From contig NZ_AUPZ01000002.1 in assembly GCF_000445475.1 (NCBI RefSeq), positions 248,001 through 312,000 on the forward strand: DNA of 64,000 nt, given 5' to 3'. Numbering within the stretch: position 1 is the stretch's first letter; each line of letters starts with the position of its first letter. Under the pieces are notes generated by a model. That model was not told the DNA's origin. It did no database searches and worked only from the letters and a program-made list of their open reading frames with translations. A program made the position numbers and the translations under genes. This DNA comes from Sulfurimonas hongkongensis. Its GTDB lineage: Bacteria > Campylobacterota > Campylobacteria > Campylobacterales > Sulfurimonadaceae. Of this stretch, positions 1 to 64,000 are shown piece after piece.

Positions 1-1
1 G

Positions 2-1267
2 GCAATTGAGAAAACTACTAACTCTATGACGAAACTTAGTCATGGAGACTTTGAAGTAGCAGCTCCAGAGATAGGTAAAGCTGAGATATATGAACTTGGG
101 GTTGAATTTAACTCTATGATAAAACAGTTAAAACACTATATGAAAGAGACTGTAAAAGCCATTCAGATAGCAGAAGACACTTCAAACTCTTACTACGCTG
201 ATACAACTGGACTTAACCCTACTCTAACGCAAGCAACTCAAGCCATCAACAACTCAGTTAAAACCATAGAAGATGGATACAGAGCACAAGTAAGAGGTAG
301 CTTTAGTGAAAAACTTCATGATTTAGGTGGAGGAATCTCACATGGTTTAACTATTATCCAGCAAAATCTTTTAAATAACTCAGAAGAGGTAGACAAGATC
401 TCCCAAATGTCAGATAAAACTTCACAAGAAGCAAACAGTAGCTTAGAGACTATGGACAGTGTTCTTGGCTTGTTTGGTGATCTTAGCCACAAAATAGATG
501 CAACAAGTAACAATATAGACTCTCTCTCAGAGAGATCAAATGAGATCTCAGCCATTGCAGATATCATCAAAGATATTGCAGAACAAACAAATCTTTTAGC
601 ACTAAATGCCGCCATAGAAGCTGCACGTGCAGGTGAGCATGGACGTGGATTTGCAGTAGTTGCTGATGAAGTGCGAAAACTTGCAGAGAGAACTCAAAAA
701 TCAACTCAAGAGATATCTATAACTATCCAAACTCTTCAACAAGAGACACAAGAGATTCAGTCAAACTCACAAGAGATGGCAGACATTTCACAAAATGTTA
801 CTAGCACTATAGATGATTTTGCTATAACACTTAAACAGTTTCAAGCAAATGCCCAAAATTCGGCTGAATATGCTAGTTTTATACGTGATTCACTCTTTAT
901 GGTTCTTGTAAAGATTGACCATATTTTATTTAAATCAAACGCCTATACTTCGGTACTGTCTCACGAGGTTAAAGCTCAGTTTGGTGATCATACGCAGTGC
1001 CGTTTAGGTAAGTGGTACCTAGCAGATGGAAAAGAGAGGTATGGACACACTAAAAACTACTCAGCCATAGATACACCTCACGCAAAAGTTCACTCAAATG
1101 TTATTAAAAATATAGAACTAATGAACAATAGCACTATTTTTGAAGAAAATATTGAGGATGAAATCATTAACAACTTTAAAAATATGGAAAATGAGAGTGA
1201 AAAATTATTTGAAATTTTAGACTTAGTTGTAAATGAGTTAGACCCTACAAAAAGAGTAAATAGCTAA
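2..1267 (+). CDS. Methyl-accepting chemotaxis protein with CZB domain, 5' end cut by window
   Basis: The reading frame is open to the first base, so the N-terminus (probably sensor and membrane segments) lies outside; the first internal ATG is at 26. Visible in order: a HAMP-like stretch, a coiled-coil signalling region with the hairpin-tip signature [19 protein letters not shown], and a C-terminal chemoreceptor zinc-binding (CZB) domain with the ligand pattern His (DHILFK), CRLGKW and HAKVH. CZB domains bind zinc through three His and one Cys and tune chemotaxis signalling. The gene is followed 4 bases later by the L,D-transpeptidase. The family call is firm; the signal sensed is unknown. 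Confidence 0.93.
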
Positions 1268-1271
1268 TCCG

Positions 1272-2087
1272 TTGAAGATAATTTTTCTGTTTTTTTTAGC
1301 TTTAAATTATCTTGGAGCATCAAACTTTGATGTTAAAAAAATCCAAGATGAATTTTTTTCTAAAGTCATTCTAAAGCCCTTTGATACAAGAGAAAAACTT
1401 ATAGCAAGAGAGAAAAAGTTTAGCATAGATGCCATCTACTGGCAAAGAGCAAAAAAACATCTTCTAAAGTACAAAGAGAAATTTAAAACCTCTCAGTTTA
1501 TCTCTTTTGTAGATTTAAAAAAACAGGTTTTTATATTGGTTTTATATGACGCAGAAGTCGATGACTTCTTTGCCATTGGCTTTGACTTTATCTCTAGTGG
1601 AGATATGAGTAGAGAAGCAGAAGTAAAAAGCAGAGAAGATCACTACTTTAAAACTCCATCAGGACTCTTTAGCATCAAGAGTGGTTGGCGCTCAAAAGGC
1701 GAGATGCTCGATGATAATGTAACCCTTCCTTATGGAAAAAAAGGTAGTTTTGTTTTTTACTTTGGAGAGCAAAGCAGTGTCCGCTACAACACCTTTGATG
1801 TAAATGGTAAAAAGATAAAAGATATAAAAAAGCATAAACTCATAAGAGATAAACTAAAGTTTGCCCTTCATACTCACAAAAGCTCACTAGAGTTTGGAGT
1901 AGCTCGTTCACACGGCTGTATCCGTATGAGCGAAGAGTTAAATAGTTTTTTAGATAATAACCTTGTCTTTTTTAAGCATCTCTACAAAGGCAAAAAGTGG
2001 ATTCATCCATATAAAAAACCACCAAAACATCCAAAAAATCACCCTCTTGCAGGAGAGTATCTACTAGTGGTAGATTCGGTAGATTAG
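1272..2087 (+). CDS. L,D-transpeptidase (YkuD family), secreted
   Basis: Peptidoglycan cross-linking or lipoprotein-anchoring enzyme of the periplasm. The catalytic signature SHGCIRM is intact at about residues 213-219 (Cys216, His214, Arg218), with an upstream His at about 200. A short hydrophobic N-terminus looks like a Sec signal peptide. The start is TTG, chosen because it begins the signal peptide and no ATG lies nearby. It follows the chemoreceptor by 4 bases. Its stop overlaps the stop of the convergent ion channel gene by 4 bases. In curved or helical Campylobacterota such enzymes can influence cell shape; a role here is inference. Confidence 0.88.
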
Positions 2088-2881
2088 AGCTTTGTTCTTA
2101 AGAGTTCTTTTAGCTCTCTTATCTCTAGATGTAACTCTTTTAACTCCAAAGAAAAGCCCTCATCATGTGAATGAATCTCACGTACAACACTTTGTGTCTC
2201 ATCCTTGTTTATCTCACTCATAGCATCTACTACAATAGCAACTATAAGGTTAACCATAATAAAGGTCACCATAAATATAAATGGCACAAAAAATATCCAG
2301 GCATATGGGTGAACCTCCATAATAGGTCGCACTATTCCCATTGACCAAGACTCTAGCGTCATAATCTGAAAGAGTGTATAAAAAGACTCACCTAGTGAGC
2401 CAAACCACTGTGGAAAAGTCTCGGCGTATAACTGTGTAGCCATGATTGCAAAGATATAGAAAAACAGAATTAAAAGTGCAGCGATGGAGAGCATTCCAGG
2501 TATTACACTAATGAGCGCCATTACTATTTTTCTCATCTGTGGAACTACTGTTATAAGTCTAAAGAGCCTAAATACTCTTAGTATTCTAAAGATTTCAAAT
2601 CCACCAGTTGATGGCATCAAAGAGATAGCAACTATAACAAAGTCAAAAAGACTCCATGAATCTTTAAAAAATTCTACTCTATGAGCATAGATGCGAAGCA
2701 ATATCTCTATAGTAAAGATAGTAATAACTAACTTGTCAAATATATGAAACAATAAGCCATAGTCCTGCATAATCTCTTTTGAAGTCTCAAACCCCATAAT
2801 AACACCATTAATGATGATAAGAGCCATTATGAAGTTTTGAAACTTTGAATCTTCTACAAAACTTTTTATTCTTTTTTGCAT
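2084..2881 (-). CDS. Bacterial voltage-gated sodium channel (NavAb-like)
   Basis: One-domain, six-transmembrane channel subunit that would form a tetramer in the inner membrane. Segment S4 carries four arginines at every third position (R99, R102, R105, R108). The selectivity filter TLESWSM spans residues 175-181, the same numbers as in NavAb of Arcobacter butzleri, with the sodium-selective Glu at 177. A C-terminal coiled coil rich in Leu and Glu follows S6. Length 265 aa fits the family. Known relatives are sodium selective, not potassium selective. It stands alone on the minus strand, convergent with the transpeptidase; physiological role (motility, sodium homeostasis) is inference. Confidence 0.95.
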
Positions 2882-2933
2882 TTAAATCCTCTTGGGTTAA
2901 ATTTTTTGGGATTCTAGCAAAAAAAGATAAATT

Positions 2934-4574
2934 TTAGAGCTGTTGTGCACTAATAGGTTTTGAAAAAAAATAACCTTGAAAATATTTACATCCTATCTCT
3001 GTAAGTTTTTGGTATTGCTCTTTAGTCTCTACCCCCTCAGCAATGACTTCTAAACCAAATTTCTTTCCTATGGTTATGATGGTTTTAATAATAATTTCAT
3101 CATTTTTATCAGTAGTTAAATCTTTTATAAAAGATTGATCTATTTTTAATTCATTTATAGGTAGTCTTTTGAGATAAGACAAAGATGAGTAACCAGTTCC
3201 AAAATCATCAATAGAGAGAGAAAATCCCATCTCTTTCAACTTATGAAGTCTATCTAAAACTTTATCAACATTTTTTATTAATAAACTCTCAGTTAGTTCT
3301 AGTCTTAACATATTTGGATGAATACCATTTATATCAACAATATTTTTTATAGTTGATACAAAACTATCCATCTCAAACTGTTTTGAACTTACGTTTATAG
3401 AAACTCTCCAACTTTTTTTAACTTTCTCGCTCTTCCATGTTTTTATCTGCTTACAAGCCTCATCTATAATCCATTCTCCAAGGGGAATAATAAGCCCACT
3501 CTCTTCTGCTAAAGGTATAAACTCAGCAGGTGAGATCATACCTCTTGTAGGATGATTCCATCTAATAAGAGCCTCTACTCCTACAATCTTCTCTTCTTGA
3601 TTTAAAAAAATTTGTGTTTGATAGTGCAAGTTCATTTGGTTTTGCTCTATTGCCTCTTTTAAACTCTCAGTTAGTTTTATTTTTTCATCCATTATCTTTT
3701 GTAACTTTGGATCAAAAAAGCAAAAAGTATTTTTTCCATTTCCTTTTGCATTGTACATAGCATTATCAGCATATGAGATTAACTTATCAACAGATGTACT
3801 CTCATCGTTAAATAGCTTAATACCTATACTCGCACTCACTCTAAACTCATAGTTATCTATAAAATATGTCTCTTTTAAACTATCAAGAATTTTTTGTGAT
3901 ATTTTTTCAAATACTCTCATTGCAAGTGTTTCATCTTTTTTACTTGTCTCTACTAAAACAATAAATTCATCTCCTCCTATTCTTGATATTACACTTTTAC
4001 TTTTTATGGTTTTTTTTATTCTGCGTGAAGCTTCTATAAGTAACTTATCTCCTATACTGTGTCCAGACTTATCATTAACTGCTTTGAAATTATCTAGGTT
4101 TATAAATAACAAAGCACTGTAAAAACCTTTTTGATGATTTTTTTTCATAGTGCTTGAAATAGATTTTTTCAAAAGTGTTTTATTGGCTAGATTTGTTAGA
4201 GAGTCATAATTTGCAAGCCTTTTGATCTCTTCTTCAAGTTTTTTTTGTTTAGTTATATCTATACCTACTTGAATTTTTGCTTTTTGATTATCTCTCCATT
4301 CTACAATGCAATCATTAAATAAATAATACCGTCCATTGATAGGGTTTTCATTTTCCCACTCAAATGTAGTTCCTACTGCTAAAGGATTTGGTTGCTTATA
4401 TTGCTCAAAAGGACAGAAAGAACAAGGTGTTTTTTTATTTTTTTGAAAAGTCTTATAGCAGGTTTTTCCTATAAGATCGCCAAATTCTTTTATACAGCTA
4501 TTGTTTGCATATAAAATCTCATGTGTTTCTAGGTCAATTGCACAAATTAGAGTTTCTTTATTATTTACAATCAT
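2934..4574 (-). CDS. PAS-GGDEF-EAL cyclic-di-GMP turnover protein
   Basis: Soluble protein with an N-terminal PAS domain (about 1-115), a GGDEF domain with intact GGDEF motif at 200-204, and an EAL domain (EAL at 334-336, then NVSS, ELTES, DDFGTGYSS, KIDQSF, AEGVET and QGY). Both catalytic halves look intact, so it could make or degrade c-di-GMP. No RxxD inhibitory site is visible just before GGDEF. The PAS domain contains Cys39, Cys51 and Cys54 in a C-x11-C-x2-C pattern, which may bind a metal or sense redox. The start lies 2 bases after the stop of the upstream chemoreceptor gene, so the two are probably co-transcribed. Confidence 0.92.
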   Translation of the reverse strand: MIVNNKETLICAIDLETHEILYANNSCIKEFGDLIGKTCYKTFQKNKKTPCSFCPFEQYKQPNPLAVGTTFEWENENPINGRYYLFNDCIVEWRDNQKAKIQVGIDITKQKKLEEEIKRLANYDSLTNLANKTLLKKSISSTMKKNHQKGFYSALLFINLDNFKAVNDKSGHSIGDKLLIEASRRIKKTIKSKSVISRIGGDEFIVLVETSKKDETLAMRVFEKISQKILDSLKETYFIDNYEFRVSASIGIKLFNDESTSVDKLISYADNAMYNAKGNGKNTFCFFDPKLQKIMDEKIKLTESLKEAIEQNQMNLHYQTQIFLNQEEKIVGVEALIRWNHPTRGMISPAEFIPLAEESGLIIPLGEWIIDEACKQIKTWKSEKVKKSWRVSINVSSKQFEMDSFVSTIKNIVDINGIHPNMLRLELTESLLIKNVDKVLDRLHKLKEMGFSLSIDDFGTGYSSLSYLKRLPINELKIDQSFIKDLTTDKNDEIIIKTIITIGKKFGLEVIAEGVETKEQYQKLTEIGCKYFQGYFFSKPISAQQL

Positions 4575-4576
4575 CT

Positions 4577-5665
4577 CTACCTCTCTAATGGTAATAAATC
4601 CAATAATTCAAAAAGTTTTTTACTTGAAGACTCTGCAGTATTAAAATTTTTTATAATTTTCTCAGCATCATTACAGATACCATTTTTTATACACTCTATA
4701 GCATCTATTATATTTTGATGTACCAACTTGTGAGGACTAAGCATATCTTTATAGCTTTTTGTATGCCCAAACCTATCTTTACCTATTCCACTATCATACC
4801 ATTTTCCTAGTCTACACTCATGATGATTTGAAAAATGTGCTTTATCATCTTCATGGATAAAGGCACTATAAGCATTTGCTTTAAATAAGAGATGATCAAG
4901 TTTAACTAAACCTATAAATGTTTCATCAAGTATACTATCTATAGAGAGTGCGATTTTTTCGCCATCATTAGCAAATTCTTGAAGTGTTAATTCAAAGTCG
5001 TTTGTCAGGCTTTCAGATTTTTGGGCTATTGATGTCATTGTTTCAGATTTTTTGGCTATGTTATGTGACTCTTGTTTTAATGTATTTATGGTTATTTCAA
5101 CTTCTTTAGTTGCCTTTTGCGTTCTCTCTGCTAGTTTTCGCACCTCATCAGCAACTACTGCAAATCCTCGTCCGTGCTCACCTGCTCGAGCTGCCTCTAT
5201 AGCAGCATTTAGTGCTAAGAGATTTGTCTGGTCTGCTATATCGTTTATAAGCATCATTAAAGATGAGACATCATTGATACCCTCGGTAAGTCTTGAAACA
5301 CCTTCATTAGACTCAGCGATTGACTCCATTAAGTTTCTTAAATTTTCAGAGATTGAAAAGACACTTTTTCTTGATCCAAGTGATGAATTTTTTGAATGCT
5401 CTTGCATATCAGTTAGGAGGTCTATATTTCCAGCAAAATCTTTTTGAATAATACCTATATTGCTCGTACAACCTGACAATAATAAATCAACAAGTGTCTC
5501 TTTTAGCTCTGAACTTTTTGCATGTTTTTTAAGTCTATCAACTTCCTTCTGCAAAGCCTTGTTTTTTACTATATAATCCTGAGTTGTATTTTGTAATTTA
5601 TTATTTTCAGTGACGAGTTTTTCTATCTTTATATTTAAATCATCCCTTTTTTTTAAACTAAACAT
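4577..5665 (-). CDS. Soluble chemoreceptor with C-terminal CZB domain (TlpD-like)
   Basis: A 362-aa methyl-accepting protein without transmembrane segments: N-terminal coiled coil (about 1-55), signalling hairpin with [19 protein letters not shown], and a C-terminal CZB domain with His (DHLLFK), CRLGKW and HKLVH. This matches cytoplasmic receptors such as Helicobacter pylori TlpD, which respond to oxidative or energy stress. It is first in a two-gene unit with the PAS-GGDEF-EAL protein, suggesting one input feeds both chemotaxis and c-di-GMP. Its signalling core resembles that of the receptor at 2-1267, so the two are paralogues. Confidence 0.93.
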
Positions 5666-5804
5666 GAACTTCCTTTATTTAACCTATAAGTTAATTACTA
5701 ACAAGTAATTGACCCATGAATTATAACCTTATATAATATTACGCATTATCACAATTATACTAATTGATAATTAAATAAGTGTTAAAAATATTACTAAAGG
5801 ATCT

Positions 5805-6071
5805 ATGTTGAGCATATTTGACAATTTATGCATTGTTGATGATGATGAAGTTCAAAATTTCATAAAACAAGTTTCAGCAAATATAAAAAAAGAGAGGCAA
5901 CTAAAGGGAGTTACTCAGCTCGAGTTAGCTCTGATGATAGGACAAAAATCATCAGCTTTTTATGCCAATGCTGAAAATTCTGCTAAAAACAGAAGGTTTA
6001 ACTTAGAGCATATATACAAAATATCTAAAGCTTTAAATGTTGATGTGGAGAAGTTTTTTGCATCTTCTTAA
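5805..6071 (+). CDS. Small XRE-family helix-turn-helix regulator
   Basis: An 88-aa protein. Residues about 18-85 form a Cro/CI-type helix-turn-helix (VSANIKKERQLKGVTQLELA followed by a recognition helix around QKSSAFYANAEN). There is no effector domain, only about 17 acidic residues before the HTH. The start ATG follows an AAAGG site 4 bases upstream. It stands alone and is divergent from the chemoreceptor/GGDEF-EAL unit across a 139-base AT-rich gap that may hold the promoters of both. Target genes are unknown. Confidence 0.8.
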   Translation: MLSIFDNLCIVDDDEVQNFIKQVSANIKKERQLKGVTQLELALMIGQKSSAFYANAENSAKNRRFNLEHIYKISKALNVDVEKFFASS

Positions 6072-6078
6072 ATATAAA

Positions 6079-6104
6079 AGCAAGGTAAGATATTCCACCT
6101 TGCT
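6079..6104. terminator. Hairpin between convergent genes
   Basis: An 8-bp perfect stem AGCAAGGT / ACCTTGCT with a 10-base loop lies between the stops of the XRE regulator and the cytochrome gene. A bidirectional terminator is likely; the T-run is weak on either side. Confidence 0.55.
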
Positions 6105-6113
6105 CTACTATAA

Positions 6114-7217
6114 CTATTCTATACTAAATTGTTTACTCTTAAGTATAGTAAATTTTGTTAACTCTTTTTCATCTTGAAGATTTAGTTTTTTAACTGCTTT
6201 TGGGTTTACAAGATAGTAGCCTAAGCTTACTTCTACTTTGTCACCACTCTTAAGAGCATCGCTATAGTTTACAACTCTTTTCTCATTAGCTTTTATCATA
6301 GTGTCTTTTATAACTTCAGTTGCTAACCACGGCATAGATGGCTTGCCATCTGTTCCTATGATTCTTACAAATGAATGAGTTTTTAACTCTATATGCTTAG
6401 AGTCTCTAGTAAGTGTTACTCTTAGCTGCGCAACCCTTAGAGGATGAGTCATAAAGTCGTGTGGAGCTTTGTTTTCTATAACCACCTCAAAACCATTAGC
6501 CACTTTTTTAAACTCTAACTCAACATATTTGCTTAACATCTCAGGATTCACTCTAGCTCCAGCAAAACCGTGATAAGTGTGTTGCTTACTCTTTCTTACA
6601 GTTGTTGCTGTCCCATCTATCTTTGGCATATGACAAGAGATACAGTTTGACTCTTTGTCTTTTGCACCATCTTCGTCTATGCTACAAACTGCAAACTCAT
6701 GTGAGTTTTGTCTGTGTGAGTGGCATCCCATACACATTTGACCGTTATAAAAAGCTTCATTTGTATAGTCTATATCATGATAAGCTGAACCGACTGTAGT
6801 TTTGTTACCCCACCAAGAGCTTGTTGTTTTATGCTTAACTATTTCACCCTCTCTGCCCTTCTCTGCTGAGTAAAACGTTTTATCTTTGTCTGAATAAATA
6901 TTTTTGTTTGACTTTGCATGCTTTTGGACACTCGTAATAGTGTGACAATTAAGACAAGTAATGCCCTCTTTGTGGGTTTGTCCATCTGTCGTATTTGGTG
7001 TGTGACACTTTGCACAAGTGTAATTATCTTTAGCCTTTAATGGATGTTTATCCCAGACTGCTTTATGAATCTTGTCTTCATATATAGAAGATTTTTTATG
7101 CATAGAAGATTCAAACTCTTCAACTATAGTTGGATGACACTTATGACATGTAGCAGTATCTGCAGTGTTTGCAAAAAGTGTTAAGCCAAGAGCTAGTATG
7201 TAAAATATAGCTTTCAT
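6114..7217 (-). CDS. Periplasmic pentaheme cytochrome c
   Basis: Five CXXCH heme-attachment motifs (CHKCH, CAKCH, CLNCH, CMGCH, CISCH) lie in the first two thirds, followed by a roughly 120-residue domain rich in beta-strand-like sequence without further hemes. A Sec signal peptide is clear. The start is set at 7217 (MKAIFYILALG) because an AAGGAA ribosome site precedes it; an in-frame ATG at 7259 would add 14 residues ahead of the signal peptide. The heme-domain-plus-beta-domain layout recalls the cytochrome c554 group, but the electron partner is unknown. An FNR-like palindrome lies about 60 bases upstream. Confidence 0.85.
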   Translation of the reverse strand: MKAIFYILALGLTLFANTADTATCHKCHPTIVEEFESSMHKKSSIYEDKIHKAVWDKHPLKAKDNYTCAKCHTPNTTDGQTHKEGITCLNCHTITSVQKHAKSNKNIYSDKDKTFYSAEKGREGEIVKHKTTSSWWGNKTTVGSAYHDIDYTNEAFYNGQMCMGCHSHRQNSHEFAVCSIDEDGAKDKESNCISCHMPKIDGTATTVRKSKQHTYHGFAGARVNPEMLSKYVELEFKKVANGFEVVIENKAPHDFMTHPLRVAQLRVTLTRDSKHIELKTHSFVRIIGTDGKPSMPWLATEVIKDTMIKANEKRVVNYSDALKSGDKVEVSLGYYLVNPKAVKKLNLQDEKELTKFTILKSKQFSIE

Positions 7218-7276
7218 ATAAATATTCCTTTTATTAATTATAAGTTGTAATCTTATCAAAGATAATAATATTTAGC

Positions 7277-7290
7277 TTGATATGTGTCAA
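7277..7290. promoter_or_regulatory. FNR-like palindrome upstream of pentaheme cytochrome
   Basis: TTGATATGTGTCAA matches the FNR/Nss-type pattern TTGAY-N4-RTCAA. It lies between the divergent cytochrome and coaBC genes. A possible -10 box for the cytochrome (TATAAT, minus strand, 7242-7237) would put the site near -53, which is not the canonical class II position, so the assignment is tentative. Confidence 0.4.
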
Positions 7291-7353
7291 TATATAAATC
7301 TTCTCATAGAGAAATTTGGTATAATCCATAAATATTTCACTAAGGCTCGTTTT

Positions 7354-8622
7354 ATGCTTATTCCTCCACACTTACTAAAAGACAAAAAGATACTCTTAGG
7401 TGTTACTGGTTCTATTGCCGTATATAAATCACTTGAGCTGACAAGACTCTTTGTAAAAGCTGGAGCCGAGGTAAAAGTGGTGATGAGCGAAGCAGCTAAG
7501 AAGTTTGTAACACCGCTTAGTTTTGAGACACTCACAACAAACAGAGTACTAGATGACACAAATGAGTCATGGGTAGATGAACATAACCATATAAAAACAA
7601 CTCAGTGGGCAGATCTGTTTGTTATTGCACCTGCTACTGCAAACACTATAGCAAAACTTGCTAACGGTATTGCTGATAATATGCTTCTTCAATGTGCATT
7701 GGCATTTTCAAAACCAAAAATCATAGCTCCATCAGCAAACACTGTCATGCTTGAGAACCCTTTTACAAAAGCAAACCTTAAAATGCTCTCTATTGCAAAT
7801 TATAGCGTAGTAGATACTCAAACAAAAGAGTTAGCTTGTAGGACTGTAGGTGATGGTGCGATGGCTGATGTTTTAGATATATTTTGGCATAGTGTAAAAA
7901 TCTTACTACAAGATGATTTTTGGCAAGATAGAAGAGTTATAGTCACAGGTGGTGGGACAATTGAGAAGATTGATGATGTAAGATTCATATCAAACTTTTC
8001 AAGTGGCAAGATGGCATCCGCACTTGCCACTGCCCTTTATTGCAAAGGTGCAGATGTAAACCTTATATCTACAAAGTTTGAGTCAAATATCCCAAAAGAT
8101 ATGTATACTATAGATGTAGAGAGTTCAGCTGAGATGATGGAGTATCTTGTAGACTCTATACGCATAGCAAAAAAAGGTAAGCTCTCAAAACCGACTCTCA
8201 TGAGTGATGATGCGATATCTTTGATACAAAAAAAACCATACCTTTTTATGGCCGCTGCTGTTAGTGACTATGTAGTAAAACATACACAAGAGGGCAAACT
8301 AAAAAAAGCAACTTTAGGTGAAGAGTTTGCACTAGAGTTAAAACAAAATCTTGATATCTTAACAACTATAGATAAAACAGATATAACGACCATTGGCTTT
8401 AAAGCAGAAGTAGACGCTAGCGGTGCTATAAAAAACGCTTCAAACATGATAGATAGTAAGGGTGTTGATGCGGTATGCTTAAATATTCTAAAAGACTCAT
8501 CAAGCTTTGGAAGCAACACAAACCAGATAGACTTTATAACTCCAAACACTATAGAGTCTTTAACTTTAGATGACAAACTAAGTCTATCTTTTGAGATTTT
8601 AGATCATGCTAAAAAACTCTAA
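7354..8622 (+). CDS. coaBC: Bifunctional phosphopantothenoylcysteine decarboxylase / phosphopantothenate-cysteine ligase
   Basis: Catalyses two steps of coenzyme A synthesis in the cytoplasm. The N-terminal flavin-binding CoaC half shows GVTGSIAVYK and PATANTIAKLANGIADN, with the catalytic Cys in ELACRTVGDGAMAD (families usually read ACGxxGxGR, so the residues after Cys vary). The CoaB half shows VTGGGTIEKIDDVRFISNFS, AAAVSDY and GFKAE. The start is set at 7354 (MLIPPHLLKDKKILLG); the frame is open further upstream to 7282 but that part lacks family sequence. It overlaps uppS by 17 bases. Confidence 0.93.
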   Translation: MLIPPHLLKDKKILLGVTGSIAVYKSLELTRLFVKAGAEVKVVMSEAAKKFVTPLSFETLTTNRVLDDTNESWVDEHNHIKTTQWADLFVIAPATANTIAKLANGIADNMLLQCALAFSKPKIIAPSANTVMLENPFTKANLKMLSIANYSVVDTQTKELACRTVGDGAMADVLDIFWHSVKILLQDDFWQDRRVIVTGGGTIEKIDDVRFISNFSSGKMASALATALYCKGADVNLISTKFESNIPKDMYTIDVESSAEMMEYLVDSIRIAKKGKLSKPTLMSDDAISLIQKKPYLFMAAAVSDYVVKHTQEGKLKKATLGEEFALELKQNLDILTTIDKTDITTIGFKAEVDASGAIKNASNMIDSKGVDAVCLNILKDSSSFGSNTNQIDFITPNTIESLTLDDKLSLSFEILDHAKKL

Positions 8623-9298
8623 TATAAACAGAGCAAAACACATAGCCATTATTATGGATGGCAATGGTCGATGGGCAGAACTTAGCGGTAAAAAAAGAGT
8701 AAAAGGGCATGAAGCTGGTGCAAAAGTTGTAAAAGATGTAACTGCATACTGTGCAAAAAACAGAGATGTAGAGAGACTTACTCTTTACGCTTTTTCAACT
8801 GAAAACTGGAAAAGACCTCGCTTAGAAATCGAGTTTTTGATGAAACTTTTAGAGAGATACTTAAAGGATGAACTCATAACATATTTAGCTAATAATATCC
8901 GTTTTGAACCCATAGGTGACATAAGAGCCTTCTCAAAGTCACTTCAAAAGACTATACAAAGAGTAAAAGATGAGACTGCTCACTGTGATGGACTTATACA
9001 GTCTTTAGCACTTAACTATGGTGCTCACGATGAAATCCTAAGAGCTGCAAACAAGCTAAAAGAGTATGAGGGAGATATTACTGAGGAGATGCTATCAAAC
9101 ACGCTTGATTGTAAAGATAGCGTTGATTTGCTTATTAGAACGGGTGGGGACAAAAGACTCTCTAATTTTTTACTTTGGCAATCAGCCTATGCAGAACTCT
9201 TTTTTACAAATACGCTTTGGCCTGACTTTACAACTACAGAGTTAGAGAAAATCATAAAAAATTTTACAAAAATACAACGTCGTTTTGGAGGACTATAA
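8606..9298 (+). CDS. uppS: Undecaprenyl diphosphate synthase
   Basis: Makes the C55 lipid carrier for cell-wall synthesis by cis-prenyl transfer. The family signature AIIMDGNGRWA is at about residues 14-24 with the catalytic Asp in MDGNGRW; ALNYGAHDEI and LLIRTGGDKRLSNFLLWQ are also present. At 230 aa it is normal for the family. The start overlaps coaBC by 17 bases and its stop overlaps the next start as TAATG, so translation is probably coupled. Confidence 0.95.
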   Translation: MLKNSNINRAKHIAIIMDGNGRWAELSGKKRVKGHEAGAKVVKDVTAYCAKNRDVERLTLYAFSTENWKRPRLEIEFLMKLLERYLKDELITYLANNIRFEPIGDIRAFSKSLQKTIQRVKDETAHCDGLIQSLALNYGAHDEILRAANKLKEYEGDITEEMLSNTLDCKDSVDLLIRTGGDKRLSNFLLWQSAYAELFFTNTLWPDFTTTELEKIIKNFTKIQRRFGGL

Positions 9299-10110
9299 TG
9301 CTTCTAGTGGCGTTTATATTAGGCTTACTCTTTGGCTCTTTTTTAAATGTAGTCATACTTAGAATTCCAAAAAATGAAAGTGTTGTTTTTGGTGCATCAC
9401 ACTGTTATAGTTGCAAAACTTCGCTAAAACCTTGGCACAATATCCCCATCATCTCATGGATATTTTTAAGGGGCAAATGCTCATATTGCTCTGCTAAAAT
9501 ATCCATGCAATATCCCATCATAGAGTTACTATCTGGACTTATCTTCTTAGTAATTGCAGCTAAATTTACGTTAACACTACCAGCTCTTTTTATAGCTCTT
9601 AGTTTTTTAATGCTCCTAGCACTTTCGATGATAGATTTTCGCTATAAAATGGTTCCTGATTCACTAAATTTATTGGCTATCTTTTTTGCAATACTAGGAG
9701 CGTGGAGTCTAGATGGAATACTTTTAAACCTACAAAACGCCCTACTTTTTGCGGGTGGTTTTACCCTTCTTAGATTTGCACTTTCATACTATCTAACTTC
9801 ATCTATATACAGAGCAGCGCAAAAGAATAAAACCTCTTGGAACAAGTTCTATGATAGAACTCCATTTATCGAAGCTATGGGAGAGGGAGATATTATGGTA
9901 GCAGCTACTATGGGAGCTCTGCTTGGTGTTAAACTAACGCTTGTAGCTATATTTTTATCAGCTCTTTTGGCACTTCCTGTTATGCTATTGGTATTAAAAA
10001 GAAGTATTGAGCAGCAGAGAGTTCCTTTTGTGCCTTTTTTAGCGTTAGCCTCATTTATAGTCTATATCTTTGACTCTCCTATCTTAGCTTATATCGAGGC
10101 AACTTACTGA
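9298..10110 (+). CDS. Prepilin peptidase / N-methyltransferase (A24 family)
   Basis: Polytopic inner-membrane aspartyl peptidase that cleaves leaders of type IV pilins and type II secretion pseudopilins. The N-terminal methyltransferase domain has two CxxC pairs (CYSC and CSYC) that usually bind zinc. The two catalytic aspartates are in MIDFRYKMVPD and in the GEGDIM motif. About eight hydrophobic segments follow. No pilin genes are in the window, so substrates lie elsewhere. It would be called PilD or a competence peptidase by different annotators. Confidence 0.93.
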   Translation: MLLVAFILGLLFGSFLNVVILRIPKNESVVFGASHCYSCKTSLKPWHNIPIISWIFLRGKCSYCSAKISMQYPIIELLSGLIFLVIAAKFTLTLPALFIALSFLMLLALSMIDFRYKMVPDSLNLLAIFFAILGAWSLDGILLNLQNALLFAGGFTLLRFALSYYLTSSIYRAAQKNKTSWNKFYDRTPFIEAMGEGDIMVAATMGALLGVKLTLVAIFLSALLALPVMLLVLKRSIEQQRVPFVPFLALASFIVYIFDSPILAYIEATY

Positions 10111-10111
10111 T

Positions 10112-11131
10112 ATGCATAAACTAAAAAACTACATAAACGACAACTTTTACATACTCTTTTTATCTATGTTTATACCTCTGTTTGCTATAGCAACAGTTGT
10201 ATTTATGATAAAGTTAGCGACATACACAGCCGTTATACAGCTTAACATCTTGGATATGACAAAGTTATTTCTTTTTGTGCTTCCTGAAATTCTGTTTTAT
10301 ACACTTCCTATAACATTTTTCACAGCAGCCACGCTTACACTTTTTAGACTCTCAACTGACAATGAAATGGTAGTGTTATTCTCTCTTGGTATCCATCCAA
10401 AATTTATATTAAAGATACTTTTAAAACCTGCCATTACCCTAAGTCTTTTGCTGGCTTTTAACTTTCTTGTACTTATTCCTCATGCAAAGACGCTCTCAAG
10501 CAACTTTATCTCTTATAAAAAAAGTGAAGCAAAGTTTAACCTAAGTGCATCAGAATTTGGTCATAGTTTTGGTAGTTGGCTTTTGTATATTGGTGCAGAT
10601 AATCAAGATGAAACTTACTCGGATGTTATCCTTTTTAACAAAAATATAGAAGAAGAGATCATCATTAGTGCCAATCGAGCCGAAATCATCAACAATGCTG
10701 GGATACTTAGGCTAAAACTTATAGATGGAGAGGGTTATAGTTACTCTAAAGAAAAGTTTTCACAAATTAGTTTTGACACTATGTTTATAAATGATACTAT
10801 GACTACAGACCTATCAGTTTATAAAACACCACTGGAGTACTGGCTCTCAGATGAGAGAAAAGATAAAAAAAAGCATAAGATGATAACCAATACTCTTTTG
10901 AGTATCTTTCCTATTCTTAGTCTATATTTAGTTGCTAGCATCGGTATAGCCCATGTAAGGCATCAAAAAGCTAGACTATATCTATATCTTTTTATAGATA
11001 TTGTTATCTACTACGGAACTACTCTATGGCTTCAAAAAGCACTTGGCTACTATACTATCCCAGCAGTTTCTCTAACTTGGCTTATAGTGACTTATGCCAT
11101 CTATAAAAAGACCATTTTAGCTAGGTTTTAA
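10112..11131 (+). CDS. LptF/LptG-family lipopolysaccharide export permease
   Basis: YjgP/YjgQ-type membrane subunit of the LPS export ABC transporter. It shows the family layout: transmembrane segments at the N-terminus (about residues 15-120), a large periplasmic beta-jellyroll middle part (about 120-250) and C-terminal transmembrane helices. Sequence alone does not separate LptF from LptG. It is followed 7 bases later by truA, an order also seen in Helicobacter pylori (truA beside a YjgP/YjgQ gene). Confidence 0.87.
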   Translation: MHKLKNYINDNFYILFLSMFIPLFAIATVVFMIKLATYTAVIQLNILDMTKLFLFVLPEILFYTLPITFFTAATLTLFRLSTDNEMVVLFSLGIHPKFILKILLKPAITLSLLLAFNFLVLIPHAKTLSSNFISYKKSEAKFNLSASEFGHSFGSWLLYIGADNQDETYSDVILFNKNIEEEIIISANRAEIINNAGILRLKLIDGEGYSYSKEKFSQISFDTMFINDTMTTDLSVYKTPLEYWLSDERKDKKKHKMITNTLLSIFPILSLYLVASIGIAHVRHQKARLYLYLFIDIVIYYGTTLWLQKALGYYTIPAVSLTWLIVTYAIYKKTILARF

Positions 11132-11138
11132 CTTATAT

Positions 11139-11849
11139 ATGCGATGCGCTATAACTCTCTCTTACAATGGAACTCATTTTCTAGGTTCACAAGTACAAAA
11201 AAGTTCCACAAATACTATAGTAGGAACCCTAGAAGCAGCTCTTTTAAAACTAGGGATTGACTCTAAGATTGTTGCATCTGGTAGAACTGACAAAGGAGTT
11301 CACGCATCTGCTCAGGTTTGTCATCTTGATTTACCACAATTTTGGAATGACTTAGAAAAACTAAAAAGAGTTTTAAACTCCATGCTCCCTCCTAGCATCT
11401 TAATCAAAAGCGTAAAAAAAGTAGATGATTCTTTTCATGCAAGATATAGCGCTAAAAAAAGAGTCTATAGATATATGATAAAAGTAGCTAAGAGAAACCC
11501 ATTTGAAGATGATTTTGTAACTTTTGTTGACTCACTAGATTTTAAAAAGATAGAGAAAAATATAAAGCTTTATAAGGGAAGACATAACTTTGCTAACTTT
11601 ATGAAGGTGGGAAGTGATACAAAGAGTAGCATCCGAGAAGTTTACAAAGCCTTTGCCTATAGACACAAAGGCTTTATAGTTTTGCACTTTGAAGCAAATG
11701 GATACTTAAGAAGTCAAATCCGTTTTATGGTAGCTGGACTTTTAAATCTAGATAAAAATGAGATCAAAGAGTCTCTAGCTTGTAAAAAGAAGTACAAACT
11801 AAAGCCAGCGCCTAGCAATGGACTTTACTTAGCAAAAGTTAAATATTAA
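11139..11849 (+). CDS. truA: tRNA pseudouridine synthase A
   Basis: Converts uridines 38-40 in the tRNA anticodon stem to pseudouridine. The catalytic Asp lies in the SGRTDKGVHA motif at about residues 48-57. RVYRYMI, RHNFANFMK and the C-terminal FEANGYLRSQIRFMVAGLL block are present. At 236 aa it is slightly short but complete. Last gene of the coaBC-uppS-peptidase-permease run. Confidence 0.95.
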   Translation: MRCAITLSYNGTHFLGSQVQKSSTNTIVGTLEAALLKLGIDSKIVASGRTDKGVHASAQVCHLDLPQFWNDLEKLKRVLNSMLPPSILIKSVKKVDDSFHARYSAKKRVYRYMIKVAKRNPFEDDFVTFVDSLDFKKIEKNIKLYKGRHNFANFMKVGSDTKSSIREVYKAFAYRHKGFIVLHFEANGYLRSQIRFMVAGLLNLDKNEIKESLACKKKYKLKPAPSNGLYLAKVKY

Positions 11850-11945
11850 AGCCACTCTTTTTTAAGCTTTAAACTATCTTTTAAATAAAATAGACATTTT
11901 AAACAAAACTAAGTACAATTTCGACAACTATAAGGATTAAGATAG

Positions 11946-12680
11946 ATGCAAATATTTGGAAAGTACTCAACAAACTTTGATATGGACTACTTAGTAGAAC
12001 AATATATTTATTTTAATGAGAGTGATGAAGATGAAATCACTACCGATGAGCTTGAAATTCTACTCAAAAAAAAGAGAAAAAATGTAGCTGGGACTATCAT
12101 ACTTTACAACCCTGAAACAAGCCCAGTAGGCTTTAAACTTAGTAGATTTTTAAAAGAAGATGGCTTTGATGGGTATGATAAATTTGTTACACTTAATGAA
12201 TACCCTATGAGTTATGTTATAAATGCAGGACTTAAAAAAGTATATCCTAAAAAACTTGTAGAGATAAAGTACCTTTTTTCACTTAACAGAGAAAACATAG
12301 AACCAACACCCATCTTAGAAGAGTTTGATGCTGATTTAGACAAGTTCAACTCGAACCAATACACAAGATACGATAAAAAATTAAACTATCTTGATATCCC
12401 AAACATTAGACTTAGTGGTAAGTTTGTCTTTTTTGGCTCTGGTCACAAGCATGACAGACACCATAAAGCTATCATCGCCTATGTTAGAGCCTTGTCTGCT
12501 CAAGTTCAAAAGTTAGATAAAAATATAGTATTTATGTATGACAATAACCATGATGAGGATGAAGCTCTAGAGATTGGCTACTTTTTATCTCCACTAGCTT
12601 TAGGAAAAGCAAAAGAATTAAGAGCAAAAGGTTTTAAAGAGGCTTTTAAAACGATACCACCAAAAGTTCAAAAGCTATAA
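11946..12680 (+). CDS. Conserved protein of unknown function
   Basis: A 244-aa protein without signal peptide or membrane segment. The N-terminus is acidic (YFNESDEDEITTDELEILL), the centre has a Lys-rich patch, and GSGHKHDRHHKAIIAYVRAL at about 172-191 is a His-rich stretch that might bind metal or nucleotide. I recognise no named domain. The start follows an ATAAGGA site. It abuts the ATP-grasp gene tail to tail with no spacer. Confidence 0.75.
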   Translation: MQIFGKYSTNFDMDYLVEQYIYFNESDEDEITTDELEILLKKKRKNVAGTIILYNPETSPVGFKLSRFLKEDGFDGYDKFVTLNEYPMSYVINAGLKKVYPKKLVEIKYLFSLNRENIEPTPILEEFDADLDKFNSNQYTRYDKKLNYLDIPNIRLSGKFVFFGSGHKHDRHHKAIIAYVRALSAQVQKLDKNIVFMYDNNHDEDEALEIGYFLSPLALGKAKELRAKGFKEAFKTIPPKVQKL

Positions 12681-13634
12681 TTAAAAATTTTCAAAACCAA
12701 GAACAAATTCTACTCTCTTTTGTACATTAGCTCTTTTAGAGGCTACTTTTTCTTTTTCTATCTTTCTAAGGCGAGGAAGCAACCCTTTAGAGTTAGCTAC
12801 TTGTATGGAAAGTCCTGGTCTTGCATTTAGCTCTAAAAGCATAGCACCTTTGTTTTTATCGAGTACTATATCTGCACCTAAATAACCAAGATTAGTCATA
12901 TCATAACAGCTACATGCTAAGAGTAGAAGTTCCTTCCAATTGTCTATTTTTATACCATCAAAACTATGTTTTGTATCTGGATGAATAAGAATTTTTTCAC
13001 TATTCATTACAGCGTTTATTGGCTTACCTGTTTTGATATCAAGCCCAACGCCAACTGCTCCTTGATGCAAGTTCGCTTTGCCATCTGACGCTTTTGTAGA
13101 GAGACGAAGCATAGCCATCACAGGATAGCCTTGAAAAACTATGATACGGATATCGGGAACACCTTGATAAGAGTAATCATCAAACACGGCATCTGCTTCT
13201 ATCAAAGTCTCTACAAGTGCGACATCTTGGTCCCCAGAGAGTGAGTAAAGTCCTGCTAAAATATTTGTAACATGCTTCGTTACCTCTTGAAGTCCTATAA
13301 CCATACCACTCGATTTGATAAAGCCGTCACCATCTCTACCTTTGATAACCAAAATCCCTTTACCACCAGAACCACATGCTGGTTTTATAGCAAAAGAAGA
13401 GATGTTTTTTAGCTTTTCTAAAAGTCTATAAACATCATGTTGATATCGTACAACAAAAAGAAGCTCAGGAGTATTTATACCATACTCTTGTGCTAAGAGT
13501 TTAGTTTGAAGCTTATTATCTACAAGAGGAAATAGTTTGCGGTCATTGTAGCGACTGATAAACTCAATATTGCGACTATTCATCCCCAATATTCCTCTTC
13601 TCTTAAGTGTAAAAGGTCCTATGAAGTTTAACAT
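12681..13634 (-). CDS. RimK-like ATP-grasp ligase (alpha-L-glutamate ligase-like)
   Basis: Cytoplasmic ATP-grasp enzyme expected to form an amide or peptide bond using ATP. Visible ATP-grasp elements are FAIKPACGSGGKGILVI (nucleotide-binding glycine loop), IRIIVFQGYPVMAMLRL and the metal-binding ELNARPGLSIQVAN. It is the last of three genes transcribed together; its ATG follows the stop of the transglutaminase-like gene directly. The same trio recurs in many Proteobacteria, where the ligase, an inactive transglutaminase and a retropepsin-like protein are predicted to modify peptides at the envelope. The substrate is not known from sequence. Confidence 0.88.
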   Translation of the reverse strand: MLNFIGPFTLKRRGILGMNSRNIEFISRYNDRKLFPLVDNKLQTKLLAQEYGINTPELLFVVRYQHDVYRLLEKLKNISSFAIKPACGSGGKGILVIKGRDGDGFIKSSGMVIGLQEVTKHVTNILAGLYSLSGDQDVALVETLIEADAVFDDYSYQGVPDIRIIVFQGYPVMAMLRLSTKASDGKANLHQGAVGVGLDIKTGKPINAVMNSEKILIHPDTKHSFDGIKIDNWKELLLLACSCYDMTNLGYLGADIVLDKNKGAMLLELNARPGLSIQVANSKGLLPRLRKIEKEKVASKRANVQKRVEFVLGFENF

Positions 13635-15155
13635 TTAAATATTTTTAAACTCACGGAAACGACGAAGTTCTAAGAGTCTATAACCGGTATATCTTCCCAT
13701 TAAAATCATAAGTGCAATAACTATAAGATGAAGCTCAGGAAAGTTAAAAAATAGATGTGCTACATATCCATTGATCATCGCCATATAAGCAAGTATCGCA
13801 ACCAAAAGACTTCCACTTCCTTGTGTTAAAACCTCTTTTGCACCCTCTTCTTCCCATAGTATAGACATTCTTTCTATTGTCCATGCAAGGATTATTATAG
13901 GGAAAAATGCTACACTCATCCCAGTATTGAATCCCATCTCATACCCTATAAGAGTCATAAATGCGACTAAAAATATAACGATAACTATGATAGTAGCAAT
14001 CCTAGAAACTAGTAAAAGGTTAAGATTTGAGAGGTAACCTCTAAGCAGAAGTCCGATAGCAACAAGAACAACAAAATTTAGTAGTCCTAAAAAGAGTGAT
14101 GTTTGTAAAAAGGCCATAGCGATAAGCACAGGCATAAATGTTCCAGAGGTCTTTACGCCAATGATTAGACGCATAAAAACAGTTATGAGCGCACCAATAG
14201 GTAAAAGAAGAAGCATTTTAAAGATACTTTGTTCCTCTATTGGCAAACGATGAACGCTAAAGATACCAAATCCACTCTCATCAAAATGAGCCTTTGCAAG
14301 TTCAAGTGCTGGCATATTTTGCTTAACCATTGAAAAATTTACTGTTGCATTTGTTCCACCTACAACATCTATGAGTGATTTTCCACCTCTTGTCCACAAA
14401 AGGAAGTTTTTGTTTACATCTTGTAGTGCATTTTTTGGATCAAATAGTATCCACTCACCTTTATCCAAAACTTCTATTACAGAGGTGAGTGCTTTATTAC
14501 GCCTTGCATCTTCTAGTTCTAGTGCAAGAGATACTCTATGCACAACTCCTGCATCAGTTAAGAGTTTACTAAGCACATCCATATAGTTATGCTTAAGTAA
14601 AAGCAGAGAACTATCATCTCTTTTTTCTATATTTTTAAGAATTTTAATAAGCTCTCTGGTAAAAGTGATATTGTTACTTGATTTTGCATATGCAAGGTCG
14701 AGTATCTCTTTTGCAGCTATCTGCTCAGAAGCACTCCATAAAATATCATCTTTAGGATTTAGTTTTGACTCAACTTTGTTTAAAGGCAGATCATCTGTGA
14801 AGTCTTGAACAATCTGTGCCTTATAGTAGAGGACCTGTTTTCCTTTTGCTTGACGAATGCTCCACTCTCCACGCTTGATGCCATCTTTTTGCACCATACT
14901 AAAACCATACCCAGCTGAGACACTCTGCTCAAAATAGAGTTTATATCCTGAAGTATCCTCAGGTAAAGATAAACTAACAGTTATAGGCGTGTTGTTTTGT
15001 GCTTTAAACTCCACTCTTGCTTCAACCATCCAAACATCTTTTTTCTCACTTGATAAAAAAGGAATCTGCGTTTGTTCATGTCTCATTATGGCTATAAAAA
15101 CACCTAAGAGTGCTAAAAAAAATACAAATAAATATAAGAGGTTTTTGGATATCAT
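13635..15155 (-). CDS. Inactive transglutaminase-like domain fused to a seven-helix membrane domain
   Basis: A 506-aa protein with an N-terminal membrane anchor (about 7-25), a periplasmic transglutaminase-like region (about 30-290) and about seven transmembrane helices in the C-terminal 200 residues. In this region the Cys-His-Asp triad of transglutaminases is not evident, and cysteine is absent from the protein, in line with the family name. It overlaps the upstream lipoprotein gene as TAATG and touches the ATP-grasp gene, so the trio is very likely one operon. It may scaffold a substrate for the ligase and the retropepsin-like protein; that is inference. Confidence 0.87.
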   Translation of the reverse strand: MISKNLLYLFVFFLALLGVFIAIMRHEQTQIPFLSSEKKDVWMVEARVEFKAQNNTPITVSLSLPEDTSGYKLYFEQSVSAGYGFSMVQKDGIKRGEWSIRQAKGKQVLYYKAQIVQDFTDDLPLNKVESKLNPKDDILWSASEQIAAKEILDLAYAKSSNNITFTRELIKILKNIEKRDDSSLLLLKHNYMDVLSKLLTDAGVVHRVSLALELEDARRNKALTSVIEVLDKGEWILFDPKNALQDVNKNFLLWTRGGKSLIDVVGGTNATVNFSMVKQNMPALELAKAHFDESGFGIFSVHRLPIEEQSIFKMLLLLPIGALITVFMRLIIGVKTSGTFMPVLIAMAFLQTSLFLGLLNFVVLVAIGLLLRGYLSNLNLLLVSRIATIIVIVIFLVAFMTLIGYEMGFNTGMSVAFFPIIILAWTIERMSILWEEEGAKEVLTQGSGSLLVAILAYMAMINGYVAHLFFNFPELHLIVIALMILMGRYTGYRLLELRRFREFKNI

Positions 15156-15934
15156 TATTTTGTTTTTTTTCTTATAACTAATGGAGCTAGATATTCTTCG
15201 CTAACATCAACAACCATAACATCTTGAAGCGCACTACGTCCAATCAACATCGGATATTTCATATGCTCTCTATTTGTAAGAGTAAATTCACTTAACTCTT
15301 TTTTATCTCCAATAGTTATTTTAAGCACAACTATCACTCTTTTTTCATAATCTTTTTCAAGTGAAGATTGTGAAATTCTCACAACTCGAACTACTTTACG
15401 CTCTACAACATGCGATGTGCCTGTTTCTCTGTCGACTAAGGTAAATCGCACCCATTTTTTGCCATCTCTCTCAAACCTTGTTATCTCTCTTGCATCTATA
15501 GAAGAAGTCTCAGCACCTGTGTCTATCCTAGCCTCCATAACAAAGTTAGATGGATAAACATGCACTCTCTCAACACTTCCAATAACTAGCTTTTCTTTAA
15601 GAGATAGTATTTTATTTTCAACTATTATAGGTTTTTGTTTAGTTTTTACAACCTTTGTTTTAACAGGCTTTGCAGGTTTAAGTAGAGTGATCAAGTCGCT
15701 TTTTAAAGACTCAAAACTCTTAGCTTGTTGCAAAAGAGAAGTCTCTAATAATCTTTTATAATTTTCATCATGTTTTTCTAGTTTAGTATCTAGTTTTTGG
15801 CTTAAGTTTTGCTCTAAATTAGTTATCTGCTTATTTAGTGCATCAAGGTGTTGAGTGTTTGTTGTCGTGTACGCTTGTGTGCATCCACTTAAGAAAAAAA
15901 TTAAGAAAAAATATAAAAGATTTTTTACAACCAT
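15155..15934 (-). CDS. Retropepsin-like (RimB/ATP-dependent zinc protease family) lipoprotein
   Basis: The N-terminus has a lipoprotein signal peptide with lipobox LSGC, then a coiled-coil spacer (about 30-110), then a C-terminal domain with RIDTGAETSSIDA, the DTG signature of retropepsin-type aspartic peptidases. Older annotation calls this family ATP-dependent zinc protease; the motif supports an aspartic-peptidase fold instead. KVVRVV, EFTLTNR and MLIGRSAL are further conserved blocks. First gene of the trio with the transglutaminase-like and ATP-grasp genes. Membrane anchoring puts it in the periplasm. Confidence 0.85.
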   Translation of the reverse strand: MVVKNLLYFFLIFFLSGCTQAYTTTNTQHLDALNKQITNLEQNLSQKLDTKLEKHDENYKRLLETSLLQQAKSFESLKSDLITLLKPAKPVKTKVVKTKQKPIIVENKILSLKEKLVIGSVERVHVYPSNFVMEARIDTGAETSSIDAREITRFERDGKKWVRFTLVDRETGTSHVVERKVVRVVRISQSSLEKDYEKRVIVVLKITIGDKKELSEFTLTNREHMKYPMLIGRSALQDVMVVDVSEEYLAPLVIRKKTK

Positions 15935-16020
15935 TTTGCACCATTACTAAATAATTTTTTTTGCATTATATCTCACTTTTTAGTAATGTTACAATAGCTA
16001 TATTATAAAATTTTGTTAAA

Positions 16021-16107
16021 TTGAACCTTCTGATTAGTCTATAAACTAGATTCCGTGTCAAGCACGGAATGACGGAACACGCGTCATCCTGAACTTGATT
16101 CAGGATC
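16021..16107. repeat. Dispersed double-hairpin repeat, copy 1
   Basis: Holds two perfect hairpins: ATTCCGTG/CACGGAAT (16050-16070, 5-base loop) and ATCCTGAA/TTCAGGAT (16086-16106, 5-base loop), separated by a short GACGGAACACGCGT spacer. A diverged, oppositely oriented copy is at 51633-51763. Repeats with these hairpin cores occur in noncoding DNA of unrelated bacteria. It fills most of the gap between glyS and the lipoprotein gene. Confidence 0.8.
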
Positions 16108-16171
16108 TACCTTAATAATTGTTCAGAGCACTCAGTTGTTTATAGCATTCAATTAAAGAAACCTTTTAAAA

Positions 16172-18190
16172 CTACAGACTTACTTCTTTTATATCTGCAA
16201 TCTTTAGGATGCTCTTATATATAGATGCTACTAAAGATTTTCTATTATTTTTTATAGCTTCATCATCAGCATTTACCATCACATCTTCAAAAAACCGATC
16301 TAGCTCTGGTTTTAATCCAAGTAGTGCATCTAGCTCTTCTTCATAAGAGTCATATCTACTAGATGCTACTTTTTTATACGCATCATGAAGTTCACGCTCT
16401 GCATCTTCTTCAAAAAGCTTTGCATCTACATTCATTTTTAAGCTCAAATCTATATCTTTAGTGATATTTGCAACTCTTTTAAATGTAGAAAAAGATTCGC
16501 TAAAACCTTCTGAGGAAGCGATATTTGAGAGTGCTTCTATCTTTTTACCCATTGAAACTATCTCTCTCTCGCTAGATGCAATGACAGCTTCGACTATAGA
16601 AGGATTTACTTTGTAGTACTGTTTTATACGCTCTAAAAAGAAGCTCTCTAACTTCTTCATATCTATAGGTGCATATATAGAAGCAAGCTCTTTAACGCTC
16701 TTTACTATATTAAACTCAAAACCATACTCTTTAGTGATTCTTATGATGCCATTTACCGCACGGCGAAGAGCAAAAGGGTCTCTTGAGCCTGTTGGAATTT
16801 CGTTTATACTAAAGAGTGCTAAAAGAGTGTCAAGCTTAATGCTCATCGCAACAACTGCACTCATAGGAGTTGATGGTAAGTCACTATCTTCACCATCTGG
16901 CAAGTACTGCTCTTTTATCGCAGTTGCCACTTCACTACTCTCGCCCTGTTTTAGTGCGTAGTAATATCCCATCAGCCCTTGAAGCTCTGTAAACTCATAA
17001 ACCATCTCACTTGTAAGATCCGCCTTAGCCAGAGAGACAGCTCGCACCAAATCCTCTTTTTTAGCATCTACTCTGTATTTATCAAAGAGTGCACTTGCAA
17101 TCTTTGCTTCTCTTTTTACTTTATCTTTTACACTTCCTAGACCTTTAAAAAATGCAACCTTCTCAAGTCCATCTGTACTTAAACCCTCTCTTATATCATT
17201 ATCATAAAAGAAGAGTCCATCAGCTAAACGAGGACGAAGAACTCTCTCATTTCCCTCCACAACCTTTGAGTAATCTTCTGTAAGTGCATTTGAGACAACT
17301 ACAAACTTATTTAAGAGCCTACCCTCTTTAAAGACTGCAAAATATCTCTGATGCTCTTTCATAGAAGTGATAATAACCTCAGGAGGAAGTCTTAAAAACT
17401 CCTCATCAAATGAACCTAAAAGTGCTTTAGGATGTTCAGTTATCGCCACTATCTCATTAAGCAGCTCTTTATCAGCATCTATACTTATGTTGTACTCTTT
17501 CTCTAAAGCTACAAAATCATTTAAAATATCTTCTCTTCTTTGCTCTTGAAATAGTGTAACTCCACCAGCCTTTAATGCATCAAAATACTCTTTTGCACCA
17601 GCTATCTCTAAAGACTCAAACCTTGAGATGCGATGTACAAAAGTCTCTTTTTTAGACTTCACACCAAAGAGTTCAACATCTACAAGCTCATCATTTAAAA
17701 GTACATTTATCCATCTTATAGGTCGTATAAAACTCTCATCTAAACTTCCCCATCTCATAGACTTGCCAAAATCAAGCGAGTTTATCCACTCTTTTATTAT
17801 GCCATCTATAAGTTCAACAGATGCCTTTCCTTTTAGATCTTTTTTATAATAAAGAACCTCTTTATTGCCCTTTGTAGAAGTGCCAATCTCATCAAGACTA
17901 ACTCCGCACTTTTTGGCAAAACCCTCAGCTGCAGGGGTTGCTTTACCATCTTTATATGCGATACTAAGAGGTGCTCCAAAAAACTCTTCTACGCTATCTG
18001 GCTGATGGGTACTGAACTCTCTATGCCAGATGACTAAACGCCTAGGAGTGTAGTAAAATTCAAAGTCGCTCAAAAGAGAGTTTTTCTCTAGTATATTTAC
18101 ATATTTTTTCTCAATATTTTTTAACTCTTTTAAAAGTGGAGCAGCTGGCAGCTCTTCAACGCCTATCTCGATAAGTAGTGGTTTTAACAT
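16172..18190 (-). CDS. glyS: Glycyl-tRNA synthetase beta subunit
   Basis: The 672-aa beta chain of the alpha2-beta2 bacterial glycyl-tRNA synthetase. The N-terminus LLIEIGVEELPA is diagnostic, as are FYYTPRRLVI, FVHRISRF, EHQRYFAV and GSRDPFALRRAVNGIIRI. The C-terminal anticodon-binding-like region with FFEDVMVNADD is complete. The alpha subunit gene (glyQ) is not in the window, so the two subunits are unlinked here, as is common in Campylobacterota. Confidence 0.96.
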   Translation of the reverse strand: MLKPLLIEIGVEELPAAPLLKELKNIEKKYVNILEKNSLLSDFEFYYTPRRLVIWHREFSTHQPDSVEEFFGAPLSIAYKDGKATPAAEGFAKKCGVSLDEIGTSTKGNKEVLYYKKDLKGKASVELIDGIIKEWINSLDFGKSMRWGSLDESFIRPIRWINVLLNDELVDVELFGVKSKKETFVHRISRFESLEIAGAKEYFDALKAGGVTLFQEQRREDILNDFVALEKEYNISIDADKELLNEIVAITEHPKALLGSFDEEFLRLPPEVIITSMKEHQRYFAVFKEGRLLNKFVVVSNALTEDYSKVVEGNERVLRPRLADGLFFYDNDIREGLSTDGLEKVAFFKGLGSVKDKVKREAKIASALFDKYRVDAKKEDLVRAVSLAKADLTSEMVYEFTELQGLMGYYYALKQGESSEVATAIKEQYLPDGEDSDLPSTPMSAVVAMSIKLDTLLALFSINEIPTGSRDPFALRRAVNGIIRITKEYGFEFNIVKSVKELASIYAPIDMKKLESFFLERIKQYYKVNPSIVEAVIASSEREIVSMGKKIEALSNIASSEGFSESFSTFKRVANITKDIDLSLKMNVDAKLFEEDAERELHDAYKKVASSRYDSYEEELDALLGLKPELDRFFEDVMVNADDEAIKNNRKSLVASIYKSILKIADIKEVSL

Positions 18191-18357
18191 AATAGTTCTC
18201 TTGTATTAAATTGAGGCGATTTTACCTACTTTTTGGTTAAAAAGTTCTTTTATAAAACGTTTCTTAAACAAGTTAGATAAACTCTTATTTATATCTAGGT
18301 AAATGATTTTGAAGTTACAATTGCACCATAAATTAAAACAAAACAAAGGAATTATAA

Positions 18358-18744
18358 ATGCCAAAGATTAACAAATATGTTGATATAGATACAGTAGAGA
18401 GAGAAGCTAAAAAAGATCTTATAGACCGTCACTCTCCATTTATCCACTGTGCGAGCACTGCAAAAGCTGGTGAGCCATTTGAAGTAACTGTAAAAATGGG
18501 TAACGAGTACTCTCATCCTGATGATTTTGATCACTACATAGAGAGTATTACACTATTTAATGGCGAAACAAAACTTGCAACTGCCTCTTATGTTCCGGGA
18601 ACTCTGGGAAATGTAAAAGCTCACAACACTACAACTTTTACAATCATCCCAACTAGCAAAAAACTAAACCTTGTAGCTCACGGATACTGTACAAAACACG
18701 GCATCTGGGAGAGCACACCTGTTACTGTAGAAGTAACAGCGTAA
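18358..18744 (+). CDS. sor: Superoxide reductase (neelaredoxin / class II desulfoferrodoxin type)
   Basis: Small cytoplasmic iron protein that reduces superoxide to hydrogen peroxide without making oxygen. The four-His one-Cys iron site is visible: His in DRHSPF, two His in YSHPDDFDHYI, and Cys plus His in GYCTKHGIWE. There is no N-terminal rubredoxin-like (FeCys4) domain, so this is the one-iron class, 128 aa. It stands alone with an AAAGGA ribosome site and is followed directly by a strong hairpin terminator, so it is probably monocistronic. It suits a microaerophile. Confidence 0.92.
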   Translation: MPKINKYVDIDTVEREAKKDLIDRHSPFIHCASTAKAGEPFEVTVKMGNEYSHPDDFDHYIESITLFNGETKLATASYVPGTLGNVKAHNTTTFTIIPTSKKLNLVAHGYCTKHGIWESTPVTVEVTA

Positions 18745-18747
18745 TTT

Positions 18748-18770
18748 TTAAAGCCCCCTTTGGGCTTTAA
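18748..18770. terminator. Bidirectional intrinsic terminator after superoxide reductase
   Basis: A perfect 9-bp stem TTAAAGCCC/GGGCTTTAA with a 5-base loop, with T-rich sequence on both sides, lies 3 bases after the superoxide reductase stop and just before the stop of the convergent EAL gene. Confidence 0.8.
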
Positions 18771-18775
18771 GTCTT

Positions 18776-20338
18776 TTAGATGCTAATACACGGCTTATCT
18801 ATATGATAGCCTTGAGAAAAATCAATCCCCAACTCTTTAACCTTATCCATAACTGTGCTTGAGTGAACAAACTCTGCTATGGTTTTTATACCTAGTTTAT
18901 TTGCAAAACCAACTATAGTCTCAACAACCAAGTAAGAGTCCCTATCTGTGTCTATATTTTGTATAAGAGAACCATCTATCTTTATAAAATCGACACTCAT
19001 CTTGGTTAAATATGCAAAGTTAGAGTAACCATCACCAAAGTCATCGATGGCTATTTTTGCTCCATATCTTTTTATCTCATGTATAAAACGAGATATCTTG
19101 TTGAAGTCTTGTATAGCTTCTGATTCTACTATTTCAAATATAACTCTAGTTGATGCTTTACTGTGTTTTAGTTTATTGAGGATGAAGTTAAACATCTCAC
19201 TATTTATGATGTCTTCCATCGATAAGTTGATGGAAAACTCAAAGCTTGTCTCCTCAAAAACTTTAAATGACTCATTTATTATGATTTGTGTGACATAATT
19301 ATAAACTTTTATTCGTTTTGCAATAGGCAAAAAAAGTGCTGGAGAGACGATATTTTCATCTTCATCTAAAAGCCTCGCTAGACACTCATATTTTTTTATC
19401 TCTTGCGTTTTGTTATCTATGATGGGCTGAAAATATGGCACGATATTTTTTCTCTCAACAGCATATCTAACCATATTTGAGGTCTTAAGATTTCTTTCAT
19501 ACTCATTTTCAAACCTCATCCTATCTTCATATATCCAAAACGGTAACCTATTGTCTTTAGCATACTTTAGAGCCATTGCTATTTTTGAAAATAGATTATC
19601 TTGATTTGAGTTTACACAAGATGCAAGAGTCAGACTTACATTTATCTCGTTGTTTTGGTACACAACCGTTATATGCTTTATCTTCTCATAAAGCTCACTA
19701 AGATAGTCTTTAAGATCATAAAAAGGCAAATTTTCATCTAGAAAAAGTGTAAACTCAGTTCCTGAGACTCTATAAATTTTTTTGTTTATCTTCTTAACAA
19801 GATAGTTTCCAACCTGCTCTATTATATAGTCACCTACTATAAAACCGTAAAAGTTATTGATAGTTGCAAAGTCATCTACTGCAATAGTAACAAGACCATA
19901 GCCATCATTATCATGTAGATCTTTCCTAAGTTGATAAAGGTTTGGAAAATTTGTTAAATGATCTGTAAAGTATCTGCTAAGTAGCTGTTTTTTACACTCT
20001 TTTAGTGCGTTATTTGCAAAAGAGTCTCTTAGTTGTATCTCTCTAAGAGCTTCATCACTAAATCTATTTATCTCTAAAGTAGCATCCAATTCATAAACAA
20101 CTACAGAAGTTAAAGTTTTATGTGAATGCTTAAACATAACAATCTTTACTTTTGGGAGTTTTTTCTCTAGCTCAAGTTTTAAGTTTTGTACTAAAACAGT
20201 GTTGTGCATATATGAAGAGATATGTATAAGCAAGTTTAGACTGTCAATATCTATGATTTGCCTAACTATAGAGCTAACTTCGGTTGATGATGTCAATGTA
20301 AAATTATATATATCTAAAATATTTTTTTTATTATTCAT
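18776..20338 (-). CDS. Degenerate GGDEF plus intact EAL protein (probable c-di-GMP phosphodiesterase)
   Basis: A 520-aa soluble protein. The GGDEF site is degenerate (SGTEF), so cyclase activity is unlikely. The EAL domain keeps its key residues in variant form: ECLARL, INLS, EIVESE, IDDFGDGYSNF, IKIDGS, AEF and QGY, suggesting hydrolysis of c-di-GMP or binding with regulation. The first 115 residues form a separate input region that I cannot name. It is monocistronic, convergent with the superoxide reductase gene across the shared terminator. Confidence 0.85.
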   Translation of the reverse strand: MNNKKNILDIYNFTLTSSTEVSSIVRQIIDIDSLNLLIHISSYMHNTVLVQNLKLELEKKLPKVKIVMFKHSHKTLTSVVVYELDATLEINRFSDEALREIQLRDSFANNALKECKKQLLSRYFTDHLTNFPNLYQLRKDLHDNDGYGLVTIAVDDFATINNFYGFIVGDYIIEQVGNYLVKKINKKIYRVSGTEFTLFLDENLPFYDLKDYLSELYEKIKHITVVYQNNEINVSLTLASCVNSNQDNLFSKIAMALKYAKDNRLPFWIYEDRMRFENEYERNLKTSNMVRYAVERKNIVPYFQPIIDNKTQEIKKYECLARLLDEDENIVSPALFLPIAKRIKVYNYVTQIIINESFKVFEETSFEFSINLSMEDIINSEMFNFILNKLKHSKASTRVIFEIVESEAIQDFNKISRFIHEIKRYGAKIAIDDFGDGYSNFAYLTKMSVDFIKIDGSLIQNIDTDRDSYLVVETIVGFANKLGIKTIAEFVHSSTVMDKVKELGIDFSQGYHIDKPCISI

Positions 20339-20449
20339 ACCTATATTTCATCCTTTTAAAGTTTGTCATTTTATCATAAATAGTTCTTCAAAGTAGACTT
20401 TAACAACTCTTTAACTATACTCATAAAAATTTATTTAGTAGGTATTTGT

Positions 20450-21112
20450 GTGAAATCTTTTCAAAATCTAGTTCTTCTACAAAATCTTTACCGTTTAAAA
20501 GCTCTTGGGTTTACTTATACCGACCCTTTTTTTGTAAATGAGGCAAATCCACATGAAAAACCAACAACACTAAAAGAGCTCTCTCAAAACATAGCAACGT
20601 GTCATCTTTGTGATTTGAGTAAATCAAGAAAACAGAGCATGAGCGGATATGGCAGTGAAGATGCAAAGCTTATGTTTATAGACTTTAGCGTCTCAATGAG
20701 TGAAGACGCTAACAACCAATACTACAGCGGTAGAAGCGGTGATAGTTTGAGAAAAATGATAGAAAATGTTATAGAATTAAAAACAGAAGATGTCTATATA
20801 ACGCACGCAATAAAATGCAAACCACTAAACTCAAACCTGCCATCATCCTCAGAGTGGGACTCTTGTAAATCATATCTTTTCTCACAAATAGAGTTCATAA
20901 AACCAAAAGTCATAGTAACTCTAGGCGAAGATGCTTACTACAAACTAACAAACGAAAAAATGGACTTTCAAAATGTTAGAGGTCATGTCATAGAATTCAA
21001 AGAATACAAACTAATCCCTATCTATCATCCTAAATATTTACAAAGAAATCCAGAACTAAAAAAAGTCACTTTTAATGACCTAAAAACTATAAAGAGTTGC
21101 CTCTTTAACTAA
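20450..21112 (+). CDS. Family 4-like uracil-DNA glycosylase homologue with altered motif
   Basis: A 220-aa protein with the four cysteines expected for the iron-sulfur cluster of family 4/5 uracil-DNA glycosylases (C51, C54, C123, C139). The usual first active-site motif, G-E-A-P-G, is replaced by FIDFSVS, while the downstream SGRSGDSL and the C-terminal YHPKYLQRN block remain. It may therefore be inactive, altered in specificity, or a related Fe-S protein. The start is GTG. The sbcD and sbcC genes follow at short distance, consistent with a repair neighbourhood. Confidence 0.8.
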   Translation: MKSFQNLVLLQNLYRLKALGFTYTDPFFVNEANPHEKPTTLKELSQNIATCHLCDLSKSRKQSMSGYGSEDAKLMFIDFSVSMSEDANNQYYSGRSGDSLRKMIENVIELKTEDVYITHAIKCKPLNSNLPSSSEWDSCKSYLFSQIEFIKPKVIVTLGEDAYYKLTNEKMDFQNVRGHVIEFKEYKLIPIYHPKYLQRNPELKKVTFNDLKTIKSCLFN

Positions 21113-21135
21113 AACTACACATAAATGGGGAAATA

Positions 21136-22311
21136 GTGAAAGTATTGCATACATCAGACTGGCATCTAGGTCAGAGCTTTATGGGAAAGAGTCGCCAAGA
21201 TGAACATAAAGCGTTTTTGAAGTGGCTCATGCAAACTATAGAGCAAGAAAAGATTAACACTCTCATCGTTGCAGGCGATATTTTTGATACTACTACTCCT
21301 CCAAACTATGCACTAGAACTCTACTACAACTTTCTAACTAAAGTCTCCTCTTTTTGCAAAAACATCATCATAACAGCGGGCAATCACGACTCCGTAGCAA
21401 CACTAAAAGCGCCAAAACAACTGCTCCGTGCTTTAAATGTTCATGTTATAACATCTGGCGATGAAGAGGAAGATGAAATTATCGCTATTTATGATGAAAA
21501 AAAGCTTTGTGGCATTGTTTGCGCGGTTCCATTTTTGCGCGACTATGTAGTTCGTAAATCTCTTAGTGCCCAAACTATGGACGATAAAGAGTCAGCTCTC
21601 TCCCTTGGCATCAAAGAACACTACAAAAGTGCTTACAAAAGAGCAAAAGAGCTCTCAAAAGATGTTCCTATAATCGCTACTGGACATCTAACAACTCTAG
21701 GAGCTAAAACAAGTGAATCAGAGAGAGAAATATATATAGGTGGAACCCTAGATATAGATAGTAACTTTTTCAAAGATTTTGACTATGTGGCTTTGGGGCA
21801 TCTTCATATAAACCAGAGAGTTGGATGCGAGAGTGTTCGCTATAGTGGCTCTCCAATACCACTTAGTTTTAGTGAATCTAACTCGCAAAAAAAGGTAAAT
21901 ATTGTAGAATTTAGTGGCCTAGATGCAAAGGTAAAAGAGCTTGACATTCCACTCTTTAGAAAACTGCTCGTCATTCGTGGAGAGACTGCATCTGTTATAA
22001 ATGAACTTGAAAATGTAACGGATAAAGAGAGTTGGATAGAGGTGCATATCAAAGATGAGAACCCTTTTAATGCAAATGAGAGCATCAGAGCAAGAGCAAA
22101 AGAGTTGGAACTTACACTTCTTGCTGTAAAGATTGATAGAGAGCAAGCATCTCTTAATGCAACTACTTTTAACGCTATAAGCCTTGATGAACTAAATCCT
22201 CTTGAAGTTTTTGGGAAAAGAGTTGAGTTAGAGAGTTTAGAAGATCAAGAGCTAACAAAAGAGCTGTTGAAAAACTTTAAAGTAGTTATGAGCGAGGTAG
22301 AAGCCTTATGA
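21136..22311 (+). CDS. sbcD: DNA exonuclease subunit SbcD (Mre11 family)
   Basis: Nuclease subunit of the SbcCD complex, which processes DNA ends and hairpins. Metal-binding phosphoesterase motifs are in place: SDWHLGQ, AGDIFDT, TAGNHDS, ATGHLT and ALGHLHINQ. Length is 391 aa, normal. The start is GTG after a GGGG site. The stop overlaps the sbcC start by 4 bases (ATGA). Confidence 0.95.
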   Translation: MKVLHTSDWHLGQSFMGKSRQDEHKAFLKWLMQTIEQEKINTLIVAGDIFDTTTPPNYALELYYNFLTKVSSFCKNIIITAGNHDSVATLKAPKQLLRALNVHVITSGDEEEDEIIAIYDEKKLCGIVCAVPFLRDYVVRKSLSAQTMDDKESALSLGIKEHYKSAYKRAKELSKDVPIIATGHLTTLGAKTSESEREIYIGGTLDIDSNFFKDFDYVALGHLHINQRVGCESVRYSGSPIPLSFSESNSQKKVNIVEFSGLDAKVKELDIPLFRKLLVIRGETASVINELENVTDKESWIEVHIKDENPFNANESIRARAKELELTLLAVKIDREQASLNATTFNAISLDELNPLEVFGKRVELESLEDQELTKELLKNFKVVMSEVEAL

Positions 22312-25300
22312 AGATACTCTCACTAAAAGCTCTCAACATAAACTCCCTTCTTGGCAAAACTGAGATAGACTTTTTACAACTTACAAAAGATAGCGCCCTC
22401 TTTGCCATCACAGGGCCAACGGGCTCAGGAAAAAGTACACTTCTTGACATCATCTCATGTGCTTTATATGGTCGCACTTCAAGACTTAAAAATCCAAATG
22501 ACTTGATGACTAGACACTCTGCTGAGGCTTATTGTGAAGTGGAGTTTGAGGTCAAAAAAAAGCGATATCGCTCCTCTTGGGCACAAAAAAGAGCACATAA
22601 AAAGCATGATGGAAAGTTTCAAACTGCAAAGATGGAGCTTGTAGATCTGGATACTAACAAGGTTTTAGACTTAAAATCAAGAGATGTTGCCAAAAAGGTA
22701 GAAGAGCTATCAGGTCTGGACTTTGGGCGTTTTACACAGTCAATGATGTTAGCACAAGGTGGATTTGATGCCTTTTTAAAAGCAGATGAAAAAGAGCGTT
22801 CAGAACTTTTAGAAAAAATTACAGGAACTCAAATCTATGCAGATATCTCCATAGCTGTGTTTGATAAACATAGAAACTTAAAGCAAGAGATAGAGTCTGA
22901 TGTAAAAATCTTAGAATCCATAGAACTCCTGAGTAAAGAGCAAGTTCTAAAAAAGCAAAAAGAGCTTGAGCAAAACACAAATGAGAAGAGAAAAACAGAT
23001 GAGAAGTTAAAAGAGCTAACAAGGCAACTAAACTGGACTCAAAGACTAAGAGAATTAACACTAGATGCAAAGAGACATGAAGAGGAGTTTACAAAAGCTT
23101 CAAAACTAAAAGAGCAACATAAAGACTCTTTTCTTAAACTCTCTCTAGCAAACAAAGCACTAAATATCTCTTCAACTTTTTCATCACACACTCAACTAAA
23201 AGAGAGCCTAAAAGCCGATAAAACAGCTTTAACAAAACTAAGCTCTGAACTTGAGACTCTGAGCAAAGATATAGAGGAAAAAACCAAAGAGCATGCCATC
23301 TTAGAAAAAAGTTTTGAAGATGAAAAGAGAGAGTTTGACAGACAAAAACAAAAGATAAAACAAGCCTTTGAACTTCTCCTAAATGAGAGACAGACTGCAC
23401 AGAGCATAACTAAACTAAAAGCCGTTTGTGAAGGTAAAAAAGAGAGTTTAAAACAAGCCAGTAACTCTCTAAACGCACTTCTTGAGAGAGACAAACAGAT
23501 ACAAAAGCAGATAGATGCTAAAAACTCTTACCTAAAGAGCAACCAAAAAGATGAAAAACTAAACTCTACTCTTGGCATCATTGAGCAAAATATCGCACAC
23601 TATAGAGATGAAGAGAAAACTCTTCAAAAGAGTCTTAAGAGACTTAAACTTTTTGATTTGTCACTTCGTAATGAAAAGTACAAACTTATAAAGAGAAGCG
23701 TTGATGAATTATCTGCAACTTTAAAAGAGCTAAAACTTGAGTATAAAAGGCTTTATAAAAAAAGTGTAAATGCAAATATTGCGGATATAAACGATCACTT
23801 AGAGACTCTCAAAAAAGAGCATATAGACTATGATAAGAGTGTCAAAAAACTCAACTTTAGACTAGTTGAGATAGAACAAGAGCGTATAAAAAAAGATGAA
23901 CTTCTTGACGAGATAGACAAAACAAGAGAGCTGATGGATATAGAAGAAAAAGCCTATTACGCTCTTAGTGCCGAGATACAAAAGCTTATCTCTCAAAAAG
24001 AACAAGCTAATTTTGATGTAAAAACAAACGAGTCAAAGGCTCAAAAATATCTACAAAATCTAAAGTCACACTTTAAAGAGTTTGGCATGGAGCTAGATGC
24101 AACAAAAATAGAGATGCAGTATAAAGAGCTACTAAATAGAAAAGAACTCTATGCACAGACTTTAAAAGAGTTAAGAGTTTTAGAGACAGAACTTAATAGA
24201 TGCGAGGTTGATAAAAAAGAGAATCATACTAGAGAAATCTCGCTTAGTGCAGATATAAAAGCAGATGAAGTGAGCCTAAAAGAGCTAGATAAAAATCTCA
24301 AAAAGCTGACTTCTAGTCGCTTAGAGATTCTCAATGTTGTTGATTTAGAGAGTTATGAAAGAGAGATTATAGCAAAGCATGAAGAGATGCAAAGAAGGGT
24401 TCAACTCTTCAGAGATGCTCTTAATGAACTCATAACAAAACAAAAAGAGCGCTTGACTTATAAAAAAGACCTAGATGCTAAGATATACGAAGATGAAAAA
24501 AGAGTAAATCTGATAGCTTTAAGGCTTCAAGAGCTATACAAAGAAAATGACTTTAAAGATGAGCAAGAGTTTTTAGATGCAAATCTTAGCAATGAGCAAA
24601 GAGCTGAGTTAGCAAGTTTTTGCAAGAACATAGAAGATGGATACAAACTCTCACAAACACTAAAAACAGAGAGTTCTAAAAGGTTACAAACCCACAAACA
24701 AGAGCCTGAAAGCGAAAAACCCACTAACGAGCTAGAGACCATTCAAGCATTGTTAGAGCAAAAAACCAACGCTCTTCAAGAGAGCATCGGCAGTGATAAA
24801 AAAGAACTAGAAGTAAACCAAGAAAACAGCGATAAGCATAAAAGTAGGATGGCATCACTTGAGCTAAAAAAAGAGTCTTTTAAAGTTTGGGTAAAGCTCA
24901 ACGAACTTGTAGGTTCAGCTGATGGAACAAAGTTTAAAAAGTTTGCACAAGGCATCACGCTAGAGCAACTCATAAACTTAGCAAATAGGCACCTTAAGAT
25001 CCTAAGCTCTCGCTACACACTAACAAGAAATGAAGACAAACTCTTAGACCTAGAGGTCATAGATGCCTTTCAAGGCAACGCCATCAGACCTGTTAGCACG
25101 CTCTCTGGCGGGGAGAGTTTCATAGTAAGTCTAGCCCTAGCCCTCGGTCTCTCAGAACTAGCAAGCCAAAAAATAGCCATAGACTCACTCTTTTTAGATG
25201 AGGGCTTTGGAACACTAGATGAAGAGAGCCTAGAGATCGCACTAAACGCTCTAAATTTATTACAAAGTGGCGGAAAAATGGTTGGAGTCATCTCTCATGT

Positions 25301-25388
25301 GGAAGCTCTAAAAGAGCGGATACCGTTGCAAATCAAGGTTATTCCTAATGGGGATGGGACTAGTTTTGTTGAAGTTAATCAACAGTAA
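22308..25388 (+). CDS. sbcC: DNA exonuclease subunit SbcC (Rad50 family), no zinc hook seen
   Basis: SMC-like ATPase partner of SbcD. Walker A is at about 35-44 (TGPTGSGKST); the signature STLSGGESF and Walker B IDSLFLDEGFGTLDEES are near the C-terminus. The centre is a long coiled coil of about 700 residues. SbcC/Rad50 proteins normally carry a CxxC zinc hook at the coiled-coil tip. Here there are only five cysteines (in ISCALY, AYCEVE, AVCEGK, NRCEVD and SFCKNI) and none form CxxC, so dimerisation must work differently. Overlaps sbcD. Confidence 0.95.
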   Translation: MKILSLKALNINSLLGKTEIDFLQLTKDSALFAITGPTGSGKSTLLDIISCALYGRTSRLKNPNDLMTRHSAEAYCEVEFEVKKKRYRSSWAQKRAHKKHDGKFQTAKMELVDLDTNKVLDLKSRDVAKKVEELSGLDFGRFTQSMMLAQGGFDAFLKADEKERSELLEKITGTQIYADISIAVFDKHRNLKQEIESDVKILESIELLSKEQVLKKQKELEQNTNEKRKTDEKLKELTRQLNWTQRLRELTLDAKRHEEEFTKASKLKEQHKDSFLKLSLANKALNISSTFSSHTQLKESLKADKTALTKLSSELETLSKDIEEKTKEHAILEKSFEDEKREFDRQKQKIKQAFELLLNERQTAQSITKLKAVCEGKKESLKQASNSLNALLERDKQIQKQIDAKNSYLKSNQKDEKLNSTLGIIEQNIAHYRDEEKTLQKSLKRLKLFDLSLRNEKYKLIKRSVDELSATLKELKLEYKRLYKKSVNANIADINDHLETLKKEHIDYDKSVKKLNFRLVEIEQERIKKDELLDEIDKTRELMDIEEKAYYALSAEIQKLISQKEQANFDVKTNESKAQKYLQNLKSHFKEFGMELDATKIEMQYKELLNRKELYAQTLKELRVLETELNRCEVDKKENHTREISLSADIKADEVSLKELDKNLKKLTSSRLEILNVVDLESYEREIIAKHEEMQRRVQLFRDALNELITKQKERLTYKKDLDAKIYEDEKRVNLIALRLQELYKENDFKDEQEFLDANLSNEQRAELASFCKNIEDGYKLSQTLKTESSKRLQTHKQEPESEKPTNELETIQALLEQKTNALQESIGSDKKELEVNQENSDKHKSRMASLELKKESFKVWVKLNELVGSADGTKFKKFAQGITLEQLINLANRHLKILSSRYTLTRNEDKLLDLEVIDAFQGNAIRPVSTLSGGESFIVSLALALGLSELASQKIAIDSLFLDEGFGTLDEESLEIALNALNLLQSGGKMVGVISHVEALKERIPLQIKVIPNGDGTSFVEVNQQ

Positions 25389-25432
25389 TAATAAAATATT
25401 TTTAAAGATATAAATCTTAAATAGAGAAAAAA

Positions 25433-26947
25433 ATGATGCAAAAAAACAAGATAATAGCCCTCTCTAAATCCCTCTACACCCGTGGCATCCAATGCCCAAA
25501 ATCTCTTTGGCTAAAAAAGTACAAAAAAGAAGTTTTAACTCCTCCAGATGCAACTGCTTTAGCTCGGTTTGAGACTGGTAATGTTGTGGGTGATTTGGCT
25601 TGTGGGCTTTTTCCTGATGGTAAAGAAGTTGTTTATACTCCTGATGATTTCACTGGTATGGTTGAGACTACAGAAAAGCTCTTGGATGAGGGGTTTGAAC
25701 ATATTTATGAGGCTACTTTTCTTTATGATGGCATACTTGTTTTGGTGGATATTTTAAAGGTTACGCCTAATGGAGTGGAGATTTATGAAGTAAAGAGTTC
25801 TACTAGCGTCAAAGATATCTATCTTCATGATGTCTCGATTCAGCACTATGTACTAAAAGAGCTTGGATATAGTGTAGTTGGTAGTTATGTTGTGCATATT
25901 GACAGCTCTTATGTACGAGGAGAGGCGCTTGATTTAGATGGGCTCTTTAAGATTATAGATGTTAGTGAGGAAGTTGACGCTTTAGAGCTTGGCATCCAAA
26001 AAAAGCTTGAGGAGTTTAAGGCTTATTTGTCCGATGATGAACCAAACATTGATATCGGGGCTCATTGTAACACTCCTTATGAGTGTGATGCTAAGGAGTA
26101 TTGTTGGAGAGTTCAAAGAGGGATTCCTGATTATTCGATTTTTAATATCTTCAACCTTGGAAGCAAAAAACAGCTAGAACTCTACACTCAAGGGATAGTA
26201 AAGATAGAAGATATTCTTGATGACTTTGCCATGACAGCCATACAAAAACAAAAGGTGCAAAACTATAAGAGTCAAAGCACCTATGTTGATAAAGAGAGTA
26301 TAAAAAGTTTTCTTGAGAGACTAACTTATCCTATCTATCATCTTGATTTTGAAACCTTCCAGCAGGCAATCCCAGAGTGGAGAGGCATTAGCCCATATCA
26401 GCAGATACCTTTTCAGTACTCACTTCACATAGAGCACTCTGAAGGAAGGCTAGAGCACTGTGAGTATTTGGCTCAAGATGGTAAAGATCCTCGTTATGAG
26501 TTGGCTAAGAGTCTTGTCAGTGATATTCCAAAAGATGCTACGGTTTTGGCTTATAACATGAGTTTTGAAAAAGGAGTGATATCTAAACTTGCTGAGAGTT
26601 TTTCTGAGTTAAAAGAGCATCTGCTCTCTATAAATGAAAACATGAGAGACTTGATGTCTCCTTTTCAAAAAAAGCACTATATAGCTCCCAAGATGCAAGG
26701 AAGTTACTCCATCAAGTATGTCTTACCAGCGCTAGTTCCTAAGATGCTAGAAGCCTATAAAAGCCTAGATGGCATCCAAAACGGTAGTGAAGCTATGAAC
26801 GCCTTTGCTAAACTATCTCTTATGAGTGAAGATGAAAAAGAAAAAACTAGAACTGCCCTGCTTGAGTACTGCAAACTTGATACTTTAGCGATGGTAGAGA
26901 TTTTGAAAAAACTACGAGCTGAGATTGAAAAAGAGAGCTCACTCTAA
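25433..26947 (+). CDS. Cas4-like PD-(D/E)XK nuclease fused to a DEDD exonuclease-like DUF2779 domain
   Basis: A 504-aa two-domain protein. The N-terminal half has PD-(D/E)XK residues D106, E119-V-K121 and four cysteines (C21, C212, C218, C224) placed as in the iron-sulfur cluster of Cas4/AddB nucleases. The C-terminal half has HLDFETF (D305, E307), AYNMSFEKGV and YCKLD (D483), typical of DnaQ-like DUF2779 domains, with Asn where some exonucleases have Asp. No CRISPR array is nearby. It lies 44 bases after sbcC, so a DNA end-processing role is likely. Codon use in its first half (25560-26100) is richer in G and T than the neighbours. Confidence 0.82.
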   Translation: MMQKNKIIALSKSLYTRGIQCPKSLWLKKYKKEVLTPPDATALARFETGNVVGDLACGLFPDGKEVVYTPDDFTGMVETTEKLLDEGFEHIYEATFLYDGILVLVDILKVTPNGVEIYEVKSSTSVKDIYLHDVSIQHYVLKELGYSVVGSYVVHIDSSYVRGEALDLDGLFKIIDVSEEVDALELGIQKKLEEFKAYLSDDEPNIDIGAHCNTPYECDAKEYCWRVQRGIPDYSIFNIFNLGSKKQLELYTQGIVKIEDILDDFAMTAIQKQKVQNYKSQSTYVDKESIKSFLERLTYPIYHLDFETFQQAIPEWRGISPYQQIPFQYSLHIEHSEGRLEHCEYLAQDGKDPRYELAKSLVSDIPKDATVLAYNMSFEKGVISKLAESFSELKEHLLSINENMRDLMSPFQKKHYIAPKMQGSYSIKYVLPALVPKMLEAYKSLDGIQNGSEAMNAFAKLSLMSEDEKEKTRTALLEYCKLDTLAMVEILKKLRAEIEKESSL

Positions 26948-28273
26948 AAAGTATTTTTTTATCAAACCCTCAAGCTCTTTTTTTAGCTCCTCTTTTTGTT
27001 TTAATCTAGTATCATTATATAGTTTGTGAGAAATCTCTATGAAATTATTTAACAACTCCCCATCAAAGTGGCTATTGTAACCATCTCTTAAAATTTCAAT
27101 GCTTTTTTCATAACTAAACGGCTCTTTATAGGGTCGCTTTGAAGTAAGTGCGTCAAAAACATCAACTATAGCAAATATCCTAGCGACAATTGGTATCTCC
27201 TTGCCTTTTACTCCGTTTGGGTAACCACTTCCATCATATCTTTCATGATGATATAAAATCACATCTTTGGCATCTTCTAGCCAACTATCACCCTTTACAA
27301 GCTCAACTCCTTTAACAACATGACTTCTCATTATCTCAAACTCTTCTTCATTTAAACTTCCATTTTTTAGAAGAATATTGTCAGATATCCCTATCTTTCC
27401 AACATCATGTAAAAAAGCTCCTTTTATTAACACTTTGATACTTTCATAGTCTAGGTTTATACTTCGTGCAAATTTAATCGCGTAAAGAGTTACTCTATAG
27501 TTATGCTCATTTGTGTCACTATCTCTAAGGGCAATTGCATTTCCAAGAGTGTTAATCGTCATAATATTGCTAGATAGTAGCTCCAATCTGTGTGCGTTTA
27601 GCTTTTTATATGCAAAATATACTAGTGGAAATATCAAAAGAGAAAAAATAAATATTGTCACCGAGACGGTTACTATTGTAGTAAGTATGCTTTGTTTAAA
27701 TCTTTTAACCACTATTGGCTCTATATAAGAGATAACTTCGATATATCCTAATAAGTTGTTTGATTTATATATAGGGTAGAAAATCTGCATAAAATTATGC
27801 TTACCTGGAACTTCAAAAAAGTTATAGCTTATTTTTTTAGATGTTGGAAAATTATGCCCAATATTTTTGTAGTTGGCTTGAACGAGTTCTAATTTATCTG
27901 CAAATTTTTCTTCAGCAGAAGTAAATTTAAAAAACTTCTCTTTTTTATCATCATAAATTTCAATTACAACAAGTCCTAGCTGTTTCATTAAAATTTCTAC
28001 ATCTTCTTTTAGTAGTTCCTTATTTGAAGATTTAAAATCTTTACCATATTTGCTAAGCCTCTCATCAACATTTACTTTAATGTCATCTGCTAGGGAGGTG
28101 TAAAAATTGTACTGTAGAAAATGGATTATAGATATAGTGCTTATTATGCTGATAAATACAAGGGAGAAGAGAGCTCTTTTAAAAAAGGAGCTGACAATGT
28201 TATTGCTTTTTATATCTACAATAGATTTTAGTCTATTTAGTCCAATATAAAACATAGATTCTTTTTTATTCAT
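26939..28273 (-). CDS. Membrane-bound HD-GYP phosphodiesterase
   Basis: Likely c-di-GMP phosphodiesterase. Two transmembrane segments (near the N-terminus and around residues 190-215) flank a periplasmic sensor region of about 130 residues. The C-terminal HD-GYP domain is complete: FLHDVGKIGISD, MRSHVVKG, YHHERYDGSGYPNG, VARIFAIVDVFDAL and KRPYK. The start is set at 28273 because AGGA lies 6 bases upstream; an in-frame ATG at 28300 has no ribosome site. The 3' ends of this gene and the convergent nuclease fusion overlap by 9 bases. Confidence 0.92.
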   Translation of the reverse strand: MNKKESMFYIGLNRLKSIVDIKSNNIVSSFFKRALFSLVFISIISTISIIHFLQYNFYTSLADDIKVNVDERLSKYGKDFKSSNKELLKEDVEILMKQLGLVVIEIYDDKKEKFFKFTSAEEKFADKLELVQANYKNIGHNFPTSKKISYNFFEVPGKHNFMQIFYPIYKSNNLLGYIEVISYIEPIVVKRFKQSILTTIVTVSVTIFIFSLLIFPLVYFAYKKLNAHRLELLSSNIMTINTLGNAIALRDSDTNEHNYRVTLYAIKFARSINLDYESIKVLIKGAFLHDVGKIGISDNILLKNGSLNEEEFEIMRSHVVKGVELVKGDSWLEDAKDVILYHHERYDGSGYPNGVKGKEIPIVARIFAIVDVFDALTSKRPYKEPFSYEKSIEILRDGYNSHFDGELLNNFIEISHKLYNDTRLKQKEELKKELEGLIKKYFLE

Positions 28274-28486
28274 AAAGTATCCTGTTAAAAACATCAACAA
28301 TAAAGATGCTTACGAAGCTTGCAGATTATAGCAATTATGCTTTAAAGAGTATATTAAAAATCCAGCACTTTAGGTATTTACTAGTTTAAACTTAGAAGTA
28401 AACATGTCAAACTACCTTGCTTAAATAGTGTAAATTTGGTATTTTAAGAGTTTAGATATTTGTAAAAATTTAGAAGAGGCAAGTAG

Positions 28487-29926
28487 ATGATTGATTATAG
28501 TAAAAAGCTTACATTAGATAGAGAATTTTATCCTTTAAAAGATATAGATATCTCCATCGAGAGTGATAGAGGTCGCATCTTATCGGCTCCTGCTTTTAGA
28601 AGATTGCAAAAGAGAACTCAAGTATTTGCCTTAGAGCTAAATGCTTCGATAAGAACTAGACTTACACACTCATTAGAAGTTGGGCAAACTGCTAGGTTTA
28701 TTGCCAAATCAATACTAACAAAGTTAAAAGAAGAAGGACTGCAAAAGTATAAACTCGGTGAGCTTGAAAATGCATTTGTATCAACTGCGGAGATGACGAG
28801 TCTCTTGCATGATATTGGTAACCCTCCTTTTGGGCACTTTGCAGAAAAGAGTATAAACAAGTGGATGAAAAATAGTGCTGTACCCATTTTAGACAGATTT
28901 AAAGCAAGTTCGCAAGAAGTAAAAAAACTAAAAGAGATGCTTGCAAAAGATATCTGCAACTATGATGGCAATGCACAAGCCATCAGAGTTATTTCAAAAC
29001 TCCAACGCCTCAATCTTTCATATACGCAGATATTGTCAGTTCTTAAGTACACTAGAGGTGCCTACGAAGATAGAGTTAAAGATGAACCGCTTGATTATCT
29101 AAGAAAAAAACCGGGTTTTTACTATAGTGAGAGAGATTTTATACAAAAGATTCAAAAGATACTAGATGTAAAAGCTGGGCATAGATTTCCCATAACCTAT
29201 ATTATGGAAGCTGCCGATGACATTTCATACCTTACCGCTGACTTAGAAGATAGTGTTGTAAAAGGGATACTTAGCTTAGACAAGGTCTACTCACTTATAA
29301 AAGCAGAGTGTGAAAAAGAGAATGAGAGCTACCTTTTAGAAGTGATTCAAAAGAGATATAAACAGGCAAAAGAAGATGAAGAGCCCTATCAATTTAGTAT
29401 GTTTTTTACCCTAATTAGGGCAAAACTCGTCTCTTCTTTGGTTCGTCATGTAGTTGAGATATATCTAGCCAATCATGAAGCCATTTTTAAAGGAGAGTTT
29501 AACCACGCGCTTCTTGAGTATGATAAAGAGAGTAAGTACTATAAAGCAGTTAAGATTTTACAAAAAATCTCAACTAAATATATCTACAAATGCAAAGAGG
29601 TACAAGAGCTTGAGTTGCAAGGTTACTCAATCTTAAATGCTTTACTAAACCTTTACAGGCCACTCTTAGAGCTTAGTGCAGATGATTTTCGCGCCCTACT
29701 AAATGAAGAGAGTATAGAGTGTTTTGTATCGATGAGGCTCATTAGAAGAGTCTCTTCAAAGCAGATATCCGCTTATAAAAATGATGAAAAAAAACTAAAT
29801 ACAAAAGATAAAGAGAGCTATGAAATGCTCGAATGGTATTACAGAGTAAGGTTGATAACTGACTATATAAGCGGTATGACTGATGATTTTGCACTAAAAG
29901 AGTTTCATGTCTTAACGGCTCTATAG
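28487..29926 (+). CDS. dgt: Deoxyguanosinetriphosphate triphosphohydrolase (dGTPase)
   Basis: HD-domain enzyme that removes triphosphate from dGTP or other dNTPs. The N-terminal RGRILSAPAFRRLQKRTQVF, the HD metal motifs RLTHSLEV and LLHDIGNPPFGHFAE, and EAADDISYLTADLED are all present. At 479 aa it is of the long E. coli-like class. It stands alone after a 186-base AT-rich gap in which I see no other feature. Confidence 0.93.
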   Translation: MIDYSKKLTLDREFYPLKDIDISIESDRGRILSAPAFRRLQKRTQVFALELNASIRTRLTHSLEVGQTARFIAKSILTKLKEEGLQKYKLGELENAFVSTAEMTSLLHDIGNPPFGHFAEKSINKWMKNSAVPILDRFKASSQEVKKLKEMLAKDICNYDGNAQAIRVISKLQRLNLSYTQILSVLKYTRGAYEDRVKDEPLDYLRKKPGFYYSERDFIQKIQKILDVKAGHRFPITYIMEAADDISYLTADLEDSVVKGILSLDKVYSLIKAECEKENESYLLEVIQKRYKQAKEDEEPYQFSMFFTLIRAKLVSSLVRHVVEIYLANHEAIFKGEFNHALLEYDKESKYYKAVKILQKISTKYIYKCKEVQELELQGYSILNALLNLYRPLLELSADDFRALLNEESIECFVSMRLIRRVSSKQISAYKNDEKKLNTKDKESYEMLEWYYRVRLITDYISGMTDDFALKEFHVLTAL

Positions 29927-29987
29927 ATGTAACTATTAACTTCTAAGTTCAAGATGGTTATAATGGCAAATATAAAATGTTACTAAA

Positions 29988-31226
29988 ATGAAGAGTTGGC
30001 TTATGATAAAATTATATATTTTCACACTTTTACTTCCTGCTATGATGTTTGCACAGAGTTCGCTTATATCTAACATTCCTATCCCAAAAACATATATACA
30101 AAACTTAGATCCATACCCATGTGATGAAAATTGCATGCAACTATATCTTGACAATGGTATGATCTTTTCTTTTTTAGCTCACGCGGAAGGAAAACTAGAA
30201 AATGAGCAACACGATGAAGTAAGAAAGATGAGCATCTCCATCTTAAATCTCGGCTCATACATCATTGGCGACAAGATACGCATAGCCCTGCTTCTTCCAT
30301 ATAAAATCATAGGAAGATATGCCTCATCAACAACAAATGCATCTTTTGCATATCTCATAGCTAAAAACCACTCTTTTGAGTTAAAAAGTTATAAGATAGA
30401 GAGCGAAGATATTGATGATATAAAAAAAGCGCTAGAAGTGATATCCAATGATGGCTTTAACTATGTAATCGCGCCATTCACTCAAAAGGGAGCAGATGCA
30501 GTCTCTCTGATAAACCCTGAGATAAACATCTTTTTTCCAACCATAAACAAAAAAGATGTCACTTCTACATCTTCATACCTCTACTATGGCGGGATAGATT
30601 ATAGAGCCCAAAGCGATATGTTACTTAAAGAAGCGGTCTCTCCTTTAGTTATATTTTATGATGACACGACTATTGGGAACAAACTTAGTCTTTATGAGGA
30701 AATGGCATATTTGACTTCTAGTGATCCACAAGAAAAAAAGAGTGTAGTAAAGTTTGCTATCCCAAAAAGAACTACAAATCTTGAAAAGCAGCTAAAAGAT
30801 AACAAGAGCATCGTTGAGGGTTCATTTTTTATAAACACGCCTATTGTAAAAACGGGAATGATTATGTCTCAACTCACACTTTATGAGACAAACGCTACAA
30901 AGGTTTTATCTACCCAGATAAACTACGACCCGCTAATCCTCTCTATAACCCAGTACGAAGATAGAAAAAACATGATAATAGCAAACTCCATTACCCAAAA
31001 CAACAGTATCCTCATAGAGACAAATTCACTTTTAGGAAATGACATAGTTTATGACTGGATAAACTACACAACTACAGTTGGAGTTGACTACTTTTATAGT
31101 CATGCTACTAGAGCAGATAGAGAGTATGAGATAAAACTACAAGACAACCAAATGATATACCCAATAGAGCTTTTAAACCCTTCTAGATATAGATTTGTAA
31201 AGTATTTCTCAAGATTTAAAGAGTGA
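29988..31226 (+). CDS. Secreted protein of unknown function, possible periplasmic-binding-like fold
   Basis: A 412-aa protein with a Sec signal peptide (cleavage near FAQ-SS). Two cysteines near residues 42-46 (PCDENC) could form a disulfide. The middle part (IRIALLLPYKIIGRYA, NYVIAPFTQKGADAVSLINP, and SPLVIFYDDT) resembles type 1 periplasmic-binding or LpoA-like folds, but the match is only by pattern. Its 3' end overlaps the convergent ybgC by 18 bases. Function unassigned. Confidence 0.7.
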   Translation: MKSWLMIKLYIFTLLLPAMMFAQSSLISNIPIPKTYIQNLDPYPCDENCMQLYLDNGMIFSFLAHAEGKLENEQHDEVRKMSISILNLGSYIIGDKIRIALLLPYKIIGRYASSTTNASFAYLIAKNHSFELKSYKIESEDIDDIKKALEVISNDGFNYVIAPFTQKGADAVSLINPEINIFFPTINKKDVTSTSSYLYYGGIDYRAQSDMLLKEAVSPLVIFYDDTTIGNKLSLYEEMAYLTSSDPQEKKSVVKFAIPKRTTNLEKQLKDNKSIVEGSFFINTPIVKTGMIMSQLTLYETNATKVLSTQINYDPLILSITQYEDRKNMIIANSITQNNSILIETNSLLGNDIVYDWINYTTTVGVDYFYSHATRADREYEIKLQDNQMIYPIELLNPSRYRFVKYFSRFKE

Positions 31227-31589
31227 GAGTATAAGTTTTTTAACCTCGTCATCTATCTTTTGAGGTCTTGCTTCAAATGTGATGTAAGCTAGAGTGATAG
31301 TAAGCTCAAATATCTTTTTTTCACCCTTATATATAGTTTGCAAAAGTCTAAACGAAGCCGCTCTCATCTCAAGAAGCTCTGTAGTGATACTTAACTCATC
31401 CCCAAGCTTAGCACTAGCTATATAACTAGCCTCCAACTTCCTTGCAACAAAGTGCCCACTACTCAAGATAGGAGTTAAGCCCTTAACAAAAAAAGCCTCA
31501 CTCCTAGCCCTCTCACAAAAGTTTAAATAGTTAGAGTGATAAACCACCCCACCTGTATCTGTGTCTTCGTAATAAACGCGAATCTTCAT
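31209..31589 (-). CDS. ybgC: YbgC-type acyl-CoA thioesterase (hotdog fold)
   Basis: A 126-aa 4-hydroxybenzoyl-CoA-thioesterase-like protein. The family motif YYEDTDTGGVVYHSNYLNFCERAR holds the catalytic Asp near residue 10 and the following conserved Tyr and His. Hotdog-fold thioesterases of this group hydrolyse short or medium acyl-CoA or act with the Tol-Pal system in other Proteobacteria; no tol genes are adjacent here. Confidence 0.9.
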   Translation of the reverse strand: MKIRVYYEDTDTGGVVYHSNYLNFCERARSEAFFVKGLTPILSSGHFVARKLEASYIASAKLGDELSITTELLEMRAASFRLLQTIYKGEKKIFELTITLAYITFEARPQKIDDEVKKLILSLFKS

Positions 31590-31682
31590 ATAATATTTCT
31601 CCTAGGTTGTGCTATTTCTTCTATCTTCTAGATACGCAAAAGATTAGCTTTAAGATTTTATTATATCTACTTTATCATACGT

Positions 31683-32036
31683 TTAAAACGTAAGCACTTG
31701 TTTGCTTTGAATGACCCAATCTGATAAAGTCTGCATCGTTGATAAAATCTTTTCATCAAAGTACGGTTCATTTTTAAAGATTCCGCATCTAGCATTACAT
31801 GTACCGCAAGCTTGTAAGGCAACTCCACTCTCATAAAGTTTTTTTAACATTGCAACCAAGTCATAGTCATAGTTTTGTGGTTTTTGTGTCTTATCTCTTG
31901 CTAAATCAACGGCATCATTCATCAAAAAGATATTTACACTCTGCCCACTTTTATGTAGTGTTGAAGCTAGTCTAAGAGCATTGTAGGCAATATCTGAACC
32001 ATCGTAAGGATCATGGTTTAATATAATCGTTACCAT
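31683..32036 (-). CDS. DsrE/TusD-like sulfur-relay protein
   Basis: A small cytoplasmic DsrE-family protein of 117 aa. The fold begins TIILNHDPYDGSDIAYNALRLA, and a cysteine cluster ACGTCNARCG lies near residues 75-85, positioned like the sulfur-carrying Cys of DsrE/TusD proteins. It follows the rhodanese gene by 10 bases on the same strand, so sulfur could be passed between them. Regulation by the divergent ArsR protein is plausible. Confidence 0.85.
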   Translation of the reverse strand: MVTIILNHDPYDGSDIAYNALRLASTLHKSGQSVNIFLMNDAVDLARDKTQKPQNYDYDLVAMLKKLYESGVALQACGTCNARCGIFKNEPYFDEKILSTMQTLSDWVIQSKQVLTF

Positions 32037-32046
32037 CTTTTTTCTC

Positions 32047-32520
32047 CTATTTTGCTATTTTTTGTATGCCAAGTCCAGTTTTTATAGGATTGCCGGCTTT
32101 TGCCCATGCGCTAATCCCGCCTTGGAGGTTTTTAACATTTTTATAGCCCATTTTTTTTAGTACCTGTGCAGCCAATGCACCGCGTCCACCATTTCTACAA
32201 TAGGTAACAATCACACTCTCTTTATCTTGGATTTTACTCTCTACTTCCCACTCCAAATTACCGCGAGTAATTGAAATAGTTTTAACAGGAATAAAGTCAC
32301 TAAATAAGTAGCCCTCAGCTCTTTGTTCAGACTCTCTTACATCAAGAACTATCACCTCTTCATCATCAATCATCTCTTTTAATTGCTCTGAAGTAACTTC
32401 ACCTACTTCCTTTTTTGCCTCATTTATAAGCATCATTTTTGCGTCAATCTGCCCGTAAGCATTGCTACAAAGCAATCCAAATAGTATTGTATATACCAAT
32501 AATCTTGATAGTTTTTTCAC
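32047..32520 (-). CDS. Periplasmic rhodanese-like sulfurtransferase
   Basis: A 157-aa single-domain rhodanese with a Sec signal peptide ending near AYGQ. The active-site loop is CRNGGRG at about residues 109-115, with the preceding VIVTY strand, and the conserved LDVRESEQRAEGYL block. Export implies handling of polysulfide or thiosulfate sulfur in the periplasm. First gene of a two-gene unit with the DsrE-like gene. Confidence 0.9.
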   Translation of the reverse strand: MKKLSRLLVYTILFGLLCSNAYGQIDAKMMLINEAKKEVGEVTSEQLKEMIDDEEVIVLDVRESEQRAEGYLFSDFIPVKTISITRGNLEWEVESKIQDKESVIVTYCRNGGRGALAAQVLKKMGYKNVKNLQGGISAWAKAGNPIKTGLGIQKIAK

Positions 32521-32614
32521 TTAAAATCCCTCCTTAGTTATTTGCATATTTAGGCATTTAACTAAATAGCTTTTAGTATGCTATACTTATTTAAAAAAAT
32601 TGTCAAGGAAGGCT

Positions 32615-32983
32615 ATGCTGGATATGCAAGAAAAAATAAAAATATTTAAAGCACTTGGAAATGAGACTAGATTTCTTATCTTTAAGAATGTATTTACAGG
32701 TGGATATGTGTGTTCCATAGACAATAAAAACCCAAAAGTAAGTCCTCACTCTACATGTGTCTCAACAATTGCTCAACATTTTGAATTTTCTCTACCGACA
32801 ATCTCAAAGCATCTGCAGTTACTCCGTGAAGCAGGGATTATTAAAATGCAGAAAAAATCAAATAAGATATATATCGAGCCAAATATTGAGACTATAAGAG
32901 AGCTTGGAAGCTGTTTTACAAAACTAGTTGAAAATTTTGAAGATAACAGAGAACTATTTTTTGATGATGTTATTTTAAAGTAA
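32615..32983 (+). CDS. ArsR-family regulator, possible sulfide/persulfide sensor
   Basis: A winged-helix regulator with the ArsR sequence FKALGNETRFLIF and HTH STIAQHFEFSLPTISKHLQLL. Cysteines lie at positions equivalent to 33, 48 and 100 of this start. Two of them, in the early helix and in the last helix, resemble the pair used by SqrR/BigR persulfide sensors, and the gene is divergent from a rhodanese and a DsrE protein. The start at 32615 is preferred because AAGGA lies 5 bases upstream; a TTG at 32600 is in frame. Sensing mode is inference. Confidence 0.85.
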   Translation: MLDMQEKIKIFKALGNETRFLIFKNVFTGGYVCSIDNKNPKVSPHSTCVSTIAQHFEFSLPTISKHLQLLREAGIIKMQKKSNKIYIEPNIETIRELGSCFTKLVENFEDNRELFFDDVILK

Positions 32984-33109
32984 TACTAATCCTGTATCAT
33001 AATATCCTACTTTACCATCTAGAACTTCATATATAGGTTTTAGTCGAGGATTTTATTTTTATAATTTTGAGGGCAGATTGCATTTTCCTTTATGTCAAAA
33101 TCAACTTAA
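32975..33109 (-). pseudogene. Possible decayed gene fragment
   Basis: On the minus strand, the frame ending at 32975 reads as a protein-like tail (RLKPIYEVLDGKVGYYDTG then LVLL and stop), and a second frame just upstream reads DIKENAICPQNYKNKILD before a stop. The two join by a single frameshift near 33045. No start codon or longer frame supports an intact gene. The family is not recognised. It may be coincidental translation of AT-rich DNA. Confidence 0.3.
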
Positions 33110-33165
33110 TATATTTGAGCATTTTATTCAAGCTCCATTTTCTTTTATTATAGTAAAATCCCATT

Positions 33166-33570
33166 ATGATAAATGAAGCCGTTTTAAACTATGTGATCCT
33201 ATTCGTTTTACTTGAGTCTTATGAGATATATTGGCAAAAAGCTCCTAGCATTATGGGGATGCTTATCCGTATGCATAAGTACTATAGAAAAAGTATCTTT
33301 TTGTTTTTACTTATGCAACCGACATTTTACTTCTCCATAGGCTTTGTCATGTTAAGCAACTATAGTATTGCATCTATGATAATACTTTTTATAAAGACTG
33401 CTGACATTGCTACGAAGATTTTACTACTTGAGCAGGTCTTTAGAAAAAAACAACTCTCTCACGAGCTAAGTTTGATACTTTTAGCTCCCATCAATGGTTT
33501 TTTACCATATCTAGGTTTGGTGACCTACCCTGCTCTAATCATATTAAGCCTTGATGGCTTATCAGTTTAG
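33166..33570 (+). CDS. Small integral membrane protein of unknown function
   Basis: A 134-aa protein with about three or four hydrophobic helices (LNYVILFVLLESYEIYW, SIFLFLLMQPTFYFSIGFVML, IASMIILFIKTADIATKILLL, and a C-terminal one). No signal peptide, cysteine or named motif. Its end overlaps the 3' end of the convergent coiled-coil gene by 9 bases. Ribosome site is weak, so the start is less sure. Confidence 0.65.
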   Translation: MINEAVLNYVILFVLLESYEIYWQKAPSIMGMLIRMHKYYRKSIFLFLLMQPTFYFSIGFVMLSNYSIASMIILFIKTADIATKILLLEQVFRKKQLSHELSLILLAPINGFLPYLGLVTYPALIILSLDGLSV

Positions 33571-34803
33571 GTCTGTATAACCTTTTATCTGTGCTTTTTT
33601 TGCTAAAACTTTAACGCTGTCTGTAATATCTTGGGATGCTATATGATAGTGTTCATGTAGTTTATCTAGGGAGTTATCTATCTTTTTTGTAAGTATAACT
33701 ATGAGATCTTCCATCTGCTCTTTTACACTGTTTATCTCTTCTTGCTGAGCTCTACTTAGGTTACTTACTATAGAACTTAGTTGTGCTTGAGATTTTACAT
33801 AGTCTGCTTTTATATGTTCTATCTCCTCTACCAAATCTTTTATGGTTGTATAGATATCGTGTAAGCCACTATTTTTCTCTTCAAGTTCATTCATTTTCTT
33901 TGATGAGAGAACCATCTGCTTCATTATCATTTCACTCTGCTCTCGTATAGAGTTAAGCCTATTTTCTCCCTCATAAAGAGCTGTGCTTACGCCCTCAGTA
34001 TGGGATTTTAAAGAAACTATTTGATTCTCAAAAGCTTTTGTTATGCCTGAGAGTTGCTCTAGAGTATGTTTTGTGATGGCTTTTGCTATGTCATCTGAGA
34101 TAGCGCGCATACTAGTCAGGTTCTCTTTTAAACTCTCTATATCCTCGCTTACATCGTACTTATTTTCTAAAGCTTTTTGTAGAGTAGCTTTAGTTTGGTT
34201 ATAGTGGTCTTGTTCTGCAACTCTTAGCATATCTATATGCTTGTGAACGACATTGTCAAGTTCTGGAAGTTGAACATTAGTAAAGTTATCAAAAGCTTTT
34301 GATACGCCTTTGTGCCACTCTTGCATCTCATCAAACTTTTCTAAAAATCTACTTTGATTTATCTCTATAGCATTTAGTGCTTTTATATCGCCTTTAAACT
34401 TCTCTGTTAAGTTTTTTTGGGCCTCTCTATCTTCTTGTTGAGAGAGTATCATGCGACCTTCCAAATCCGCCATAAACTCTTTTAACTCACTAACTTGGGA
34501 GACGATAAACTGAGAAAACTCATCCTTAGTTCTAGCACTTTGAGTCTGCTGTGTTTGATGGAGTATGTTCATAACTATATATAAAAGAAGTGAGACTAAG
34601 AGCGGTAAGAAAGACTCTCTAAGAAGTAAAATAACATTTGTAACATCTGGGTGAATGATAAAGTGAACAACACTACTAATAGCTCCTACACCTATCATAA
34701 GCGGTGCATAGTTTATCTTGTTTGGATGTTTTAAGATAGATATTTGTCTTAAAAAGAGAATCGCCATAAATGCAAAAGCTAAAAGCAAGTCGTTATCAAA
34801 CAC
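33562..34803 (-). CDS. Membrane-anchored long coiled-coil protein of unknown function
   Basis: A 413-aa protein with three hydrophobic segments in the first 95 residues, followed by about 300 residues of predicted coiled coil rich in Glu, Lys and Gln. The layout recalls chemoreceptor-like or structural scaffold proteins, but no HAMP or chemoreceptor tip motif is present. It sits alone between the HAD phosphatase and the small membrane protein. I cannot name it. Confidence 0.7.
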   Translation of the reverse strand: MFDNDLLLAFAFMAILFLRQISILKHPNKINYAPLMIGVGAISSVVHFIIHPDVTNVILLLRESFLPLLVSLLLYIVMNILHQTQQTQSARTKDEFSQFIVSQVSELKEFMADLEGRMILSQQEDREAQKNLTEKFKGDIKALNAIEINQSRFLEKFDEMQEWHKGVSKAFDNFTNVQLPELDNVVHKHIDMLRVAEQDHYNQTKATLQKALENKYDVSEDIESLKENLTSMRAISDDIAKAITKHTLEQLSGITKAFENQIVSLKSHTEGVSTALYEGENRLNSIREQSEMIMKQMVLSSKKMNELEEKNSGLHDIYTTIKDLVEEIEHIKADYVKSQAQLSSIVSNLSRAQQEEINSVKEQMEDLIVILTKKIDNSLDKLHEHYHIASQDITDSVKVLAKKAQIKGYTDLN

Positions 34804-34844
34804 ATCATACCTTCAATATAATTTGGTCTTATTTTATCATATAT

Positions 34845-35474
34845 TTATAAAACAATGCCAAGTATCTCTTTTGGTTCGTACACTATTATGTCATGGTCTG
34901 CCTGAGGAGTAAAACCCCAAGTTGCAAACATAGACTCTATCCCTGCGGCTTTTGCACTTAGCATATCTTTTGAGTTATCTCCAACCATCCAAGCTATGTC
35001 TTTTTTTTCATCGTATTTGTAATGATTCAAGATATGATGGAGCATCTGTGGATCTGGTTTGGAGTTTTCAACTCTGTCAGCTCCAATAATAACATCAAAC
35101 ATCTCATCAACTCTAAGATGCTTCAAAATCCTTTTTGCAAAGGGTGTTGGCGCGTTTGTAGCAACGGAGATTTTTACACTAGACTCTACTAACTCTTCTA
35201 AAGTCTCTTTGATGCCATCATAAAGATATGGATTTTGTATACATTGGTTGGCGTAGTGAATCTCAAAGAGCTCTCTATCTCTATCTTCATAATGCTCAGT
35301 TCCATAAAAAAGCTTTGGCAAGTTTCTCACTTCCATATTTATTACCTCAACTATATACTCTTCGCTTAAAGGCTCAAGTCCATAGTGTTTTTCTCTTATG
35401 TAGTTTACAGAGGTGGTTATATCTTTTTTAGAATCAACCAATGTTCCGTCCATATCAAAAATAACAACTTTCAT
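34845..35474 (-). CDS. HAD-family phosphatase (phosphoglycolate phosphatase-like)
   Basis: A 209-aa haloacid-dehalogenase hydrolase. Motif I is FDMDGTLVDS (nucleophile Asp and acid/base Asp), motif II SVATNA, motif III Lys in NSKPDP, motif IV MVGDNSKDM. The cap domain is the alpha-helical type. Substrate cannot be set from sequence; phosphoglycolate or other sugar phosphates are likely. It starts 2 bases after hemH. Confidence 0.88.
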   Translation of the reverse strand: MKVVIFDMDGTLVDSKKDITTSVNYIREKHYGLEPLSEEYIVEVINMEVRNLPKLFYGTEHYEDRDRELFEIHYANQCIQNPYLYDGIKETLEELVESSVKISVATNAPTPFAKRILKHLRVDEMFDVIIGADRVENSKPDPQMLHHILNHYKYDEKKDIAWMVGDNSKDMLSAKAAGIESMFATWGFTPQADHDIIVYEPKEILGIVL

Positions 35475-35476
35475 AA

Positions 35477-36427
35477 CTATCTCATCTTTTCATATATCTC
35501 TTGCAAGGCATCTACAAAGAAGTCACTATCATTAGGGCATCTACACACTTTGTACTCTTTGATACCAAGCTCCTTGGCTATCTCTCTATACTCAATCTCT
35601 AGCTCATAATCAGTCTCAGAATTATCTATAGTAAAAGCTATAGGAAATATCACAACACCTCTATCTTTTATACTTTCAAGCTTATCACCAAGTGAGGGCT
35701 TTAACCACTCCATCGGTCCAACTTTTGACTGATATGCAAGATGAACATCATGAAAATTCATATCTTGTTCTTGTAGTTTTCTTTTTAAAATCTCAATATG
35801 CTTTTTAACGTGTCTCTCATAAACATCTCCAGCATCTACTATCTTTTGAGGAAGTCCATGAGCTGAGAAAATCATATCAAAATCCTCATACTTAGCACCA
35901 CTCATCTGCTCTTTTATCCTATCTATAATGGCTTTGTTATAGCTTTCATTTTCAAAGAAGTGTTTTATCTCAACCAAAATAGCATCAGATCCACTTGCAT
36001 GGTAAACCTCTTCAAAATCTTCCAAAGAAGACTTAGTAGTAGTTGTTGAGTATTGCGGATAAAGAGGGATGAGATAGATTTTTTCAACCTCTTGTTTGTT
36101 TAATCTCTCTATAACTTCTTTAGCAAATGGCGGAGTATATCGCATTGCAAAATCCACCATCACATCACTTCCAACTCTATCTTGAAGTTTTTTAACAAGC
36201 CCTTTTGTATGCCCAACAATAGGAGACTTTCCACCAATCTGGCGGTAAATATCTTGAGAACTCTCTGTTCTTGTAAAAACTATTATCCCACCTACCAATT
36301 TTCTTAAAAGGCTGCTCTTCATAGTTAAGATATTTTTATCGCTAAACATATTTTTTAAAAAAACCTCAACCTCATCTAGGTTATTTGGTCCACCCATATT
36401 TAACAATACTACCGCTTCTTTTTTCAC
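35477..36427 (-). CDS. hemH: Ferrochelatase
   Basis: Inserts iron into protoporphyrin IX in the last step of heme synthesis. LLNMGGPN at the N-terminus, YRQIGGKSPI, MRYTPP, the catalytic His in IFSAHGLPQKIVD and the C-terminal Glu-rich ETDYELEIEYREIA block are all present. At 316 aa it is complete. It lies in a minus-strand run between the methyltransferase and the HAD phosphatase. Heme supply fits the cytochrome-rich context. Confidence 0.95.
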   Translation of the reverse strand: MKKEAVVLLNMGGPNNLDEVEVFLKNMFSDKNILTMKSSLLRKLVGGIIVFTRTESSQDIYRQIGGKSPIVGHTKGLVKKLQDRVGSDVMVDFAMRYTPPFAKEVIERLNKQEVEKIYLIPLYPQYSTTTTKSSLEDFEEVYHASGSDAILVEIKHFFENESYNKAIIDRIKEQMSGAKYEDFDMIFSAHGLPQKIVDAGDVYERHVKKHIEILKRKLQEQDMNFHDVHLAYQSKVGPMEWLKPSLGDKLESIKDRGVVIFPIAFTIDNSETDYELEIEYREIAKELGIKEYKVCRCPNDSDFFVDALQEIYEKMR

Positions 36428-36461
36428 TTTTAATCCTCTTTAGTTTTCAAACTATCAAATG

Positions 36462-37463
36462 CTAACATAGATACTCTTTTCTAAAGCGTATCATCTTAAA
36501 TCTCTCACCTAAAAAATTTGGCATGATTAGCATCTTTGCTTTTTGAAGTTCTTGTTCATAGATCTTCTCATCGGCATTTTCTTTTAGTATCTCTAAAAGC
36601 TCTAGTATCCCCATGTCTACAAGTGCTACCATCTGAGCTTTTAGTTCTATAAATTTTACCCCAGCTTCTTCGTAGGCATCTTTTACATGAGCAAAACAGA
36701 CATCATAAGTTATATCTGAACTTTTAAAAAGTTCATCTCTTTTTATCTCTTCATCAAAAAGAGGGATTGTTTTGTGTTTTTCATAGACTCTGATGGAAAA
36801 GTCAGGGCGTGCCATCATCTCGCCATAGTCAAAGCTCATAAACTCAAACTTATCACAAGAACTAGCCATCTCACGGGCGAACTCTTCATAACCTATAGCT
36901 ATCTCGCCTCTATCCTTTTTGTATTTTTTAGCCTTTGCATCAATGAACTCATCTTCTATATCAAACTCAATGTTATGTGCTTCAACTCTTGCAGTTTTAC
37001 CTTTATAGTAGAGCTCACACGCAAATGCATCAAAGATTTCATTTGCTATAAAAAAAGCATTTTTGCATCTAAGTTCACTTAGAGATCTGTAGTGTGTTAG
37101 CTCTATAACATCTCCAAAGGACTCTTTAAAATACTCTTGTTGAGCTTTTTGAAGTGCCTCAAATCTCTCGATAATAACAAACTTCAAACTCTTTAGAAGT
37201 TTTGGTCTTAGGGTGTAAATAAATTCAATGATATCAGCTAAAAAGTAGCCATGATGAGCACCTATCTCACAGATGACTGCATCTTTGCTTAAAAAACCCT
37301 CATCTACTAAAGAGATGATATGCCTCGCTACACTTCCACCAAAAAATTTACTTGTACTTACAGAGGTATAAAAATCTCCCTCTTTTCCTATAGCTTTATA
37401 AGTAGCATAGTAACCATCATCGCTATAGAGCCACTCACTCATATACTTGCTAAATCTACTCAT
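36462..37463 (-). CDS. SAM-dependent methyltransferase, NDUFAF7/MidA family
   Basis: A class I methyltransferase of the family whose mitochondrial member methylates an arginine of a complex I subunit. Visible: KEGDFYTSVSTSKFFGGSVA at the N-terminus, the SAM-binding VICEIGAHHGYFLADI, IANEIFDAF and FMSFDYGEM. The start is set at 37463 (MSRFSKYM) because GAGATG lies 7 bases upstream; an ATG at 37478 is in frame without a ribosome site. It overlaps the TolC-like gene by 8 bases. Target in bacteria is unproven. Confidence 0.85.
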   Translation of the reverse strand: MSRFSKYMSEWLYSDDGYYATYKAIGKEGDFYTSVSTSKFFGGSVARHIISLVDEGFLSKDAVICEIGAHHGYFLADIIEFIYTLRPKLLKSLKFVIIERFEALQKAQQEYFKESFGDVIELTHYRSLSELRCKNAFFIANEIFDAFACELYYKGKTARVEAHNIEFDIEDEFIDAKAKKYKKDRGEIAIGYEEFAREMASSCDKFEFMSFDYGEMMARPDFSIRVYEKHKTIPLFDEEIKRDELFKSSDITYDVCFAHVKDAYEEAGVKFIELKAQMVALVDMGILELLEILKENADEKIYEQELQKAKMLIMPNFLGERFKMIRFRKEYLC

Positions 37464-38652
37464 TTTTATACATCTCATAAAGTGTTAAAAGCTCTAGTTG
37501 CTTATCTATCTCAAATATTTTTAAATCAATACTTTGAATAGCTACAGAGTTTTTTAACAAATCCACATCATAGCTCGTCTTATATCCAGCACTATACATC
37601 TCTTGTGTCTCAAAGAGTAGCTTCTCATAGAGTTTTTTGTTATCAATGCTAAGGAGTATCTTTTTCTCAAAGTTTTTTATGTTTTGCATTACCTGCTCAA
37701 AAAGTGCTTTTAGCTCTCTTTTTCTATCTTCTACAACAAGCCCAGACTTTAAATAGTCTATGCGCGAGGCTTCTATATCTCTATAAGTATTGATATCAAG
37801 GGGCATAGATACTTTAATACCATAGTCATAATAATTTTTTTCATTTGCCCCAAACTTATATACAGTATCACTTTTATTCCAGTTATATCCAGCGGTTAAA
37901 CTCACTTGTGGGAGATATTTGGCAGTTGTTACATCTTTGTTGTATCTAGTTTTATCTATATCACTACTAGACATATCAAGCACTATGTTGTTAGCTAAAA
38001 ACTGCTCCAACGTTAAAGTATCTAAGTTTGGAACCTCTGCGTTTTTATAAGACATATCACTAATAGCATTGAACTTTGAGATGAGTCTCTCTTTGTTTGT
38101 TTGGATGTCATAAAGAGTTTGTGTAACTACATTTCTCTCAATAATAGCATTATCTAAAAAACCAGAATCAAGTTGACCGTTTAAGTATTGCTCTTGCTTT
38201 TGAGCTAAGTTTATCTCAGAGTTTTTTATCTGCAGTTCTTGTTTTTTGATTTTATAGTCCATCTGCTTTATCTGCATCAAAAGAGAGATAGCATCTTTTA
38301 CTAGCTTTCTTTGTGCAACTTCTATGGAGTAGTTTGAGTAGACTCTTGAAGCTTCTGCAAACTTTATGCCGTAGTAGATACCACCACTAGCAAATATAGG
38401 TTGGTCCATTTTCACAAAAGCACTCTCTGAAGTTTGTTCCTCTTCATAGGGGTTACTTTTAGAGTAGCTGTATTGCAAATTAAGCGGAGCTATCCAGGAG
38501 TCGCGAAGCTTTAAACTCTCAGCCTCTACTTTGTCATAGTCATATTTAAACTGCTCTTTTTTGTTGTCTGATATATATGCTTCAAGGGATTCTTGTGCAA
38601 AGGCTGTACTACAAAGAAGTGACAGCGTTATTAAGAGATATGAAACCTTCAT
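37456..38652 (-). CDS. TolC-family outer-membrane efflux protein
   Basis: A 398-aa protein with a Sec signal peptide and two repeats of the outer-membrane efflux fold: long amphipathic helices rich in Glu, Lys and Gln with short beta segments (APLNLQYSYSKS, PQVSLTAGYNWNKSD). At this length it is a compact TolC. The operon also has a periplasmic adaptor at 40364-41161, but no inner-membrane pump gene is present between them. Its 5' end overlaps argD by 44 bases. Confidence 0.85.
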   Translation of the reverse strand: MKVSYLLITLSLLCSTAFAQESLEAYISDNKKEQFKYDYDKVEAESLKLRDSWIAPLNLQYSYSKSNPYEEEQTSESAFVKMDQPIFASGGIYYGIKFAEASRVYSNYSIEVAQRKLVKDAISLLMQIKQMDYKIKKQELQIKNSEINLAQKQEQYLNGQLDSGFLDNAIIERNVVTQTLYDIQTNKERLISKFNAISDMSYKNAEVPNLDTLTLEQFLANNIVLDMSSSDIDKTRYNKDVTTAKYLPQVSLTAGYNWNKSDTVYKFGANEKNYYDYGIKVSMPLDINTYRDIEASRIDYLKSGLVVEDRKRELKALFEQVMQNIKNFEKKILLSIDNKKLYEKLLFETQEMYSAGYKTSYDVDLLKNSVAIQSIDLKIFEIDKQLELLTLYEMYKNE

Positions 38653-39793
38653 CTATTTCCTCTTTCGTTATAGTTAGTGGTGGTAAAAATCTAAGGGTAT
38701 TTCTTCCAGCTCGGAGCACTATCACACCCTCATCTCTTGCGTTTGAGATAATTTTTGCTAAAGTATCCCCATCTCTTACTCTAAGACCGCACATCAAACC
38801 GATGCCAACTTTAGAAGTAAAGACTTCTTTATGTGAGTTGCAAAACTCTTGAAGCTTATGGTTAAAGTACTCAGTTATCTCTTTTAAGCCTCCACTCTTT
38901 GTATACTCATCTAAGATATCTATAACTTCACAAGCTGCCCTTGAACTTAAAAAGTTTCCACCAAAAGTAGATCCATGATCTCCAGGAGAGAAAACTTCTT
39001 TTAGAGATGTCATAACTACACCGATAGGAACACCGCCAGCTAAACCTTTTGCAAGAGTTATGATATCTGGCTCAATGCCATAAACATTTGATGCTAAAAA
39101 CTCTCCAGTTCTATAGACTCCAGTCTGAACTTCATCTACTATAAGCAGGATATTTTTCTCTTTTAGCATCTTTGCTAGTGCTTGGATTCTCTCTTTATCT
39201 AGTGGTTCTACTCCACCCTCACCTTGAACAAGTTCTATCATAACTGCAACTGTATGATTATCCAAAAGTGACTCAACTTGTGCAATATCATTTGCATATA
39301 CAAAGCCATCAGGATATGGTCCAAAGTAGTTGTGCATAAGCTCTTGCCCTGTTGACTTTAGCGTTGTTATAGTTCTTCCATGAAATGAGTTTTGAAGTGT
39401 TATGACTTTATATCTCTTAACTTCACCATCCTTTTCTCCAAACTTTCTTGCTATCTTTATAGCACCCTCATTTGCTTCAGCTCCACTATTTCCAAAAAAA
39501 CACATCATGTCATATCCGCTTGATTCAACTATTTTTTTTGCAGCTTCTGCTTGAGATGTTATATAGTAGAGGTTTGAAGTGTGTGTTAGTTGTGAAATCT
39601 GCTTTGTGATGGCATCATTTACTCTTTTGTTTGCGTGTCCAACGCTTACTACACCAATGCCAGATGCAAAATCTATATACTTCTTATCATTAACATCTAC
39701 TAATCTTGCTCCACTTCCACTTACAAACTCTACATCTGCTCTTGCATATGTTGGTAATATATATTTTTTATCTAACTCTTTTGTATTGCTCAT
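38609..39793 (-). CDS. argD: Acetylornithine aminotransferase
   Basis: PLP enzyme of arginine synthesis (also succinyl-diaminopimelate aminotransferase in lysine synthesis). It shows FASGIGVVSVGHAN, CFFGNSGAEANEGAIK, SFHGRTITTLKSTG, LIVDEVQTGVYRTGEF and the PLP lysine in ITLAKGLAGGVPIG. At 394 aa it is complete. It is placed inside an export-like gene run and overlaps the TolC-like gene by 44 bases, which suggests translational coupling rather than a functional link. Confidence 0.93.
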   Translation of the reverse strand: MSNTKELDKKYILPTYARADVEFVSGSGARLVDVNDKKYIDFASGIGVVSVGHANKRVNDAITKQISQLTHTSNLYYITSQAEAAKKIVESSGYDMMCFFGNSGAEANEGAIKIARKFGEKDGEVKRYKVITLQNSFHGRTITTLKSTGQELMHNYFGPYPDGFVYANDIAQVESLLDNHTVAVMIELVQGEGGVEPLDKERIQALAKMLKEKNILLIVDEVQTGVYRTGEFLASNVYGIEPDIITLAKGLAGGVPIGVVMTSLKEVFSPGDHGSTFGGNFLSSRAACEVIDILDEYTKSGGLKEITEYFNHKLQEFCNSHKEVFTSKVGIGLMCGLRVRDGDTLAKIISNARDEGVIVLRAGRNTLRFLPPLTITKEEIDEGFISLNNAVTSL

Positions 39794-39814
39794 TTTTTGT
39801 TCCTTAAAAATTTA

Positions 39815-40363
39815 TTATTTTGATGGTAGAGTACAATCATGCTCGTCTATAAACTCAAATTTGCCAGATGGGGTATCAAAACCACCTTCACCATAGAGTC
39901 CAAGCATAACTCCAAAAGCATCAATCGCTCTTAAGATATCATCTTTATCTCTACACTTTTGTACACCACCACCACAGATTATAATTACTTTTTTACTCTC
40001 TACAAGCTCGATTACTCTCTCAATTTCGCCTAAATTAACATCAATCTCTTTTAGTGTAGAGACTATGCGTATAGATTGAGTTAACTCATAAAAATCTTCA
40101 AATCCAGCTGTATGTTTTTGCAAGTACTCTTCATCAGCACTCTCATAAATATATAAAAACCTGCAAAGAAGCATAGCAAGAAAAAAATCTCCTTTTGGTT
40201 TTATAGAGATATGCAGATCTGCCATCTTGGCAATCTCTGTTTTTATAGGGTCTATTACTATAACTTTTTTATTTTTCAACACCTCAAGTGGCTCTAAACT
40301 GCTCAACTTTGGGTTTTTCCCCCAAAAAATAATTACATCTGACTCTTTTATCTCTTTTTGCAT
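39815..40363 (-). CDS. Shortened molybdopterin-oxidoreductase-like protein
   Basis: A 182-aa protein matching the middle domain of molybdopterin oxidoreductases: VIVIDPIKTEIAKMADLHIS and IKPKGDFFLAMLLCRFLYI, and IICGGGVQK. It then jumps to GLYGEGGFDTPSGKFEFID, which in full-length enzymes lies far downstream near the C-terminal domain. The N-terminal Fe-S and cofactor-binding parts are missing. This looks like an internally deleted paralogue kept as an intact frame, or a remnant. It starts directly at the stop of the adaptor gene and precedes argD by 21 bases. Confidence 0.6.
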   Translation of the reverse strand: MQKEIKESDVIIFWGKNPKLSSLEPLEVLKNKKVIVIDPIKTEIAKMADLHISIKPKGDFFLAMLLCRFLYIYESADEEYLQKHTAGFEDFYELTQSIRIVSTLKEIDVNLGEIERVIELVESKKVIIICGGGVQKCRDKDDILRAIDAFGVMLGLYGEGGFDTPSGKFEFIDEHDCTLPSK

Positions 40364-41161
40364 CTACTTATCTTTTAGCTCTATAGTTGCTAGTTTTGAG
40401 AAGAGTTTTGGAGAGTCTATGATGATTTGAGCTAAGTATTTTGAAATATTTTTTGCATCTGCTATTTTTAAGAGTCTTGATATTTTATAAGAAGTTTTTT
40501 CGCCATTTATATATACCACTTTTTCTTTTGCCCCAGCTACGTCAGACTCATCAAGATAGATGCTAAGTTTTGCTTTTGATACATCTGCTACTTTTGCAAG
40601 AGGAGTTGAAATATTTACAACCTGACCAGTTTTTACCAAAATTTCATAAAGTATAAAACCCTCATTTTTAAGACTTTTATCTTTTACATCTCGCAAAAGT
40701 TGAGCTTGTCTTAATTTTAAGTCCGCTATTTGAACTTTTAAGTTTAGTATCTCTTTTTGTGTGTTTAAGTATTGATTTTCACTTGATATAAGCTCATGAT
40801 ACTCTCTATCTTTTTCAACAGTTGATTTAAACTTCAACTCTTCTATTCTTTTATAGTTTTCTCTCTTTCTCTGGATAGAGTTTTCTAAGTTTAGTAAAAC
40901 CTCTTCATTAACTTTGACTATATCTTGCAAATATTCTAATTTGTCTTCTATAAATCCCAGCTCTTTTACATCAAGCTCATCATCTATGCGTATATAAGGT
41001 TTTGAACCAAGCTTCTTTCCTATCATATCTTCATCTATAAAGAGTACTAACCCTAAAACATTTGAAGATATATCTCTAATCTCGTAAGGTTCTACCTTTG
41101 AGTAGTAAACCTTTGCAAATGATAAAGTAAACGTTAAGATCATAATCAATAATATTTTCAC
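40364..41161 (-). CDS. HlyD-like periplasmic adaptor protein
   Basis: A 265-aa membrane-fusion-type protein with a Sec signal peptide. A short beta-hairpin lipoyl-like part flanks a long helical hairpin (about 70-160, rich in Glu, Lys and Leu), then GQVVNISTPLAKVADVSKAKLSIYLD, the typical lipoyl/beta-barrel return of HlyD-type adaptors. First gene of the minus-strand run leading to a TolC-like protein; no inner-membrane pump is seen. It may act with a pump encoded elsewhere. Confidence 0.78.
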   Translation of the reverse strand: MKILLIMILTFTLSFAKVYYSKVEPYEIRDISSNVLGLVLFIDEDMIGKKLGSKPYIRIDDELDVKELGFIEDKLEYLQDIVKVNEEVLLNLENSIQRKRENYKRIEELKFKSTVEKDREYHELISSENQYLNTQKEILNLKVQIADLKLRQAQLLRDVKDKSLKNEGFILYEILVKTGQVVNISTPLAKVADVSKAKLSIYLDESDVAGAKEKVVYINGEKTSYKISRLLKIADAKNISKYLAQIIIDSPKLFSKLATIELKDK

Positions 41162-41275
41162 TTTTAAAAGCCTTTATTAATTTTGGAGTCATTTTACCAT
41201 TTCATCGCTAATATTCAAGCATATTTTCATCATATTTTCGCTATTATTGACAAAGTTTTAATTCAAGGGGTAACA

Positions 41276-42241
41276 ATGTCAGTTCTGTCCAAAGTTGATT
41301 CTACTACAAATCTAGCTAAAAATAATGAGCTTCAACTTTTAGTTTTTAGAATCAGCAATCATAAAGACTCTGCTTACTATGCAATAAATGTTTTTAAGAC
41401 AAGAGAAGTTGTTGAATCTAAAAATCATTTCCTAACTCAGATCCCATCATCTCACAAACTGCTTGAAGGAACCATCATACTTCGTGGTCTTCAAATCCCT
41501 ATACTAAATCTACCAGCCTGGCTAGGAACGACCCTAACAAAGGAAGAGATTAAACAGTCAAACATTCTTATTTGTGACTTTAATGGTGTTATTATTGGTC
41601 TTAGAATCATGTCTGCATACAGAGTTATCAAAAAAAATTGGAATGAGATGCACGCTCCTGATAGTTACAGGCTAAAAGACGATGGCGTGGTCATGAACGA
41701 TACTAGACTCGAAGATGGAAGTCTATGCCTTATACTTGATTATGAAAAACTTTTAGCAGATGTAGTACCTCAGGCTATGGTTGATGTATCAGAGTCTCCT
41801 ACTAATCTAACTGAATTGGATATTCCTGCAAAACTACTAAAAGGTACGGTTCTTATTGCAGAAGATTCTAAAACTGCACAAAAGCACCTATCTCAAATAT
41901 TTAAAAATGCAAATATAGATATGAAAATGTTTGACAATGGTAAAAAACTTGTGGATTATGTCTTAGAGTTGCAAGATCCATCTAAGATCCCAGCTATTAT
42001 TACAGATATTGAGATGCCAGAGATGTCAGGTTTTACAGTCATAAAACTTCTTAGAAATGAGCCAAGAACAAAAAAAATCCCTATCATAGTAAACTCTTCA
42101 ATGACTGGAAGCAATAACAAAAGAGAAGCCGAAGTTTTAGGAGCAAATGGATTTATTGATAAAACAAAGAGCCATAATGTTATACCGCTTATTATAGAGG
42201 CGATAAATACCCAAGAAGTCTTAGCTATAAAAGCTAAATAG
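41276..42241 (+). CDS. cheV: Chemotaxis coupling protein CheV (CheW plus receiver domain)
   Basis: An N-terminal CheW-like domain (about 15-180: ELQLLVFRI, YAINVFKTREVVE, GTIILRGLQIPILNLPAWLG, ILICDFNG) is joined to a C-terminal response-regulator receiver (about 200-318) with VLIAEDSKTA, phosphorylation Asp in ITDIEMPEMSG, and NSSM and DK(T) later. The start is set at 41276 because AAGGGG precedes it; the frame is open to 41183 without family sequence. CheV tunes receptor-kinase coupling. It is divergent from the adaptor gene. Confidence 0.93.
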   Translation: MSVLSKVDSTTNLAKNNELQLLVFRISNHKDSAYYAINVFKTREVVESKNHFLTQIPSSHKLLEGTIILRGLQIPILNLPAWLGTTLTKEEIKQSNILICDFNGVIIGLRIMSAYRVIKKNWNEMHAPDSYRLKDDGVVMNDTRLEDGSLCLILDYEKLLADVVPQAMVDVSESPTNLTELDIPAKLLKGTVLIAEDSKTAQKHLSQIFKNANIDMKMFDNGKKLVDYVLELQDPSKIPAIITDIEMPEMSGFTVIKLLRNEPRTKKIPIIVNSSMTGSNNKREAEVLGANGFIDKTKSHNVIPLIIEAINTQEVLAIKAK

Positions 42242-42275
42242 TCTCACTGCTCATCCATCAGGATAAGTAGTGAGA
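42242..42275. terminator. Hairpin between cheV and oadB
   Basis: Outer stem TCTCACT/AGTGAGA (7 bp) with an inner ATCC/GGAT pair and a 4-base loop, located between the stops of the two convergent genes. No T-run follows, so termination strength is uncertain. Confidence 0.4.
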
Positions 42276-42281
42276 ACCTCT

Positions 42282-43598
42282 CTACTGAAAGAGTGAGATA
42301 AGAACACCGGCTGCAACGGCTGAGCCAATAACACCCGCAACATTTGGACCCATTGCATGCATTAAGAGCATGTTAGAGCGGTCATATTCCATACCAACTT
42401 TGTTTGATACACGAGCAGCCATAGGAACAGCAGACACACCAGCTGAACCTATAAGCGGATTTACCTTGTGCCCAGGAAATAGATTCATAATCTTAGCCAT
42501 AATAATACCAGACGCAGTTCCAGCAGAAAATGCAATAACACCTAAAGCCATAATAAACATAGTATCAGGAACCAAGAATTGATCAGATGCAAGCTTTGAA
42601 CCTACACCAAGACCTAAAAAGATTGTTACAATGTTTATAAGTGCATTTTGCAAAGTGTCATTTAATCTCTCAACCACACCTGACTCTTTTAAAAAGTTTC
42701 CAAACATAAACGCACCGATAAGCGGAGTTGCGGCTGGAAGAACTAAGATAGCCAAAACTAAAACCATAATAGGAAATATCAACTTCTCTAAGCGAGAGAC
42801 ATGACGAAGCGTAGTCATCTTAATCTTTCTCTCAGCATCTGTTGTTAGTGCTTTCATGATTGGAGGTTGAATGATAGGAACCATAGCCATATATGAGTAA
42901 GACGCAACCGCAATAGCTCCAAGAAGTTCAGGTGCTAGTTTTGTGGCTATAAAGATAGAAGTCGGTCCATCTGCTCCACCAATAATAGAGATAGCTGATG
43001 CTTGTTGAAGTGTAAAATCAACAAAACCCATTTGTGAAAGTGCCACCGCTCCAACAAGTGTTCCAAAGATACCAAACTGTGCAGCTCCGCCTAGAAGTGC
43101 TGTCTTAGGGTTTGATAAGAGTGGTCCAAAGTCAGTCATAGCTCCAACACCCATAAAAATGATGATGGGAAACATCTCATTTGAGAGACCCATACTATAG
43201 ATAACACCTAAAAAGCCATGTTCACCGGCAATCCCTGCAACTGGAATATTGGCAAGTAACCCACCAAAGGCGATAGGCAAGAGCAACAGAGGTTCAAAAC
43301 CTTTTTTAATAGCTAAATAAAAGAGCAAAAATGTGATTAGTACCATAATCACACGACCCCACGACTTATGAAAGTCACTCATATCTTCCCCATGGGCACT
43401 TTTTTCATTTGGATCTGGATTTATAAGAGCATTTAGACCAGTAGAAGCTAAAAATCCTGAAATCATCTCAGCGAGTGGCTTAGTTTGATAAGTCTCTTCT
43501 TTATGAGTTGATGAACCATTAGCAGTCTCTGCACTAGCATGTAAGACACCAAAACTAAGAAGCAAAAGTGCTACTATTTTTATAAGAAAAAATCTCAT
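42282..43598 (-). CDS. oadB: Sodium-pumping decarboxylase beta subunit (OadB family)
   Basis: Integral membrane subunit that couples decarboxylation to sodium export. The sodium-site motif [12 protein letters not shown] and the [16 protein letters not shown]-terminus are present with about ten hydrophobic helices. A signal-like N-terminus and a 50-residue extra stretch precede the first family helix. It is the last of three genes in order gamma, alpha, beta, 3 bases after oadA. Confidence 0.92.
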
Positions 43599-43601
43599 CG
43601 T

Positions 43602-45413
43602 TTATCCTAGTACTGCTACGACTTGACCTTCAACTACCTTGTCATTAGTAGCAACATTGATAGACTTAACAACGCCACCACGAGGAGACACAACATCTAT
43701 TTCCATCTTCATAGACTCTAGTATCATAATAACATCGCCCTCATTAACGCTCTGGCCCGGATTTGCCACTATTTTCCAAACATTTCCTGGAAGCAGTGCT
43801 TTTATAGAGACTTCATCACCTGAAGCTTTAGCTGGAGCCTCTTTTGGTGTTGATGCTGATGGAGTTATGCTCTCACCATCTACCGCTGTAACTTCAACAT
43901 TTGCATCACCCTCTGCTACTTGAACACTAAACTTTTGACCATCAACGACTACTGTATAATTTCCACTACCCATATTTGAACTTCCTTCACAATCTTTTTT
44001 CATCTCTGATATTTTACGAACATTTAACTCACCCTTGCCTTTTAGAAAAGCAATACCTTTTTCATGACAAGCAGCAGCAATAAAGATATTTTCTTCTGTT
44101 ATCTCTATATCTTCTTCTTTGAGCTTTTTAATCCAAGTCTCTAGAGATTTGCTCTCATCTACATCAGTTAAATCAAGAACCTTCTGTGTAGTTGGTTCTA
44201 AGCCCAGTTTTTCTGAGGCAATTCTTACAATCTCTGGATCTGGAGCAACTGGAGTTTTACCAAAATAACCTAGAACCATCTTTCCATAACCTGGAGCTAT
44301 AGCTTTCCATGGTCCTTGCATAACATTGTTTAGAGCTTGTTGGAAATAAAACTGAGATACTGGAGTAACACTTGTGCCATAACCACCTTTTTCTACAACC
44401 TCAGTCATAGCAGCAATTACTTCTGGAAACTTATCTAGGATGTTATTATCACGCATCATTTGAGTATTTGCAGTAAGAGCGCCTCCCGGCATTGGAGAAA
44501 ATGGAATGATAGGAGAGACCATAGTAGCTTCAGGAGGCATAAAGTAGTCTGCTAAACAGTTTTGCAACTCTTTTTCATAGGTCAAAATTTTGCCAATTTC
44601 TAAACCACCAAGATCATAATCCATACCTTTTGTAGCATGAAGCATAGTTAAGATATCTGGCTGACTTGTTCCACCAGATACTGGAGCTGCTGCCATATCT
44701 ATACCATCTACGCCAGCCTCTAGTGCCGCCATATAAGCGGAAACTGATACACCAGCAGTCTCATGAGTATGAAGTCTTAAGTGAGTCCCCTCTGGGATTA
44801 GTCTGCGAGCCATTTTAATGGTGTCAAAGACTTTTTGTGGGTTTGAAGTTCCAGATGCATCTTTAAAACAGATACTATCATATGGGATACCGCTATCTAA
44901 AATCTCACGAAGAGTTTTTTCATAAAACTCAGCAGTGTGGGCACCATGACATCCTGGTGGAAGGTCCATCATAGTCACAACTACTTCATGTTTTAGCCCA
45001 TGATGAGATATTCTCTCGCCTGAGTACTTTAGGTTTTCAACATCATTGAGTGCATCAAAGTTTCTAATAGTTGTAGTTCCATGTTTTTTGAACATTTTTG
45101 CATGAAGGTCTATTAACTCTTTAGAGCCAGTATCTAGCATAACTGTGTTTACACCACGAGCTAGAGTTTGAAGGTTGGCTTCTGGTCCAACAATCTTACG
45201 AAATTTGTCCATCATTTCGAAAGCATCTTCTCTCAAATAGAAGTACAAAGATTGAAATCTTGCACCTCCACCAAATTCAAAGTGATTTATTCCCGCTCTT
45301 TTGGCCGCTTCTACTGCTGGAAAAAAATCATCCATAAGTACTCGACCGCCAAATACGGACTGAAAACCATCCCTAAATGTTGTATCCATTACATCTATAT
45401 ATTTTTTACCCAT
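43602..45413 (-). CDS. oadA: Biotin-dependent decarboxylase alpha subunit (OadA/PycB-like)
   Basis: A 603-aa carboxyltransferase plus biotin-carrier protein. The metal-binding LHTHETAGVS and Lys in CFKDASGTSNP are conserved with the carboxyltransferase fold; the C-terminal biotin lysine is about K569 in ILESMKMEI. The N-terminal active-site segment reads DTTFRDGFQSVFGGR, whereas classical OadA/PycB proteins have RDAHQS at that place. The substrate could be oxaloacetate or a related acid. The membrane partners beside it argue for a sodium-pumping decarboxylase rather than a pyruvate carboxylase subunit. Confidence 0.9.
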   Translation of the reverse strand: MGKKYIDVMDTTFRDGFQSVFGGRVLMDDFFPAVEAAKRAGINHFEFGGGARFQSLYFYLREDAFEMMDKFRKIVGPEANLQTLARGVNTVMLDTGSKELIDLHAKMFKKHGTTTIRNFDALNDVENLKYSGERISHHGLKHEVVVTMMDLPPGCHGAHTAEFYEKTLREILDSGIPYDSICFKDASGTSNPQKVFDTIKMARRLIPEGTHLRLHTHETAGVSVSAYMAALEAGVDGIDMAAAPVSGGTSQPDILTMLHATKGMDYDLGGLEIGKILTYEKELQNCLADYFMPPEATMVSPIIPFSPMPGGALTANTQMMRDNNILDKFPEVIAAMTEVVEKGGYGTSVTPVSQFYFQQALNNVMQGPWKAIAPGYGKMVLGYFGKTPVAPDPEIVRIASEKLGLEPTTQKVLDLTDVDESKSLETWIKKLKEEDIEITEENIFIAAACHEKGIAFLKGKGELNVRKISEMKKDCEGSSNMGSGNYTVVVDGQKFSVQVAEGDANVEVTAVDGESITPSASTPKEAPAKASGDEVSIKALLPGNVWKIVANPGQSVNEGDVIMILESMKMEIDVVSPRGGVVKSINVATNDKVVEGQVVAVLG

Positions 45414-45421
45414 TATAATCC

Positions 45422-45655
45422 TTAACCTTGTCTATGGTGAGAAATCGCAGCACTAATGGCGGCAATAATTTTTTTATTATCTTTTTGATTTGCTGTTTGT
45501 GGTTCTAAGCTTGCTGCAGTTGGTTCAGGAAAAAACTTATGAAGTACAGTTGACATAAGATTCATCAACACAATTAGTGTGATTAGAAAAAGAAAAACAG
45601 TACCCATTCCTAAAGCCATAAATTTAAAACCCTCTACTATGAGGTTAGTTTCCAT
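45422..45655 (-). CDS. oadG: Sodium-pumping decarboxylase gamma subunit (OadG family)
   Basis: A 77-aa single-helix membrane protein (VEGFKFMALGMGTVFLFLIT) with a polar tail, the usual third subunit that assembles the complex. The start is set at 45655 because AAAGG lies 7 bases upstream; an in-frame ATG at 45685 would add 10 polar residues. It precedes oadA by 8 bases. Confidence 0.85.
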   Translation of the reverse strand: METNLIVEGFKFMALGMGTVFLFLITLIVLMNLMSTVLHKFFPEPTAASLEPQTANQKDNKKIIAAISAAISHHRQG

Positions 45656-45806
45656 AAATCTACCTTTGTTATTACAATTTAGCACAAAAAGTATAGTGTA
45701 AAGATGTTTAAATAAAGTTTTGGATTGTTTCGTAGTTTTTCAAACTTGCATTATTGTTACCTTTTGATTATATAATTGCCTCAAAATTCAATCCCAAAGT
45801 GATAAA

Positions 45807-46097
45807 ATGGTAAAAAATAGTGTAAAAAAGTTCGGATATATCAACACAATAGAGGGTTATTCTTATCTTCTTTTGCTATTTGTAGCAATGCCCATGAAGT
45901 ACATGTTTGGTTTTCCAATAGCGGTAAAAATTGTAGGTATGATTCACGGGATATTATTTATAATATTTTGTGCTTTATTAATAAAAGCGTGGGAAGATAC
46001 AAAGTGGTCTTTTAGTGAGAGTTTGATTTTTTTTATAGCTTCACTTCTTCCTTTTGGTACTTTTTTTACAAAAAGCAGGATAAAAACTTATGAATAA
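45807..46097 (+). CDS. DUF3817-type small membrane protein
   Basis: A 96-aa protein with three hydrophobic segments. INTIEGYSYLLLLFVAMPMKY and KIVGMIHGILFIIFCALL match the DUF3817 pattern found in many bacteria. No known function. It is followed after 54 bases by another small membrane gene. Confidence 0.75.
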   Translation: MVKNSVKKFGYINTIEGYSYLLLLFVAMPMKYMFGFPIAVKIVGMIHGILFIIFCALLIKAWEDTKWSFSESLIFFIASLLPFGTFFTKSRIKTYE

Positions 46098-46151
46098 CAA
46101 AAGAAACATTTTGATAAAATATACTCTAAAATTTAATTTTATGGAGAGACT

Positions 46152-46448
46152 ATGATAGCAGGAATGCATGAACAAGATTTTGTAGCTTATATGATTTTTG
46201 GACTAAGTCTAAACTTTTTGTTTTCCATACTTTTTGGCATATATCTTAGTAAAAATATTGGTATACAAGAGATGATGACATCAAAAGGAGATAAAGAGCA
46301 GTCTTTACTTGTTAGTTTAAGTCTTTTTATACCTTTTGCAAAGATGCTTATTACACTTTATAGAGTGGCGATTTTACAAATCTACTTTTTAAACAAAGGT
46401 TACTCTCATAAAGAGTTTTGGATATATATGACAAACAAACAGAGCTAA
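46152..46448 (+). CDS. Small membrane protein of unknown function
   Basis: A 98-aa protein with two clear hydrophobic helices (FGLSLNFLFSILFGIYLS and SLLVSLSLFIPFAKMLITLY). A GGAGAG ribosome site precedes the start. No family recognised; its stop nearly touches the convergent nuclease-like gene. Confidence 0.65.
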   Translation: MIAGMHEQDFVAYMIFGLSLNFLFSILFGIYLSKNIGIQEMMTSKGDKEQSLLVSLSLFIPFAKMLITLYRVAILQIYFLNKGYSHKEFWIYMTNKQS

Positions 46449-46467
46449 GCTACTCATAAAGCTTAGC
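46444..46467. terminator. Hairpin across converging gene ends
   Basis: An 8-bp perfect stem GCTAAGCT/AGCTTAGC with an 8-base loop spans the last codons of the small membrane gene and of the convergent SNase-like gene. It may terminate both. Confidence 0.5.
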
Positions 46468-46980
46468 CGCACATATCTCAAAAATATCCTTCTCCCACAA
46501 ACCTCTCTTCTCTAGAGAAGCTTTTCTCTGGGCCACATTGAAGTCATCTCTAAACTCTTCATCATCAAATAGAGGTTTTACTAATGCTAACCCCTTAGCT
46601 AAGAGAAGTTCTGAGAGAGTCATCTGCCCTTTTGCATACAAAACACACTCACCCTTTTCTTTTGGCACAAAGTGGTATCTCTGCTGTCTTTTTAAGAGTC
46701 TTTGAGCAAAGTACTTAAGGTCTGGATATTTAGCATAGATGCTCTCTATCTTCTCTTTGCAGACTGAACCATCATCGGAAATTGCGTAAAGTCTCTCTAG
46801 TGTCAAAACACCGTAAGGTCTGCATGTTAAATTGAATTTTGATATATTAAAAGATTGTACCTCATTTGAGTTTACTGAGGTTAAAATTCCAAGTAGCGGC
46901 TCTTTGGCATCTAGGTTTAAATTAAGAAGAAGCAATAAGAGTAAAATCTCTGTTATTTTTAGCATATGTAATTTTAACAT
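46450..46980 (-). CDS. Divergent thermonuclease (SNase)-like periplasmic protein
   Basis: A 176-aa protein with an N-terminal hydrophobic signal. The C-terminal half (TLSELLLAKGLALVKP, then EFRDDFNVAQRKASLEKRGLWE) matches the end of the SNase OB-fold. The catalytic Arg/Glu motifs of active thermonucleases in the first half are not visible, and four cysteines are scattered. It is probably not an active nuclease. A second in-frame ATG at 46965 is an equally likely start. Confidence 0.6.
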   Translation of the reverse strand: MLKLHMLKITEILLLLLLLNLNLDAKEPLLGILTSVNSNEVQSFNISKFNLTCRPYGVLTLERLYAISDDGSVCKEKIESIYAKYPDLKYFAQRLLKRQQRYHFVPKEKGECVLYAKGQMTLSELLLAKGLALVKPLFDDEEFRDDFNVAQRKASLEKRGLWEKDIFEICAAKLYE

Positions 46981-47027
46981 GATATAATTTAAAAATCTTA
47001 CTACATTTAATAAAGGTGCAAAACTAT

Positions 47028-47201
47028 ATGAGTGATTTTCAACTAAAACTTATCCTTAGTATGTTAGGTGGTGTAGTTTTTTCATTTGTTTTTATCATTT
47101 TAGCTTTTGCATTACCACTTGAAGACAAAACACCGACTTTTAAAAAGAAACCTCAAGGTTTGCTTGAAAAAGTATCTGATTCTATTCAGAAAAAAAAGTG
47201 A
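47028..47201 (+). CDS. Small single-helix membrane protein
   Basis: A 57-aa protein (MSDFQLKLILSMLGG then VVFSFVFIILAFALPL) with one transmembrane helix and a Lys-rich tail. The ATG at 47028 follows AAAGG by 11 bases; a GTG at 47016 is in frame but overlaps that ribosome site. The family is unknown. Its stop lies inside the htpG terminator hairpin. Confidence 0.6.
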   Translation: MSDFQLKLILSMLGGVVFSFVFIILAFALPLEDKTPTFKKKPQGLLEKVSDSIQKKK

Positions 47202-47219
47202 GTGCCCAAATGCACTCAC
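47198..47219 (-). terminator. Intrinsic terminator of htpG
   Basis: A perfect 8-bp stem GTGAGTGC/GCACTCAC with a 6-base loop. On the minus strand it is followed by a run of seven T residues, the classic intrinsic terminator layout, downstream of htpG. Confidence 0.85.
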
Positions 47220-47230
47220 TACGAAAAAAT

Positions 47231-49123
47231 TTATATAGCTTTAGAGATAATTCTGTTTAGTCTTAAGATAAAGTCTGCTGTATCATCAAGCTCTATGCCA
47301 TCAAAGAGTTTTGCTTGGTCAAGCAGAACATGAGCAGCATCGTTTATAAGATTTTGATCCGCTGAGTTTTTTAGTTTTACAAGAAGTTCATGCTTAGGAT
47401 TTATCTGTAAAATCGGTGCAGGTGCAGGAGTTCCTGTATCTTGTCCCATCTGCTTCATCATTTGAGCCATCATATAAGCTGGGTCTTCTTTATCCTCTTT
47501 TAGTTTAACAGGAGAGTCAACAAGATCTGATGTAGTCTCAACTGATTTAACAGCATCGCCAAGTGCGTCTTTAAACTCTTTTGCTAAACCTTCAAAAGAT
47601 TTTGCAACCTCTTCTTGCTCTTTTTTCTCATCTTCGCTCTCCTCAAACTTTGCATCAGCTACAGATATAAGCTTGTACTCTTTATACTCAGTTACCATTG
47701 GGAAGATGATAGTATCTACTTCTTCATTTAAAACTAAAACATCGATGCCACGAGACTTAAACTTCTCTAGAGCTGGAGATGCTTTTAGCATTGAGAGTGA
47801 TGCTTTTCCTGTGATGTAGTATATCTCTTTTTTATCTTCATCTACATTTTTAACAAACTCTTCTATCATAACCTTTTCATCAGAGTTTAGTGTATTAAAT
47901 TTCATTAGCTCTAAGATTTTTTCACGATTTGCAAAGTCACTATATAGACCCTCTTTTAAAACATTTCCAAACTCATTAAAGAACTCTTCGTACTTTTTAG
48001 GATCTTTTTTTGCCATCTTTGAGAGTTCTGAGAGAACTTTTTTAACTGAAGCATTTTTTATCTTGTTCATAACTGCGTTTGATTGTAAAATCTCACGAGA
48101 AACATTTAGAGGCAAATCTTTTGAGTCAATTACACCTCTTAAGAATCTTAGATAAGTTGGCATCAACTCTTTTTCATCATCTGTAATAAATACACGGTTG
48201 ATATATAGTTTGATACCAGTTTGGTAATCAACTCTGTACATATCCATCGGTGCTTTACTTGGGATGTAAAAGAGTGTCGTGTACTCTATAGCACCTTCTG
48301 CTTTATTGTGCATCCATGTTAGCGGCTCTTCTGATGAGTGAGCTATTGAGCTATAAAAATCTTTATATTCATCATCCGAAATTTCATTTTTTGAAATTGT
48401 CCATAGTGCATTTGCACGATTTATTTGAGTATTTTCTATCTCTGTACGTGATGGCTCAGTCTCTTTACCATCATCATCTGTAACTGCGGGAATATGCTTC
48501 TCTTTATCCATAAAAATAGCAAAAGGGATGTGATTTGAATACTTTTTGATGATACTCTCGATTCTATGAGTCTCTAAAAACTCTTCTTCATCATCGTTTA
48601 GATGCATAACTATAGTAGTTCCGTGAGAGTCTCTTGAACTTTTTGATATTTCAAACTCGCCATCACCAGCACTAGTCCATAAAAATGCTTGCGTCTCGCC
48701 TGCTTTTTTAGTTATAACTTCTACCTTGTTTGCAACCATAAAAGAAGCATAAAAACCAACACCAAACTGACCTATAAGATTAGAATCTTGTTTTTGATCA
48801 CCAGTAAGATTTTCTAAAAATGCTTTAGTTCCAGACTTAGCGATAGTTCCCAAGTTGTTCATTAAATCCTCTTCATTCATACCAATACCAGAGTCTTTAA
48901 CAGTTAGAGTTTTCGTCTCTTTATCGGCAATAATGTCGATTCTAGGAGCAAAAGTCACACCTTTGTACTTCTCATCTGTTAAAACTAACATATTTAGTTT
49001 ATCAAGTGCATCTGATGCATTTGAGACAAGCTCACGAAGAAATATCTCTTTGTTTGAATATAGTGAGTGTATCATTAAGTTTAGTATTTGATTTGCTTCT
49101 GTTTGAAATTGATGTTTTGCCAT
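47231..49123 (-). CDS. htpG: Molecular chaperone HtpG (Hsp90)
   Basis: A 630-aa ATP-dependent chaperone. The GHKL ATPase motifs are intact: ELVSNASDALDKL, KDSGIGMN, NLGTIAKSGTKAF and IGQFGVGFYASFMVA. LNVSREILQ in the middle domain is also present. The start at 49123 (MAKHQFQTEA) follows an AAGGAC ribosome site; a longer frame to 49192 has no family sequence. It ends at a strong hairpin terminator and is monocistronic. Confidence 0.96.
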   Translation of the reverse strand: MAKHQFQTEANQILNLMIHSLYSNKEIFLRELVSNASDALDKLNMLVLTDEKYKGVTFAPRIDIIADKETKTLTVKDSGIGMNEEDLMNNLGTIAKSGTKAFLENLTGDQKQDSNLIGQFGVGFYASFMVANKVEVITKKAGETQAFLWTSAGDGEFEISKSSRDSHGTTIVMHLNDDEEEFLETHRIESIIKKYSNHIPFAIFMDKEKHIPAVTDDDGKETEPSRTEIENTQINRANALWTISKNEISDDEYKDFYSSIAHSSEEPLTWMHNKAEGAIEYTTLFYIPSKAPMDMYRVDYQTGIKLYINRVFITDDEKELMPTYLRFLRGVIDSKDLPLNVSREILQSNAVMNKIKNASVKKVLSELSKMAKKDPKKYEEFFNEFGNVLKEGLYSDFANREKILELMKFNTLNSDEKVMIEEFVKNVDEDKKEIYYITGKASLSMLKASPALEKFKSRGIDVLVLNEEVDTIIFPMVTEYKEYKLISVADAKFEESEDEKKEQEEVAKSFEGLAKEFKDALGDAVKSVETTSDLVDSPVKLKEDKEDPAYMMAQMMKQMGQDTGTPAPAPILQINPKHELLVKLKNSADQNLINDAAHVLLDQAKLFDGIELDDTADFILRLNRIISKAI

Positions 49124-49285
49124 CTTAAATGTCCTTTTTTTAAATTTTAAGTATATTACCAAAAAATAGTTAATAGTTACAAATGATATCAAAAAAGTTT
49201 AGCCTATATGGCTCACATATTTTTAGTCTATTAGCATTTTACATAGTTTAGCTATAATCATACAACTTAAAAGTAAGGTATAGAA

Positions 49286-49615
49286 GTGGATAATGAAATT
49301 TTAGAGATGCTTGAGGCAACTCCAAAACTAGAATCAAAAAAGTGCAAAATCATCTCTTTTCTTATAAGAGTTTTTTTACAGTTTGGCATATATATTGTTG
49401 CACTTATAGTCTGGTATATACAAGACTATTTTATAGCTATAGCATCTTTGATAGCTAGTTACATAGTTATGGGCATCATCCGCTCTAAAGTTAGAAATAG
49501 TGTCATTCCTCCAAAACAAAGAGAACATCAGTATAGTGACAAAGAGATTGCTGACTGGTTTGTAGCAAGAGAGTTTTGCTTTAAGACAAGTAAAAATGAG
49601 CTAGAGGTTTTATAA
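49286..49615 (+). CDS. Small two-helix membrane protein
   Basis: A 109-aa protein with a GTG start after AAGGTA. Two adjacent hydrophobic helices (FLIRVFLQFGIYIVALIVWY and YFIAIASLIASYIVMGII) precede a polar tail rich in Lys and Glu. It lies 4 bases before the SprT-like gene, so the two may be co-expressed. No family recognised. Confidence 0.65.
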   Translation: MDNEILEMLEATPKLESKKCKIISFLIRVFLQFGIYIVALIVWYIQDYFIAIASLIASYIVMGIIRSKVRNSVIPPKQREHQYSDKEIADWFVAREFCFKTSKNELEVL

Positions 49616-49619
49616 AACT

Positions 49620-50108
49620 ATGTTTATAAAAAAGTTCGAGCTTCTTTTCTTAGGCATCATAGTCCTAGCATCTTTAATCTTAGCAAAGAACTTCTATGAT
49701 GACTATAGTTTTAAAACCAACGACATACCCCAAAGTTACAAAGACCGCATAGCACAAAAAGAGCAAGAAGTTATTTGGCTTATGCAAAAAAATTACGGTT
49801 TTAGCTTTAGGGTCCCTTTAATAGTTACAGATAGATTTAAAGGTAGACTCTATGGTCTTACAGCTTACAAAAATGGCGAGATAAAAATCTACCTAAACAA
49901 AAAAGTAATGCAAGAGAGTATGGACTATATGGTAGATAGCGTTATCGCGCATGAGTATGCTCACGCACTTATGTTTAAGCTCAAAAACTTCACAAAAGGT
50001 GATGGACATTCAAAAGAGTGGCAAAAGGCTTGTTTAAAGCTCGGTGGCACAAAGTGTGAGCAATATGTAAATAGTCACGATGTTGTGATGGGCAAGCTGC
50101 CCTTTTAG
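49620..50108 (+). CDS. Membrane-anchored SprT-like zinc metalloprotease
   Basis: A 162-aa protein with an N-terminal transmembrane anchor and a C-terminal SprT-like domain. The zinc motif is HEYAHALMF (HExxH), with the downstream GHSKEWQKACLKLGGTKCEQY block typical of SprT/Spartan proteins (third ligand near GHSKEW). It faces the periplasm or membrane side given the anchor. Substrate unknown. Confidence 0.82.
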   Translation: MFIKKFELLFLGIIVLASLILAKNFYDDYSFKTNDIPQSYKDRIAQKEQEVIWLMQKNYGFSFRVPLIVTDRFKGRLYGLTAYKNGEIKIYLNKKVMQESMDYMVDSVIAHEYAHALMFKLKNFTKGDGHSKEWQKACLKLGGTKCEQYVNSHDVVMGKLPF

Positions 50109-50125
50109 CAATTTAGTCCTACTTT

Positions 50126-50149
50126 AAACAAACAAACAAACAAACAAAC
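50126..50149. repeat. (AAAC)6 tetranucleotide repeat
   Basis: Six exact AAAC units lie in the noncoding gap between the SprT-like gene and bioA. It is intergenic, so unlikely to switch a reading frame; it could affect 3' ends. Confidence 0.85.
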
Positions 50150-50180
50150 CAATCATGACTTGAAGATAAGATAAAAATGT

Positions 50181-51479
50181 TTACAAAGCAGAGATAGCAT
50201 CATAAGCTGTATCCATTACCCTATCTATCTCTTCTTTTGTGATGGTATATGGTGGCATAAAGTAGACTACATGACCAAGTGGCCTTAGCAGTACTCCATG
50301 CTCTAGCGCATAAGTATAAACTCTCAAGCCTACTCTATCTTCGCTCTTATAACCTTTTAAGTCGATGGCACATATCATTCCTGTTTGTCTGATGGATGCT
50401 ACATTTTTTAGCCCTTTAAACTTCTCTAATTTTTCAGCCATATACGCTGCCGTTTTTCTGTTTTGCTCTATTACGTTATCTTTTTCAAAAATATCAAGAG
50501 TTGCATTTGCAGCCGCACATGCAAGTGCATTTCCTGTATATGAGTGAGAGTGTAAAAATGCCTTGTGTTCGTTGTAATCACAATAAAACTTAGCATATAT
50601 CTCATCTGAGGTTAAAACGACAGAGAGAGGAAGATAACCACCAGTGAGTCCTTTTGATAGCACCATAAAATCAGGTGTAATTCCAGCACTCTCACACGCA
50701 AAAAGCTCTCCTGTTCGTCCAAAACCGACCATAACTTCATCTGCTATTAAGTGCACATCATACCTTGAGCAAATCTCGCGCACTAAAACTAAAAATTCTC
50801 TATCGTACATATGCATATATCCAGCGCCTTGAACAAGAGGCTCTAGTATGATTGCACTTATCTCGTGAGACCTCTCTTTGCACAGCTCTTCAAATTTTTG
50901 TGCGGCCTCTTTTGCAGAGGTAACACTTGTATCACTTGGAACTGGAGTTTGTATGGTCTTTAGTAAAAGTGGCTCATAAGTCTGCTTGTAGAGTTCTACA
51001 TCGCCAACACTCAGCGCTCCAATAGTCTCGCCATGGTAAGAGTTTGTGAGTGAGACAAAGATATCTTTGCCAATTTTTTTATCATTTTTATGAGCATGAT
51101 AGCTCATCTTTAGGGTCACTTCTATAGCGCTTGAACCATTATCAGAGTAAAAACACTTACTTAGTCCATCTGGCGTTAACTCCACGAGTCTCTCAGAGAG
51201 TTTTACAACTGGCTCATGAGTAAAACCCGCTAAAATTACATGCTCTAGACTATTTAACTGCTCCTTTATCTTCTCATTTATATAAGCATTTGTGTGCCCG
51301 AAAATATTTACCCACCAGCTACTAACAGCATCGATAAAAATATTTTCTTCAAAGTCTTCAAGATATACTCCATAAGCTCTTTTTATAGGGATAAGTGGCA
51401 GTGTTTCATGGTCTTTCATCTGAGTACAAGGATGCCACAAAACTTCCAAGTCTCTTTTTTTTAGTTCTTCATTCTTCAT
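50181..51479 (-). CDS. bioA: Adenosylmethionine-8-amino-7-oxononanoate aminotransferase
   Basis: PLP enzyme of biotin synthesis. VLWHPCTQMKDHE at the N-terminus, SSWWVNIFGHTN, FYSDNGSSAIEVTLKM, NSYHGETIGALSVGD, HLIADEVMVGFGRTGELFA and the PLP lysine in VLSKGLTGGYLPL are all present. At 432 aa it is complete. Biotin supply links to the biotin-carrying decarboxylase alpha subunit. It stands alone on the minus strand. Confidence 0.95.
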   Translation of the reverse strand: MKNEELKKRDLEVLWHPCTQMKDHETLPLIPIKRAYGVYLEDFEENIFIDAVSSWWVNIFGHTNAYINEKIKEQLNSLEHVILAGFTHEPVVKLSERLVELTPDGLSKCFYSDNGSSAIEVTLKMSYHAHKNDKKIGKDIFVSLTNSYHGETIGALSVGDVELYKQTYEPLLLKTIQTPVPSDTSVTSAKEAAQKFEELCKERSHEISAIILEPLVQGAGYMHMYDREFLVLVREICSRYDVHLIADEVMVGFGRTGELFACESAGITPDFMVLSKGLTGGYLPLSVVLTSDEIYAKFYCDYNEHKAFLHSHSYTGNALACAAANATLDIFEKDNVIEQNRKTAAYMAEKLEKFKGLKNVASIRQTGMICAIDLKGYKSEDRVGLRVYTYALEHGVLLRPLGHVVYFMPPYTITKEEIDRVMDTAYDAISAL

Positions 51480-51632
51480 AGATCAAACACACCTTTAACA
51501 TTTAAGATAAACTCTAACTTCGATGTGGAGTATAACAATATGGAGTGGATATGAAGCTGAAATAAGCCAAAGCTTCTAAGCTCTAAAAGGTCTTAGAAAC
51601 TTTTTTAACAAACTATAATCTTTTATTGAGTT

Positions 51633-51763
51633 GGATCCTGAATCAAAACAAGAGAATCACTTTTTGCTATACAAAAATGTTTCTTTAGAGTTCAGAATGA
51701 CGCGTGTTTTGTCATTTTGTGTTTGACACGGAATCTAGTTTATAGATTAACAAGAAGGTTCAA
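51633..51763. repeat. Dispersed double-hairpin repeat, copy 2 (inverted, diverged)
   Basis: Read on the minus strand it matches 16021-16107: the leader, the ATTCCGTG hairpin arm (second arm degraded to CACAAAAT), the AACACGCGTCAT spacer and the final hairpin arms. The final hairpin arms are about 45 bases further apart here, as if its loop had been expanded or filled. It occupies much of the gap between bioA and the hsp20 pair. Confidence 0.75.
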
Positions 51764-51776
51764 TTTTTATCTAAAA

Positions 51777-52202
51777 TTATTTTACTTCTATAGCTTTTGG
51801 TTTAAGAGACTCTTCTCTCTCAAGATCTATTATAAGTCTCCCGTTTTTGTACTCTGCATTTATCTTTTCTTGATCAATCCCTTTAGGAAGAGTAAAGCTT
51901 CTCTCAAACCTACCGAATGAACTCTCTAGATGATAATAGTCTTCCCTGTTTATCTCTTTTCTCATCCTACGCTCACCACTAATAGTTAAGATATTATTAT
52001 CAATTTTTACTTCGATATCCTCCTTTTTAACACCAGGTAAATCAATTTCGACATGAAAATCTCCACCCTTCTTTTTCGCCAAGTTTGCAAAAGGGAGATG
52101 ACTAGCAACATTACTCAACACCTCCTTGCCTTTTTCAAACCCTTTTTCTAAGCTCTCTTCTATCTCATTTCCTATCTCTTTAGTTTTTTCAATAAAGCTC
52201 AT
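51777..52202 (-). CDS. Hsp20-family small heat shock protein
   Basis: A 141-aa alpha-crystallin-type chaperone. The crystallin domain spans about 45-130, with VEIDLPGVKKEDIEVKIDNN, LTISGER and FGRFERSFTLP, and an Ile-x-Val C-terminal anchor (AIEVK). The N-terminal 40 residues are helical and charged. It follows a second Hsp20 gene by 10 bases, so the two are co-transcribed. Confidence 0.92.
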   Translation of the reverse strand: MSFIEKTKEIGNEIEESLEKGFEKGKEVLSNVASHLPFANLAKKKGGDFHVEIDLPGVKKEDIEVKIDNNILTISGERRMRKEINREDYYHLESSFGRFERSFTLPKGIDQEKINAEYKNGRLIIDLEREESLKPKAIEVK

Positions 52203-52212
52203 AATAAACCTC

Positions 52213-52659
52213 CTATTTAATCTCTATTTTTTTTGACTTTTTCTCTACTTTTTGAAACTTTGGTATGATCACTTCTAAGACACCATCTTGCGATTCTGCA
52301 CGTATATTTTCAATATCTACATTCTCAGGCAGAGTAAAACTTCTTTCAAATTTTCCATAACTACTCTCTATTTTATAGTAGTCCTCTTTTTCAACCTCTT
52401 CTTTAGTCTTTCTTTCACCTGAGATTGTTACAACATTATCTTTTACATCTACATTGATATCCTCTTTTTTCATACCTGGCAGATCCAACTCTACATGGTA
52501 AGCATGTTCTCCCTCCCGCGTGTTGACTAAAGGTTCAAAATCAGCCTTGCTAATTGTTGCCATACCACCCATAAAATTATCTAAGAATGAGTTGAAACTA
52601 TTAAATCCTCTTTGAAACTCTCGCATATCTCTAGTTGGGTTATATTTTGTAATGTACAT
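52213..52659 (-). CDS. Hsp20-family small heat shock protein
   Basis: A 148-aa alpha-crystallin-type chaperone with VELDLPGMKKEDINVDVKDN, VTISGERKTK and YGKFERSFTLP. It is the first gene of a two-gene unit with its paralogue, and an AAGGAG ribosome site precedes the start. No CIRCE operator is visible in the 31 bases between it and the 45-bp repeat upstream. A pair of interacting small heat shock proteins is a common arrangement. Confidence 0.93.
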   Translation of the reverse strand: MYITKYNPTRDMREFQRGFNSFNSFLDNFMGGMATISKADFEPLVNTREGEHAYHVELDLPGMKKEDINVDVKDNVVTISGERKTKEEVEKEDYYKIESSYGKFERSFTLPENVDIENIRAESQDGVLEVIIPKFQKVEKKSKKIEIK

Positions 52660-52690
52660 TTTTAACTCCTTATTTTTATTTGCAGTATTA

Positions 52691-52735
52691 GTCTAGTCTA
52701 TTTAATAAAATAAGTCTGCCACTTTAGTGGCACTT
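52691..52735. repeat. 45-bp direct repeat, copy A
   Basis: Identical over 45 bases to 53865-53909, 1174 bases away in the same orientation. It contains a hairpin TGCCAC-TTTA-GTGGCA (52717-52732). It lies 9 bases beyond the stop of the membrane-protein gene and just upstream of the hsp20 promoter region. Confidence 0.95.
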
Positions 52736-52744
52736 TAAAAAAAA

Positions 52745-53590
52745 TCAACTACGGGAAAGTTTACTAAATATAGATAAAGATATAATAAACATGGAAACGC
52801 CAGCAATTAAATAAAAAGCATAAGTCATATCACTGTATTCTTTTGAGAGTATAATTTTAAAAATAAATATCAATCCTTCTATTGATATCGCAACAATTAT
52901 TGAAATTAAAAATTTAATAAAAACTCTGCTGCTATTGCCTTTTTCTGCTTCTTGTCTATAAATAACTTCATGTTCCAATAAGTTCTTACCCAAATCAAAA
53001 ATAGCCAATCCTAATGTAATTGAAACAATAGATTTAAATGTGGCTTCTATTAATGTTGAATCATAGTAGAGCAGGTACGAGCCAAAAGTTAGAATAGAGT
53101 ATAAAATTAAAATTGCAGATAATAGATACAGTCCGTATCCTATAGTAGCATAAAAAAATTTATTTGTTTTTATAAAAAATGTGCCATGTGTGACATAGTT
53201 TAACTCTTCTAATAAATCAATTAAATCAAAATCCATTACTAAATAGTTCTTTTCTATCTTTTTAATGACTGTAATAATGGTACGACCTGTTGATATGGAC
53301 ACATAAGGAGAGCTAACATATTTTCCACCTTTTATAACTCTCTTTTCAAAAGTAACTATTCTATCTATTGGTAATGGTGCCGTATCCTTCTTATCTCTTA
53401 TAAGTTTTGCTTTGGATTGTTGATAATTATCATCTGTAACATAAAGCATTTGTAGTGATTTAAATGTTTTAAAAAAGCTACTTAGATGTTTATCTGTAAG
53501 CTCGTTAGTAACATTATTGGAAATATTATCAAGTAAAAATCTTTCAATATTTTCTTTGTTTTTTTTATAAATAATAATCGCCTGTATCAT
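52745..53590 (-). CDS. Membrane protein with N-terminal sensor-like domain, cassette gene
   Basis: A 281-aa protein. Residues about 1-135 resemble a PDC/Cache-like ligand-binding part (MLYVTDDNYQQS, SSPYVSISTGRTIITVIKK, YLVMDFDL); four transmembrane helices follow. No output domain is present. A very strong AGGAGGG ribosome site lies 6 bases before the start. It lies between two identical 45-bp repeats, is AT-rich even for this genome, and looks like an inserted cassette. Function unknown. Confidence 0.65.
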   Translation of the reverse strand: MIQAIIIYKKNKENIERFLLDNISNNVTNELTDKHLSSFFKTFKSLQMLYVTDDNYQQSKAKLIRDKKDTAPLPIDRIVTFEKRVIKGGKYVSSPYVSISTGRTIITVIKKIEKNYLVMDFDLIDLLEELNYVTHGTFFIKTNKFFYATIGYGLYLLSAILILYSILTFGSYLLYYDSTLIEATFKSIVSITLGLAIFDLGKNLLEHEVIYRQEAEKGNSSRVFIKFLISIIVAISIEGLIFIFKIILSKEYSDMTYAFYLIAGVSMFIISLSIFSKLSRS

Positions 53591-53701
53591 CTACAACCCT
53601 CCTAAACTGTGTAGTAATAGGCAAGAGACTAATTGTTTAGCCTTTATGTTTGATTATTCACTGCTATCTTTTTTACTCCCTCTATCAGCTAATGTAACTC
53701 T

Positions 53702-53860
53702 TTATAGCTTGTGCTGCTTTGACTGATATACCCCATCTGACTTACCAAACCAATCATTAGCACCTCTATAAATCAAATCGTTACTGTTAGCAAAATTGAA
53801 GTTGTAATCATAAAAAAGAAGAACAAGAAGAACAATCCAACTCTTCCTCGTTTTACGAAT
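53702..53860 (-). pseudogene. Possible truncated small secreted-protein fragment
   Basis: The 317-base gap between the cassette gene and the Crp-type gene holds a minus-strand frame of 52 codons without a standard start. It reads as basic residues, a hydrophobic stretch (WIVLLVLLFYDYNFNFA) and a polar tail (NSNDLIYRGANDWFGKSD). It begins a few bases inside the border of repeat copy B, as if its start had been cut off. It could also be chance. Nothing else is seen in this gap. Confidence 0.3.
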
Positions 53861-53864
53861 TTAA

Positions 53865-53909
53865 GTCTAGTCTATTTAATAAAATAAGTCTGCCACTTTA
53901 GTGGCACTT
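53865..53909. repeat. 45-bp direct repeat, copy B
   Basis: Identical to 52691-52735. Its hairpin TGCCAC-TTTA-GTGGCA (53891-53906) sits directly after the stop codon of the Crp-type gene, overlapping that stop by 2 bases. On the minus strand the hairpin is followed by ACTTATTTTATT, so it may act as a weak terminator. Confidence 0.95.
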
Positions 53910-54591
53910 AAGATAGAGGAAGGCTGTCTAGAAGTTTTTGTGCGTCTTTTATTTCAATATTTTTACGCTTGACAGTGATCATATCATCATCTTTTAGTTG
54001 TTGAATATGTCGATTAAGCACTTTTCTTACAGTTCCTATTATACTTGCAATTACTTCGTGTGAAAGATTTTGTAAGAGATTGCGCTTGCTAGGATTTTCA
54101 TGATTTGTAGTTTTTGAAATTAGCTTTATAAGTCTCTCTGAAACACTATAAAGCGAGAGGTCCAAAGCAAGCTCCTCCCTCTCTCTTAACTGATTTGAAA
54201 CATATGGAAAAAGTATTTTATTAAAATTTTGATCCTCTTGCATCCATTTTCTAACGATCTCAATAGGAAAACATACGATTTTAACTTCATCTAGTGCATA
54301 CAATAGATTTTCATGTAGCTTACCATCAAGAAGCGTAACTACATCATACATATCGCCATTAGTTAAGATGGTGATAATCTGCTCTTTAGCATTCTTTAGA
54401 TTCACTTGTGAAACTTTAATTCTGCCCTCAAGTACAAAAAAGAATTTTTTCGTTAGCTCTTGGGGTGTTAAAACCATTTCATCTTTTGAAAAAAACAAAA
54501 CTCGTCCATAGCTCTCTACATCTTGATGAAATTTACTTTGAACAATATCAATAGGATATTCGACTTGCACAATCACTCCTGCTAGATTCAA
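53908..54591 (-). CDS. Crp/Fnr-family transcription regulator
   Basis: A 227-aa regulator with an N-terminal cyclic-nucleotide-binding-type beta roll (about 30-130, KFFFVLEGRIKVSQVN) and a C-terminal winged helix (about 170-220, LSHEVIASIIGTVRKVLNRHIQQL). No Fe-S cysteine cluster is visible, so it is not a classical oxygen-sensing FNR. It is divergent from ppiD across a 182-base gap in which I see no other feature. Its 3' end is joined to the repeat flanking the cassette gene. Confidence 0.87.
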   Translation of the reverse strand: MNLAGVIVQVEYPIDIVQSKFHQDVESYGRVLFFSKDEMVLTPQELTKKFFFVLEGRIKVSQVNLKNAKEQIITILTNGDMYDVVTLLDGKLHENLLYALDEVKIVCFPIEIVRKWMQEDQNFNKILFPYVSNQLREREELALDLSLYSVSERLIKLISKTTNHENPSKRNLLQNLSHEVIASIIGTVRKVLNRHIQQLKDDDMITVKRKNIEIKDAQKLLDSLPLS

Positions 54592-54773
54592 AATAAAAAT
54601 ACTATTATTTTAGCATAAAATCTAATTAAACCATTGTAACAAAACCTAAATCATCTTCACTTAAATTTCACTATTTTAAATCTGTACAAATTAAACTCTC
54701 GCAACCCTTTTATCAAGGTTTAATGAGAATTTACATAGAATTACGAAAATATCGCGCTATAAGGTAACAATAC

Positions 54774-56240
54774 ATGATTTCATGGATGCAAAGACATAAA
54801 AAATATCTCATTATAACTATTTGGATTTCAACTATAGCTTTCGTCGGAGCAGGCTTTGTTGGATGGGGGCAATACTCTTATGGAGACAAGGCTGGAGCTG
54901 CTGCAAAGGTTGGAGACGTTGAGATAACCATAGGTGAACTTCAAAAAACTTACTCAAATCTTTACGCTCAATACAACGAGATGTTTCAAGGCAACTTTGA
55001 TGAAGAAAAAGCAAAAAGTTTCGGACTCCAATCGCAGGCGCTAAAACAGCTTATAAACCAAGCACTTGTTTTAAATCTTGGTATCTCTTATGACTTAGAT
55101 GTAAGTGAAAAAGAGATTTTAGAGAGACTCAAGACTAAGGAATTTTTCTTTAAAGATGGTGTTTTTGATAAAGAGATTTATAAGCAGGTTTTATCAAGAA
55201 ATAACATGACTACAAAAGAGTATGAAGCAGATATAAAAAAAGAGCTTTTGATACAAAAAACCTTAGCTTTATTGCCAGTTGATGTAAGTAAAAATGAACT
55301 TGATATCATAGAAAATATCTTAAATATAGCAGATAAGATAGAGTATAAAGTAATAAGTGATGAAAAAATCTCAGTTGACACTTCAGATGAAGTTCTTATG
55401 CCATATTGGGAAAAAAACAAACAAAACTTTATGAGTGAAGTCATGTATGAAGTTAAGTTTATAAAGCAGCCAAGAGTCTCTGGTAAGTATGAAGATAAAG
55501 AGATACGAGAGTACTATGAAGAGAACAAGATTAACTTCAAAGATACAGATGCAAAGATACTTCCATTTGAGGGCGCAAAAGCATCAGTAATAGCCAAACT
55601 TGATGCAAAAGAAACTAAAGATACAGCTCTTAGAGCTTACATAGACTACAAAAAAGGAACTCTCGCTCCTGATATAGAGGTAACAACTACTATTATCTCA
55701 GCTTCAAATAACCCTTATAATGACGAAGTTTTAGAAGCTATTTCAAAAACATCTCCTACATCTCCACTGTTAAAGCCAATCTTAGTAGGAGATGAGTACT
55801 TTACATTTGAACTGATAAAAACTATCCCATCAAGTGTAAAGAGTTATGAAGATGCTAAAGATGAGATTTTGCCAAAATATGTTCAAGAGCAAAAAAACAA
55901 CAAGCTCTTAGAGTTAGCTAAAAACTCAGTTAAGACGTTTAAAGGAGACTCTACAGATTTTATAACAAATCAAGATGCAAACAAGATTGCAAATCTTCAA
56001 GAGACAGAGGCAAACGAATTTTTAAACGCTCTTTTTGCAACAGACAAAAAAAGAGGATTTATAGCTTTAAATAGTGGAAAAATTGTTCTTTATAACATCT
56101 TGGAACAAAAACTGCTTGAGAATTCTAATAACAACCCTAACAACCCTATAGTTAGGATAAAGAGTGACTTGTTTAACGAAGGTTTGGTAAAAAACCTCCA
56201 AAACAAGTACAAAACAGAGATATTTATTCAAGGACTCTAA
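54774..56240 (+). CDS. PpiD/SurA-like periplasmic folding factor
   Basis: A 488-aa protein with one N-terminal transmembrane anchor (about 11-32) and a SurA-N-type chaperone domain (about 40-170) with SQALKQLINQALVLN and NNMTTKEYEADIKKELL. A parvulin-type isomerase core is poorly conserved, so it may act mainly as a chaperone for exported proteins. It is followed 1 base later by ftsA; the same order, a PpiD-like gene before ftsA and ftsZ, occurs in Helicobacter pylori. Confidence 0.85.
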   Translation: MISWMQRHKKYLIITIWISTIAFVGAGFVGWGQYSYGDKAGAAAKVGDVEITIGELQKTYSNLYAQYNEMFQGNFDEEKAKSFGLQSQALKQLINQALVLNLGISYDLDVSEKEILERLKTKEFFFKDGVFDKEIYKQVLSRNNMTTKEYEADIKKELLIQKTLALLPVDVSKNELDIIENILNIADKIEYKVISDEKISVDTSDEVLMPYWEKNKQNFMSEVMYEVKFIKQPRVSGKYEDKEIREYYEENKINFKDTDAKILPFEGAKASVIAKLDAKETKDTALRAYIDYKKGTLAPDIEVTTTIISASNNPYNDEVLEAISKTSPTSPLLKPILVGDEYFTFELIKTIPSSVKSYEDAKDEILPKYVQEQKNNKLLELAKNSVKTFKGDSTDFITNQDANKIANLQETEANEFLNALFATDKKRGFIALNSGKIVLYNILEQKLLENSNNNPNNPIVRIKSDLFNEGLVKNLQNKYKTEIFIQGL

Positions 56241-56241
56241 G

Positions 56242-57600
56242 TTGAGCAGAACTGTTTTAGCCATAGATGTTGGTTCCACAAAGATATGCGCTATCATTGC
56301 TGAAATTGCCGATGATAATTCAGTATCTATAACGGGTGCTGGTATTTCTAAAGCGCAAGGTTTAAAAAGAGGAAGCATAACAAATATAGAGTTAGCCTCA
56401 AAATCTATAAAAACTGCAATAAATGATGCAAAAAGAGTCTCTGGTAGTGATGTCAAAACTGCTATAGTCTCTATATCTGGTGCATACACTAAAAGTCTAA
56501 ACTCAAACGGTATAGTTAACATTCAAAACAAAGAAGTAAGTTTTAAAGAGATTGAGCGAGTTATGAACACCTCTGTTTATAACGCCAACATACCAAACGA
56601 GTATGAGATACTCCATGCTCTTCCATATAACTTTAAGGTCGATGATCAGGATTTTATAGAAGACCCGCTTGGTATGAATGCTTCAAGACTTGAAGTTGAA
56701 GCACACATCATAACTACTCAAAAGTCAAACCTAAACAACCTAAAAAAAGCTGTTCGTGGAGCTGGTGTGGAGGTAGAAAATGTAGTACTCAATGGCTATG
56801 CATCTTCTATAGCTACTCTAAATCCTGATGAAAAAGAGCTAGGCGTTGCCGTTATTGATATGGGTGGAAACACGAGCAATATAACCATCCACTCTGGTAA
56901 TTCCATCAGATATAATGACTTTTTGGGAGTCGGCTCGAACCATGTTACAAGTGACTTATCTATGGCTCTACATACTCCACTCAATATTGCCGATAGTGTA
57001 AAGCTAAGTTATGGCTCACTTCTTGCTCCTAGCAATGAGCTTATAGAGCTTCCAATTATAGGTGATGAGGAGACTACTCACGAGGTCTCTCTTGAAGTAG
57101 TTCACAATGTCATCTTTGCAAGAGTTGAAGAGACACTTATGATACTAGCCCAGTTTATAGAAAATAGCGGTCTTAAAGATCAGCTAGGAGCTGGTATAGT
57201 TCTAACTGGTGGTTTCTCAAAGATGGAAGGCATCAGAGAGTTAGCTGTAGCTACATTTGGTTCAGTGCCTGTTCGCCTTGCTCGCCCAATAGAAATGGAC
57301 GGACTTTTTGACAACTTAAGAAGTGCGGAGTTCTCAAGTGCTATCGGTTTGGTTATGTATAGTGCAAAATACTACACTCCTTATGAGATAGATGTAAACA
57401 AAAGAGTTCGGCACTCAAACGAGACACCTGTTTCACAAAGTAAGGTAAACTTCTCTACTGAGAGTGAGATTCCTATTGCACCCTCGGCTGAAGAAGAGCA
57501 AGAGCAAAAAATGGTTTCTTTGGAATCTAAAAAAGATAAAAAAAACGATGAAGCTGGAGTTTTTAGCAAATTTTGGAACTGGGCAACCCAGCTATTTTAA
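56242..57600 (+). CDS. ftsA: Cell division protein FtsA
   Basis: Actin-like protein that anchors the FtsZ ring to the membrane. Motifs: AIDVGSTKICAIIAEI (phosphate 1), VAVIDMGGNTSNITI (phosphate 2), and GAGIVLTGGFSKMEGI (adenosine). The C-terminal amphipathic helix VFSKFWNWATQLF is the membrane-targeting sequence. The start is TTG, 6 bases after AAGGA. ftsZ follows 11 bases later. Confidence 0.95.
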   Translation: MSRTVLAIDVGSTKICAIIAEIADDNSVSITGAGISKAQGLKRGSITNIELASKSIKTAINDAKRVSGSDVKTAIVSISGAYTKSLNSNGIVNIQNKEVSFKEIERVMNTSVYNANIPNEYEILHALPYNFKVDDQDFIEDPLGMNASRLEVEAHIITTQKSNLNNLKKAVRGAGVEVENVVLNGYASSIATLNPDEKELGVAVIDMGGNTSNITIHSGNSIRYNDFLGVGSNHVTSDLSMALHTPLNIADSVKLSYGSLLAPSNELIELPIIGDEETTHEVSLEVVHNVIFARVEETLMILAQFIENSGLKDQLGAGIVLTGGFSKMEGIRELAVATFGSVPVRLARPIEMDGLFDNLRSAEFSSAIGLVMYSAKYYTPYEIDVNKRVRHSNETPVSQSKVNFSTESEIPIAPSAEEEQEQKMVSLESKKDKKNDEAGVFSKFWNWATQLF

Positions 57601-57611
57601 GGAGTAAGATT

Positions 57612-58730
57612 ATGGAACCATATGTAATTGAAGAAGCAAGCAACCTAAGTGGAGCAAGAATAATAGCAGTAGGCGTAGGTGGCGGTGGTGGTAACATGAT
57701 CGGTCATATGATTAAAGAGGGTGTTTGTGGCATCGAGATGATTATGATAAACACTGATGCTCAAGTTCTTTATGAAGCAGAGAGCGCATCTAAGATTCAG
57801 ATAGGTACAAAGCTTACTAAGGGTCTTGGTGCTGGAATGAAGCCCGCTATTGGAAAAGACTCAGCGCTAGAGAGCTATGATGAGATTAGAGACGCTCTTG
57901 ATGGTGCTGATATAGTCTTTATATCAGCAGGTCTAGGCGGTGGAACTGGGACTGGTGCTGCTCCTGTTATTGCCCAAATAGCAAAAGAAGTTGGGGCTTT
58001 AACTATCTCTATAGTTACGAAACCTTTCTCCTTTGAGGGCAAAAAACGTCTAAAACTTGCTGAATCTGGACTAGAAGAGCTTAAGCTTGAGAGCGACTCT
58101 ATTGTAGTTATTCCAAATGACAAGCTACTCTCCATCATAGATAGAAGACTCGGACTAAAAGAGAGTTTTAAGATAGTTGATGGTGTTTTAGCTCAAGCTG
58201 TGAGTGGAACCTCGGGTGTAATACTTGCGAGTGGTGAAAATGATATAAATCTAGACTTTGCCGACTTGCAAACTGTAATGAGTCATAAAGGTATGGCACT
58301 TATGGGCGTTGGTGAATATGAGGGTGAAAATGCTGCTTATGAAGCTATTAAAGCAGCAATTGAGTCACCTCTACTTGACAACATGACAATTAACGGAGCT
58401 ATGGGTGTTTTAGTTCACTTCAAGATGCATCCAGATTTTCCACTTATGGAGATATCAGATGCTATGAATGTTGTACATGAGAGTGCACACGAAGATGCAG
58501 AGGTTATCTTTGGTACATCTACAGATGCGACTATTGAGCCAAATTATATAAAAATAACTATAATTGCAACAGGCTTTGAAAAAGATATGGGCACAGGTTC
58601 CAATAATGAAGACTTTGTAAGTGAAGAGCCACAAGCAAAAATAAAACTTCGTCCAAAATTAGTAGTTGGTGGAGAATATGATGAGAATTACTTGGATATT
58701 CCTTCATATATGAGACAACAACAGGATTAA
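57612..58730 (+). CDS. ftsZ: Cell division protein FtsZ
   Basis: Tubulin-like GTPase that forms the division ring. The GTP-binding signature GLGGGTGTGAAP is intact, with the N-terminal GVGGGGGNMIGHMI and NTDAQVL, and SIVTKPFSFEG. The C-terminal tail ends YLDIPSYMRQQQD, the conserved partner-binding peptide. The start at 57612 has GGAG just upstream; the frame is open to 57573 inside ftsA. Confidence 0.97.
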   Translation: MEPYVIEEASNLSGARIIAVGVGGGGGNMIGHMIKEGVCGIEMIMINTDAQVLYEAESASKIQIGTKLTKGLGAGMKPAIGKDSALESYDEIRDALDGADIVFISAGLGGGTGTGAAPVIAQIAKEVGALTISIVTKPFSFEGKKRLKLAESGLEELKLESDSIVVIPNDKLLSIIDRRLGLKESFKIVDGVLAQAVSGTSGVILASGENDINLDFADLQTVMSHKGMALMGVGEYEGENAAYEAIKAAIESPLLDNMTINGAMGVLVHFKMHPDFPLMEISDAMNVVHESAHEDAEVIFGTSTDATIEPNYIKITIIATGFEKDMGTGSNNEDFVSEEPQAKIKLRPKLVVGGEYDENYLDIPSYMRQQQD

Positions 58731-58810
58731 AGATATTGTCGTCTTGGCTTACTGATTGAGATCAAAAGCTTGACTTTTTAATTATATAAATTTTAAGTAA
58801 AAGAGTAATA

Positions 58811-59245
58811 ATGAACAAAATATTTCTAATGGTAGTTTTATCTACTTTCTTATTTTCATCTGAGATACCAACAAGAACTGGTGTATTTCCCCAAAAAGAG
58901 ATGAAGTCTCAAAATATAACTATAGCAGAAATGGTAGCACAAGAAACATCTAAATCCCTTCCTCAAGTGATAGACAAATATACAACTTTTACATCTATAA
59001 AAAATGACGGTGCTACACTTGTATATACTTTTGAGATAAACACTGGTTCAAAGAGTGATGAGGCTGTGAGAAAAGAAGATAGATCAAGAATGAAAGAAGC
59101 TGTAACTATGGGAGTTTGTCAAACTTCACATAAGTTTTTAAAAGCTGGCATAAATGCATTATATGTTTACATCAGTGCAAAATCTAAAGCTAAACTTTTT
59201 GAGTTTAATATCTCACAAGAAGATTGTCCTGTTATCTTAGAATAG
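58811..59245 (+). CDS. Secreted protein of unknown function
   Basis: A 144-aa protein with a Sec signal peptide (cleavage near FSS-EI). Two cysteines (VCQTSH and EDCPVI) may form a disulfide. The mature part is alpha/beta, with no recognised domain. It precedes the Crp-type regulator by 10 bases and may be transcribed with it. Confidence 0.7.
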   Translation: MNKIFLMVVLSTFLFSSEIPTRTGVFPQKEMKSQNITIAEMVAQETSKSLPQVIDKYTTFTSIKNDGATLVYTFEINTGSKSDEAVRKEDRSRMKEAVTMGVCQTSHKFLKAGINALYVYISAKSKAKLFEFNISQEDCPVILE

Positions 59246-59255
59246 GACTTAAGAG

Positions 59256-59912
59256 TTGTCTATTCGAGAGATTTTGGAATCTTTGATCTTTTTTAGCTCT
59301 CTTGATGCTAAAGAGATAGAGCTCTTATCTTCTTTTTGTACGCTTACTACTTACGCAAATGAGTATGTGCTTCATTATGAAAATGAGCAGAGTCAAAACT
59401 TAGAGTTTCTTATAAGTGGCTTAGCAAAATCCTACAAGATAGACAAACACAAAAATGAAATTTTTCTATACTATATATATAAAAACTCTCTACTCTCAGA
59501 GATAGAGAGTTTTAAAAGCCAAACTCTTAACTTTTTTTCCAACATCTCTATTGTTGAAGAGTCCTTAGTTTTAAACATAGACTATGGGCTATTTAAAGAA
59601 AATTTTTTAGATAAACAAAAACTCTGCCTAGAGCTATCTTGTGAGGTAAATGAAAGATCTCAAAAACTTCAATCTTTGATAAATCGTGAGTTTATATATG
59701 ACTCAGTTCAAAAGGTCTCTATGATGCTTCACAGTGATTTAGAGATGTTTAACAAACTAAAAAGACACGATATATCTCTAATACTTCACATACAACCAGC
59801 AACTCTATCTCGCGTTTTAAATAGACTAAAGAGAAATAATATTATTGATATAATACATGGTCGAATTAAGGTGCTAGATTCAAAAGCATTGAAGGAAGTA
59901 GCAAATGACTAA
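59256..59912 (+). CDS. Crp/Fnr-family regulator near nosZ (Nss-like)
   Basis: A 218-aa regulator with a Crp-type sensor fold (about 20-115) and a winged helix near 170-205 (DISLILHIQPATLSRVLNRLKR). It lacks an FNR cysteine cluster. The start is TTG, after AGGACTTAAGAG. It overlaps the following membrane-sensor gene by 8 bases and sits one gene before nosZ. In Wolinella, Crp-type Nss regulators control nitrate and nitrous oxide genes; the same role here is inference. Confidence 0.85.
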   Translation: MSIREILESLIFFSSLDAKEIELLSSFCTLTTYANEYVLHYENEQSQNLEFLISGLAKSYKIDKHKNEIFLYYIYKNSLLSEIESFKSQTLNFFSNISIVEESLVLNIDYGLFKENFLDKQKLCLELSCEVNERSQKLQSLINREFIYDSVQKVSMMLHSDLEMFNKLKRHDISLILHIQPATLSRVLNRLKRNNIIDIIHGRIKVLDSKALKEVAND

Positions 59913-60876
59913 TATAAAAGTAGTTGGCATACTTATTTTTATACTCTCTATCACTCTAGCTCTACTCTCTAGCCAGATTTCAAAGCAAAATAGTTTTAAC
60001 AATGATTTTCTTGATCTTCTAAACTCACAAAAAGCTTTTACACAAGATATAGCTAAAAATATATTTTTTGTATATAGATATAGAGATTCTTCAACAAAAG
60101 AGTTAGATAAGTCTATAAAAGCATTTGTTAAAAATATGGAAAATAGAGAATTTCCAATAGAGCAAAAAGGCTCTTTAGAGATAACTCAAAAAACTAGAAA
60201 AATAACTAAGTTATGGAACGAATTTTATCTTCTTGTACAAAACTTTAGAGATAAAGCCAAAACGACTTCTCCCTATTCAACTATTTTGCTAGAAAAAATG
60301 GTAAATGATATATACCACGCAAATATAAAGCTTGTTATGGAGTTTGATGAACTCATCAAGATGCATAAAACTGAGTATGAAAAAAACTTTCATAGCTCTA
60401 AAAGCCTTCAATACACTCTTTTTTTAATCCTAGTAGTGCTTCTTGTATATCTCTTTACTCAGCTAAAAGAGTTAATCTCTTTTATACAGAAATTTTTATC
60501 AACTTCAAAAAAAATTATTACAAATTCCAGCATTAAAGACCTAGAACCTATAAAAATGAAAAATGAAAGCAAAGAGATACTACAAGCAAGAAATAACTTT
60601 AACTTACTTGTAGAAAAAATTAATAGCTCCATAGAAAATTCAAGTCACTCCATTGAACACTCTTTTGGCTCTTTGTATCAAGTTGAGAGTAACATTACAG
60701 ATCTCTTAGAGCTAATCTATACCATGCAAGGGACTCACTCTATAGACAAAGAGCTAACTAAAAGAGAGGATGCTCTTATAGACTCACTAGAAGAGCTAAC
60801 AACCTCTGCAAAGAGACTAGAGGACTTAAAAAAAGACTTAAATTCTCTTATTTCTAGTTCTATTCTTAAATCTTAA
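59905..60876 (+). CDS. Membrane sensor-like protein (PilJ/NarX-type sensor region, no output domain)
   Basis: A 323-aa protein with a short N-terminal membrane helix, a periplasmic helical region (about 30-165) containing NSQKAFTQDIAKNIFFVYRY, which recalls the helix pattern of PilJ/NarX nitrate sensors, then a second helix and a cytoplasmic coiled coil (about 200-320). No histidine kinase, methyl-accepting tip or GGDEF is seen. It overlaps the Crp-type regulator by 8 bases and precedes nosZ by 121 bases. It may relay a nitrogen-oxide signal to the regulator. Confidence 0.65.
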   Translation: MTNIKVVGILIFILSITLALLSSQISKQNSFNNDFLDLLNSQKAFTQDIAKNIFFVYRYRDSSTKELDKSIKAFVKNMENREFPIEQKGSLEITQKTRKITKLWNEFYLLVQNFRDKAKTTSPYSTILLEKMVNDIYHANIKLVMEFDELIKMHKTEYEKNFHSSKSLQYTLFLILVVLLVYLFTQLKELISFIQKFLSTSKKIITNSSIKDLEPIKMKNESKEILQARNNFNLLVEKINSSIENSSHSIEHSFGSLYQVESNITDLLELIYTMQGTHSIDKELTKREDALIDSLEELTTSAKRLEDLKKDLNSLISSSILKS

Positions 60877-60902
60877 ATAAATTTCAAAATTAATTTTATA
60901 AT

Positions 60903-60916
60903 TTGACCTTAGTCAA
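60903..60916. promoter_or_regulatory. FNR/Nss-like palindrome before nosZ
   Basis: TTGACCTTAGTCAA is a perfect palindrome, extended to 18 bases (60901-60918). It matches the FNR-type pattern. A -10-like TATAAT lies at 60934-60939. Placing the start near 60946 puts the box near -36, slightly closer than the usual class II spacing. Confidence 0.65.
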
Positions 60917-60997
60917 ATTATAGACCTCAAAAATATAATAGTATTACGAATCATTTGGGTATATTTTTATATTCAAAGGAATTTTAAGGAGAAGAAA

Positions 60998-63598
60998 ATG
61001 ACTAAGCATTTCAATAAGCTTGCTTCAGTTCTTTTAGGCACTACACTAGCTGCAACAGTTGCATCAGCAGCTTCAGGTGGTGAGCTACAAGAAGTAATGA
61101 AGAAAAGAGGCTTAACAGAACAAGACATTATTCGTGCTGCTAAGACATATCTGCCATCAGGTGGTAGAGATGAATTTGTAGTATTTAGCTCAGCTGGACA
61201 AGCTGGACAAGTTATAGTTTATGGTGTTCCTTCAATGAAAATCTTGAAGTACATTGGTGTATTTACACCTGAGCCTTGGCAAGGTTATGGCTTTGATGAG
61301 GAATCTAAAAAGGTTCTAAGACAAGGTAACATCCGTGGAAGAGAGATTAACTGGGGAGACACTCATCACCCTGCTCTATCTGAAAAAGATGGTAAGTATG
61401 ATGGTAAGTGGTTAGCAATCAACGATAAAGCGACTCCTCGTATAGCTATCATCTCTTTGGCTGACTTTGAGACTCAACAAATAGCTGTAAACCCTGTTTT
61501 TAAATCTGCTCACGGTGGAGCTTTCTTTACACAAAACTCAGAGTATATCATAGAAGCTGCTCAATATGCTGCTCCATTTGATAATGACTATGCACCTATA
61601 GAAGAGTACAAAGAGAGATACCGTGGTGGTGTCACTATGTGGAAGTTTGATTCTAAAATTGGTCGTATAAAACAAAAAGACTCTTTTACTATCGAGATGC
61701 CTCCATATATGCAAGATTTAAGTGATGCTGGTAAAGGTGTCTCTCATGGTTGGGGCTTTACAAACTCATTTAACTCAGAGATGTACACAGGTGGAATCGA
61801 AGTTGGTATGCCACCAAATGAAGCTGGTATGTCAAGAAATGACACTGACTTTTTACATGTTTATAACTGGAAAAAGCTTGCAAAACTTGCAGAAGATAAA
61901 AAAAATGTAAAAGTTGTAAATGGACATAGAATTGTTCCTATGGATGTTGCGGTTAAGCATGAAGCACTATTTTTAATCCCAGAGCCTAAATCACCTCACG
62001 GTGTTGATGTCTCTCCTGATGGTGAATATATCACAGTTTGTGGTAAGTTAGATACTCACGCTTCTGTTTATAAATGGAGTAAGATTCAAAAACTTATCAA
62101 GAGCAAAAAATACGCTGGTAAAGACCCATATGGTATTCCTATCTTAGATATGAAAGAATCACTACATGGTCAAGCTGAACTAGGTCTTGGGCCATTGCAT
62201 AACCAATACTCAAACGTAGATGGTGAAATCTATACTTCACTATATGTTGATTCACAAATTGTTAAGTGGAACTACAAAACTCTTAAAGTTTTAGACAAAG
62301 TAAATGTTCACTACAATGTTGGTCACCTTTGTGGAATGGAAGGAAAATCTGCTGATCCTCAAGGGAAATATGTTATTTCACTAAACAAACTAGTGATTGA
62401 TAGATATCAACCTGTTGGACCATTGCATCCACAAAGTCACCAGCTAATTGACATTAGTGGTAAAAAAATGGATCTTTTATATGATATGCCTATTCCATTA
62501 GGTGAACCTCACCAAGCTGTTGCTATCCGTGCTGAGAAGCTTCACCCACACGTTAGATACCCAATGGGAACAAACGTAAGAACTGGTAAGATTCATGAAG
62601 GTAAAACTTTGGCGGGTCAAGAGAGAATTGAGAGAGATGGTAATAAAGTTACTGTATATGCTACTGTTGTTCGTTCACACATCAACCCTGAGAGAATCAC
62701 GGTTAATAAAGGTGATGAGGTAACTATGTACTTAACAAACCTTGAGAGAGCTCAAGATGAGACTCACGCATTTACAGTTAGTCAACATGATGTTCACGTC
62801 TCACTAGAACCTGGTAAAACAGGAAGTGTTAAGTTTACTGCTGACTTAGAGGGAGTTTTTCCTTACTATTGTACAGAGTTTTGTTCTGCACTTCACTTAG
62901 AGATGATGGGTTACTTAATGGTTAAAGATCCGAACAAAAAATATACTTCGGCTCAAAAACTAAAAATGCAAACAATGTCAAAAGATGAGTTAATAGCTGA
63001 GTACAAAAAAACTGTTGCAGTAAATGACGCTACAGATGCTGTTATTCAATCAGTTGTTAAGTTCTTAAAAGACAATAAGTTTGATAAACATAAAGTTGTA
63101 GCTGACCTTGTAACTGATGCGTTTGATCAATATAACCAAATTCCTGCTCAGAAAAAGAAAGCTGATGAAGCCTACAAAAAAGGTGATTATGAAAAAGCTA
63201 TCCTTTTTGAAAATATGATTTGGCAACTAATGGTTAAAACTGCTGATGTTGGAATTCGTGCAAAAGACGCACTAGTAAGAGAGATCGCTACTAAACAATC
63301 TGCTGCTGCTGCTAGAGGTGAAAGAGCATTTGCTGAGGGTGGTTGTAATGGATGTCATGTTATTGGTAAAGTTTCATCTGGTCCAGACTTGACAGGTGTT
63401 TTACAAAGACATGAAAATGCTGAGAAGTGGGTAAGTGACTTTATCCTACATCCAGAAAAAATGTATGAAGACCCATATGTTAAGAGCATGATTGATTACT
63501 TCAAAATAAGAATGCCGAACCAAAATATGAGTAAAGAAGAGACTAAAGACATTATCGAATACCTAAAATGGGTTGATGAAAATGCTAACTTATTCTAA
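60998..63598 (+). CDS. nosZ: Nitrous oxide reductase, clade II, with C-terminal cytochrome c
   Basis: Reduces N2O to N2 in the periplasm. The signal peptide (LASVLLGTTLAATVASA) lacks the twin-arginine motif and is Sec type, as in clade II. CuZ ligands include D-T-H123-H124, and CuA residues are C625, C629, H633 and M636 (YYCTEFCSALHLEMMGY). A C-terminal c-type heme domain carries CNGCH at about 783-787 with a likely Met ligand downstream. The 866-aa length fits this fused class. An FNR-like palindrome lies upstream, and a strong hairpin follows the stop. Confidence 0.98.
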   Translation: MTKHFNKLASVLLGTTLAATVASAASGGELQEVMKKRGLTEQDIIRAAKTYLPSGGRDEFVVFSSAGQAGQVIVYGVPSMKILKYIGVFTPEPWQGYGFDEESKKVLRQGNIRGREINWGDTHHPALSEKDGKYDGKWLAINDKATPRIAIISLADFETQQIAVNPVFKSAHGGAFFTQNSEYIIEAAQYAAPFDNDYAPIEEYKERYRGGVTMWKFDSKIGRIKQKDSFTIEMPPYMQDLSDAGKGVSHGWGFTNSFNSEMYTGGIEVGMPPNEAGMSRNDTDFLHVYNWKKLAKLAEDKKNVKVVNGHRIVPMDVAVKHEALFLIPEPKSPHGVDVSPDGEYITVCGKLDTHASVYKWSKIQKLIKSKKYAGKDPYGIPILDMKESLHGQAELGLGPLHNQYSNVDGEIYTSLYVDSQIVKWNYKTLKVLDKVNVHYNVGHLCGMEGKSADPQGKYVISLNKLVIDRYQPVGPLHPQSHQLIDISGKKMDLLYDMPIPLGEPHQAVAIRAEKLHPHVRYPMGTNVRTGKIHEGKTLAGQERIERDGNKVTVYATVVRSHINPERITVNKGDEVTMYLTNLERAQDETHAFTVSQHDVHVSLEPGKTGSVKFTADLEGVFPYYCTEFCSALHLEMMGYLMVKDPNKKYTSAQKLKMQTMSKDELIAEYKKTVAVNDATDAVIQSVVKFLKDNKFDKHKVVADLVTDAFDQYNQIPAQKKKADEAYKKGDYEKAILFENMIWQLMVKTADVGIRAKDALVREIATKQSAAAARGERAFAEGGCNGCHVIGKVSSGPDLTGVLQRHENAEKWVSDFILHPEKMYEDPYVKSMIDYFKIRMPNQNMSKEETKDIIEYLKWVDENANLF

Positions 63599-63626
63599 GA
63601 TAAAAGACTAAGTTATACTCAATGTA

Positions 63627-63652
63627 AGATAGAGGAGTTGCCTCCTCTATCT
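63627..63652 (+). terminator. Intrinsic terminator after nosZ
   Basis: A perfect 11-bp stem AGATAGAGGAG/CTCCTCTATCT with a 4-base loop, followed by CTTATTTT, lies 28 bases past the nosZ stop. It implies that downstream nos genes have their own promoter. Confidence 0.88.
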
Positions 63653-64000
63653 CTTATTTTAACCTCTCAAATTTCATTTTAATATTTAGCTTATAAATTA
63701 CTCAGAAGATTCAACTACAAGCTTAGAAAAATCTGACTTAAAATGAAATTTGTCACTTCTTAAGAAAAAATGCCCATATCATAAATTTCCTTGATATTTC
63801 TTGACTTAAATCAAAGTTTTGATTATAATTTTATTGCTTTTATTATAGTTTTTAAATATAATAAAATTTATAATTTATTATATTTAACTATATTATTGAC
63901 TTATGTCTATAATAAGTTAAAGTATATTTAGCTATAATAAAAACTATAATAATCAATGGCTTTAAAAGTCTAGAATTATTTTCACTCTAAGGATAACACA
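63653..64000. other. Long intergenic region after nosZ, probable promoter of next gene
   Basis: No gene is seen in these 348 bases. It contains a 15-bp inverted repeat (63668-63682 and 63738-63752), an FNR-like box (63801-63814), a TATAAT at 63824-63829, three CTATAATAA repeats (63907, 63932, 63944), and a CTAAGGA ribosome-site-like sequence near 63988, just before the window ends. A gene probably starts beyond position 64000. Confidence 0.6.
63801..63814. promoter_or_regulatory. FNR/Nss-like palindrome in the region after nosZ
   Basis: TTGACTTAAATCAA fits TTGAY-N4-ATCAA. It stands in the intergenic region after the nosZ terminator, likely upstream of the next nos-cluster gene, and matches the nosZ box type. 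Confidence 0.6.

Follow-up and report, generated by a model that had tools for sequence, protein, structure and literature searches.

An rloABC operon in Sulfurimonas hongkongensis and three builds of its membrane protein-ligase core

The window analyzed here, a 64,000-nucleotide stretch of the Sulfurimonas hongkongensis genome, harbors three adjoining genes that by sequence represent the Rlo operon (rloABC) in the Campylobacterota: a secreted PF05618 protein, a PF14400 plus PF14402 protein and a TIGR02291 ligase are encoded together. Its likely job is to synthesize a chain rich in glutamate within the cell, move it across the inner membrane and shorten it on the far side. Comparison with relatives suggests that the trimming enzyme was swapped once in evolution. 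The Rlo system is already known. Iyer et al. (2009) reportedly described the trio by comparative genomics. The first-pass annotation described the trio as known by comparative genomics, a view overtaken by experiments in Pseudomonas aeruginosa, for which rloABC genetics and the polyglutamate-cleaving protease RloA were published in 2025 (PMC12239564). Its remark that the chemistry is poorly described still holds for the product and for the roles of RloB and RloC, and no longer for RloA, for which structures and data on cleavage of polyglutamate and on epistasis have appeared (PMC12239564).

Genes and domains of the operon

The ORF coordinates bear out the earlier observation that the genes overlap or touch, with one base shared by rloA and rloB and no gap between rloB and rloC (Table 1). 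The upstream gap is nearly identical in the one aligned relative with the same neighbours (L045). Promoter-like, terminator and stem-loop patterns occurred at chance level, as judged against shuffled sequence. GC content (rloC 0.365, rloB 0.353, rloA 0.323; 3-kb mean 0.343, sd 0.018) carries no signal, and recent transfer of the trio judged by composition was rejected.

Table 1. Features of the rloABC region in the window
Feature	Position	Strand	Basis
rloA, retropepsin-like lipoprotein with secretion signal, 259 aa	15155..15934	-	ORF, PF05618
rloB, 7 transmembrane helices and inactive transglutaminase domain, 506 aa	13635..15155	-	ORF, PF14400, PF14402
rloC, ATP-grasp ligase, 317 aa	12681..13634	-	ORF, TIGR02291
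RloA lipobox LSGC, residues 15-18 (C18, then T, Q)	15881..15892	-	sequence
RloA linker, residues 19 to about 116, coiled-coil-like by eye	15587..15880	-	sequence
RloA retropepsin domain, residues 117-250	15185..15586	-	Pfam, PDB relatives, alignment
RloB periplasmic transglutaminase-like part, residues about 25-282, no catalytic Cys/His	14310..15083	-	alignment, fold match 3isr
RloB 7TM domain (Pfam 260-503)	13647..14378	-	Pfam, alignment
Gap upstream of the trio, after glyS, 237 nt	15935..16171	-	alignment with L045

RloA matches PF05618 with 128.8 bits (Pfam cut-off 27) and has 9g58, 9g59 and 2pma as PDB relatives. The closest NCBIfam model is RloA3 (118 bits, cut-off 210); RloA2 (94.4 bits, cut-off 250) and RloA1 (93.4 bits, cut-off 280) also stay below their cut-offs. 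The export signal, a signal sequence with a lipobox, was read from the sequence, and a lipobox-like motif occurs by pattern in 104 of 141 RloA examined. The aspartic-peptidase signature previously noted on a lipoprotein is present: the motif IDTGAETS spans residues 137-144, and D138, the equivalent of D48 of P. aeruginosa RloA, lies downstream of the lipobox cysteine. The polyglutamate contacts K46, R92, R114 and R137 correspond to R136, R183, R199 and R222; the K46 position is thus R, and all four are basic. Among the 142 operon RloA frames, counting at each column only frames with a residue there, the D48 column holds D in 137 of 139, the R114 column R in all 141 and the R137 column R in 140 of 142, while K46 is K or R in 138 of 139 and R92 is R or K in 137 of 141. 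Because the domain lacks Cys in 112 of the 142 frames, as it does in the window, the Cys pair of periplasmic orthologs is not counted as defining the Rlo operon. A reading of window RloA as RimB was rejected, given the lipoprotein signal and the separate rimB-rimK pair that this genome carries elsewhere.

RloB scores 154.8 bits against PF14400 and 344.7 bits against PF14402, above the curated Pfam cut-offs, and 323.6 bits against the NCBIfam RloB model NF052267, under the cut-off of 900. In its AlphaFold2 model (mean pLDDT 85.7) the periplasmic part has the fold of 3isr, a transglutaminase-like cysteine protease from Cytophaga hutchinsonii (Z 14.0, 4.0 A, 218 aligned). Only 3isr chains fell below E 0.001 in a Foldseek search, the next match being at 0.012, and no sequence relatives of RloB were found among solved structures up to E 1. 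Unlike 3isr, RloB lacks the catalytic Cys and His: in the alignment of 155 RloB the window protein has a gap at the Cys column, T at the His column and D at the Asp column. The transglutaminase fold without its catalytic Cys, as first proposed, is thereby confirmed, with the loss extending to the His, and an active enzyme was rejected on the incomplete Cys-His-Asp triad. For the 7TM domain, a likeness to NqrD (Z 8.0) is no closer than helical bundles can show by chance, and a match to AcrB is too weak for use.

The RimK-like ATP-grasp ligase of the first-pass annotation is borne out. RloC, cytoplasmic by prediction, scores 414.5 bits against TIGR02291 (cut-off 314.2); its best Pfam match is PF14397, "sugar-transfer associated ATP-grasp" (304 bits), with RimK PF08443 weaker at 42.1 bits, both above the curated cut-offs. 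The top fold matches of its AlphaFold2 model (pLDDT 88.4) are all amino-acid or peptide-polymer ligases: ArgX 3vpb (Z 18.2, 3.2 A, 219 aligned), RimK 5zct (Z 17.1, 3.4 A, 218 aligned) and cyanophycin synthetase 7wae (Z 16.6, 4.2 A, 229 aligned). The equivalents of RimK R189 and N262 are kept as R163 and N270. Glutamate remains a putative substrate of RloC, because Pfam and the alignment find the RimK N-terminal domain missing, and in RimK that domain bears most polyglutamate contacts (S7, R8, S14, R64 and S68; PMC10092738).

Conservation and three builds of the core

The comparison set, 155 RloB proteins and further loci found afterwards, comprises three builds of one core consisting of a 7TM protein and an ATP-grasp ligase. 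Type I has an inactive transglutaminase, and an RloA frame lies directly upstream on the same strand in 142 of 144 RloB; of the two exceptions, one (L230) has RloA elsewhere and the other locus ends at a contig edge. Since, in addition, 137 of the 144 have both neighbours, the arrangement of the trio is not chance. RloB and RloC lie at most 10 nt apart in every type I locus where RloC was called (139 loci), and two type II loci (L237, L238) encode transglutaminase, 7TM and ATP-grasp as one polypeptide. Both observations indicate that RloB is coupled to RloC.

Type II has an intact Cys-His-Asp transglutaminase and a TPR protein, the latter beside the core in 11 of 11 sets; no secreted retropepsin was found in any of the 10 genomes with an intact triad. 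The 7TM motifs GTFxP, R372, ER (428-429) and RF (499-500) are common to types I and II. Type III has no transglutaminase; its outer-membrane-like protein is akin to the one found in type II, the TPR and outer-membrane-like partners of the two types being mutually related. Assignment of these partners to the outer membrane is weak, the Pfam matches behind it all being under cut-off. As expected for an exported product, such proteins adjoin the core in types II and III.

The contrast between active and inactive transglutaminase amounts to one change on the RloB tree, which omits the later-found L237, L238 and L239-L241. Repeated evolution of the switch was rejected, since the tree needs only one change for the active group, and a correlation test across independent events is impossible for the same reason. 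The builds thus suggest that synthesis and export form a constant core to which different trimming enzymes can be fitted, with a single switch on the tree. A broader proposal is that the 7TM protein and RloC form a modular core for making and exporting poly-amino acids, of which rloABC is one of three builds. Type II would trim with its intact transglutaminase and carry the chain to the surface with TPR and outer-membrane-like proteins, the type III core would use a related outer-membrane-like protein alone, and the dead transglutaminase and retropepsin of the window would reflect one exchange of trimmer. This proposal is tentative and somewhat unlikely to hold in full. The three-build comparison was not found in the literature searched, which did not extend to Iyer et al. 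(2009).

A small peptide was rejected as a general partner of the trio after comparison of 2463 small ORFs lying no more than 1 kb from it in those type I loci where both neighbours had been called. No conserved small peptide gene was found beside the trio in this set, and the small conserved peptide that the first-pass annotation proposed to look for has no form common to Campylobacterota and other type I loci. Small ORFs of the window matched L045 only, and those of Campylobacterota had no match outside the phylum. The large clusters inspected come from related loci, with examples mainly in Marinobacter and Vibrio; their members resemble shadow frames of the genes next to them.

Relation to known systems and possible function

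P. aeruginosa rloABC resembles the window in its three families, gene order, touching genes, inactive transglutaminase-7TM protein and RloA contact residues. It differs in that window RloA is a long-linker lipoprotein with a Cys-free domain, whereas the P. aeruginosa paper reports that periplasmic orthologs have a disulfide, and its main text does not use the word "lipoprotein" (PMC12239564). Window RloA and RloB also score under the NCBIfam RloA and RloB cut-offs. RimB and RimK also pair a retropepsin with an ATP-grasp ligase of related fold, but RimB lacks a signal peptide, and RimK carries an extra N-terminal domain. The poly-gamma-glutamate Cap/Pgs system, with an ATP-dependent ligase, a small membrane protein and an outside depolymerase, is like the trio at most in how it works; protease class and probably linkage differ, and a Pfam scan of RloB and RloC proteins gave no match to CapB or CapC.

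P. aeruginosa RloA cuts reporters with 8 or 10 Glu and not those with 6 or fewer. Loss of rloA is lethal under hypo-osmotic conditions, and the growth of an rloA1-3 mutant at low osmolarity is rescued by deletion of rloB or rloC (PMC12239564). Taking cleavage of at least 8 Glu and this suppression from P. aeruginosa, and inferring export by RloB and glutamate use by RloC, the following scheme may be drawn. Cytoplasmic RloC would spend ATP on assembling an alpha-peptide chain, rich in glutamate and negatively charged, that is either free or attached to an acceptor. The 7TM domain of RloB would carry or present the chain across the inner membrane, and its dead transglutaminase domain may hold it in the periplasm. 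RloA, tethered through its lipid and long linker and probably located at the outer membrane, would cut the chain and limit its length or amount, the untrimmed product being presumably harmful at low osmolarity. This full account, in which membership comes from sequence homology and mechanism mostly from inference, has about an even chance of being correct. The peptide system across the inner membrane envisaged in the first-pass annotation survives in that making and trimming would occur on opposite sides and the three proteins act together, as published genetics and conserved residues indicate; its small peptide partner does not. A ligase acting on a soluble metabolite without RloA and RloB is conceivable in vitro, but suppression of the rloA1-3 defect by deletion of rloB alone in P. 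aeruginosa argues against independence.

RloC may instead extend an envelope precursor (a lipid-linked sugar, peptidoglycan precursor or lipid) by a single amino acid or a few; RloB would flip or handle this precursor and RloA would act on it or regulate a cell-wall enzyme, with polyglutamate cleavage confined to the test tube. The PF14397 match and the absence of the RimK glutamate-track domain fit such a role, as do the P. aeruginosa phenotypes, which involve cell shape and antibiotics directed at the cell wall (PMC12239564). However, the basic polyglutamate contacts are kept across nearly all operon RloA, R114A and R137A fail to complement in vivo (PMC12239564), and no sugar-transfer gene occurs among the few neighbours scanned, so that this explanation seems unlikely. 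It is less plausible that RloBC puts glutamate chains on periplasmic or membrane proteins and RloA takes them off, as an envelope analogue of the action of RimK and RimB on the glutamate chains of RpsF. RloA does cleave glutamate-tagged RpsF in vitro, but no polyglutamate substrate encoded in the genome emerged from a search of the proteome (PMC12239564), and proteins modified by a predicted cytoplasmic RloC would need later export.

Proteolysis by RloA seems not to be required everywhere with RloBC: in two Cellvibrio genomes, both draft assemblies, the catalytic Asp is replaced by N (L059) or S (L063) in the operon RloA, and no other secreted copy was found. The R114 and R137 equivalents are retained, and the single other PF05618 protein found in those genomes is RimB-like, with no signal peptide. 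In a Desulfuromonas metagenome assembly (L105) the operon RloA frame is broken and the genome has one further PF05618 frame. The Cellvibrio proteins would suit an RloA that serves RloBC chiefly as a scaffold or binding subunit, with proteolysis secondary, as would the stimulation of RimK by RimB in addition to cutting. Yet D48 is kept in nearly all operon RloA, and D48A does not complement in P. aeruginosa; a mainly structural RloA is therefore very doubtful.

Synthesis, export and trimming of a glutamate-rich chain thus remains the preferred reading. In P. aeruginosa, osmotic tolerance, biofilm and resistance to cell-wall drugs are all influenced by the Rlo operon (PMC12239564). Natural variants, including fused transglutaminase-7TM-ligase proteins, builds without RloA and Cellvibrio with dead RloA, offer direct ways to test what RloBC makes and what trims it. 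Should synthesis and export be the right reading, a pathway for an alpha-linked poly-amino acid would join the envelope polymers of Gram-negative bacteria.

The rlo operon of the window

The window trio almost certainly belongs to the Rlo operon, a type that is already known. The first-pass annotation had observed a lipoprotein, a transglutaminase-like 7TM protein and an ATP-grasp ligase, and it was correct: the genes, in the order rloA, rloB, rloC, abut or share one base, and their products fall into the corresponding Pfam and NCBIfam families. Upstream of rloA, 237 nt distant on the same strand, is a 672-aa gene, presumably glyS. The gap is little altered in L045, a relative with the same neighbours; it holds a stem and a 31-aa frame that is 97% alike in L045, with the DNA equally conserved. 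The convergent gene downstream of rloC had no match in Pfam or NCBIfam.

Features of the window and of compared loci
Source	Feature	Position	Strand	Remark
Window	rloA lipoprotein, PF05618	15155-15934	-	Pfam/NCBIfam
Window	rloB transglutaminase-like 7TM, PF14400+PF14402	13635-15155	-	Pfam/NCBIfam
Window	rloC ATP-grasp ligase, PF14397/TIGR02291	12681-13634	-	Pfam/NCBIfam
Window	244-aa convergent gene	11946-12680	+	ends one base before rloC; 92% identical in L045
Window	gap, 672-aa gene to rloA	15935-16171		
Window	stem, 8 pairs	16050-16070	-	within gap
Window	PF01880 desulfoferrodoxin-domain protein	18358-18744	+	near operon
L046 (same-genus genome)	472-aa RimB-RimK hybrid	11376-12794	+	~3.3 kb from rlo 7TM gene
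L238	fused type II protein	1851-4301	+	
L237	fused type II protein	1154-3160	+	
L054	tandem type II sets	5630-13716	+	active-type 7TM, ATP-grasp, TPR, second active-type 7TM, second TPR
L176 (G602)	row of five genes	3674-7922	+	rimB, rimK directly upstream, then outer-membrane-like, short 7TM, rloC-like

The window protease is envelope-tethered. It aligns with catalytic D138 present (D48 in Pseudomonas aeruginosa RloA) and with basic residues at four polyglutamate contacts. Unlike the described proteins, it has a lipobox, a linker of ~100 residues with a coiled-coil-like look and no Cys in its domain. A Cys-free domain occurs in 112/142 operon RloA frames and a lipobox-like motif in 104/141. 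The predicted structure of the periplasmic part of RloB has a transglutaminase-like protease fold (3isr, Z 14.0, 4.0 A, 218 aligned), from which the catalytic Cys and His are missing. In its predicted structure, RloC resembles ArgX, RimK and cyanophycin synthetase. Residues equivalent to RimK R189 and N262, reported contacts of the last glutamate, are retained, but RloC lacks the RimK N-terminal domain, reported to carry S7, R8, S14, R64 and S68 (PMC10092738). Its proposed amino acid is a putative glutamate. The window's genome has a separate rimB-rimK pair.

Three builds of the 7TM and ATP-grasp core

RloB proteins came from family loci, from a Pseudomonadota draw and from a contig collection with at least 582 loci, of which the best 80 were used; this last choice biases the sample to close relatives. 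After removal of thirty short duplicate loci and of frames below 250 aa, 160 proteins were left, which became 155 once identical last 300 residues were collapsed.

Type I (n=144) lacks the Cys-His-Asp triad. An RloA frame is adjacent in 142/144 and RloC was called in 139/144. Three of the 142 frames are partial: those of L043 and L223 have 64-95 aa near contig ends, and in L105, a Desulfuromonas metagenome assembly, the operon frame upstream of the 7TM gene is broken, by either a real mutation or an assembly error. As for the two loci without adjacent RloA, L107 starts at a contig end and L230 (G664) has a secreted RloA elsewhere in its genome. PF05618 was present in all 14 type I genomes searched whole. 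The dead domain has conserved residues of its own, such as R101 (140/144) and G266 (144/144), neither of which is found in the nine type II rows, which suggests that it may retain a binding role.

Type II, with an intact triad in ASCNGK context, is represented by nine loci from eight genomes, none with adjacent RloA. L237 and L238, added later, fuse a transglutaminase core, 7TM and RloC-like ATP-grasp with an active-type triad in both; the N-terminal part of L237 is in a separate upstream frame, and both short contigs restrict the view of neighbours. PF05618 was not found in six of ten type II genomes (G282, G643, G746, G531, G607, G885), some of them incomplete. In the other four its sole representative is RimB-like and has no signal peptide; it lies beside RimK in G280, G285 and G567 and is fused to it in G854. 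A TPR-type protein follows in all 11 sets; all match one another, and three were scanned against Pfam. Mutually related outer-membrane-like proteins follow in seven sets, one partial. L055 lacks this protein, the contigs of L173 and L238 end before its expected place, and L054 has one for two sets.

Type III (L176, L177, L239-L241; four genomes) has a short 7TM protein without transglutaminase and RloC downstream. RloC of L176 was missed by the adjacency rule because the frames overlap by >200 nt, and was seen on inspection. The five upstream proteins are related to one another, give weak beta-barrel matches, all below cut-off, end in Phe (5/5) and bear a signal by eye in 4/5. Three of them, from L177, L240 and L176, match the type II counterpart in L237, also outer-membrane-like (E 1e-7 to 2e-4), a relationship that links types II and III. 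The PF05618 proteins of G602, G558, G946 and G933, the type III genomes, have no evident signal peptide.

Distribution and the 7TM tree

PF14402 was found in 4/249 genomes drawn across the window's phylum, 1/11 members of its genus counted in the phylum listing, 24/228 genomes of its family and 58/349 drawn across Pseudomonadota, the phylum of Cellvibrio. A quick-method 7TM tree of 64 rows places the window together with three more Campylobacterota rows (98), nested in a mostly gammaproteobacterial set of 23 (99). Six further Campylobacterota rows, one from the window's genus, form a separate group (91). Campylobacterota thus have at least two RloB lineages, which would most simply have arisen by transfer in one direction or the other.

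Proposed mechanism and trimming enzyme

A ligase in the cytoplasm that is coupled to a membrane protein, together with an external trimming enzyme, is consistent with synthesis and export of a chain. Published work on P. aeruginosa describes three secreted retropepsin-like proteins, RloA, RloA2 and RloA3, which are required at low osmolarity but redundant with one another; in purified form, RloA cleaves at least 8 consecutive glutamates and does not cleave 6, R114A and R137A do not complement, and deletion of rloB or rloC rescues the triple rloA mutant (PMC12239564, mBio 2025). In a reported transposon screen, a gene for an inactive transglutaminase-7TM protein was tied to the size of vesicles and to their overproduction (PMC12096838). 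Two Cellvibrio genomes count against a strict need for trimming by RloA: in L059 and L063 (also L248, L249), the operon RloA lipoprotein upstream of the 7TM gene has N or S for the catalytic Asp. Arg is nevertheless retained at the substrate contacts equivalent to R114 and R137, and the only other PF05618-type protein found in these draft assemblies is RimB-like and signal-less. Therefore, either RloA works without cutting too, or the product is harmless there, or the drafts miss an active copy. The mechanism of chain synthesis, export and trimming as a whole stands at about even chances.

The transglutaminase fold is often a peptidase fold. In the genomes sampled, an intact transglutaminase and a secreted retropepsin are mutually exclusive, a pattern that would fit one exchange of trimming enzyme. 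The 7TM tree has a single change between active and inactive transglutaminase, so the pattern goes back to one event whose outcome persisted as lineages diverged and does not amount to a correlation seen in independent cases. Judged from gene content, the constant pair is the 7TM protein and the ATP-grasp ligase, and the periplasmic and outer-membrane equipment varies. The three-build comparison, for which a literature search mostly of abstracts and passages, without Iyer et al. 2009, found no precedent, is the part most worth following.

Follow-up and report, generated by a model that had tools for sequence, protein, structure and literature searches.

Two identical Crp-type promoters, predicted to be class II, in a probable two-operon heat-shock cluster of Sulfurimonas hongkongensis with a separately gained membrane gene

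In the window, by which we mean the entire 64,000-nucleotide stretch of Sulfurimonas hongkongensis DNA analysed here, two identical sequences in the same orientation enclose a membrane protein gene situated between a gene for a Crp-type regulator and a pair of hsp20 genes, and the locus raises the question of what these repeats are and how the enclosed gene came to lie between them. The initial annotation described perfect 45-bp direct repeats spaced 1174 bp apart and read them as the product of a site-specific insertion at the terminator of the Crp-type gene, or of a terminator duplication with cargo. The repeats prove to be 46 bp long, one more than described, with the spacing of 1174 bp and 100% identity on the same strand (copy A, 52690–52735; copy B, 53864–53909; minus strand). 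Both carry the palindrome TGCCACTTTAGTGGCA, which is the TGCCAC-TTTA-GTGGCA hairpin of that annotation, and copy B does overlap the TAA codon (53908–53910) with which the Crp-type gene stops. The reading that we favour, at a probability of roughly 0.78, is that of a two-operon heat-shock cluster with a duplicated class II Crp-type promoter, the membrane-gene operon of which was gained separately.

Every part of the cluster is on the minus strand. The Crp-type regulator gene comes first, followed by copy B, a leader with a decayed reading frame, the membrane gene, copy A, hspA and hspB. The hspA (52213–52659) and hspB (51777–52202) products are small heat-shock proteins of the Hsp20 family (PF00011, E 2e-28 and 5.8e-24, respectively). 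The membrane protein of 281 aa (52745–53590) falls into no Pfam or NCBIfam family, and upstream of its ATG lies the AGGAGGG ribosome site that had been pointed out before. The leader that precedes it is long (273 bp, 53591–53863) and holds a decayed frame of 52 codons without a usual start, for which no match better than E 0.019 was found in other genomes; that this frame is a piece of yfdX or of another gene was considered and rejected, there being no detectable similarity to yfdX and no meaningful match. Outside the cluster, at 2.6 kb from hspB, an ORF (47231–49192) reads like HtpG (Hsp90).

The regulator gene (53908–54591, 227 aa) encodes a member of the CRP/FNR family, with an N-terminal cNMP-binding-like domain (PF00027, 41.1 bits against a cut-off of 27.5) and a C-terminal Crp-type helix-turn-helix (HTH_Crp_2, PF13545, 43.4 bits against 27). 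It scores below the cut-offs of all characterised subfamilies: its best NCBIfam score is 63.2 against the 244.95 required for NtcA, with CRP and FNR far below, so that the similarity to all three models is remote, and its best relatives of solved structure are NtcA proteins. In most congeners that possess this gene it adjoins hsp20.

How widely the repeat occurs bears directly on its nature. Allowing up to 3 mismatches, the 46-bp repeat has just its two matches in the window and none in shuffled sequence. A 27-bp core at the same tolerance occurs, by pattern matching, at these two copies as the sole sites in the 2.3-Mb genome, and the other 134 Sulfurimonas congeners searched gave no match to a 24-bp core when up to 2 mismatches were allowed. 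The repeat as a genome-wide or genus-wide family was thus rejected. The palindrome within it, by contrast, recurs about 50–100 bp before hspA in relatives, as TGCTACTTAAGTAGCA, TGCCACTTAGGTGGCA and similar forms, and a genus-wide pattern search followed by reading of the loci placed the same element upstream of dnaK, clpB and yfdX in relatives, example targets of which were confirmed by Pfam as HSP70, Clp/AAA and YfdX proteins. Where crp directly precedes hspA in relatives, the element overlaps or touches the 3′ end of crp, as does copy B here. By this comparison, the palindrome TGCCAC-N4-GTGGCA is a conserved operator, as predicted from its sequence context, of a heat-shock regulon.

Each 46-bp copy can be resolved into AAG, the 16-bp operator, a 21-bp spacer and a 6-bp −10 element, TAGACT (copy A: operator 52717–52732, −10 52690–52695; copy B: operator TGCCACTAAAGTGGCA at 53891–53906, −10 53864–53869). 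This −10 is weak (4/6) in both copies. Its distance is telling: among 59 promoters of relatives (37 of hspA, 16 of dnaK, 4 of clpB and 2 of yfdX, a −10 being scored at 4/6 matches or better), 58 have a −10 starting exactly 21 nt past the 16-bp site, and none of the other offsets between 12 and 33 reaches more than 22 of the 59. At class II promoters, activators of the CRP/FNR family bind an operator centred at −41.5. The fixed 21 nt puts the operator centre, as read from the position of the −10, at −41.5, and so, taking operator and spacing together, the 46-bp repeat is a complete promoter, predicted to be of the class II CRP/FNR type. Two further observations may be mentioned here. At L209 and L212 the region from which clpB and a nitroreductase-like gene diverge holds the operator, so that the latter gene may belong to the regulon as well. 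At L245 (G000:C4), about 224 bp ahead of dnaK, half an operator in decay, TGCCACTAAAGTACAA, without a −10 at the expected place, is possibly a lost site.

The promoter assignment also bears on the hairpin, which had been named a terminator. In both copies a consensus scan does flag the stem-loop and T-rich stretch, with its tail GACTTATTTT, as terminator-like; this score follows from the palindromic nature of the operator. The palindrome is, however, kept before unlinked chaperone genes at a fixed 21 nt to the −10, and the RNA around copy A does not fold better than shuffled sequences do (z −0.59). We therefore regard an intrinsic terminator that was duplicated along with cargo as highly improbable, with a secondary terminating role as its possible remainder.

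Which protein would act at this operator is suggested by co-occurrence. Of the hspA loci for which the upstream sequence was long enough, the operator, with up to 2 mismatches allowed, is present in 38 of 38 where the genome has a relative of the Crp-type gene and in 0 of 6 where it has none (Fisher p 1.4e-7, a value that overstates independence, as the pattern follows a few deep clades). One of the 38, from G088, is a contig-end artefact. The recognition helix tracks the operator type, in that HVxER helices are paired with TGCTAC...GTAGCA, whereas those of the KVxNR form, that of the present protein included, are mostly paired with sites having at least one TGCCAC-type arm, a contrast that amounts to one deep split. 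Some genomes (G087, G125, G126 and G128) have dnaK, clpB or yfdX sites and no close Crp gene; most of these genomes are incomplete. The neighbouring Crp-type protein is our proposed activator at the operator, both its binding and its activation being inferred.

Bacterial heat-shock genes are controlled by sigma-32, HrcA, HspR, CtsR and similar regulators. In Campylobacterota the described control is by the repressors HrcA and HspR (PMC10696704), which, with Crp binding here deduced from sequence, would be the reason to consider a repressor, or some regulator other than the neighbouring Crp protein, as what binds the palindrome. Against this stand the 16-bp 6-4-6 site and its strict −41.5 centring, both of which suit a CRP/FNR activator, the co-occurrence of operator and Crp gene, and, before dnaK in this genome, an HrcA (CIRCE) match that even at its best has 8 mismatches; we thus hold a different regulator to be improbable. 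Over dnaK, clpB and groES of this genome together, no CIRCE was found, the matches having 8–9 mismatches, and HAIR-like matches have 3–5. The HrcA/CIRCE and HspR/HAIR systems share with the one proposed here their targets, dnaK, clpB and small chaperones, and differ from it in being repressors with other operators, the Crp-type protein being a proposed activator.

Within S. hongkongensis itself, dnaK, clpB and groES are without a good operator, and 18 of the 20 one-mismatch operator sites that were fetched lie inside ORFs. The regulator therefore appears to act locally, and its regulon in this genome seems to be confined to the cluster.

Closest hsp20 clusters were then sought by a scan of named genomes with hspA alignment, and those nearest to the window came from Sulfurovum and other Campylobacterales MAGs. 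The comparison of empty and filled sites that the insertion reading calls for is provided by these clusters. Four of them (L247, L249, L250 and L251), from other taxa and other chromosomal places, have the empty form crp-operator-hspA-hspB, in which the single operator, of differing sequence, is the hspA promoter. The operator centre lies 63–67 bp before hspA in these four and, for copy A, 65 bp before the hspA start here, so that removal of one copy with the intervening segment would indeed restore the simple order foreseen in the initial annotation, at the distance of the empty sites. A fifth locus, L248 of a Campylobacterales MAG, is filled: it reads crp-operator-yfdX-membrane gene-operator-hspA-hspB-third Hsp20 (L248:1184-4888), and its two operators sit where those of the window do, yet are diverged, at 73% over 49 nt. 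The simplest reading of this filled form is one promoter per operon, and we consider that each repeat copy probably drives its own operon as well, as judged from this arrangement. The decayed leader of the window occupies the slot of the L248 yfdX.

These loci also allow a judgement on the cassette proposed at the outset, a non-autonomous mobile element that a site-specific recombinase would have placed where the Crp gene has its 3′ end, with the 46-bp copies as attachment-site duplicates. In favour of such an element are direct repeats that match perfectly and lie at a gene's 3′ end, the existence of both empty and filled sites and a cargo of different ancestry and lower G+C (26.5% vs about 33%). 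No recombinase ORF lies between the copies, however, as had been noted for an integrase, and the 46-mer, confined to the cluster within the genome, has no further copies that would mark other insertions; what it contains is a promoter that recurs, conserved, before chaperone genes at unlinked places, and the L248 filled form is flanked by diverged operators and not by exact repeats. Genomic islands with direct-repeat attachment sites likewise have repeats bounding cargo at a gene 3′ end, but here an integrase is lacking, the repeat is a promoter, and the empty sites already hold it as the hspA promoter. Site-specific insertion is on these grounds very unlikely, and what stands of the initial proposal is that an operon lying between crp and hsp20 was acquired separately. 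A viral source of the cassette found no backing either: viral contigs gave neither a 31-mer match nor a relative of the membrane protein.

That the membrane-gene operon has a history of its own follows from the protein identities. The window Crp, HspA and HspB proteins are 72, 74 and 76% identical to those of L248 (71.5% for Crp before rounding) and 41, 62 and 48% to those of G099, a Sulfurimonas genome, whereas the membrane protein is 74% identical to that of G099 and 51% to that of L248. From this conflict we conclude that the membrane gene is one that arrived or was replaced separately from crp, hspA and hspB, as gauged by sequence identity. Its description as cargo between Crp and hsp20 is supported, its ancestry being different. 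To hsp20 clusters as such the gene is no stranger: relatives of it occur in linkage with hsp20, yfdX or groESL, and orthologs were found in G099 (75%), G088 (69%), G112 (57%) and G153 (50%). The G099 locus keeps, just before the hspA operator, some 20 codons from the 3′ end of the membrane gene as a remnant (L143:5391-5460), and its intact membrane gene follows downstream, with hsp20 genes on one side and crp on the other. The G088 operon, of the form operator-yfdX-membrane gene and with the membrane gene at 69%, is convergent to groES-groEL (L148:4310-8321), a neighbourhood that ties the membrane protein to the stress response beyond hsp20. Among 101 others, the promoter spacer nearest to that of the repeat is the one before this G088 yfdX-membrane gene operon, with 16/21 positions identical. 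The operon and its spacer together hint at a Sulfurimonas-type donor from which the membrane-gene operon brought the repeat sequence along, the hspA promoter being afterwards replaced by this sequence or overlaid by a duplicate of it.

An old, vertically kept two-promoter arrangement, in which the identity of the copies would be due to gene conversion alone with no recent insertion, would fit the L248 order crp-operator-yfdX-membrane gene-operator-hspA-hspB, with operators at the same places, and the 72–76% identity of crp, hspA and hspB to that locus. We nevertheless rate it as rather unlikely, since the membrane gene, at 51% to L248 and 74% to G099, must at least have been replaced and since the repeat spacer is closest to that of the G088 yfdX-membrane gene promoter. 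Conversely, the two-operon form by itself leaves the perfect identity of the spacers unexplained, L248's two operators sharing just 73%. The course of events that we propose for the two-operon cluster with a separately gained membrane-gene operon is thus as follows. The cluster would be the two-operon form of an ancestral crp-operator-hspA-hspB unit, to which the membrane-gene operon was added from a Sulfurimonas-type donor, its original first gene (yfdX in L248) having decayed or being missing. The two promoters would have become identical through that gain or through later conversion, along a recombination path that we infer. Bound to the operator as a dimer, the Crp-type protein would make contact with RNA polymerase at the heat-shock promoters, with copy A driving hspA-hspB and copy B, at the position of operator 1 of L248, presumably driving the membrane gene.

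The cluster as a whole probably also came from elsewhere. In about 23 relatives for which both genes were seen, bioA and ppiD adjoin each other with a gap of about 70–560 bp and no crp or hsp20 detected between them, and from this adjacency we conclude that the complete Crp-membrane gene-hspA-hspB cluster (51777–54591), most like clusters of Sulfurovum or Campylobacterales, was probably acquired here. Its assignment to the Crp-first or Crp-last type of Sulfurimonas cluster was considered and dropped, as it forms a third deep lineage in trees. Campylobacterota-like Hsp20 clusters are also found in MAGs labelled Gammaproteobacteria or Lysobacterales (L251, L262, L265, L277, L285 and L287), L251 having crp and the operator too, as a result of contamination or transfer.

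Set against known systems, the cluster shares with described stress clusters the association of small Hsp20 genes, yfdX and a gene for an inner-membrane protein, and differs from them in having its own Crp-type regulator and operators; of their hallmarks, hsp20 and, in relatives, yfdX were identified, and hdeD and flanking mobile elements were not seen here. With CRP/FNR class II promoters it has in common a 16-bp palindrome at −41.5, a fixed −10 distance and a regulator with PF00027 and PF13545, and it is unlike these in its operator, TGCYAC-N4-GTRGCA, and its chaperone targets. We lean towards the broader view that in Sulfurimonas and related Campylobacterota an activator of the CRP/FNR family would turn on hsp20, dnaK, clpB and yfdX in response to heat shock, through class II promoters that carry this operator, and that the chaperone cluster and its regulator would form a self-controlled module moving between lineages. 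No Crp/Fnr heat-shock regulon of Campylobacterota was found in the literature searched, which covered few subscription journals, and such control of heat-shock genes in related sulfur bacteria is apparently undescribed. If true, a Crp/FNR-type heat-shock activator in sulfur oxidisers of vents and sediments would be a new use of the family, and would raise the question of which signal is sensed. The duplicated promoter would show how a chaperone cluster gains a new operon while both operons are kept under one switch, and the operator, its −41.5 geometry and its gene partner are defined well enough for a direct test.
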